From positions 1 to 27,666 of the forward strand of contig SCRB01000803.1 of assembly GCA_004299545.1 (NCBI GenBank): 27,666 nt of DNA. Direction: 5' to 3'. Numbering within the stretch: the first letter of the stretch is position 1; each line of letters opens with the position of its first letter. The notes beneath the pieces are model-generated. The model was not told the DNA's origin and ran no database searches. It worked only from the letters and a program-made list of their open reading frames with translations. Of the stretch, positions 1-27,666 are shown one piece after another. The translations under genes were made by a program, and so were the position numbers. The stretch comes from Rhizobiaceae bacterium. GTDB taxonomy: Bacteria > Pseudomonadota > Alphaproteobacteria > Rhizobiales > Rhizobiaceae.

Positions 1-905
1 GGCCGATCCTTAATATGAGCCCGGGGGAGCGACTGTGGCAGCTTCCGGCCGATACGCACATCCTCGACTGGCTCGAACAGGCCAAGCTTGACTACGACGT
101 CATCACGGAAGACGATCTCGATGCGGAGGGCCTCGACCTTCTCGAGCCCTACACATGCGTCATGACGGGTTCGCATCCGGAATACCCCTCGCTCAGGATG
201 CTCGACGCCCTCGCCGCCTATCAACGGCAGGGCGGGCGCTTCATCTATCTGGGCGGTAACGGCTTTTACTGGCGCACCACCTACCATCCCACCCTGCCCG
301 GCGTGATCGAGATGCGGCGCGCTGAAGATGGTATTCGGACGTGGGAGGCTGAGGGCGGCGAATATTACCACAGCTTCTCGGGCGAGCTCGGTGGCATGTG
401 GCGGCGTATGGGACGCGCGCCGCAATCCGTTGCAGGCATCGGCATGTCGGCCCAAGGCTTCGATCGGTCAACCTTCTTCGAACGGAGCGCAGCAGCCCGC
501 GACCCGCGCGCCACCTTCATCTTCGAGAACATCAAAGAGGACGAGCGCATCGGCGATTTCGGCCTCATCGGCGGCGGCGCGGCGGGCTGGGAAATCGACC
601 GCGCCGATCAGCGGCTCGGCACGCCGCCTCACGCGCTCATCGTGGCGACGGCACGGGATTTCTCCTCCTCCTACCATTCCATGAAGGAGGAACTCACCCA
701 TACCCATTCCGCCATCACCGGCGAGACGACGCCCTTGGCGCGCTGCGACATGGTTTTCTACGAGACGCCCAACGGCGGCGCGGTCTTTTCGACCGGATCA
801 ATAGCATGGGCGGGCGCGCTGTCGCACAAGAATTACCGCAACAACGTGGCCCGATTGACTGAGAACGTGGTGCGGCGGTTCATCAATCCGCAACCCTTCG
901 AATGA
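1..905 (+). CDS. N,N-dimethylformamidase large-subunit-like protein, C-terminal part (5' partial)
   Basis: The reading frame is open to the left edge (frame starts at base 3), so the ATG at 15 is probably internal and only the last 300 or so residues are present. The sequence resembles the C-terminal region of the large (beta) subunit of N,N-dimethylformamidase, which hydrolyses dimethylformamide to formate and dimethylamine; the full subunit is roughly 760 residues. Visible features are an early MTGSHPEYPS stretch, GGRFIYLGGNGFYW, and a C-terminal block with GGAVFSTGSIAW, typical of the glutamine-amidotransferase-like fold of this domain. No small subunit is in view. The next three genes follow on the same strand, so it likely starts or continues a catabolic operon. 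The substrate in this organism is not known; many relatives are annotated only by the domain name and may act on other amides. Confidence 0.75.
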   Translation, partial: PILNMSPGERLWQLPADTHILDWLEQAKLDYDVITEDDLDAEGLDLLEPYTCVMTGSHPEYPSLRMLDALAAYQRQGGRFIYLGGNGFYWRTTYHPTLPGVIEMRRAEDGIRTWEAEGGEYYHSFSGELGGMWRRMGRAPQSVAGIGMSAQGFDRSTFFERSAAARDPRATFIFENIKEDERIGDFGLIGGGAAGWEIDRADQRLGTPPHALIVATARDFSSSYHSMKEELTHTHSAITGETTPLARCDMVFYETPNGGAVFSTGSIAWAGALSHKNYRNNVARLTENVVRRFINPQPFE

Positions 906-936
906 GCCCGTTACGGCTCTTGTGGAGTGGCTCGAC

Positions 937-1794
937 ATGAAGATGGAATATGTGAATGTCGGCGGCGTCCAGACCCGCTGCATAATCGCCGGAGAAGCCG
1001 GGGCACCGGTCCTCATGATGATCCACGGCTTGGCTCTCACAGCCGAGATCTGGTGCCGTAATATCGATGCGCTGGCCGCGGACCATCGTGTTATCGCGCC
1101 CGATCTGTTCGGACACGGATTCACGCGACCGCCGGAGGACAGCGGGGTCGATTTCGAAAGCAAGCTCGGTCATCTCGACGCGCTCCTCGACGTGCTGGAA
1201 GTCGACAAATTATCGCTTTGCGGCAGTTCCTACGGGGCGCTGATCTGTTGCCTGCTTTACCTGCGTAATCCTGCGCGCATCGATCGGCTGATTATCAACA
1301 GCAGCGGCTCGTGCTTCAACACGGCGGATCAGCTGCATAACCAGATCATAGCGATGCAATCCACCTTCGACCCGCAGTCCATGCAAGGATCGACGCGTGC
1401 TGAATGGCGGGCACGGGCGGGGAAGAATTTCTTCGATCCGACCAAACTGCCGGAGGAGATACTCGTGGCCGCGCAACTCTGTTACGCGCAAGACTGGCCT
1501 GCCGTGCGGCTCGGCGAGACGCTGGATCTGATGGCGGACCGCGAAGCCGTCGCACCCTATCGCGTCCTTGAACGGCTGGAAGAGATCAGATGCCCGACGC
1601 TCGTGCTATGGGGGCGCGACGACCATGGGGGCAATCTGGAAAGTGCCGAGAAGGCCGTGGCTCGCATCCCCGACGGCCACATCGAGGTGTTTGACGCCTG
1701 CGGCCATTATCCGATGATCGAGCATTCGGAACGGTTTGGCACGCTGGTGCGCGACTTTCTCGCCTCGCCACACCCTCTATCCGACTCACCGTAG
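937..1794 (+). CDS. alpha/beta-hydrolase fold esterase or C-C hydrolase
   Basis: This 285-residue protein has a complete alpha/beta-hydrolase triad. The nucleophile elbow is G-S-S-Y-G with Ser98, the acid is Asp228 or Asp229 in WGRDD, and the base is His257 in CGHYPM. HG at residues 30-31 forms the oxyanion loop, and DLFGHG follows near residue 56. Length and motifs match the meta-cleavage-product hydrolase and esterase group. I chose ATG 937 because GGAG at 924-927 sits 9 bases upstream; a GTG at 922 is in frame but has no better site. It begins 31 bases after the dimethylformamidase-like gene, so the two are probably cotranscribed. It could hydrolyse an ester, an amide or a ring-opened intermediate made in the same pathway; the sequence does not choose among these. 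Confidence 0.85.
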   Translation: MKMEYVNVGGVQTRCIIAGEAGAPVLMMIHGLALTAEIWCRNIDALAADHRVIAPDLFGHGFTRPPEDSGVDFESKLGHLDALLDVLEVDKLSLCGSSYGALICCLLYLRNPARIDRLIINSSGSCFNTADQLHNQIIAMQSTFDPQSMQGSTRAEWRARAGKNFFDPTKLPEEILVAAQLCYAQDWPAVRLGETLDLMADREAVAPYRVLERLEEIRCPTLVLWGRDDHGGNLESAEKAVARIPDGHIEVFDACGHYPMIEHSERFGTLVRDFLASPHPLSDSP

Positions 1795-1836
1795 CCTTTT
1801 CGTGCGCTTGGCCGAAAGCCCTGGCGATGCTCCGGG

Positions 1837-1857
1837 ACCGCGGCCCGACGCCGCGGT
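1837..1857. other. intergenic GC-rich hairpin
   Basis: ACCGCGG at 1837-1843 and CCGCGGT at 1851-1857 form a perfect 7-bp stem with a 7-base loop, in the 100-base gap between the hydrolase and the CoA-transferase. No T-run follows, so it is more likely an mRNA structure than an intrinsic terminator. Confidence 0.4.
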
Positions 1858-1894
1858 GGCGCGCCTGCAACTACACCTGAGGGACCATGCATCC

Positions 1895-3127
1895 ATGACA
1901 TCGACTGACACAAAGGCCGCGCTATCACCGACCAGTGCGCTCGCCGACCTGCGGGTTCTGGAACTGGGGCATTTCGTTGCCGCCCCGTTCTGTACGCGGC
2001 TTTTGGGCGACCTCGGGGCGGACGTGATCAAGGTGGAGCCCCTGAAGGGCGATCCGGTACGCGAATGGGGCGCGCAGGTAGGCGGACGCTCACTGTGGTG
2101 GTCGGTGCACGGCCGCAACAAGCGCTCGGTCTCGATCGACGTTCGTGCACCGGGTGCCTGCGAACTCGTGCTGGGGCTTGCCGCCAAGTCCGATGTGATC
2201 GTCGAAAACTTCCGCCCTGGCCACATGGGCAAGCTCGGTCTGGGCGATGCCGCTCTGCGCGCACAAAACCCGGATTTGGTGATTGCCCATGTCTCCGGCT
2301 TCGGACAGGACGGCCCGTATGGCAAGAAGCCGGCCTTCGGCGTGATCGGTGAGGCGATCGGCGGCCTGCGCTATCTCAGTGATCATGCGCCGGGCACTTG
2401 TGATCTGCCGCCGGTGCGTGCCGGCATCAGCGTCGGCGATTCCGTCGCTGGCCTCTATGCGGCGTTCGGCATCATGGTGGCGCTCTGGCAGCGCAGTCGC
2501 GCCGGCGGCACGACGGTGGACGTGGCGCTGTCGGAAGCGGTCCTCAGTCTCATGGAGGGCATGTTGCCAGAATATTCCCGGCTTGGCATCGTGCGCCAGC
2601 CCACCGGCTCACGTATCGCCACGGCCGCGCCATCAAGCGCCTATCCCACTGCCGACGGGGCCCGGGTCATCATTGCGGCCAATTCCGATATCTTGTTCGC
2701 TAAGCTTTGCGATCGCATGGGCCGGCCTGAGCTTGCCGCGGATCCCCGCTTTCACGGGAACCGCGCGCGCGTGGAAAATGTCGAGGCGCTGGACGCAGAG
2801 ATCGATCGATGGAGCCTGACCTTTGACGCAGCGACCCTGCTGAAGGCGCTCGAAGAAGCCAACATCCCCTCGTGCAAGATTTACACCGCCGTGGACTGCG
2901 CGAACGACATCCAGTTTCGTCACCGCAACATGGTGCGCGAGGCAAACGACACAAATTTCGGCACGATTCTCCACCCTGGTATCGTGCCGCACATAGTCGA
3001 ATCACCCGGCAGCGTACGCTGGACCGGTCCTGACGTCGGCGCTCATACCGACGCCGTCCTCACCGAGTTGCTCGGCATGAAGGCGGAGCGTCTGGCGGAG
3101 TTGCGCGAAAGGCGGGTGATTGCGTAA
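1895..3127 (+). CDS. CaiB/BaiF (family III) CoA-transferase
   Basis: This 410-residue protein belongs to the family III CoA-transferases, which move CoA between carboxylic acids by way of a mixed anhydride on an aspartate. The N-terminus has the family's hallmark: LRVLELGHFVAAPF, then LGDLGADVIKVEP near residues 37-49, then VENFRPG near 103-109. The catalytic aspartate is probably Asp182 in SVGDSVAGLYAA. Length is normal for the family. I take ATG 1895 because the protein then starts just before the conserved block, with GAGGG at 1879-1883 upstream; an earlier in-frame ATG at 1736 would run back through the hydrolase gene. It overlaps the next gene by one base (TAATG), so coupled translation is likely. 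In context it probably activates the acid released by the upstream hydrolases for cleavage by the lyase-like enzyme. Confidence 0.92.
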   Translation: MTSTDTKAALSPTSALADLRVLELGHFVAAPFCTRLLGDLGADVIKVEPLKGDPVREWGAQVGGRSLWWSVHGRNKRSVSIDVRAPGACELVLGLAAKSDVIVENFRPGHMGKLGLGDAALRAQNPDLVIAHVSGFGQDGPYGKKPAFGVIGEAIGGLRYLSDHAPGTCDLPPVRAGISVGDSVAGLYAAFGIMVALWQRSRAGGTTVDVALSEAVLSLMEGMLPEYSRLGIVRQPTGSRIATAAPSSAYPTADGARVIIAANSDILFAKLCDRMGRPELAADPRFHGNRARVENVEALDAEIDRWSLTFDAATLLKALEEANIPSCKIYTAVDCANDIQFRHRNMVREANDTNFGTILHPGIVPHIVESPGSVRWTGPDVGAHTDAVLTELLGMKAERLAELRERRVIA

Positions 3128-4056
3128 TGATGCAGATCGAGATCGTCGAAGTCGGGCCGCGTGACGGTTACCAAGGTATCCAGGCCTTTATTCCCACCGA
3201 GCGCAAGATTGACCATCTGAGGCGCCTGGTGGCGACAGGTCTCAAACGCATCGAGATCGGGGCCTTTGTCAGCCCGCGGGCGATTCCCCAGTTCCGCGAC
3301 GTGGATGAGGTGCTTGACGCCGCGCTGAAAATGGAAGGGCTTGAGGCGCAGGTTCTCGTCCCCAATGAGAAATGCGGCCGACGCGCGCTTGATGCGGGTG
3401 CCCGCCATCTCGCCTTCGTGCTCTCGGTATCTCCCGCGCACAACCAGGCCAATGTCCGGCGCAGTCCGCTTGAATCCGTTTCCGAATACGCGCGCTTCAT
3501 CGAGACGGCGGGGCCTGACTCCAGGATCAGGCTCTATCTCTCGACGGCATTCGACTGCCCCTTCACGGGGTGCGTTCGGGAGGATGACGTGTTGGCACTA
3601 CTGCAGATGATCGTGCCGCTTCGCAACGATATCGAGGTCTGTCTCTGCGATACGACGGGCCGCGCCGTGCCGGACCAGGTCGAGCGGCTGTTCACACGTG
3701 CCATGGCGCATTTTCCCAAGGTAGGACGCTGGGCCGTGCATACGCACGACACGTATGGGCTCGGCTGCGCCAACGCCTATGCGGCCTGGCGCGCCGGTGT
3801 CCGCATTGCCGACGCGGCCTATGCCGGGCTCGGTGGCTGCCCGTTTGCGCCGGGGGCAAGCGGCAACGTGGCTAGCGAGGATCTGGTCTGGATGTTTGAG
3901 CGAATGGGCATAGCTACCGGCATCGACCTTGCCGCATTGTTGGATGTCGCGCGGAATGGGGCGCAGATAACGGGCGGTATATCCGGCGGCCGCGTGCGCG
4001 CGGCATTCGACGCCACCGCTGCAAGAAGAAACGGGCTGTCACGGACCTGTATGTGA
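3127..4056 (+). CDS. hydroxymethylglutaryl-CoA lyase-like protein (DRE-TIM metallolyase)
   Basis: The 309-residue product is an HMG-CoA-lyase-like TIM barrel. EVGPRDG lies at residues 8-14, with Arg12 and Asp13 of the DRE motif; the metal ligands His205 and His207 lie in HTHDTYG; and the active-site loop GGCPFAPGASGN carries Cys238. True HMG-CoA lyases normally read GLQNE after PRD, whereas this one reads GYQGI, so the residues lining the acyl pocket differ. The fold and metal chemistry (retro-aldol or Claisen cleavage of a 3-hydroxyacyl-CoA) look intact, but the substrate may not be HMG-CoA. The gene starts within the stop codon of the CoA-transferase (TAATG), which suggests that its substrate is the CoA ester made by that enzyme. 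It ends 20 bases before the convergent irr gene. Confidence 0.88.
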   Translation: MMQIEIVEVGPRDGYQGIQAFIPTERKIDHLRRLVATGLKRIEIGAFVSPRAIPQFRDVDEVLDAALKMEGLEAQVLVPNEKCGRRALDAGARHLAFVLSVSPAHNQANVRRSPLESVSEYARFIETAGPDSRIRLYLSTAFDCPFTGCVREDDVLALLQMIVPLRNDIEVCLCDTTGRAVPDQVERLFTRAMAHFPKVGRWAVHTHDTYGLGCANAYAAWRAGVRIADAAYAGLGGCPFAPGASGNVASEDLVWMFERMGIATGIDLAALLDVARNGAQITGGISGGRVRAAFDATAARRNGLSRTCM

Positions 4057-4076
4057 CAGCGCCGAAGGCGTGACCG

Positions 4077-4490
4077 TCACGAGAGCGGCTTCGGGCGCAG
4101 GCGCACGACAAAATCGAAGCCGACGATCTCCATGCCCTCCGGCGGCTCCGGCAATTGATTCTCCCAATCGCCACCGAGATCGATGTCCAGGATCCGATCC
4201 TCGTCTTCGATGAAGAAGTGGCAATGGTTTGATACATTCGTGTCGAACCAGGTCTTCGATCCTTCCACGGTGAAGGCCCGCAGGAGCCCGGCGCGGGTGA
4301 ACTGGTCTAAGGTGTTGTACACGGTAGCGAGCGACACCCTCACGCCCGCGTCCAGCGCCTTTTCATGCAGCGCCTCCGCGCAGACATGCAGGTTCTCCTT
4401 GCAGAACAGCAAGCCGGCAAGAGCGATGCGTTGCCGCGTTGGCCGCAGCCCGGCACCACGCACGCGTTTCTCGATCTCATTCACAGGCAT
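4077..4490 (-). CDS. irr: Irr-type iron-response regulator, Fur superfamily (variant)
   Basis: This 137-residue protein matches the rhizobial Irr branch of the Fur family. It has the GLRPTRQRIALAGLLF helix, the SLATVYNTLDQFTRAGLL recognition helix near residues 53-70, VEGSKTWFDTN near 75-85, and HFFIEDEDRILDID after it. Irr controls haem synthesis and iron genes in response to haem status, acting in the cytoplasm on DNA. An AGAGG site at 4497-4501 stands 6 bases before the ATG. The usual three-histidine motif of the Irr haem site reads N-H-C-H here (residues 88-91), so the middle histidine is a cysteine; extra cysteines are at 30 and 37. It also lacks the N-terminal haem regulatory motif known from Bradyrhizobium. 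It may be a second, divergent Irr copy. It is convergent with the HMG-CoA-lyase-like gene. Confidence 0.85.
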   Translation of the reverse strand: MPVNEIEKRVRGAGLRPTRQRIALAGLLFCKENLHVCAEALHEKALDAGVRVSLATVYNTLDQFTRAGLLRAFTVEGSKTWFDTNVSNHCHFFIEDEDRILDIDLGGDWENQLPEPPEGMEIVGFDFVVRLRPKPLS

Positions 4491-4722
4491 ACGTGGCCTC
4501 TATTCACGCCATCTCGTTTCGTGTTCACATCGTCGTAAGGTTGGCATTGCCGCGAGAGTCAGCCAAGCGTTTATAAAATACAGATGTATAATATCATATC
4601 TCCATCGCCGACGCCACACCCAAGAACACCGTGTGCCAGTTCACGAAAAGATTGGAACGAGGAGGGTTCATCTGGCCTTCCGCCAAAGGCGGCGCGGTGA
4701 CGATCTCGCCGGCACAGTTCTC
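4491..4722. other. irr upstream region with an AT-rich patch
   Basis: This 230-base gap holds the irr promoter on the minus strand and the downstream flank of the transposase remnant. Near 4570-4600 the base composition turns sharply AT-rich within an otherwise GC-rich window. It contains a perfect 12-base inverted repeat, ATACA-GA-TGTAT, at 4578-4589. I could not assign a clear -35/-10 pair or a known iron-control box. Confidence 0.4.
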
Positions 4723-5344
4723 TTATACCGACGGCCCTCGCGGCTGACCTGTGCGCGCCCATGTGCGCGTTCCGATTGAGGTGATCTGTTGCGGCTGGGC
4801 GAGAAGTTTCCGCCATGCGTCGCAAGCGGCGTTGATGATGCCGTCGTAGGTCTCGAAGACGCGGTTTGAGAGGTAGTTGGCGCGCAGGTATTGCCAGACC
4901 TGCTCGACCAGATTGAGCTCTGGCGAGCGTGACGGCAGCAGGATCGGCGTGATGTTCCTCGGCCGGACGAGATTGCCGGTGGTGTGCCATCCGGCGCGGT
5001 CGTGCAGCAGGACGGCGTGGGCGCCTCGGGCGACGTGGCGGCTGATCTCGTCGAGGTGGCGCTGCATGGCGTCGGTGTCGGCGAAGGGCAACGCCAGCGC
5101 CGCACCCGCGCCGCGCACCGGGCGGATGGCGCCGAACAGGTAGGTGCTCTCGTAGCGCTGGTCGGCGGGCTTGCATTGGCCGCGTGCCGCGCAGGGCCCA
5201 CTGCCTCACGAGGCCGTTCTTCTGGCCTATGCGCGGCGCCTCGTCCTGGAACCGGATTTCGATCTTCTTCTTGCGCGTCACTCCGGCGAGATGCGCCGCG
5301 AGCGTGCGGGGGAAGCTTTTTGAACGCCTGGACGACCTCTCCGC
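4723..5344 (-). pseudogene. IS630-family transposase remnant, frameshifted and 5'-truncated
   Basis: Read on the minus strand, the fragments join into an IS630-type DDE transposase only across two frames. They begin with VVQAFKK, then FPRTLAAHLAGVTRKKK and IEIRFQDEA-RIGQKNG, then RGTRP, then ADQRYESTYLFGAI and so on to ITSIGTRTWARTGQ. Single extra bases near 5315 and near 5170 each shift the frame, and an extra proline codon splits the QDEARIG motif. The three acidic residues are still recognisable: Asp in FQDEA, Asp in HDRAGWH and Glu in SPELNLVE. The N-terminal helix-turn-helix part is not present. No terminal inverted repeats were found at either side. The longest intact piece (4723-5118) would encode about 130 residues of the C-terminal catalytic half and is unlikely to be active. 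Confidence 0.85.
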
Positions 5345-5659
5345 CCTGTATGATGTTCATCTCGGAGCCGACCGGCCTGTTCCGGGAGGTGTGATTTCTC
5401 GTGAACGACGAGGATCCGGAACGGAAATCTTCTGAAAAACCCTTCATAGGCGGCCGGAAAATCCTCCGCCGATGCTCTGAACGCACCATTCGGCGCGGGC
5501 AATACATGCGGCCGGGAAGATTGCCGGCCACGATCGTCGCAATTTATCCGCTTCTTCGCTTGGCGACCATCTCCGCGCTAACGAAACGTTAAGTATGTGC
5601 ATTTACCATACCCCCTGGAGCCAGTTGAAAGTTGTCGGCGTTCGAGGACGGGGTCAAAA
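5345..5659. other. gene-free stretch before the Omp gene
   Basis: These 315 bases lie between the transposase remnant and the outer-membrane protein gene. I see no convincing coding frame. Near the 3' end is a perfect inverted repeat, TAACG-AAA-CGTTA, at 5579-5591, and a T/A-rich patch follows at 5589-5611, about 50 bases before the Omp start; this is the likely promoter area, but I cannot assign exact boxes. Confidence 0.45.
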
Positions 5660-6499
5660 ATGAAATACCTTTCGGTCATTGCAATTGCAGCTTTGGCGGG
5701 AGCGGTTCCCGCCTATGCCGCCGATCTTGTTGAACCGCAACCCATTGTCGAGCCCGCGCCCGTCGCCTATTCGGGGTGGTACCTCCGTGGCGACGTCGGC
5801 TATGCGTTCAACACGACGTCAAGCGGCAGCTGGAAATTCTGGAATCAGTTCGCTCCGCCATACCGGGGCGTCGACGATACGTTCCGCTACGACAAATTCT
5901 CACAAGACGGCGCGCCGACATTCGGCGTCGGCATCGGCTATCGTTTCAACGAAATGTTGCGGGCTGACGCCACGCTGGATTTCTTCCGTGCGGACGTCAA
6001 TGGCCACACGGCCTGCCCCAGCTACATCAAGGCCAGCCATGGGCTGAATCCGACCGAGAACAACTGCAATTATGCGGATTCGTCGACTGCGAATGTCTGG
6101 CTTCCGATGGCCAACCTCTATGTCGATCTTCCGCGGGTGGGTTTGCTCACCCCCTATCTCGGCGCGGGTATCGGCGCGGCCCATGTCAGCTACGCCGACT
6201 GGAAAACGAAAGAGGTGTGCGCGGTGTGCACCTACGAGAGCGACAAGGAAGGCCTCAGCAGCTGGCGCCTGGCGATGTCGCTCATGGCCGGTGTCAGTTA
6301 CGGCCTGACGGACCATCTCAAGCTGGACCTCGGCTATCGCTTCCTCCATATCAATGGCGGCGACGCCTATGGTTATGATGCCGCTGATCGTGCCACCGAT
6401 ACGGGTTATGGCGTTGGCCCCGGCGCCACAGGTACGCAAGCCAAGGACAACGGGTTTAACATACAGACCGTACGGCTCGGTCTGCGCTACGAATTTTAA
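5660..6499 (+). CDS. outer-membrane beta-barrel protein, Omp25/Omp31 (OmpA-like barrel) family
   Basis: The 279-residue product starts with a classic Sec signal peptide (MKYLSVIAIAALAG...AYA, cleavage near residue 20). It continues as alternating hydrophobic/polar strands rich in Tyr, Gly and Asp, such as YLRGDVGYAF, FGVGIGYRF, PYLGAGIGAA and LDLGYRFLHI. It ends in LGLRYEF, with the terminal phenylalanine that serves as the BAM insertion signal. This pattern is typical of the 8-strand surface barrels common in Hyphomicrobiales. I chose ATG 5660 because the signal peptide begins there; an in-frame ATG at 5597 adds 21 non-signal residues. The mature part has four cysteines (in TACPS, NNCNY, EVCAVC), unusual for a barrel and possibly forming loop disulfides. 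The gene stands alone between the transposase remnant and a gene-poor region. Confidence 0.88.
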   Translation: MKYLSVIAIAALAGAVPAYAADLVEPQPIVEPAPVAYSGWYLRGDVGYAFNTTSSGSWKFWNQFAPPYRGVDDTFRYDKFSQDGAPTFGVGIGYRFNEMLRADATLDFFRADVNGHTACPSYIKASHGLNPTENNCNYADSSTANVWLPMANLYVDLPRVGLLTPYLGAGIGAAHVSYADWKTKEVCAVCTYESDKEGLSSWRLAMSLMAGVSYGLTDHLKLDLGYRFLHINGGDAYGYDAADRATDTGYGVGPGATGTQAKDNGFNIQTVRLGLRYEF

Positions 6500-6964
6500 C
6501 GCATCGGCTAGATGTGAGCTTTCAAGAGGTTGTCCATTCGGGCCTGACCGGGGAGACTGGAGTTACCAGACTTCAGATTCGTCGGAGGGTCCGAATGAAA
6601 CATCCATAGGAATGCCCCTCTCGCGTGGACTTTCCCATCTCCTGGCACTCCGATTCCTCGCGATGAGCGACGTGAATCTTGCTTCGCTGCGCCGGCAAAC
6701 CGAAAATTGATACTGCAGGAAAACCGCTTGCAGACCGACCAGCAGCTTGCCAGTTCTTCACAGGCGACCAAAGCAGCCTCCCGCGGTCCATTCCCGGGCG
6801 GAAGAAGCCAGGACGGCAATCGGGAACTCGGATGGTTTCGTCACGCCGCTGCGGCATGTGCAGCCGGAGCATGATCCGTGGCGAATCAGCCACGAGATCT
6901 CACAGACCGCACCGTCGGCCTCTTTCCTGTCGTTGCGGTATGCACCACTGTCGCGACGAAACGA
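6500..6964. other. gene-free region between the Omp gene and the importer operon
   Basis: About 465 bases lie between the convergent ends of the Omp gene and the ABC ATPase gene. Short open frames exist on both strands, but none shows a recognisable motif, a good ribosome site or a natural protein composition. A perfect hairpin, CGTGGC-GAATCA-GCCACG, lies at 6877-6894, about 70 bases past the ATPase stop, without a T-run. The region may be decayed DNA. Confidence 0.4.
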
Positions 6965-7795
6965 TCAGGTTGATGCGGTCCCCTCGAGGGTAGGCTGCCC
7001 CTCGTTGTGTTTGCCGTGCAGTTCATGTTCCAGAGCGCTCAGCCCCGCGCCGCCTGCCATGTGGAACATCAGATTTTCCAGCGTCAGGTCCGATCGAGCC
7101 GCGTCCAGGTCTACTTCACCGCGCTGCAGCACCATGAAATGGTCTCCTACCATATAGGCGTGGTGCGGATTATGGGTGATGAAGATGACGCCGACGCCAT
7201 GGTCGCGCGCAGCCGCGGAAATATAGCGAAGCACCAGGCCGGACTGCGCCACGCCGAGTGCGGCCGTGGGTTCGTCCAGGATCAGGACACGCGCCCCGAA
7301 ATGCACGGCCCGCGCGATGGCGACGACCTGCCGCTGGCCGCCTGAGAGTGTGCCCACGGGCTGTTCCAGGTCCTCGAGCGCAATTCCCATGCGGTGCAGT
7401 TCGTCACCCGTCTGCTCCCACATGGTCGCTATGTCGAGGCGCTGAAACAGGCCACGGCCTTTCGTAAGCTCCGATCCCAGGAAGAAGTTGCGCCACACAG
7501 GCAGGAGAGGCACCAGAGCGAGGGTCTGGTAGACCGTGGCGATGCCTCTGTCGAGGGCCTCGCGCGGCGAGGAAAACTGCACCGCCTCCCCGTCGACGAG
7601 GTATTCCCCCTGGCTGTGCTGGAAAAGGCCGGCAATGATATTGATCAGTGTCGATTTGCCGGCGCCATTGTCGCCGAGGATACAGGTCACCTCGCCTCGC
7701 CTTACCGTCAGGTTAACACCGCGCAAGGCATTGATATTGCCGTAGTTCTTTCCAACGCCCTTCATTTCGATGATGGGAGTGCTCTTTTCGGCCAT
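6965..7795 (-). CDS. sugar/cyclitol ABC importer, ATP-binding protein (FrcA-like)
   Basis: This 276-residue protein is a single ABC domain, about half the length of the duplicated RbsA-type ATPases and like FrcA of the rhizobial fructose importer. Walker A is GDNGAGKS (residues 41-48), the signature is LSGGQ (150-154), Walker B is LILDEP (171-176), and the switch histidine is in ITHNPHH near residue 208. It would power the permease at the inner membrane. I chose ATG 7795 because it follows the permease stop codon by one base; a longer frame would run back into that gene. Gene order is binding protein, permease, ATPase, transcribed leftward. Its place beside iolD and inositol-dehydrogenase-like genes suggests that the cargo is an inositol or another cyclitol; that is an inference. 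Confidence 0.92.
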   Translation of the reverse strand: MAEKSTPIIEMKGVGKNYGNINALRGVNLTVRRGEVTCILGDNGAGKSTLINIIAGLFQHSQGEYLVDGEAVQFSSPREALDRGIATVYQTLALVPLLPVWRNFFLGSELTKGRGLFQRLDIATMWEQTGDELHRMGIALEDLEQPVGTLSGGQRQVVAIARAVHFGARVLILDEPTAALGVAQSGLVLRYISAAARDHGVGVIFITHNPHHAYMVGDHFMVLQRGEVDLDAARSDLTLENLMFHMAGGAGLSALEHELHGKHNEGQPTLEGTAST

Positions 7796-7796
7796 T

Positions 7797-8849
7797 TTAC
7801 TTGCCTCGCATCGCGCGTTCGCGGATCCAGCTGTTGACGACCGTTGCCAAAAGCAACATCGCGCCGACAAAGAACTGGAACCAGTCCGGATCCCAGTCGG
7901 CATAGATCACGCCTTCCGTCGTCATACCGAAGATAAAGGCGCCGAGCGCGGAACCGACAGCCGAACCGTAGCCCCCCGTCAGGAGGCATCCGCCGACCAC
8001 CGCCGCGGCGATATAGAGAAGCTCGTTGCCGATGCCTGCGCCCGACTGGACCGTGTCGTAGGCGAAGAGGAGGTGCATGGCGAGGAACCAGCAACTGAAG
8101 CCCACCAGCATGAACAAGCCGATCTTCACCCGCCTGACCGGCACGCCGACAGCGCGTGCGCTGTCGCCCTGGCCACCTACAGCGAAGATCCAATTGCCGA
8201 CCTTAGTGCGCAGGAGAACCCATGTGGCAAGCGCTGCGAACAGGAACCAGTAGACGATGGCAATGCTGATCTGCACCCCGCCGAAGGTGAAATTGGACGC
8301 GAAGATCGCCTGCCCTAGGCTGAAGCCCGCCATCTGGCTGATGTCCCCCGTCGCCACATTGCCCGTGATCAGCTTGGTGATGGCGATGTTGAGGCCCTGC
8401 AGCATCAGGAACGTGCCGAGGGTAACGAGGAAGCTATGCAGCCGGGTGCGGATGAGGAGGTAGCCGTTCAGCGCGCCGACCGCGAGCGAGAAGACAAGCG
8501 CGAAGGCGACGCCGATCCAGATGCTGTCGACAACCTTGGTGGCGAATATGGCCGCGGCTAGCGACGAGGTCGTCACGGCGACACCCGCCGAGAGGTCGAA
8601 CTCGCCGCCGATCATCAGCATGGCGACGGCGACCGCCGGGATACCGATGGTCGAAGCCTGGTACAGCACCGTGGTGAAGGCCGGGACCTGCCGGAAAGGC
8701 GGCGCAATGATGTAGAAGAAGAGGAAAACAAGCACCGCGCCCCCCAGGGCGCCGGCTTCGGGACGCTTGAGGATCCTTCTCCAGAAGGCTTGTGACTGAA
8801 CCTGCCGTCGCGGCGTTCCCACGCCGGGTTGTTGAGCCGTCGTTGTCAT
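7797..8849 (-). CDS. sugar/cyclitol ABC importer, permease (RbsC/FrcC-like)
   Basis: The 350-residue protein is a polytopic inner-membrane permease of the branched-chain amino acid/ribose type. Many hydrophobic segments run from about residue 36 (GAVLVFLFFYII) to near the end (FFVGAMLLLATVV). The conserved IGGEFDLSAG motif lies near residue 80 and the GGQGDSARAVGVPV cytoplasmic loop near 225, both typical of RbsC-like permeases that probably work as dimers. ATG 8849 is preferred because GGAGG stands 5 bases upstream; a GTG at 8864 is also in frame. The stop codon is one base before the ATPase start, so translation is coupled. A 91-base gap with a strong hairpin separates it from the binding-protein gene. 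Confidence 0.92.
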   Translation of the reverse strand: MTTTAQQPGVGTPRRQVQSQAFWRRILKRPEAGALGGAVLVFLFFYIIAPPFRQVPAFTTVLYQASTIGIPAVAVAMLMIGGEFDLSAGVAVTTSSLAAAIFATKVVDSIWIGVAFALVFSLAVGALNGYLLIRTRLHSFLVTLGTFLMLQGLNIAITKLITGNVATGDISQMAGFSLGQAIFASNFTFGGVQISIAIVYWFLFAALATWVLLRTKVGNWIFAVGGQGDSARAVGVPVRRVKIGLFMLVGFSCWFLAMHLLFAYDTVQSGAGIGNELLYIAAAVVGGCLLTGGYGSAVGSALGAFIFGMTTEGVIYADWDPDWFQFFVGAMLLLATVVNSWIRERAMRGK

Positions 8850-8877
8850 GCTGCCCTCCGTCACAGCGGGACCCGCT

Positions 8878-8902
8878 GACCGGCGAGCCTGCTCAGCCGG
8901 TC
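8878..8902 (-). promoter_or_regulatory. intercistronic hairpin between binding-protein and permease genes
   Basis: GACCGGC at 8878-8884 pairs with GCCGGTC at 8896-8902 (7 bp, 11-base loop). Beside it, CAGCGGG and CCCGCTG at 8864-8878 form a second inverted repeat around one base. There is no T-run. The position, just after the binding-protein stop, is where such structures often protect the upstream message or limit read-through, so that the binding protein is made in excess. Confidence 0.5.
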
Positions 8903-8940
8903 GACGGTTCGCAAGTGAGGCGCCTGGCCTCGTTTCCGGT

Positions 8941-9894
8941 TCAGCGCGTGCCGGCCTTGGCGTATTTGGCGACGGCCGCAGCGTTGTCCTTGGTCACGAA
9001 GAACGGGCCGGTCAGCACCGGGCCACCGCCTCCGAGGGTGTCCCCGTTGGTGAGGTAGAGCCACAGCATGTCGATCGCTTCATAGCCCTCGACATAGGGC
9101 TGCTGGTCGATGGCCCACTGTATCTTGCCGTCCGCGATCATGCCGACCACGCGAGGCGTCATGTCGAATGTGCCGACCTTGGCCTTCGAGCTTGCAGCCG
9201 TGATGGCGTCGAGCACGGTCGGCGCGAAGGGCGCACCGAGCGTGACGATGTAATCGATCGAAGGATCCTGCTGCAGCTTGGCCTGCACCCGCGCCTTGAC
9301 CGTGGGCATGTCGTAGCCGGTCACATAGAGGACTTCCATCTTGCCCTTGAAGGTCTCCTTGATACCCTTGCAGCGGGCTTCCAGCTGCACTGCGCCCTGC
9401 TGCTGGTCGAGGCAGACGACGTTCTTGGCGCCTTCCTTGTTGAGTCTCTCGCCGACCGCCTTGCCGGCCACGGTCTCGTCCTGTCCGGCATAGCCGAGCA
9501 GGCCCTGTTCCTTCCATTGGTCGACGCCGGCGTTGAAGCCGATGATCGGGATGCCCTGTTTCTGGGCGGCCTTCACATTGTTGGCTTCGGCATCGGGAAA
9601 GGCAAGGGTCAGTGCGATGCCGTCGACATGCTGCTGTGTCACGTTCTGGATCAGCTGCGCTTCCTTCGTCGCTGTCGGATCGGCAAGATAGATCAGCTTG
9701 ACGTTGTCTTTCTTCGCCGCGGCGTTGGCGCCCTTTCGAATGATATCCCAGAACGTATCGCCAGGCTGGGCGTGCGTGATCATGGCGAAAGTGTATTTCT
9801 CGGCGGCGCTGCTGGGGCCGGCGCTCAATAGGGTCGCGCAGGCCAAAGCAGCCCCCGCAACAGTCAAAACGGACTTCCTCCAATGCTCAATCAT
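8941..9894 (-). CDS. periplasmic sugar/cyclitol-binding protein (RbsB-like, type I fold)
   Basis: The 317-residue product has an N-terminal signal peptide (basic WRKS, then a hydrophobic run to SSAAE near residue 31) and is a periplasmic solute-binding protein of the RbsB/FrcB type. Typical motifs are YTFAMITHAQPGDTFW, KGANAAAK, VDGIALTLAFPDA, GIPIIGFNAG and the late AIDQQPYVEGYEA hinge block. An excellent GGAGGAG site lies 6 bases before the ATG. It is the first gene of the importer operon and delivers its ligand to the permease. The upstream region carries two GCAAT-N4-ATTGC-like sites and a plausible promoter. The ligand cannot be read from sequence; context points to myo-inositol, another inositol isomer or a related polyol. 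Confidence 0.92.
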   Translation of the reverse strand: MIEHWRKSVLTVAGAALACATLLSAGPSSAAEKYTFAMITHAQPGDTFWDIIRKGANAAAKKDNVKLIYLADPTATKEAQLIQNVTQQHVDGIALTLAFPDAEANNVKAAQKQGIPIIGFNAGVDQWKEQGLLGYAGQDETVAGKAVGERLNKEGAKNVVCLDQQQGAVQLEARCKGIKETFKGKMEVLYVTGYDMPTVKARVQAKLQQDPSIDYIVTLGAPFAPTVLDAITAASSKAKVGTFDMTPRVVGMIADGKIQWAIDQQPYVEGYEAIDMLWLYLTNGDTLGGGGPVLTGPFFVTKDNAAAVAKYAKAGTR

Positions 9895-9936
9895 GTTTCA
9901 CTCCTCCCATTGCTACAGACACCGATGCTAACGGAG

Positions 9937-9950
9937 ACAATTAATATTGC
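9937..9950. promoter_or_regulatory. putative IolR/RpiR operator, importer site 1
   Basis: ACAAT-TAAT-ATTGC has the same two-arm architecture as the sites at 13999-14012 and 17877-17890, with one base off perfect symmetry. It overlaps the proposed -10 box of the importer promoter, where a bound repressor would block RNA polymerase. Confidence 0.6.
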
Positions 9951-9969
9951 AAAGCCCTGAATTGAGCAA
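9941..9969 (-). promoter_or_regulatory. putative promoter of the importer operon
   Basis: On the minus strand TTGCTC (9964-9969) and TATTAA (9941-9946) are separated by 17 bases. The match to the housekeeping sigma consensus is moderate. The register mirrors the aldolase-operon promoter: in both, the -10 hexamer begins right after GCAA inside the inverted repeat. Confidence 0.45.
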
Positions 9970-9979
9970 TTGTTAATGC
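9966..9979. promoter_or_regulatory. putative IolR/RpiR operator, importer site 2
   Basis: GCAAT-TGTT-AATGC is a second copy of the motif, one base off perfect symmetry. It overlaps the proposed -35 box. Its centre is 29 bases from that of site 1, about three helical turns, so two bound dimers would lie on nearly the same face. Confidence 0.5.
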
Positions 9980-10023
9980 AAATCCGGCTTCCACCAACGC
10001 CGTGGCTGCCGGCATAGGCATGG

Positions 10024-11004
10024 CTAGGCCCCCAGGTAAAGCGGCGGCGGCTCCGGCAGGGCTATCCTCGCCGCATCGCCCTTGTCCATGACCGCGACAA
10101 TCCGTTTCGCAACAGCCGACGTGACGTAACCGTCCCAGGCCGAGGCACCGACGACCATTCCCTCCCTCGCAGCGTTGACCCAGGCCTGCATCTGGTCGCG
10201 ATAGGCCTGGGCAAAGCGCGGGATCCAGTCGCGCGGGAAGCCGAAACCATGCTCGCCTGCGGCATTCGTCAGCGTGTGGGTAGGCGGCGCCATTTCGATC
10301 GTGCCCTTCGTACCGACAAGTTGGGCGTGGACATGGTAGCCATAGCCGCCATTGATGTTCACCTCGGTGGAAACGACTTCGTCCTTCGCCGTGCGCATGA
10401 CGATCATCAGAAGGCCTGCCGGCCCAGCGGGGAAAACCTGTGCGGAGAGCATCTCGGAGCCCAGCAGCCAGCGGCTGATGTCAATCTCGTGAACGAAGGA
10501 ATTTGTGACCGTCATCGCTCCCGTGAACCAGTCCGGGGCGGCGAGGTTGCGATGGATATTGTGCAGTAGCACCGCCTCGCCAATGCGGCCCGATGCAAGC
10601 GTCCGGCGCATCTCGCGGTAGGCCGCATCGAACCGGCGCATGAAACCGACCTGGACGAGGCGGCGGCCGAGCGAGAGTTCCGCCTCGACGATCTTCATCC
10701 CCTCTGCCGCCGTGGCCGCGATCGGTTTCTCGCAGAGAACAGGCTTGCCCGCAGCGAGGCAGGCAAGTGCGTATTCGGCGTGGGTTGCGTCGGGCGAGGC
10801 GATGACGACGGCCTTGACATCGGGCGAAGCGATCAGCGCATGGGCGTCATCGAATACGCGCGCACCTCTTGCGGCTGCTTCCGCGCGCGCAGGATCGGCA
10901 TCACAGACGGCAACCAGATGCGCACCGCTCGTTTCCTCGCGCACGAGACGCGCATGTTCCGACCCCATGACGCCGGCGCCGATGACAGCGACGCCGAGGC
11001 TCAT
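10024..11004 (-). CDS. Gfo/Idh/MocA oxidoreductase, inositol 2-dehydrogenase-like
   Basis: This 326-residue protein has the N-terminal Rossmann fold of the Gfo/Idh/MocA family (VAVIGAGVMGSEHA, residues 5-18), the catalytic EKP motif with Lys93, and the FVHEIDISRWLLG motif with His172 and Asp175. The last motif is close to those of inositol dehydrogenases, which oxidise a ring hydroxyl to the keto form with NAD+ in the cytoplasm. The gene starts inside the stop of the upstream dehydrogenase gene (ATGA, 4-base overlap). It is the last gene of the leftward aldolase operon. Substrate preference (myo-, scyllo-, D-chiro-inositol or another polyol) cannot be decided from sequence. Confidence 0.88.
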   Translation of the reverse strand: MSLGVAVIGAGVMGSEHARLVREETSGAHLVAVCDADPARAEAAARGARVFDDAHALIASPDVKAVVIASPDATHAEYALACLAAGKPVLCEKPIAATAAEGMKIVEAELSLGRRLVQVGFMRRFDAAYREMRRTLASGRIGEAVLLHNIHRNLAAPDWFTGAMTVTNSFVHEIDISRWLLGSEMLSAQVFPAGPAGLLMIVMRTAKDEVVSTEVNINGGYGYHVHAQLVGTKGTIEMAPPTHTLTNAAGEHGFGFPRDWIPRFAQAYRDQMQAWVNAAREGMVVGASAWDGYVTSAVAKRIVAVMDKGDAARIALPEPPPLYLGA

Positions 11005-12131
11005 GGCACGTCCTTCCAGCTGCCTGAGCGGCTTGAGGCCTGGATCGTCTCGACAAGCGACTGGACGCGCAGGCCGGCGCGAAAGCCGAAGGGTTCTTCC
11101 CTTTGGCCGGCGATCGCCTCGATGAAGCCCGCCACCTCGATCGCCTTGAGATCGTTGAAGCCGAGCTGATGGCCCGCCGCGACACAGAAGCGGCCGTAGG
11201 GCGGATTGTCCGGCCCCGCCTCGATGCGGCGAAAGCCCTGCCGGCCCCTGGTGTCCGATGTCGAGAAAAAATGAAGTTCGTTGAACCGTTCCTGGCTGAA
11301 AACCAGCGCGCCCTTCGTGCCATAGACCTCGAAATCGTGCTGCATTTTCCGCCCCGTCGCAATCCAGTTGGCTTCGATGGAGCCCGTCGCGCCGTTGGCG
11401 AAGCGCAGGAAGGCGCGGCCGATGTCGTCCACCTCCACCTTGCGATGCCCACCATGCCCGTCGGGCCGCGTGGCAATCGCGGTGACACAATCGCCGCTCA
11501 CCCGGACGATCGGACCCGCCGCCGGCCCCATGAGGAATTCCGCCGTCGCCAGCGCATGGCTGCCGATGTCGGCCAGCGCGCCGCCGCCTGCCGGGTCGTG
11601 GCGAAAGGTGAACGGCCCTTCGGCATCCGCCATATAATCCTCGGCGTGGACGCCGCGATAGCTGCGGATTTCGCCGATCTCGCCGGCAGCGATCATGTCG
11701 CGGGCAAGGATCAGCATCGGATTGCACAGATAATTGAAGCCGACCTGCGTCTTCACGCCCGCTGCCACCGCGGCATCCGCCATTTCGCGGGCATCGGCTG
11801 CGAGCGGCGCCAGCGGCTTCTCGCAATAGACATGCTTGCCGGTGGCGACGGCTGCCAGCGCCATCTCCTTGTGCAGCGCATTGGGCGCAGTGATGCTCAC
11901 CACGTCGATTTCCGGGTCGGCGACGAGGCCATGCCAATCGCTTGTGGCCCGCGCGAAGCCCAGAGCCGCTGCCGCCCGTTCAGCGGCATCGTCGGTTATA
12001 TCGGCAAGCGTGTGAAGTTCAGGTTCGAACGGCAGGTCGAAGACGCGGACTGCCGTGGTGTAGCCGAAAACATGTGCCTTGCCCATGAAGCCCGAACCAA
12101 TAAGGCCGATGCGCAGCCGGGGTTTGCTCAT
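11001..12131 (-). CDS. Gfo/Idh/MocA oxidoreductase (second, longer paralogue)
   Basis: The 376-residue protein is a second member of the same family, with LRIGLIGSGFMGKAH at residues 6-20, EKP with Lys105, and GGGALADIGSHAL near 182-194 carrying Asp188 and His192. This longer group contains many polyol and sugar dehydrogenases, including some acting on inositol isomers or keto-inositols. ATG 12131 is preferred, with AAGGGA 8 bases before it; a TTG at 12152 would add seven residues. It begins one base after the stop of the hydroxyacid dehydrogenase and overlaps the next gene by 4 bases, so the operon is tightly coupled. Two such dehydrogenases in a row suggest oxidation at two ring positions or interconversion of isomers. 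Confidence 0.88.
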   Translation of the reverse strand: MSKPRLRIGLIGSGFMGKAHVFGYTTAVRVFDLPFEPELHTLADITDDAAERAAAALGFARATSDWHGLVADPEIDVVSITAPNALHKEMALAAVATGKHVYCEKPLAPLAADAREMADAAVAAGVKTQVGFNYLCNPMLILARDMIAAGEIGEIRSYRGVHAEDYMADAEGPFTFRHDPAGGGALADIGSHALATAEFLMGPAAGPIVRVSGDCVTAIATRPDGHGGHRKVEVDDIGRAFLRFANGATGSIEANWIATGRKMQHDFEVYGTKGALVFSQERFNELHFFSTSDTRGRQGFRRIEAGPDNPPYGRFCVAAGHQLGFNDLKAIEVAGFIEAIAGQREEPFGFRAGLRVQSLVETIQASSRSGSWKDVP

Positions 12132-12132
12132 C

Positions 12133-13086
12133 TCAGAATCCCTTGTTGACAATCAGATCCGGATCAATCCGGCCGGAGAAAAAATCGAGCACGTTCTGTA
12201 CCGATGCCACCGCCATACGCTCCGCCGCCGGGCGTGTGAGGCCGGCGACATGAGGGGTGAGCACCACCTGGTCGAAGGCAAGCAAGGGATGATCGGCGGG
12301 CGGCGGTTCGCCGTCGAAGACATCGATGCCTGCAGCGGCAATGCGCCCCTCCTTCAATGCGGCGGCAAGCGCCGCCTCGTCGACGATACCACCCCGCGCG
12401 GTGTTGACAAGGATTGCGCCCGGGCGTGCCTGGGCAAGTTCAGCCGCGCCGAGCACGGGCCTGCCGGCGCGCGGCATATTGACCGAAATGACATCCGCCC
12501 AGGCAAGACCCTCCCCCAGCGACCGAACCGGCGTAACGGCCGCGACGGGCCAGCCGCGCTCCTGCAAAAAGGGATCGTAGGCGCGCACTTCCATGCCGAA
12601 GGCATTGGCAAGTTGCGCGAGTCGGCGGCCGATGCGCCCAAAGCCCAGAACCAGAAGGCGGCGCCCGAAAACCTCGTCGACTTCGAGCGCATTGCGCCAC
12701 CCCCAGTCGCTCACCCTTACCGCCCCGTCGGACCGGATGAGGCGCTTCGTGGCGGCCAGGATCAGCATCATCGCATGTTCCGCAACCGAAACGGAATTGA
12801 CGTCGCCCACGACGCAGAGCGGGATGCGCCGTGCGTTCAGCGCCGCAAGATCCACCGCGTCATACCCGACGCCATGGCGCGAGACCAGCTTCAGGCGCCC
12901 GGCTCTCGCCACCATATCGGCCGACAGCGGCTGGGTGCGAAGGATCAGCGCATCGGCCATTCCGATCAGAGGCGCGTAGCTCGCCTCGGAAACCTCTTCC
13001 ACGTAATCGTAGGTCACACCCTCGGCCGCATCCAAGGTCGCAAGCCCGGCCGGATGCAGCTTTCCGGCAATAAGGAGATGAGGCAT
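12133..13086 (-). CDS. D-isomer-specific 2-hydroxyacid dehydrogenase
   Basis: The 317-residue protein is an NAD(P)-dependent D-2-hydroxyacid dehydrogenase. The nucleotide-binding motif is GFGRIG (residues 148-153); the catalytic residues are Arg231 in NTARGG, Glu260 in DGEPP and His279 in TPHVAG. SRHGVGYDAVDL near residues 69-80 is the usual substrate-domain signature. It reduces a 2-keto acid or oxidises the hydroxy acid in the cytoplasm. Start and stop both abut neighbours: it overlaps the aldolase stop by one base (TGATG) and ends one base before the next start. This coupling suggests that it acts on a keto acid handled by the aldolase. It is not a standard member of known iol operons. Confidence 0.9.
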   Translation of the reverse strand: MPHLLIAGKLHPAGLATLDAAEGVTYDYVEEVSEASYAPLIGMADALILRTQPLSADMVARAGRLKLVSRHGVGYDAVDLAALNARRIPLCVVGDVNSVSVAEHAMMLILAATKRLIRSDGAVRVSDWGWRNALEVDEVFGRRLLVLGFGRIGRRLAQLANAFGMEVRAYDPFLQERGWPVAAVTPVRSLGEGLAWADVISVNMPRAGRPVLGAAELAQARPGAILVNTARGGIVDEAALAAALKEGRIAAAGIDVFDGEPPPADHPLLAFDQVVLTPHVAGLTRPAAERMAVASVQNVLDFFSGRIDPDLIVNKGF

Positions 13087-13895
13087 CAACAGGCGCCTTT
13101 TTCGAACTTCGTCTCCATTGCGCCGACAAGCGTCCGGAACCGGGCCACGCTCGCTCCGGCGGCCGCGGCGAGCAGCCGCGTGTCGCCCGAAACGGTCGTC
13201 ATATCGAAACCCCAGCCGATGGCGCGCGTGGCATATTCCGGGGTGCCGCAGTGCAGAGCGGCGCGGATGCCGTGCCTCTTGCAGGCGCCGACGATCGTCT
13301 GGAGCGCGCCGATCATCTCCGGCTCCTCCCGATCGAAGCCGGGGGCAAGGGCGCCTTGCGAGAGACCGAGCGTCAGGTCGGCCGGACCGACATAGAGACC
13401 GTCGAGGCCAGGGGTCGCGGCGATGGCGTCGAGGTTGCGCATCCCTTCCGCCGTTTCGATCATGGCGAAGCCGAGGATCTCGCCGTTCGCCTGCGACCCG
13501 TAATCGGCTCCGGCGGCAAGCGAGACGCGGGTGGGGCCGAAGCTTCTCTGCCCCAGCGGCGGGTAGCGCAGGTAGCTCGCGAACTCCGCCGCCTGGGCCG
13601 CGGTGCTCACCATCGGGCAGATCACGCCATAGGCGCCGGCGTCCAGCACTTTCATGATGATGCCCGGTTCCAGCCACGGCACCCGCGCCATCGGCACCAC
13701 GCCCGAGGCGCGCATCGCCTGCATCATGGGCAGCACGCTGGAGTAGTCGAGCGCGCCGTGCTGGACGTCGACGGTGACAGAATCATAGCCCTGCGCCGCC
13801 ATGATTTCCGCGGTGAAGGCGTTGCCGATCGAGCACCAGCCGTTGATCGTCGGGGTTCCTTCGGCCCAGAGCCGCTTCAGCTTGTTCGGTATCAT
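13086..13895 (-). CDS. HpcH/HpaI-family class II aldolase
   Basis: This 269-residue protein is a metal-dependent aldolase of the HpcH/HpaI family, which cleaves 4-hydroxy-2-keto acids into pyruvate (or another 2-keto acid) plus an aldehyde. Visible are the catalytic base region VDVQHGALDY, the substrate-binding arginine in MARVPW, the metal ligands in IETAEGMRNLD (Glu) and VGPADLTLGLS (Asp), and the C-terminal helices. Histidine is normally preceded by Glu (EHG); here it is QHG. The start is uncertain: ATG 13895 gives the family's usual N-terminus, but GTG at 13910 is in frame and no strong ribosome site distinguishes them. It is the first gene of a leftward operon, divergent from iolD across a 170-base control region. 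Confidence 0.88.
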   Translation of the reverse strand: MIPNKLKRLWAEGTPTINGWCSIGNAFTAEIMAAQGYDSVTVDVQHGALDYSSVLPMMQAMRASGVVPMARVPWLEPGIIMKVLDAGAYGVICPMVSTAAQAAEFASYLRYPPLGQRSFGPTRVSLAAGADYGSQANGEILGFAMIETAEGMRNLDAIAATPGLDGLYVGPADLTLGLSQGALAPGFDREEPEMIGALQTIVGACKRHGIRAALHCGTPEYATRAIGWGFDMTTVSGDTRLLAAAAGASVARFRTLVGAMETKFEKGAC

Positions 13896-13998
13896 CTCGG
13901 AGAGCACCACCTGCGCCAGTTCACATCAGGATAATCGCGGAGACCTCCCTATCGGGTGCTGCGCTTCCCGATTCCGGCCATTTCCTCGATCTAGAAAT

Positions 13999-14012
13999 GC
14001 AATGAATATTGC
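13999..14012. promoter_or_regulatory. putative IolR/RpiR operator in the divergent control region
   Basis: GCAAT-GAAT-ATTGC is a perfect 5+4+5 inverted repeat. It covers the proposed -10 box of the leftward promoter. More CAAT/ATTG elements follow directly: the palindromes TATTGCAATA at 14007-14016 and TCAATATTGA at 14028-14037. Confidence 0.65.
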
Positions 14013-14031
14013 AATAAAATCCATTTGTCAA
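14003..14031 (-). promoter_or_regulatory. promoter of the aldolase/dehydrogenase operon
   Basis: On the minus strand a perfect -35 box TTGACA (14026-14031) is separated by 17 bases from TATTCA (14003-14008). The -10 lies wholly inside the 13999-14012 inverted repeat, which suggests direct repression. Confidence 0.6.
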
Positions 14032-14054
14032 TATTGAGTGCTTACGCGTATGAT
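14025..14054 (+). promoter_or_regulatory. promoter of iolD
   Basis: TTGTCA (14025-14030) and TATGAT (14049-14054), each one mismatch from consensus, are separated by 18 bases. The -35 box overlaps that of the leftward promoter on the opposite strand, and TCAATATTGA begins within it. The start would give a leader of about 20 bases before the iolD ribosome site. Confidence 0.55.
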
Positions 14055-14080
14055 CCGTCGTCCCGTCGCGGAGGAAACCA

Positions 14081-15952
14081 ATGGCCGAGAAGACGATCCG
14101 ATTGACCACGGCACAGGCGCTGGTGCGCTGGCTGACACAACAGGCGACCGAGATAGACAGCGTTCGCGTGCCTCTTTTTGCCGGCGTATTTGCGATCTTC
14201 GGACACGGCAACGTCACCTGCCTCTCGGAGGCGCTGGAGACCGTGCAGGATAGCCTGCCCACATGGCGCGGACAGAACGAACAATCCATGGCGCTTGCGG
14301 CCATCGGCTTCGCCAAAGCCAAACGCCGGCGGCAGATCATGATCGCGACTTCCTCAATCGGCCCCGGCGCGCTCAACATGATGACGGCGGCAGGCACGGC
14401 CCATGCCAATCGTCTGCCCGTCTTGCTGATCGCGGGCGATACCTTCACCAACCGCCTGCCCGATCCCGTGCTGCAACAGGTCGAGCACTTCAACAATCCG
14501 ACGATAACGGTGAATGATGGTTTCAAGGCCGTCACCCGCTACTGGGACCGGATCACCCACCCGGCGCAGGTCATCACCTCGCTGCCGCAAGCCGTGGCGA
14601 CGATGCTCGATCCAGCCGATTGCGGCCCGGCCTTTATCGCGCTCCCGCAGGATACGCAGGAAATCGCCTTCGATTATCCGGCTTCCTTCTTCGAGCCGCG
14701 GCTATGGAGCGTGCCGCGCCCGCGGCCCGACCGGAAACGACTCGCCGAGGCTGCGGCTCTCCTGAAGACCGCTGAGAAGCCGCTGATCATTTCCGGCGGC
14801 GGCGTCCGCTATTCGCTGGCCGAAGAGGCGGTGGCGGAGTTCGCGGTGAAGCGCGGCGTTCCGATCGTCGAGACCATGGCCGGCAAGGGCGGCGTCACCC
14901 ATTACCACCCTGCCCATGCGGGACCGATCGGCATCATCGGCTCGACATCGGCCAACACGCTGGCGGCCGAAGCGGACGTGATCCTGGCCATCGGCACCCG
15001 GCTGCAGGACTTCACCACCGGCTCGTGGACGGCGTTCAGCCCGCACGCGCAATTCATTTCCATCAACGCCGCACGCTTCGATGCCGTGAAGCATTGCGCG
15101 CTATCGGTGGCCGGCGACGCGCTGGAGACGGTGACGGAACTTGACGCGGCGCTCGGCGAATGGCGCGCGGACCCAGCATATATGGCTCGCGCGCAGGCTC
15201 TCTTCAGGGAATGGGATGCGCTGCTCGACACGCATCAGGCGCCTAACAACCAGCCGGTGCCGACATATGCGCAAGTGGTCCACGCGGCAAACCAGGCGGC
15301 TGGCGAGAACGACACACTGATTTCCGCCGCGGGCGGCCTGCCGGGCGAGGTGGCGAAGGGCTGGCGGGTCAAGGCGCCGAACACGTTCGACCTCGAATTC
15401 GGCTTTTCCTGCATGGGCTACGAAATACCCGCCGGGTGGGGCCATGCCATGGCGAATTCCGGCCCCGGCGGCCTTGGCGGTACGCCGATCGTCATGGTGG
15501 GTGACGGCACCTATCTGATGATGAATTCCGACATCTATTCGACGGTGCTTTCCGGCCATAAGATCATCGTCATCGTCTGCGACAACGGCGGCTTCGCCGT
15601 CATCAACCGCTTGCAGCAGGCCAAGGGCGTGCCGGGCTTCAACAATCTTCTGGCCGATTGCCGGGTGCGCAGTCCTTCCGAGCCGCTTCACGTCGATTTC
15701 GCCAGGCATGCCGAAGCCATGGGAGCCGAGGCGCGGCATTGCGCGAGCCTTGCAGAGCTTGTTGCAGCCCTTGAATGGGCGAAGGAGACAGACCGGACGA
15801 CCGTCCTTTCCATCGCTACGGACGCGTATGCCTGGGTCCCGGGCGACGCCGACTGGGATGTCGGCGTGCCCGAGGTCTCGACGAGGGAAACCGTGCGGAA
15901 GGCTCGACAGCAGCAGCAGGAGATTCGCGCCAGACAGCGCGTCGGCGTGTGA
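14081..15952 (+). CDS. iolD: 3D-(3,5/4)-trihydroxycyclohexane-1,2-dione hydrolase IolD
   Basis: This 623-residue ThDP-dependent enzyme matches IolD, which hydrolyses the ring C-C bond of trihydroxycyclohexanedione to 5-deoxy-glucuronate in inositol catabolism. The N-terminal block AIFGHGNVTCLSEAL and RGQNEQSMA (catalytic Glu67) are characteristic. The ThDP/Mg motif starts with GDGTY (474-478) and ends with Asp501-Asn502. EFGFSCMGYEI near residue 439 is an IolD signature. A strong GGAGG lies 6 bases before the ATG. It heads the rightward unit, divergent from the aldolase operon. No iolB, iolC, iolE or iolJ accompanies it in the window, so its product must be handled by distant genes or, if its substrate differs, by the local aldolase and dehydrogenases. 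Confidence 0.93.
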   Translation: MAEKTIRLTTAQALVRWLTQQATEIDSVRVPLFAGVFAIFGHGNVTCLSEALETVQDSLPTWRGQNEQSMALAAIGFAKAKRRRQIMIATSSIGPGALNMMTAAGTAHANRLPVLLIAGDTFTNRLPDPVLQQVEHFNNPTITVNDGFKAVTRYWDRITHPAQVITSLPQAVATMLDPADCGPAFIALPQDTQEIAFDYPASFFEPRLWSVPRPRPDRKRLAEAAALLKTAEKPLIISGGGVRYSLAEEAVAEFAVKRGVPIVETMAGKGGVTHYHPAHAGPIGIIGSTSANTLAAEADVILAIGTRLQDFTTGSWTAFSPHAQFISINAARFDAVKHCALSVAGDALETVTELDAALGEWRADPAYMARAQALFREWDALLDTHQAPNNQPVPTYAQVVHAANQAAGENDTLISAAGGLPGEVAKGWRVKAPNTFDLEFGFSCMGYEIPAGWGHAMANSGPGGLGGTPIVMVGDGTYLMMNSDIYSTVLSGHKIIVIVCDNGGFAVINRLQQAKGVPGFNNLLADCRVRSPSEPLHVDFARHAEAMGAEARHCASLAELVAALEWAKETDRTTVLSIATDAYAWVPGDADWDVGVPEVSTRETVRKARQQQQEIRARQRVGV

Positions 15953-16141
15953 GATCGTGGAAGCGATGCCGGGGGTAGCTCCAGCACGCGGTGGAACGGC
16001 GATCTCCCAAACTTTCCAGTGACGTGTTTTTGCGGAGGATCCAAACGCGATCCCGCCATTGGAGATGGCGAAAAAAGAGCATAAGGAACGCATGCGCGCG
16101 ATGGCGCCGGCAGAATAACTGGCAGGATAAGAGGTCGTCCA

Positions 16142-16954
16142 ATGAACCGTATTGATGGAAAGATCGCCGTGATCACCGGCGCAACCCAGGGTCTCGGCGC
16201 GGCGATCGCGCGGCTCTTCGCCGAAGCCGGCGCCGGAGGACTCGTCATCGTCGGCCGCAACCGCGCCAAAGGCGAGGCAGTAGCCAAGGAGATCACCGCC
16301 CGGACAGGCGTGAAGGTCGAGATGGTGGCGGCCGACCTCGGCAGGATCGAGGATGTGCGCGCGATCATTCCCGCGACCGAGAAAGCTTTCGGCCGGGTGG
16401 ATATCCTGGTCAACGCGGCAGGCCTCACCGATCGCGGCAACATGCTCAACACCAGCCCCGAGCTTTTCGACCGGATGATCGCGGTCAACACCCGCGCCCC
16501 CTTCTTCCTGATCCAGGATGCGGCGAAGGTCATGGACCGCATGGGGATCGAGGGACGGATCGTCAATATCGGCACCACCTCCGCCCGGGCGGGCCAGCCG
16601 TTCCTGGCGCCCTATTCCGTCTCGAAGGGCGGGCTCGGCACGCTGACCCGCCACGCCGGCTTCGCCCTCATGCGCAACCGCGTCCACGTCAACCAGCTCG
16701 ACATCGGCTGGATGAATTCCGACCACGAACGAGAACTCGTGCTGTCGGAGACGGGCGATCCGGATTTCATAGACCGGGCAGCAGCGGGCAAGCCCTTCGG
16801 CCGTATCCTCGACCCCAAGGAGGTGGCGCGCGCGGTGCTCTGGATGGCCTCGGACGACGCCGGCATGATGACGGGCGCGGTGATCCAGTTCGACCAGTCG
16901 GTATGGGGCGGTTACGACGACGCGCCGGTTCCGGCCAAGCGGCTGGAGGCTTGA
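16142..16954 (+). CDS. short-chain dehydrogenase/reductase
   Basis: The 270-residue protein is a classical SDR. Its cofactor motif is TGATQGLG (residues 12-19), NAAG is at 91-94, and the catalytic set is Asn116, Ser147, Tyr158 and Lys162 (YSVSK). The C-terminus VIQFDQSVWGGYDD is a variation on the usual ending of the sugar-alcohol and ketoacid reductase groups. A good AAGAGG site precedes the ATG by 7 bases. It follows iolD by 189 bases on the same strand, so it may be cotranscribed or have its own promoter. In the cyclitol context it may oxidise or reduce a ring hydroxyl or a ring-opened intermediate; the substrate is not evident. Confidence 0.88.
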   Translation: MNRIDGKIAVITGATQGLGAAIARLFAEAGAGGLVIVGRNRAKGEAVAKEITARTGVKVEMVAADLGRIEDVRAIIPATEKAFGRVDILVNAAGLTDRGNMLNTSPELFDRMIAVNTRAPFFLIQDAAKVMDRMGIEGRIVNIGTTSARAGQPFLAPYSVSKGGLGTLTRHAGFALMRNRVHVNQLDIGWMNSDHERELVLSETGDPDFIDRAAAGKPFGRILDPKEVARAVLWMASDDAGMMTGAVIQFDQSVWGGYDDAPVPAKRLEA

Positions 16955-16967
16955 TCGAATTTCCTTC

Positions 16968-16998
16968 AAAAAATGAGCGCTTTTCAGCGCGCGCTCAT
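16968..16998 (-). terminator. intrinsic terminator of the RpiR regulator gene
   Basis: ATGAGCGC (16973-16980) and GCGCTCAT (16991-16998) form a perfect 8-bp stem with a 10-base loop. Read on the minus strand it is followed at once by six T. The stem includes the regulator's own stop codon. It lies between the convergent SDR and regulator genes. Confidence 0.75.
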
Positions 16999-17864
16999 GG
17001 TTGCGTAACGACGGGAATGCGCGGCTGCTCTGCTTTCTGCAATTTTGCGGCTAGAGCAACCGTCAGCGCCTGTGCCAGACACATCGGCGCGGCGAGCGAG
17101 CGCGAGAAGGTGTACTGGTGCTCGGGAATGGGGAACAGCACGGTCGCGTTCTTGGCGAGCGGCGACAGCGTCGAATCGGAAATGGCGATGATCGGGACAC
17201 CCTTGGCCGCGGCGCTCTCGACGATATTCACCACCTCGGTCGCATAGAACCGGAAGGAAACCGCGAAAAGTAGGTCCGATGAGCGGACGGCGCGCACCAT
17301 ATGGGTGGCAAGGCCCCCGCTGGCATCCAGCAGGACCACCCGCTTGCCGAGCATGGTCAGGATATAGCGCATCAATTCGACAATCGGCGCGGACCGGAGT
17401 TGGCCGACCAGATAGATAGTATCCGCCACCTCCATCATCGCTACGGCCTTGTCGATGGTCTCCGGCAGGATGTCGGTCAACAACTCCTGCAATGTCGCGA
17501 TGTCGCGCAAGACGAGATCGTGAAGAAACGCCCCGCCTCCGGCGTTGCCGCGGTTGCTCAACTCTGCCTCGAGTGCCTTGACGCGCGCCTCGAAACCAGG
17601 CGCCGCCGTCGACAGGCGTTTCTGGAAAAGCGTCTGGAGATCCTTGAATCCGTTATAGCCGAGCATTTGCGCGAAGCGCACGAAGCTTGAAGCATGAACC
17701 CCGCACACGTCGGCGATCGCGTTCAGGGACATGACTGCGACGTCGTTGGGATTTTGCGTCAGATAAACAGCGATCCGCTGGTATGATTTGCTCATCTCGT
17801 CGTGGCGCTCGTGGATGAGGCGAATGAGGTCTTCATAATCGTTCGGAATCTGCTGGCGTTGCAT
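16995..17864 (-). CDS. RpiR-family transcriptional regulator, probable IolR
   Basis: The 289-residue protein has an N-terminal RpiR helix-turn-helix domain (about residues 12-85: MSKSYQRIAVYL, then VMSLNAIADVCGVHASSFVRFAQMLGYNGF). Its C-terminal SIS sugar-phosphate-isomerase-like domain (about 125-280) includes VADTIYLVGQLRSAP, LLFAVSFRFYATEVVNIVE and GVPIIAISDSTLSPLA. In rhizobia the inositol regulator IolR is of this family. An inverted repeat GCAAT-TTTT-ATTGC lies 12 bases upstream of the ATG, with GAAGG as ribosome site, so the protein probably represses its own gene. The same motif marks the importer and aldolase/iolD control regions, making this the likely regulator of the whole cyclitol locus. 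The SIS domain presumably senses a phosphorylated or keto intermediate. Confidence 0.9.
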   Translation of the reverse strand: MQRQQIPNDYEDLIRLIHERHDEMSKSYQRIAVYLTQNPNDVAVMSLNAIADVCGVHASSFVRFAQMLGYNGFKDLQTLFQKRLSTAAPGFEARVKALEAELSNRGNAGGGAFLHDLVLRDIATLQELLTDILPETIDKAVAMMEVADTIYLVGQLRSAPIVELMRYILTMLGKRVVLLDASGGLATHMVRAVRSSDLLFAVSFRFYATEVVNIVESAAAKGVPIIAISDSTLSPLAKNATVLFPIPEHQYTFSRSLAAPMCLAQALTVALAAKLQKAEQPRIPVVTQP

Positions 17865-17876
17865 TGAGCGGCCTTC

Positions 17877-17890
17877 GCAATTTTTATTGC
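17877..17890. promoter_or_regulatory. putative IolR autoregulatory operator
   Basis: GCAAT-TTTT-ATTGC is a perfect 5+4+5 inverted repeat next to the regulator's ribosome site, 12 bases before its ATG. I could not assign a convincing -35/-10 pair around it. Confidence 0.6.
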
Positions 17891-17982
17891 ATAGTGCCGC
17901 AAAATTCACGCATTTGCCAGATGATTTCCAGGGCTTAGGACATGTGCCGCGTTTCGCTTGCCGGCCGTGATGACGCGAGGCG

Positions 17983-18780
17983 TCACCGGACCATGGCTTT
18001 GGTCGAGAGCCGCGACAGGCCGAGAAGCACCACCATCGTCGCCACGCCGAGGATGGTGGCCAGCGTCGCCGCGTCGAAGATCGCACCGCGATCGGAGAGT
18101 GCGAAAATCTTCACGGGCAGTGTCACCCAGCCGGGCGGATAGACCATCACGGTTGCCCCGAGTTCGCCCATCGACAGCGCGAAGGACAGGCTGAAGGCAC
18201 CGACCAGGTAAGGCAGCAGAAGCGGCAGCGTAACCCGGCGGAGCCGGTAGAACGGCCGCGCGCCGAGGCTTTCGGCCACCTGTTCGCAGTCCGCCGGTAT
18301 CCGCGCCAGGCCCGCCGTTACGTTGCCGTAGGTGAAGGCGGAAATCAGTATGAAATGCGCGATCAGCACGATCCAGGTGGTGCCGTTCAGCAGGAAAGGC
18401 GGCTTGCTGAAGGCGACGAGCAGGGCGAGACCGACGGAAACCGACGGAACGGCGCTCGGAATGAAGAAGAGAAGATCGAGCACCCTCTTCGAGGGTCCCC
18501 TCATGCCGCGCAACGCTAGCGCCGCCCAAGTGCCGCACAGCAGCGCGGCGGCGCTCGCCAGAACGCCGGTCAGCAGGCTGGCCTTCAGGGCGTCGTAGGA
18601 GTCGGTATGGAACGCCCGGGAATAATGGACCAGCGTCATGTTGCTCGGCAGGATATCGTTCCACTGGCCGCTGAAGCCGGCGAGCACGATGACGCCGACC
18701 GGCAGGCCGTAGACGACCAGGAAGAGCGGCACGGTGAGCGCCCATGCGGCCAATCGCCAGGGCTTAGACCAGACCAGCAC
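17983..18780 (-). CDS. phnV: 2-aminoethylphosphonate ABC importer, permease PhnV
   Basis: This 265-residue inner-membrane permease has about six hydrophobic segments, starting with WALTVPLFLVVYGLPVGVI near residues 13-31. The family's cytoplasmic EAA-type loop is near residues 170-190 (CEQVAESLGARPFYRLRRVTLPL). It pairs with PhnU to form the channel. The GTG start at 18780 overlaps the end of phnU by 17 bases. It is the last gene of the importer operon. A small perfect hairpin (TGACGC-GAG-GCGTCA, 17971-17985) covers its stop codon but has no T-run. Assignment as PhnV rests on gene order after a clear PhnS. Confidence 0.85.
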   Translation of the reverse strand: MLVWSKPWRLAAWALTVPLFLVVYGLPVGVIVLAGFSGQWNDILPSNMTLVHYSRAFHTDSYDALKASLLTGVLASAAALLCGTWAALALRGMRGPSKRVLDLLFFIPSAVPSVSVGLALLVAFSKPPFLLNGTTWIVLIAHFILISAFTYGNVTAGLARIPADCEQVAESLGARPFYRLRRVTLPLLLPYLVGAFSLSFALSMGELGATVMVYPPGWVTLPVKIFALSDRGAIFDAATLATILGVATMVVLLGLSRLSTKAMVR

Positions 18781-19642
18781 GCCTGCCTCCGAAATGCGCT
18801 ATGGCCAGCCGGTAGAGGCTGTAAAGCCCGAGCGACAGGGCGACATTGACCACGGCTATGACGCAGGCGGTCGTATAATCGAACTCCTGGATGGCCTTGC
18901 TATAGATGAGAAGCGGCAGGGTGATGACGTCCTTGGCGCCGATGAACAGGACGATGCCGAATTCGTTCACAGTGAGAAGCAGGCAAAGGCTGCCGCCGGC
19001 GACCAGGGCGGGAAGCGAGGCCGGCAGGAGGATCTGGCGGATGATGCGCAAGGGCCTGGCGCCAAGGCTGCTGGCAACTTCGATCTGCGCCTGATCGAAC
19101 GTCGCGAACGTCGCCAGCAGGGGCCGCATGACGAAAGGCGTGTAGACCGTCGTTTCCGCCAGGATCACGCCCCATTGCGAATAGAGGAAGTCGATCGGCG
19201 GCAGGTCCAGGCTGAAGACGTGCATCAGCGTCTCGTTGAGCAATCCTGCCGAGCCGTAGATGAAGGTGAAGGCCAGCGTCACCAGGAAGGTCGGCAGCGC
19301 GATCACCGTGTCGATCAGCCGTCCCGCCAGCTTCGCCCCCGGAAAGGGCACAAAGGCGATGACCAGCGACAGCACGAAACCGAGCACGATGCAGCCGGCA
19401 GTGGCGCTGACCGCGATGACCACGGTGTGGTAGAGGCCGTCGAGGAACCGGCTCGACGTCAACACCTGTTCGAAGGTGGCGAGCGAAGGCGCGTCCTCGC
19501 CGAACGAGGCGCGCACGATCAGGCCGAGCGGATAGAAGAACAGCACCGCCAGCACCAGAAGCGGCGGCACGACCCACAGGCCGTCTATATTCGGCCGCTG
19601 TGCCGGTGCGGCGGTGAGCGCCGTGTCAGCCACGGCCCGCAT
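18764..19642 (-). CDS. phnU: 2-aminoethylphosphonate ABC importer, permease PhnU
   Basis: The 292-residue protein is a polytopic permease of the same class as PhnV, with a first membrane span near residues 24-42 (WVVPPLLVLAVLFFYPL) and an EAA-type loop near 180-200 (IEVASSLGARPLRIIRQILLP). It overlaps phnT by 17 bases and phnV by 17 bases, so the importer genes are translationally linked. ATG 19642 is chosen; a GTG three codons later is possible. Longer frames to 19687 would run deeper into phnT and look unlikely. Confidence 0.85.
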   Translation of the reverse strand: MRAVADTALTAAPAQRPNIDGLWVVPPLLVLAVLFFYPLGLIVRASFGEDAPSLATFEQVLTSSRFLDGLYHTVVIAVSATAGCIVLGFVLSLVIAFVPFPGAKLAGRLIDTVIALPTFLVTLAFTFIYGSAGLLNETLMHVFSLDLPPIDFLYSQWGVILAETTVYTPFVMRPLLATFATFDQAQIEVASSLGARPLRIIRQILLPASLPALVAGGSLCLLLTVNEFGIVLFIGAKDVITLPLLIYSKAIQEFDYTTACVIAVVNVALSLGLYSLYRLAIAHFGGRRAGLV

Positions 19643-20780
19643 CCTCCGGCACCAGCGTGACTTCCGCGGGATTGAAATGCACCGCAATCGTTTCGCCGAT
19701 GCGCGGCGGGTTTGCCATCGGCGCGGATGTCATGCGTGCCTCTTCGCCTCCGATATTGAGCGTGATGTTTTGTACATCGCCTTGCCATTGCACGCTGAGC
19801 ACGGTCCCCGAGATGGAATTCGGTTCCTCGGCGGCACGGGAAAACCTGAAATCATGCGGCCTGATGCAAAGCAGGCATTCCTTGTCCGCAGGTATGCCAT
19901 GGTGATTGCGCGCCGATAGCATCGCTTGCCCAAAGCGCACCCTGGCCATCTGGCCGCCATCAGGTCGCAGGTCCGTAACAGGCAGCAGGTTTGCACGGCC
20001 GAGGAATTCCGCGGCGAAGCGGTTCGGCGGATGGCGGAAAAGCGACTGGGATTCGCCGAACGCCTTCAACCTGCCGTCCCGCATGATGCCGATATGATTG
20101 GCCAGCGTCAGGGCCTCGCTCTGGTCATGGGTGACGTAAAGGACGGTGAGATTCGGCAGGTCGCGATGAAGTTTCGCCAACTCGTCGAGCATCGAGCGGC
20201 GGATTTGTGCATCGAGTGCCGAAAGCGGTTCGTCGAGAAGCAGGACCTGCGGCTTCGGCGCCAGCGCCCTGGCGATGGCGACACGCTGTTGCTGCCCGCC
20301 GGACAGTTCACGCGGATAGCGTTTCGCGTAGGCCGACATGCCGACAATAGCCAGGCATTCGGGCACACGGTTGCGGATCACTTCCTCGCCGGCACCATGA
20401 GCACGCAGACCGAACGCGACATTCTCCTCCACCCGCATATGCGGAAAGAGCGCATAATTCTGCACCACCATGCCGATCTGGCGATCATATGGCGCCAGAT
20501 AGGTGACGTCGCGGTCGCCGATAAGGATGCGGCCGGCCGAAGGGCGCACGAAACCTGCCACCGCGCGTAGCGCGGTGGTCTTGCCGGAGCCGGACGGCCC
20601 GATGAGGGCCACGATCTCACCCGGATTAACAGTAAGATTAAGAGATTCAAGAACGGTGAGCGCGCCATAGGCGACCGACACGTTATCGAAGGTGATCCGG
20701 CTGCCGCCCGATATGGTGGCCGCCGGGGACACAACGCTTTCCGTGCGGGGCGTCCTTTCCACGACAGCCGTTTGCGCCAT
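19626..20780 (-). CDS. phnT: 2-aminoethylphosphonate ABC importer, ATP-binding protein PhnT
   Basis: The 384-residue ATPase has an N-terminal ABC domain and a C-terminal TOBE-like domain (about residues 300-384), as in the spermidine/iron/phosphonate importer group. Walker A is GPSGSGKT (61-68), the Q-loop is in MVVQNYALFPHM, the signature is LSGGQ (159-163), Walker B is LLLDEP (180-185), and the switch histidine is in VTHDQSEA. It has an N-terminal extension of about 28 residues before the ABC fold. Its ATG shares one base with the phnS stop (TGATG). It energises uptake by PhnU/PhnV. Confidence 0.9.
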   Translation of the reverse strand: MAQTAVVERTPRTESVVSPAATISGGSRITFDNVSVAYGALTVLESLNLTVNPGEIVALIGPSGSGKTTALRAVAGFVRPSAGRILIGDRDVTYLAPYDRQIGMVVQNYALFPHMRVEENVAFGLRAHGAGEEVIRNRVPECLAIVGMSAYAKRYPRELSGGQQQRVAIARALAPKPQVLLLDEPLSALDAQIRRSMLDELAKLHRDLPNLTVLYVTHDQSEALTLANHIGIMRDGRLKAFGESQSLFRHPPNRFAAEFLGRANLLPVTDLRPDGGQMARVRFGQAMLSARNHHGIPADKECLLCIRPHDFRFSRAAEEPNSISGTVLSVQWQGDVQNITLNIGGEEARMTSAPMANPPRIGETIAVHFNPAEVTLVPEDAGRG

Positions 20781-21808
20781 CAGTTGCCCGATATGGCCTG
20801 GTTGTAGGCGGCTACGTCTTCCTTCAGGGAGCCCAGCACCTTGCTCCAGTCCGGCGACCATATCTCCACTCCCTTCAGCATGGCGTTGAGCTTCTTGAAG
20901 TTATCGTCGTCGGGCTTCACGTCGCTGCGCACCGGAAAGCCTTGAGCAACGGAGCTGACCTCGCCTTGAGCGTCTTTCGACAGCAGGAAATCGATCAGCT
21001 TCTTGCCATTATCGGTGTTCGGGCCTCCCTTCACCAGAGCGATGTAATAGGGCAGCGCAAAAGCCGTCTTCTTGCCGTTCGGCCCGGTCGGGAAGAATAT
21101 CTTGATGTTGGGATTATCGGCCGACTGCGACATGTTCATCTGCATGTCGCCATTGGCGACATAAAGCTCGCCCTTGTTCACCAGCGCCGTCAGCTTGCCG
21201 GTCGAAGCCGATGGCCCGAGATTGTTGACCTGCAACTTCTTAAGATAGGCGAGGCCCTTTTCCTTGCTGCCGAAAGCGTGAAACGCCTGTAGCATCAGCG
21301 CGGTCCCATCCCCTGCCTGGCCGGGCGTCGAATACTGGATCTTCTGCTTGAATTTAGGATTGAGCAGATCCTCGTAGGTTGCCGGCGCTTTCTTCAGGAT
21401 GGCGGCGTTATAAATGAAATTCGGATAGTTGTTGACCATGGCATAGAAACGGCCGCCGGCGTCCTTGTCGCGGCTTGCGATCTTGTCGGCCCCCGCCGGC
21501 GTGTAAGCCGCGAGCAGGCCGTCCGCCGCCGCCTTCTGCATGAACGGCGGCAGGGTGACGAGCACGTCGGCCTGGGTGTTGGACTTTTCCTTGGCAATGC
21601 GGTCGACGACGCCGCTCGACCCCGCCTCGACATACTGGACCTTGATGCCGGTTTTCTTGGAAAAGGCCGCAAGCTGGTTGCCGAACCAGCTCGGATCGCC
21701 GTCATGCAGGCCGTCGGCGCTGTAAAGCGTGACGATACCGGCGGCTTCCACGGGCATCGCGCTTGCTGCCAGAAGGCAGGCTGCCACCAGTGCCAATCTC
21801 GTTTTCAT
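20780..21808 (-). CDS. phnS: 2-aminoethylphosphonate-binding periplasmic protein PhnS
   Basis: The 342-residue protein carries a signal peptide (MKTRLALVAACLLAASAMP, cleavage near residue 22-23) and closely matches the known PhnS of enterobacteria. Shared blocks include VTLYSADGLHDGD, QADVLVT-PPF, LQYSTPGQA-DGTA (here IQYSTPGQAGDGTA), GPSASTGKLTALVNKGE, YVANGD-QMN, and a C-terminal PVRSDV. It captures AEP or a related aminophosphonate in the periplasm. A GGGGAG site lies 4 bases before the ATG. The 281-base gap upstream carries inverted repeats and is the likely promoter of phnSTUV. No PhnR-type regulator or phnW is in the window. Confidence 0.93.
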   Translation of the reverse strand: MKTRLALVAACLLAASAMPVEAAGIVTLYSADGLHDGDPSWFGNQLAAFSKKTGIKVQYVEAGSSGVVDRIAKEKSNTQADVLVTLPPFMQKAAADGLLAAYTPAGADKIASRDKDAGGRFYAMVNNYPNFIYNAAILKKAPATYEDLLNPKFKQKIQYSTPGQAGDGTALMLQAFHAFGSKEKGLAYLKKLQVNNLGPSASTGKLTALVNKGELYVANGDMQMNMSQSADNPNIKIFFPTGPNGKKTAFALPYYIALVKGGPNTDNGKKLIDFLLSKDAQGEVSSVAQGFPVRSDVKPDDDNFKKLNAMLKGVEIWSPDWSKVLGSLKEDVAAYNQAISGN

Positions 21809-21924
21809 GCTACTCCCCTTTGCTTGGCGTTTGAGTGTTCCCGAAGGCCGAAAATATCGTCCATGGCCGCTGTCTTGCCGCAGCATGGGCCATTCTCCCT
21901 GCCGAATGTGTTGAGAAGCGAACG

Positions 21925-21948
21925 ATAAGTAAAATCCATTTATCTTAT
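21925..21948. promoter_or_regulatory. inverted repeat upstream of phnS
   Basis: ATAAG (21925-21929) and CTTAT (21944-21948) are arms of an imperfect inverted repeat in an AT-rich stretch about 120 bases before phnS. Its centre, TAAAATCCATTT (21930-21941), also occurs exactly in the aldolase/iolD control region at 14015-14026. It could be part of the phnS promoter or operator; boxes are not clear. Confidence 0.35.
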
Positions 21949-22000
21949 GAAGCAATAGGTTTGATTTATGGTAGGCTCTTCCCCCGCGCGCGCCCTCGAC

Positions 22001-22012
22001 GCCAACGTTGGC
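22001..22012. promoter_or_regulatory. perfect 12-bp palindrome upstream of phnS
   Basis: GCCAACGTTGGC is fully self-complementary. AACGTT-centred palindromes are typical of LacI/GalR-type operators. It lies between the dehydrogenase stop and phnS, about 195 bases before the phnS start. No LacI-type gene is in the window. Confidence 0.35.
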
Positions 22013-22089
22013 ACGGCTGAATGACACATGGATGACAAGCCTGGGGCGGGAAATCACACAAGTTTCCACGCCGTTTTCGAAGCGGTCCG

Positions 22090-23100
22090 TCAGGCGAAAG
22101 CAACGTGCGTTTTCTGCATACGCAAGCGCGGATCGGTCGAGCGGATGGTGACCGGCTTGCCGTCGAGGATTTCGAAGCAACGAGCGAGCGTATCCTCTTC
22201 GAGCCGCCGCATCGCCTCATGGGTGAAGAACGTCAGATGCGGAAAGAGGATGACGTTGTCGCGACCGAACAGCGCGCTCATTGGATGACCGGACTTCCGT
22301 AGCGGTTCCACCGAGTAGACGTCGAGCCCCAAGCCGCCGATCCGCTCGCCCACCACGGCCTCAACAAGAGCCTCCTCGTCTATGATGGCCCCGCGAGAGA
22401 CGTTGACCATGATGGCCGATGGCTTCAGGCACGCGATCTCGGCCCGGCCGATCAGGCCACGCGTCTCATCGTTCAGCACGCAATGGATCGAAACGAAATC
22501 GCTGGCTGCGAGCATCGCCTTCAAATCGTTCACCGGTTCGACGCCGATCGCTTTCAATTCGTCGGGATCGGTATGCGGGCTATAGGCCAGCACTTTCGCG
22601 CGGAAACCCTGGCCGACCATACGCGCCATGGAACGGCCGATCCTGCCGCACCCTACCAATCCTACTGTCGAGCCGGCAATGTCATGGCCCAGCCATCGCT
22701 GTTGCGGCCAGATCCAGCCCGTCTCTTCCGTGGCGCGCGAAATCTCAGGCAGGCGCTTGGCGAGTGCGATCATCAGTGCGAACGCGCCCTCGGCCACGGT
22801 CTCCTCCGCATATTCCGGCACATTGACCACCGGAATTCCCCGCCGCATTGCCGCGGGGATATCGATCGCATCGATGCCGACCCCGTACTTGACGATGCCC
22901 TTGAGTTTTTTCGCTGCGTCGATCACGCGCGCCGTCACCGGCGTGTAGCACATCAGCAGAAGGTCGGCGTCCGCGATGGCCTCGCAGAAATCCGCTTCCG
23001 GAATACCATCGGGCAAGGTGACGAGGCTGACGCCCCGGGCGAGAAGCCCGGCATCGACGCCCGGACATTCCAGTTCGCTGTCGGTGCGGACGGCTTTCAT
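22090..23100 (-). CDS. D-isomer-specific 2-hydroxyacid dehydrogenase (phosphonate-locus paralogue)
   Basis: The 336-residue protein is another NAD-dependent D-2-hydroxyacid dehydrogenase. Its substrate domain has VKYGVGIDAIDI (residues 70-81), its cofactor motif is GCGRIG (150-155), and its catalytic residues are Arg236 in NVSRGA, Glu265 in YSVEPL and His288 in FPHLTF. It is related to phosphoglycerate-dehydrogenase-like enzymes and not close to the copy at 12133-13086. ATG 23100 begins one base after the stop of the PLP enzyme, so the two are translated together. This placement suggests a substrate from the same phosphonate pathway, perhaps a hydroxy- or keto-phosphonate such as phosphonolactate/phosphonopyruvate; that is inference only. 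Phosphite dehydrogenase is another member of the wider family, but no signature for it was recognised. Confidence 0.87.
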   Translation of the reverse strand: MKAVRTDSELECPGVDAGLLARGVSLVTLPDGIPEADFCEAIADADLLLMCYTPVTARVIDAAKKLKGIVKYGVGIDAIDIPAAMRRGIPVVNVPEYAEETVAEGAFALMIALAKRLPEISRATEETGWIWPQQRWLGHDIAGSTVGLVGCGRIGRSMARMVGQGFRAKVLAYSPHTDPDELKAIGVEPVNDLKAMLAASDFVSIHCVLNDETRGLIGRAEIACLKPSAIMVNVSRGAIIDEEALVEAVVGERIGGLGLDVYSVEPLRKSGHPMSALFGRDNVILFPHLTFFTHEAMRRLEEDTLARCFEILDGKPVTIRSTDPRLRMQKTHVAFA

Positions 23101-23101
23101 G

Positions 23102-24496
23102 TCAACCCGCCAGCACCGCGTCCTCGACAATCGAAAGCGCCCGGTCGAGATCGTCCTTCGCAATCACCAGCGGCGGTGACAGTGTCAGCACGTTGCCGGC
23201 GCTGATCTTGAAGGACAGGCCGTTCTCCAGGCAGCGATAGTAGACGCGTTCGGCAAGCGCATGGTTGGGCCGGAACGTGTCCCTGTCCTCGACCATCTCG
23301 ACGCCGAACATCAGGCCCCGGCCCCTTACGTCGCCGACGAAAGGCGAATGCGCCATCAGTTCGCGCATCCGCTCCATGGCGCGTTGGCCGAGTTCGGCAG
23401 CGCGCTCTGCCAGGCCTTCCTCGCGCACGATGGCGATGGTGGTGAGCGCCGCGCGCGTCGTCACCGGATTCTTCTCATGCGTGTAGTGGCCGATAGCGTA
23501 ATCACCCGCGACATCGAGGTCGCGGCGCGCGACAACGGCTGCAATCGGCAAGATGCCGCCGCCAAGCGACTTGCCCATCACGATAATGTCCGGCGTGACG
23601 CCGTCATGCTCGGAAGCGAAGAATTTGCCCGTCTTGCCGAGGCCGGTCGGGATCTCATCGAAGATCAGAAGCGTGCCGTGGCGGTCGCAGGCCTCACGCA
23701 CCGCCTTCCAGAAGCCCGGCGCCGGAACGAGCGGCGTGGCGCGCATGGGTTCGGCAACGAAGGCGGCGAAATCCCCTTCCCGGCCGAGCACATAGGAAAT
23801 CATGTTGGCGCATGCCCGCGCTGACTCCTCGAGTGAGGAGGTTCCATAAGGGCAATTGTGCGGCGCCCAGAGTGCGACATGCTCGGTGCCGGGCAGAAGT
23901 GGGCCGGCGATGCCGGACCGGAACGTCGCCTCGCCGCCTACGCTTGCGGCACCGAAGCCGGCGCCGTGGAAAGCATCCCAGAAGGAAAGCGTCTTGAACC
24001 GGCCCGTCGCGGCACGCGCCACCTTCAGCGCCACCTCGATGGCGTCGGAACCACCTGTCGTGAACAGCACCTTGCCGAGATCGCCCGGCGCGAGGCGACC
24101 CAACGTCTCGGCAAGCTCGACGGCCGGTTCGCAGGTGAAGCGGCGCGGCGCGAAAGGCAGTTCGTCCATTTGCGCCCGGATCGCTTCCTTCAGGCGCGGA
24201 TGGCCGTAGCCGATATGATGCACGCTGTTGCCATGGAAATCCATGGTTCGCCGCCCGGCCATATCCTCGATCCAGATGCCTTCGGCCCTGGCGATGGCAG
24301 AGACGCAAGGGCTGGAAAGCGATTGATGGAGAAAGGCGTCGGCGTCGCGCTTGAGAAGCGCCCTCGAGGGGGCATGGTCCTGGCGCGCCTCCCAGTCCTG
24401 CCTGGCCTGGGCCTTGTTGGACTCACCCTCCGTATGGATTGCCGTCATCTGTCCCATTTTTGCCTTGCGAATTCGCGATCCGCGTCCTTTGTCCAT
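23102..24496 (-). CDS. class III PLP enzyme: aminophosphonate transaminase or PbfA-like ammonia-lyase
   Basis: This protein of up to 464 residues has the class III aminotransferase fold. The PLP-binding aspartate is Asp280 in FDEIPTG and the Schiff-base lysine is Lys309 in MGKSLGGG; GGSDAIE (149-155) holds the phosphate. The N-terminal segment LLKRDADAFLHQSLSSPC and MDFHGNSVHHIGYGHP resemble, as far as I recall, (R)-1-hydroxy-2-aminoethylphosphonate ammonia-lyases (PbfA), which form phosphonoacetaldehyde for PhnX. A plain AEP or other amine transaminase is the alternative. The start is uncertain: ATG 24496 overlaps the upstream stop (TGATG), but ATG at 24457, with AAGG in front, or ATG at 24448 would remove an unusual basic N-terminus. 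It sits between the FAD/GcvT enzyme and a hydroxyacid dehydrogenase. Confidence 0.85.
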   Translation of the reverse strand: MDKGRGSRIRKAKMGQMTAIHTEGESNKAQARQDWEARQDHAPSRALLKRDADAFLHQSLSSPCVSAIARAEGIWIEDMAGRRTMDFHGNSVHHIGYGHPRLKEAIRAQMDELPFAPRRFTCEPAVELAETLGRLAPGDLGKVLFTTGGSDAIEVALKVARAATGRFKTLSFWDAFHGAGFGAASVGGEATFRSGIAGPLLPGTEHVALWAPHNCPYGTSSLEESARACANMISYVLGREGDFAAFVAEPMRATPLVPAPGFWKAVREACDRHGTLLIFDEIPTGLGKTGKFFASEHDGVTPDIIVMGKSLGGGILPIAAVVARRDLDVAGDYAIGHYTHEKNPVTTRAALTTIAIVREEGLAERAAELGQRAMERMRELMAHSPFVGDVRGRGLMFGVEMVEDRDTFRPNHALAERVYYRCLENGLSFKISAGNVLTLSPPLVIAKDDLDRALSIVEDAVLAG

Positions 24497-26973
24497 CAGG
24501 CCGCTTTGTCCGCTGGAACCGGGGGCCTGATCTTTTCTCCCTTCGGGTCGTAGGCAGGTCTCAGGTGAGGCCTGGCCGCATAGCGCGTGCCGGCGACTTC
24601 GATCTCGAAATGGCCTTCATCCAGGAAGCGCGCATCGACGCCGTCGCCATTTTCGACGAGGCCCAGTCCGACCGCGCGGCCAAGACTGTGGCCATAGGCG
24701 GCGGAACGAAGTTCGCCGGTGGGCTCACCGTTGCGCAGGATCAGTTCGCCTCCCCACAGCATCGGACCGCCGTCATCGAGCGTGAACTGGACGATACGCT
24801 TTTGGAGCGGCTTGCCTTTCGCCGCGGCGATAGCGTCACGTCCGATGAAACCTCCCTCCTTGCCGAGATCGAGGGCAAAGCCCAGTCCAGCCTGCCAGGG
24901 ATTGATGTCGGGTGTCAGTTCCCTGCCCCAGGCGCGAAACCCCTTCTCCAGCCTCAGCGCCTCGATCGCGTAATAGCCCGCGTCGATCAGACCCAAATCC
25001 TTGCCCGCGTCCAGGAGAGCTTCGTAAGCGCCGACGGTGAATTCCGCCGGAACGATCAATTCCCATCCCAATTCGCCGACATAGGTCATGCGGTTGGCAA
25101 TGCAAATGCCGTAGCCGACGTCGATCTGTCTGTGCGTCGCAAAGGGGAACGCCTCGTCGGAAAGATCGTCAGCCGTCAGCCGCGAGAGGACTTTGCGCGC
25201 TTTCGGTCCCATTACTCCGAGCACCGCGTAGGAAGAGGTCACGTCGGTCAGGAACGCATGCGCGCCGGCGGGGATATGCCGGGCGATCCAGTCGAAATCG
25301 CGAATCGGCTGGGCAGACCCGGTCACGATCAGGAACCTGTCCGTGGCAAGCCGCAGGACGGTGAGGTCGCTTTCATAGCCGCCGCGCTCGTTGAACATGC
25401 CGGTATAGACGCTGCGTCCGATGGGCACGCCGATCTGGGCGCCGCACAGCCGGTTGAGGACGGCGCAGGCGTCGCGGCCCTGCAGCAGGAGCTTGGCGAA
25501 AGAGGTCTGGTCGAAGATCGCGGCAGCCTCGCGCGTCGCCTTCATCTCGCGGCCGACCGTATCGTGCCAGTTTTGCCGACCGAACCCGTACGCCGTCTCC
25601 GGGCCTTCGCCATCCATGGCGAACCAGTTGGCACGCTCCCAACCCATTTTCGAGCCGAAACATGCGCCCTTGGCGAGGAGCCGGTCATAAAGCGGCGAGC
25701 GTCGCAGCGGCCGTCCGAGATCGAGCTCACGGTTCGGCCAGGGCGTGGCGTAATGCAGACCGAGCGTTTCCTTGACGCGGTCGTGCAGCCAGCGCTGGTT
25801 GTTGTTGAAGGAGGCGAAGCGGCGGATATCGACCGGCCACAGGTCCATGGTGGGCTGGCCGTTGACGATCCACTCGGCCAGCGCACGGCCGGCACCGCCG
25901 GCGCTGGCGATGCCCATCGAATTGAAGCCCGCGCCGACGAAGAAGTTCCTCAGTTCAGGCGCCTCGCCCAGAATGAAATTATTGTCGGGCGTAAAGCTTT
26001 CCGGGCCGTTGTAGAATTTCTTGACCTCGGCCTGTTCGAGCTGCGGCACACGCACCAGAGCGTTCCGCATCAGTATCTCGAACTGATCCCAATCGTCGGG
26101 CAAGAGCGCGAACTCGAAATCGTCGGGAATGCCGTCCATCCCCCAGGGTTTGGCCTGCGGCTCGAAGCCCCCCATCACCAGGCCGCCGACTTCCTCCTTG
26201 AAATAGATATAGCCGTCGGGATCGCGCATCACCGGCAGGTCGGGGTGCACGCCATCGATCCTGCCGGTGACGATATACATATGCTCGGCGGAGTGTAGCG
26301 GCACGGCGACCCCGCACATCTTGCCGACCTTGCGCGCCCATTGCCCGGCGCAGTTGACGACGATACCGGCGGCGATGTCGCCCTGGTCGGTAGTGACGCC
26401 GGTCACCGCACCGTCCTTCGTCGTGATGCCGGTCACGCGCACCCGCTCGATGATCGTTGCACCGCCCATGCGGGCACCTTTGGCAAGGGACTGCGTCAGA
26501 TCGGTGGGGTTCGCCTTGCCGTCGCCCGGCAGCCACACCGCGCCGACGAGATCGTCTGTCGCCATCACTGGCCAGAGATCGCCGGCCTCCTTCGGTGAGA
26601 TGACCTCGACAGCCACACCCTGCGCCCGCGCGGAGGCCGCGGTGCGCTTCAATTGCGTCATGCGGTCTTTCGTCCGCGCGACGCTGAGCGAACCGCAATT
26701 CCTCCAGCCGGTAGCAAGCCCGGTTTCTGCTCCCAGGCGGGCATAGAGCTCGGTCGAATAGCGTACCAGCGCTGTCATGCTGGACTGACTGCGCAATTGG
26801 CCCACCAATCCCGCCGCATGCCATGTTGTGCCGCCGCTGAGTTGCCCCTGTTCCAGCAGCACCACGTCCGACCACCCAAGCCTGGTCAGATGGTAGGCGA
26901 CCGAGCACCCGATCACGCCGCCGCCGATGACGACGACATGGGCCTGGGTGGGAAAGGGAGCATGTGCTGGCAT
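24496..26973 (-). CDS. FAD-dependent oxidoreductase with C-terminal GcvT domain (dimethylglycine/sarcosine dehydrogenase family)
   Basis: The 825-residue protein has the two-part architecture of dimethylglycine and sarcosine dehydrogenases. An N-terminal DAO-type FAD domain (about 1-370) has the dinucleotide motif VVVIGGGVIGCS (13-24) and TTWHAAGL, where His52 matches the histidine that carries covalent FAD. A middle FAO_M linker follows, then a C-terminal GcvT and GcvT-C barrel (about 430-815; LTDVTSSYAVLGVMGP, YVGELGWELIVP, LRLEKGFRAWG) that binds tetrahydrofolate and captures formaldehyde. Such enzymes oxidise N-methyl groups. Placed between phnX and the PLP gene, it may demethylate an N-methylated aminophosphonate; this is inference. 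ATG 26973 gives the normal N-terminus; an open frame extends upstream but through a hairpin and into phnX. Its stop overlaps the next start by one base. Confidence 0.88.
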   Translation of the reverse strand: MPAHAPFPTQAHVVVIGGGVIGCSVAYHLTRLGWSDVVLLEQGQLSGGTTWHAAGLVGQLRSQSSMTALVRYSTELYARLGAETGLATGWRNCGSLSVARTKDRMTQLKRTAASARAQGVAVEVISPKEAGDLWPVMATDDLVGAVWLPGDGKANPTDLTQSLAKGARMGGATIIERVRVTGITTKDGAVTGVTTDQGDIAAGIVVNCAGQWARKVGKMCGVAVPLHSAEHMYIVTGRIDGVHPDLPVMRDPDGYIYFKEEVGGLVMGGFEPQAKPWGMDGIPDDFEFALLPDDWDQFEILMRNALVRVPQLEQAEVKKFYNGPESFTPDNNFILGEAPELRNFFVGAGFNSMGIASAGGAGRALAEWIVNGQPTMDLWPVDIRRFASFNNNQRWLHDRVKETLGLHYATPWPNRELDLGRPLRRSPLYDRLLAKGACFGSKMGWERANWFAMDGEGPETAYGFGRQNWHDTVGREMKATREAAAIFDQTSFAKLLLQGRDACAVLNRLCGAQIGVPIGRSVYTGMFNERGGYESDLTVLRLATDRFLIVTGSAQPIRDFDWIARHIPAGAHAFLTDVTSSYAVLGVMGPKARKVLSRLTADDLSDEAFPFATHRQIDVGYGICIANRMTYVGELGWELIVPAEFTVGAYEALLDAGKDLGLIDAGYYAIEALRLEKGFRAWGRELTPDINPWQAGLGFALDLGKEGGFIGRDAIAAAKGKPLQKRIVQFTLDDGGPMLWGGELILRNGEPTGELRSAAYGHSLGRAVGLGLVENGDGVDARFLDEGHFEIEVAGTRYAARPHLRPAYDPKGEKIRPPVPADKAA

Positions 26974-27024
26974 TTGCTGGCCTAGGCGTGGGAGTCTTGG
27001 TTCGGTTGCGGTGACGGATGGAAG

Positions 27025-27087
27025 AAAAATCCTGCTCGATCCGCCCGTTCCGGCGCTGCTTTCGCCCCCTTCTCGGCCGGAACGGGC
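27025..27087 (-). terminator. 12-bp-stem hairpin between phnX and the FAD/GcvT gene
   Basis: GCCGGAACGGGC (27076-27087) and GCCCGTTCCGGC (27043-27054) are perfect 12-base arms around a 21-base loop, starting just after the phnX stop. On the minus strand five T follow 13 bases further on (27025-27029). The T-run is displaced, so it may be a partial terminator or an attenuator that separates phnX from the downstream genes. Confidence 0.55.
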
Positions 27088-27091
27088 CGGT

Positions 27092-27666
27092 TCACGGCTT
27101 CTCGCCGCGCGCAAGGCGGGCGTTGATATCCTCGATCACCGGCTCGATGTCGGCGATGCTGTCGAGGACGTAATGCGCCCCGGCGCGGCGCAGCAGATCC
27201 TTGGAGTGCTCGTGGCGGTAGGCAATCTCCTCGGTCGACATCGCCTTGTCCGCGTCGGGGGTGTCCATGTCCATGTAGTTCGAGTAGCGCGACACGCCGA
27301 TGCCCCAGCAGCCGGCGTTCAGCGCCTCTCCGACGCCAGAGACGGTGTCGTCGACCTTGACCACCGACTGGATGGTGTGGATACCCAGCAGATCGAGGTT
27401 CTTGTAGACCATGTGCGGATTGGGACGGGCGCCGTGGATCACCTCGTCGCCGGCCACGGTGGCGTCAGGGTTGAAGCCCTGCTTGCGGGCGGCCTCCAGC
27501 AGCACGTCCACCATCGAGCGGGTAAAGCCGGTGGTGGCACCGATCTTGATGCCGGCCTTCTGCAGCCGCTGGGTCACTTCGGCCACGCCGGGCAGCAGGT
27601 CGGTGTACTGCGGCAGGCAGGTGACCTGGGCCGGTACGAAGTCGGCGAACATCGCGTCCACGTCGG
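27092..27666 (-). CDS. phnX: phosphonoacetaldehyde hydrolase PhnX, C-terminal part (5' partial)
   Basis: The reading frame is open to the right edge, so about 190 residues are present and roughly the first 90 are missing, with the nucleophilic aspartate and Schiff-base lysine. Residues match phosphonatase of the HAD superfamily: the DVDAMFADF cap segment, LLPGVAEVTQRLQKAGIKIG, the motif ATTGFTRSM, ARPNPHMVYKNLDLLGI, VVKVDDTVSGVGEALNAG, and the C-terminal RRAGAHYVLDSIAD block. PhnX splits phosphonoacetaldehyde into acetaldehyde and phosphate. The DDTV motif is the form usual in proteobacterial PhnX. The GTG at 27661 is internal. It lies 118 bases upstream of the FAD/GcvT gene, with a strong hairpin between them. 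Confidence 0.92.
   Translation of the reverse strand, partial: DVDAMFADFVPAQVTCLPQYTDLLPGVAEVTQRLQKAGIKIGATTGFTRSMVDVLLEAARKQGFNPDATVAGDEVIHGARPNPHMVYKNLDLLGIHTIQSVVKVDDTVSGVGEALNAGCWGIGVSRYSNYMDMDTPDADKAMSTEEIAYRHEHSKDLLRRAGAHYVLDSIADIEPVIEDINARLARGEKP

Follow-up and report, generated by a model that had tools for sequence, protein, structure and literature searches.

Hydrolytic clusters for the degradation of aminoethylphosphonate (AEP), of the phnWX and phnWYA types and carrying pbfA, pbfF and 'pbfC', have been listed in Table 1 of PMC12366243, with one phnWX-type case, that of Acidimangrovimonas sediminis. The HAEP racemase PbfF was described in 2025 in the same study, in which the M. plurifarium enzyme was assayed and M. 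ciceri appears among the organisms listed for pbfF (PMC12366243). PbfA is described in a passage of PMC8154272 as unable to transaminate AEP, and NMR revealed methylamine and phosphonoacetaldehyde (PAA) as the products of PbfC and PbfD (PMC10590968). The characterised PbfC of Azospirillum sp. B510, an N-methyl-AEP dehydrogenase, is a stand-alone PF01266 enzyme with no folate domain, whose gene lies in an AEP cluster with phnX on one side and pbfA on the other.

Here we present, from a rhizobial-type bacterium, an operon that resembles the clusters of PMC12366243 in its gene content, its pbfA-pbfF adjacency and its occurrence in Hyphomicrobiales, but whose FAD enzyme carries a folate domain. 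It consists mostly of recently described enzymes together with this folate-linked oxidase, and is not a new system; on balance, the whole is probably best explained as a hydrolytic AEP-family uptake and degradation operon with side entries. With a probability that we put at a little under 0.6, the oxidase would provide a fourth entry into AEP catabolism, as a dedicated folate-coupled N-methyl-AEP demethylase of rhizobia and roseobacters (among them Sinorhizobium meliloti 1021, whose copy on pSymB is 78% identical to that of the window) that returns AEP to PhnW, keeps the methyl group as methylene-tetrahydrofolate (methylene-THF) and makes the opposite bond choice to PbfC/PbfD.

Gene content and organization of the operon

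The window, a stretch of 27,666 nucleotides that forms an entire contig (C714) of its assembly, carries all operon genes on the (-) strand. Read leftwards, these are phnX (cut by the contig end), the FAD/GcvT fusion gene, pbfA, a D-2-hydroxyacid dehydrogenase homologue and phnSTUV. The AEP ABC transporter set is complete and in order, with TIGRFAM scores above the cut-off for the substrate-binding protein PhnS (20780..21808; TIGR03227, 406.2 bits, cut-off 395.3) and the permease PhnU (18764..19642; TIGR03226, 375.8 bits, cut-off 283.45), and best hits that fall below it for the ATPase PhnT (19626..20780; TIGR03258, 433.6 bits, cut-off 499.15) and the permease PhnV (17983..18780; TIGR03255, 274.3 bits, cut-off 358.7). 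The phnX frame (27092..27664) is open at the contig end and encodes the C-terminal 190 aa of a phosphonoacetaldehyde hydrolase, the N-terminus lying past the edge. It covers positions 77-251 of the TIGR01422 profile and reaches 189.5 bits against a cut-off of 220, a low score being expected with 76 profile positions falling beyond the contig. An earlier sequence-only reading of this DNA, which had recognised phnSTUV and phnX, is confirmed on both. Its description of the genes in between as joined by 1-base overlaps or gaps stands for the 1-base gap separating pbfA from the dehydrogenase gene, and for the FAD/GcvT-pbfA overlap provided that the PbfA start is at 24496; in G003, a genome of the same genus, pbfA begins at the equivalent of 24457. 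The gaps between phnX and the FAD/GcvT gene (118 bases) and between the dehydrogenase gene and phnS (281 bases) are larger, so that such joins are not continuous across the whole operon.

Comparison with a same-genus operon and the position of phnW

The G003 operon reads phnW-phnA-phnY-FAD/GcvT-pbfA-pbfF-phnSTUV, and its DNA is 83% identical to the window over a block that begins 10 bases ahead of the FAD/GcvT gene and closes just beyond phnV, with an unmatched stretch at 21955-22126; the common DNA ends at 17980, three bases beyond phnV. The window's phnX occupies the place of phnY, and the sharp switch from the phnY side to a phnX segment, seen when two genomes of a single genus are compared, suggests an interchangeable PAA-cleaving module. 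The join between phnX and the FAD/GcvT gene, no more than 0.7 kb from the contig end, may be a misassembly.

The nearest phnX homologue found (74% identical) is in G328, where it sits between phnW, immediately upstream, and pbfA, immediately downstream. In the window's own assembly, which is 85% complete, there was no phnA, and no phnW was detected either with TIGR03301 (best score 43.6 bits, under the cut-off) or with the G328 phnW as query, which gave matches in 5/5 other genomes tried. The N-terminus of phnX is likewise absent from this assembly, the same query matching all four other phnX genomes; the DNA past the edge is therefore unassembled, and the absence of phnW is weak evidence. Most likely, phnW is located just upstream of phnX, past the contig end. 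The proposal made from the window alone that the locus serves a modified AEP and not plain AEP is consequently unsupported, since the colinear G003 operon includes phnW and the window ends inside a phnX whose beginning is unassembled.

PbfA and a candidate HAEP racemase

The PLP enzyme encoded at 23102..24496 is PbfA, an R-HAEP ammonia-lyase, as judged by its score on the NCBIfam equivalog model NF049939 (665.3 bits, cut-off 525), and is 93% identical to the copy in G003. This score bears out the PbfA-like assignment of the sequence-only reading and is the basis on which we set the enzyme apart from unrelated amine transaminases. Adjoining pbfA, in the window as in G003, the gene at 22090..23100 encodes a homologue of D-2-hydroxyacid dehydrogenases (PF02826/PF00389) that is probably the NAD-dependent HAEP racemase PbfF, an identity that the first reading, correct as to the family, had missed. 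Its residues R236, E265 and H288, which we take to be the catalytic Arg/Glu/His triad of the dehydrogenases, are conserved in 21/21 sequences, and all 16 loci with the candidate gene in the scanned set also have pbfA. Furthermore, it is, like PbfF, a PF02826 protein encoded beside pbfA, and is 77% identical to the product of the gene next to pbfA in M. ciceri WSM1271, M. ciceri being a species listed for pbfF. Together, PbfF and PbfA would deliver both HAEP enantiomers to PhnX.

Architecture and conserved residues of the FAD/GcvT protein

The FAD/GcvT fusion (24496..26973; 825 aa), a predicted folate-linked N-methyl-AEP demethylase, has the DAO, FAO_M, GCV_T and GCV_T_C domains of the dimethylglycine dehydrogenase (DMGDH) and dimethylglycine oxidase (DMGO) architecture, and aligns collinearly over nearly its full length with the solved structures of DMGDH (5l46, 511 bits) and DMGO (1pj5, 379 bits). 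Four residues are each present in 86/86 orthologues: H52, presumably the covalent-FAD histidine, H231 and Y257, presumably the active-site His/Tyr, and D536, which we regard as the folate-domain Asp. DMGDH and DMGO share the covalent-flavin His and have H225 and Y259 as equivalents of the active-site pair; D536 aligns with D552 of DMGO, at a position occupied by Glu in DMGDH and Ala in 3gsi. By contrast, identity in the FAD domain is only 34% to human DMGDH and 32% to DMGO, and the gene context here is one of phosphonate genes. Most tested FAD/GcvT proteins with no demonstrated phosphonate link likewise retain D536 and the histidines, and these residues thus point to folate-coupled amine oxidation and not to a particular substrate. 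In the tree, the 22 orthologues that were sampled group in a single clade (94/95); PbfC, DMGO, DMGDH and one paralogue from the window's own genome are on long branches, and no use is made of their placing.

As a candidate phosphonate-binding Arg, R61 (present in 86/86 orthologues, 8/8 of the paralogues at 43-44% identity and B510 PbfC, and in 0/5 references) was rejected, being also found in 10/21 further FAD-domain proteins. In each of these 10 cases, the gene is either on a different contig from the AEP-linked copy of that genome or separated from this copy by ~1 Mb or more.

Gene neighbourhoods across genomes

Neighbours were counted within 10 kb for 80 close FAD/GcvT relatives (66-83% identity). 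Phosphonate genes lie beside the FAD/GcvT gene in 71 of these loci, 65 of them with phnW, phnA, phnY or pbfA and 6 with transporter homologues only. A phnW homologue is present on 59 loci and in 18 of the 21 other genomes, hence in 77/80 genomes, some of those counted being only 50-54% identical to the query; as AEP clusters often contain phnW in any case, its presence discriminates weakly. This distribution supports the phosphonate role that had been proposed for the DMGDH-like protein, and is not that of a gene keeping the same neighbours in genomes devoid of phosphonate genes. Because pbfA occurs on only 26/80 loci (as fetched), the substrate is not tied to HAEP. Nine loci have no phosphonate gene; a phnW homologue is encoded elsewhere in seven of these genomes (G078, G079, G080, G083, G084, G085 and G086), and was not found in G081 and G082. 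In addition, 65/80 loci have a DeoR-type regulator of their own upstream of the FAD/GcvT gene and on the same strand, indicating that this gene is often a separate unit, and a second FAD/GcvT paralogue (43-44%) is found on seven.

Proposed pathway and alternative readings

In the pathway that we propose, PhnSTUV would import AEP-like compounds. PbfF would interconvert S-HAEP and R-HAEP, and PbfA would turn R-HAEP into PAA. For N-methyl-AEP, we infer that the FAD/GcvT protein would oxidise the N-methyl group and pass it to tetrahydrofolate, yielding AEP and 5,10-methylene-THF; DMGDH and DMGO carry out an equivalent methyl transfer with dimethylglycine. The transaminase PhnW would then convert AEP to PAA, which PhnX would cleave to phosphate and acetaldehyde.

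Alternatively, the fusion could work as PbfC does, oxidising the C2-N bond of N-methyl-AEP to the PAA and methylamine seen by NMR, with a merely structural folate domain. Its gene context is indeed that of PbfC, and M. ciceri is listed with pbfC while the sole PbfC-like protein in the fetched part of its cluster is the FAD/GcvT fusion, which the authors therefore probably counted as PbfC. We nevertheless consider this unlikely: unlike the stand-alone PF01266 enzyme of B510, the window protein is fused to FAO_M, GCV_T and GCV_T_C, the folate-domain Asp is invariant among its orthologues, and its FAD domain is only 29% identical to B510 PbfC, less than to human DMGDH, with Arg replacing the flavin-linking His (H52 equivalent) and Ser replacing H231 in the B510 enzyme. 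At E <= 1e-20, no close orthologue of the stand-alone PbfC was found in M. ciceri, M. carmichaelinearum, Shinella, Ensifer, Hoeflea, S. meliloti, G003 and the window's own genome, the best match being a fused-length frame (36% identity) and stand-alone-length frames reaching at most 32%; against plasmids at E <= 1e-60, B510 PbfC matched B510 itself only.

Slightly less probable again is a folate-linked demethylase acting on another N-methyl amine, such as N,N-dimethyl-AEP, N-methyl-HAEP or a compound that is not a phosphonate but is regulated together with the use of phosphonates. The gene's own DeoR-type regulator and the nine loci lacking phosphonate neighbours would fit such a role, and the paralogue on seven loci could mean stepwise demethylation, but the strong linkage to AEP genes and the phnW homologue elsewhere in seven of those nine genomes argue against it, as does the scarcity of pbfA in the case of N-methyl-HAEP. 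Finally, the sequence-only reading had the PLP enzyme itself strip the amine from demethylated AEP, a PhnW-free route in keeping with the lack of phnW in the window and the assembled genome. It appears very improbable in view of the inability of PbfA to transaminate AEP reported in PMC8154272, of the phnW of the G003 operon and of the equally missing phnX N-terminus. The N-methyl-AEP demethylase thus remains the preferred reading.

The words 'folate' and 'GcvT' have no occurrence in the main texts of PMC12366243 and PMC10590968; the latter uses DMGDH as a tree reference, and PMC10132767 likewise mentions both aminoethylphosphonate and dimethylglycine dehydrogenase. Among the papers covered by our search, none linked pbfC with GcvT or dealt with N-methyl-aminoethylphosphonate demethylation in rhizobia, and those consulted contained no assay of an enzyme of the FAD/GcvT group. 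If the demethylase reading is true, two chemistries compete for one natural compound, N-methyl-AEP, that of PbfC/PbfD giving methylamine and making PhnW unnecessary, and that of the FAD/folate enzyme needing PhnW and feeding C1 metabolism. This would explain why, in rhizobia and roseobacters, the FAD/folate gene goes with AEP clusters, and would set it apart from the PbfC label that such genes probably bear now.

Surroundings of the operon

No Rfam family matched anywhere in the whole window at gathering thresholds. An RpiR gene to the left of phnV (16995-17864) was considered as the operon regulator and thought unlikely, as it lies outside the block common to the G003 operon, and no RpiR homologue is present in the 20 kb surrounding that operon. 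The RpiR gene is adjacent to an SDR gene, with iolD one gene off.

Organization of the operon and its right edge

The aminophosphonate operon of the window is real, phosphonate-linked and of a known kind; its one under-described part is a folate-fused FAD enzyme whose choice of bond probably differs from that of PbfC/PbfD. Its genes lie on the minus strand, from phnX (27092-27664, cut by the right edge) through the FAD/GcvT fusion (24496-26973), the PLP enzyme PbfA (23102-24496) and a D-2-hydroxyacid dehydrogenase homologue, the pbfF candidate (22090-23100), to phnS, phnT, phnU and phnV in this order, down to 17983. The 1-base joins described by the sequence-only reading hold between FAD/GcvT and the PLP enzyme (depending on the start chosen) and between the PLP enzyme and the dehydrogenase, but not between phnX and FAD/GcvT (gap of 118 bases) or between the dehydrogenase and phnS (281 bases).

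The colinear operon of a same-genus genome (G003) is ordered phnW-phnA-phnY-FAD/GcvT-pbfA-pbfF-phnSTUV and is flanked by a divergent gene that resembles, by eye from its sequence, a LysR-type regulator. Its DNA matches the window at 83% identity from 17980, just past phnV, to 26983, in two blocks; the 172 bases between them cover the end of pbfF and the gap that separates it from phnS. Since this match stops ten bases before the FAD/GcvT start, the window bears a phnX-containing segment replacing phnY and anything preceding it.

The same reading had suggested that phnW might lie beyond the edge. Among 397 genomes sampled from the order, 7 (our own included) hold a close phnX, and phnW lies directly upstream of it in three of the six others (G328, G110, G140), besides being part of the G003 operon; two more (G045, G052) carry phnX on 3-4 kb contigs ending near this gene, and no phnW occurs within the 19 kb taken around phnX in G410. 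In this last genome (region L143:8227-10068) the phnX homologue (61%) follows a gene resembling, by its first residues, a beta-keto acid cleavage enzyme. Against this placement, phnW was not found in the source assembly (4.59 Mb, 1067 contigs, 85% complete; the window is its complete contig C714). The phnX N-terminus was missing from it too, while the same queries matched phnW in 5/5 and the phnX N-terminus in 4/4 other genomes tried, so that the DNA past the edge was not assembled and little can be concluded from the absence of phnW. We consider it likely that phnW lies past the contig edge; an assembly error close to the contig end is also conceivable.

Linkage of the FAD/GcvT fusion to phosphonate genes

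Linkage was assessed on the best 80 of 290 relatives (66-83% identity) from one scan of the genome_contigs collection, with neighbourhoods of at most 10 kb per side. Phosphonate genes accompanied FAD/GcvT in 71/80 loci, with phnW, phnA, phnY or pbfA in 65 and transporter homologues alone in 6; none was seen within these limits in nine (L047, L052, L053, L067, L072, L076, L077, L084 and L087), with four of them (L067, L072, L084 and L087) on contigs measuring 3-12 kb. No phnX was seen on any of the 80 loci as fetched. In S. meliloti, Ensifer and Shinella, annotated copies on plasmids confirmed the phosphonate context. As a within-genome control, the nine other GcvT-domain places of our own genome all fall on contigs other than the window, the only one where pbfA (E <= 1e-150) and a match of phnX strength were found. 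In M. ciceri, the FAD/GcvT paralogues closest by sequence are separated from the AEP cluster by about 1 Mb or more.

A DeoR/GlpR-type regulator was located upstream of FAD/GcvT on the same strand in 65/80 loci and on the opposite strand in 4, and was not detected in 11. It was not detected in L032, L054 and L105, three loci where FAD/GcvT directly follows phnY and which form one clade with the window in the FAD/GcvT tree (support 99/98). A second FAD/GcvT paralogue (43-44% identity) occupies the same locus in 7/80 (L012, L019, L028, L037, L039, L049 and L059), perhaps for stepwise demethylation. A Leisingera thetidis plasmid (L096:1595-7567) carries soxB- and soxA-like heterotetrameric sarcosine-oxidase genes, both just below family cut-offs, and a gene bearing the annotation aromatic-ring-hydroxylating dioxygenase subunit alpha, directly before phnW-phnA-phnY-pbfA; this betaine-like set could demethylate a more methylated AEP. 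The L050 record, titled Bacillus subtilis strain SK6B4, shares the layout of L051 (Pseudochrobactrum asaccharolyticum) and is probably mislabelled or a contaminant.

Predicted chemistry and substrate of the FAD/GcvT fusion

DMGO (379 bits) and human DMGDH (511 bits) both align with almost the entire protein. H52 aligns with the flavin-linking His of the DMGDH/DMGO type, and H231, Y257 and D536 with DMGO His225, Tyr259 and Asp552, this last column holding Ala in the 3gsi row and Glu in human DMGDH; we take their catalytic roles to be those assigned from DMGDH/DMGO. Each is kept in 86/86 orthologues, but all four also persist in 8/8 paralogues of 43-44% identity and, except for Glu at D536 in one, in the three paralogues from our own genome with an aligned FAD domain, and they thus point to folate-coupled oxidation and not to a substrate.

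To our knowledge, removal of N-methyl groups is the reaction of every FAD-folate fusion of known function (DMGDH, sarcosine dehydrogenase, DMGO, 4-methylaminobutyrate oxidase). The FAD/GcvT protein would likewise N-demethylate its substrate to AEP, which would then require PhnW, and phnW is present in 77/80 genomes: on the locus in 59, and as a homologue elsewhere (E <= 1e-50) in 18 of the remaining 21, of which 16 show 71-80% identity and two 53%. At this threshold it was not found in G076, G081 and G082, which measure 2.7-3.2 Mb and have MAG-derived loci. N-methyl-HAEP is unlikely to be the main substrate, as pbfA was not seen on 54/80 loci as fetched.

PbfC of Azospirillum sp. B510, encoded between phnX and pbfA, differs from the window protein in being stand-alone instead of fused to GcvT, with Arg and Ser at the sites of H52 and H231. 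The main text of PMC10590968 gives methylamine and PAA as PbfC/PbfD products, formaldehyde not being seen, and the words "folate" and "GcvT" do not occur in the main texts of PMC10590968 and PMC12366243. M. ciceri is listed as a pbfC carrier (PMC12366243, main text), yet the sole PbfC-like protein in the part of its cluster fetched is a FAD/GcvT fusion, and a genome search yielded no close stand-alone PbfC; judged from these main texts, the published pbfC label therefore probably also covers the fusion.

PbfA, the pbfF candidate and neighbouring genes

PbfA was detected at E <= 1e-150 in 6/61 genomes (our own and 60 relatives). The dehydrogenase homologue adjoins pbfA in four of them (our own, G003, G042 and G054) and was not found near pbfA in G038 and G053. 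Among the 80 scanned loci, pbfA was on 26 and the pbfF candidate on 16, all with pbfA. Arg236, Glu265 and His288, presumably the catalytic set of D-2-hydroxyacid dehydrogenases, are kept in 21/21 sequences. The main text of PMC12366243 describes PbfF, a member of PF02826, as a HAEP racemase that depends on NAD and whose gene clusters in Alphaproteobacteria always with pbfA and mostly adjoins it; its Table 1 lists M. ciceri, and the enzyme assayed as PbfF was an M. plurifarium protein. The window homologue shares 85% identity with the same-genus copy and 77% with the gene beside pbfA in M. ciceri WSM1271, and by its likeness to this M. ciceri gene it is a probable PbfF. In G042, none of the other phosphonate genes searched for accompanies the pbfF-pbfA pair (L107:9996-12493) within the 18.7 kb taken.

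Beyond the operon, positions 6965-16954 hold iolD (812.6 bits, cut-off 715) and an SDR, together with a binding protein of rhizopine type and a sugar ABC ATPase that each score below their cut-offs, forming a probable inositol or rhizopine-type catabolism locus to which the RpiR gene (16995-17864) probably belongs.
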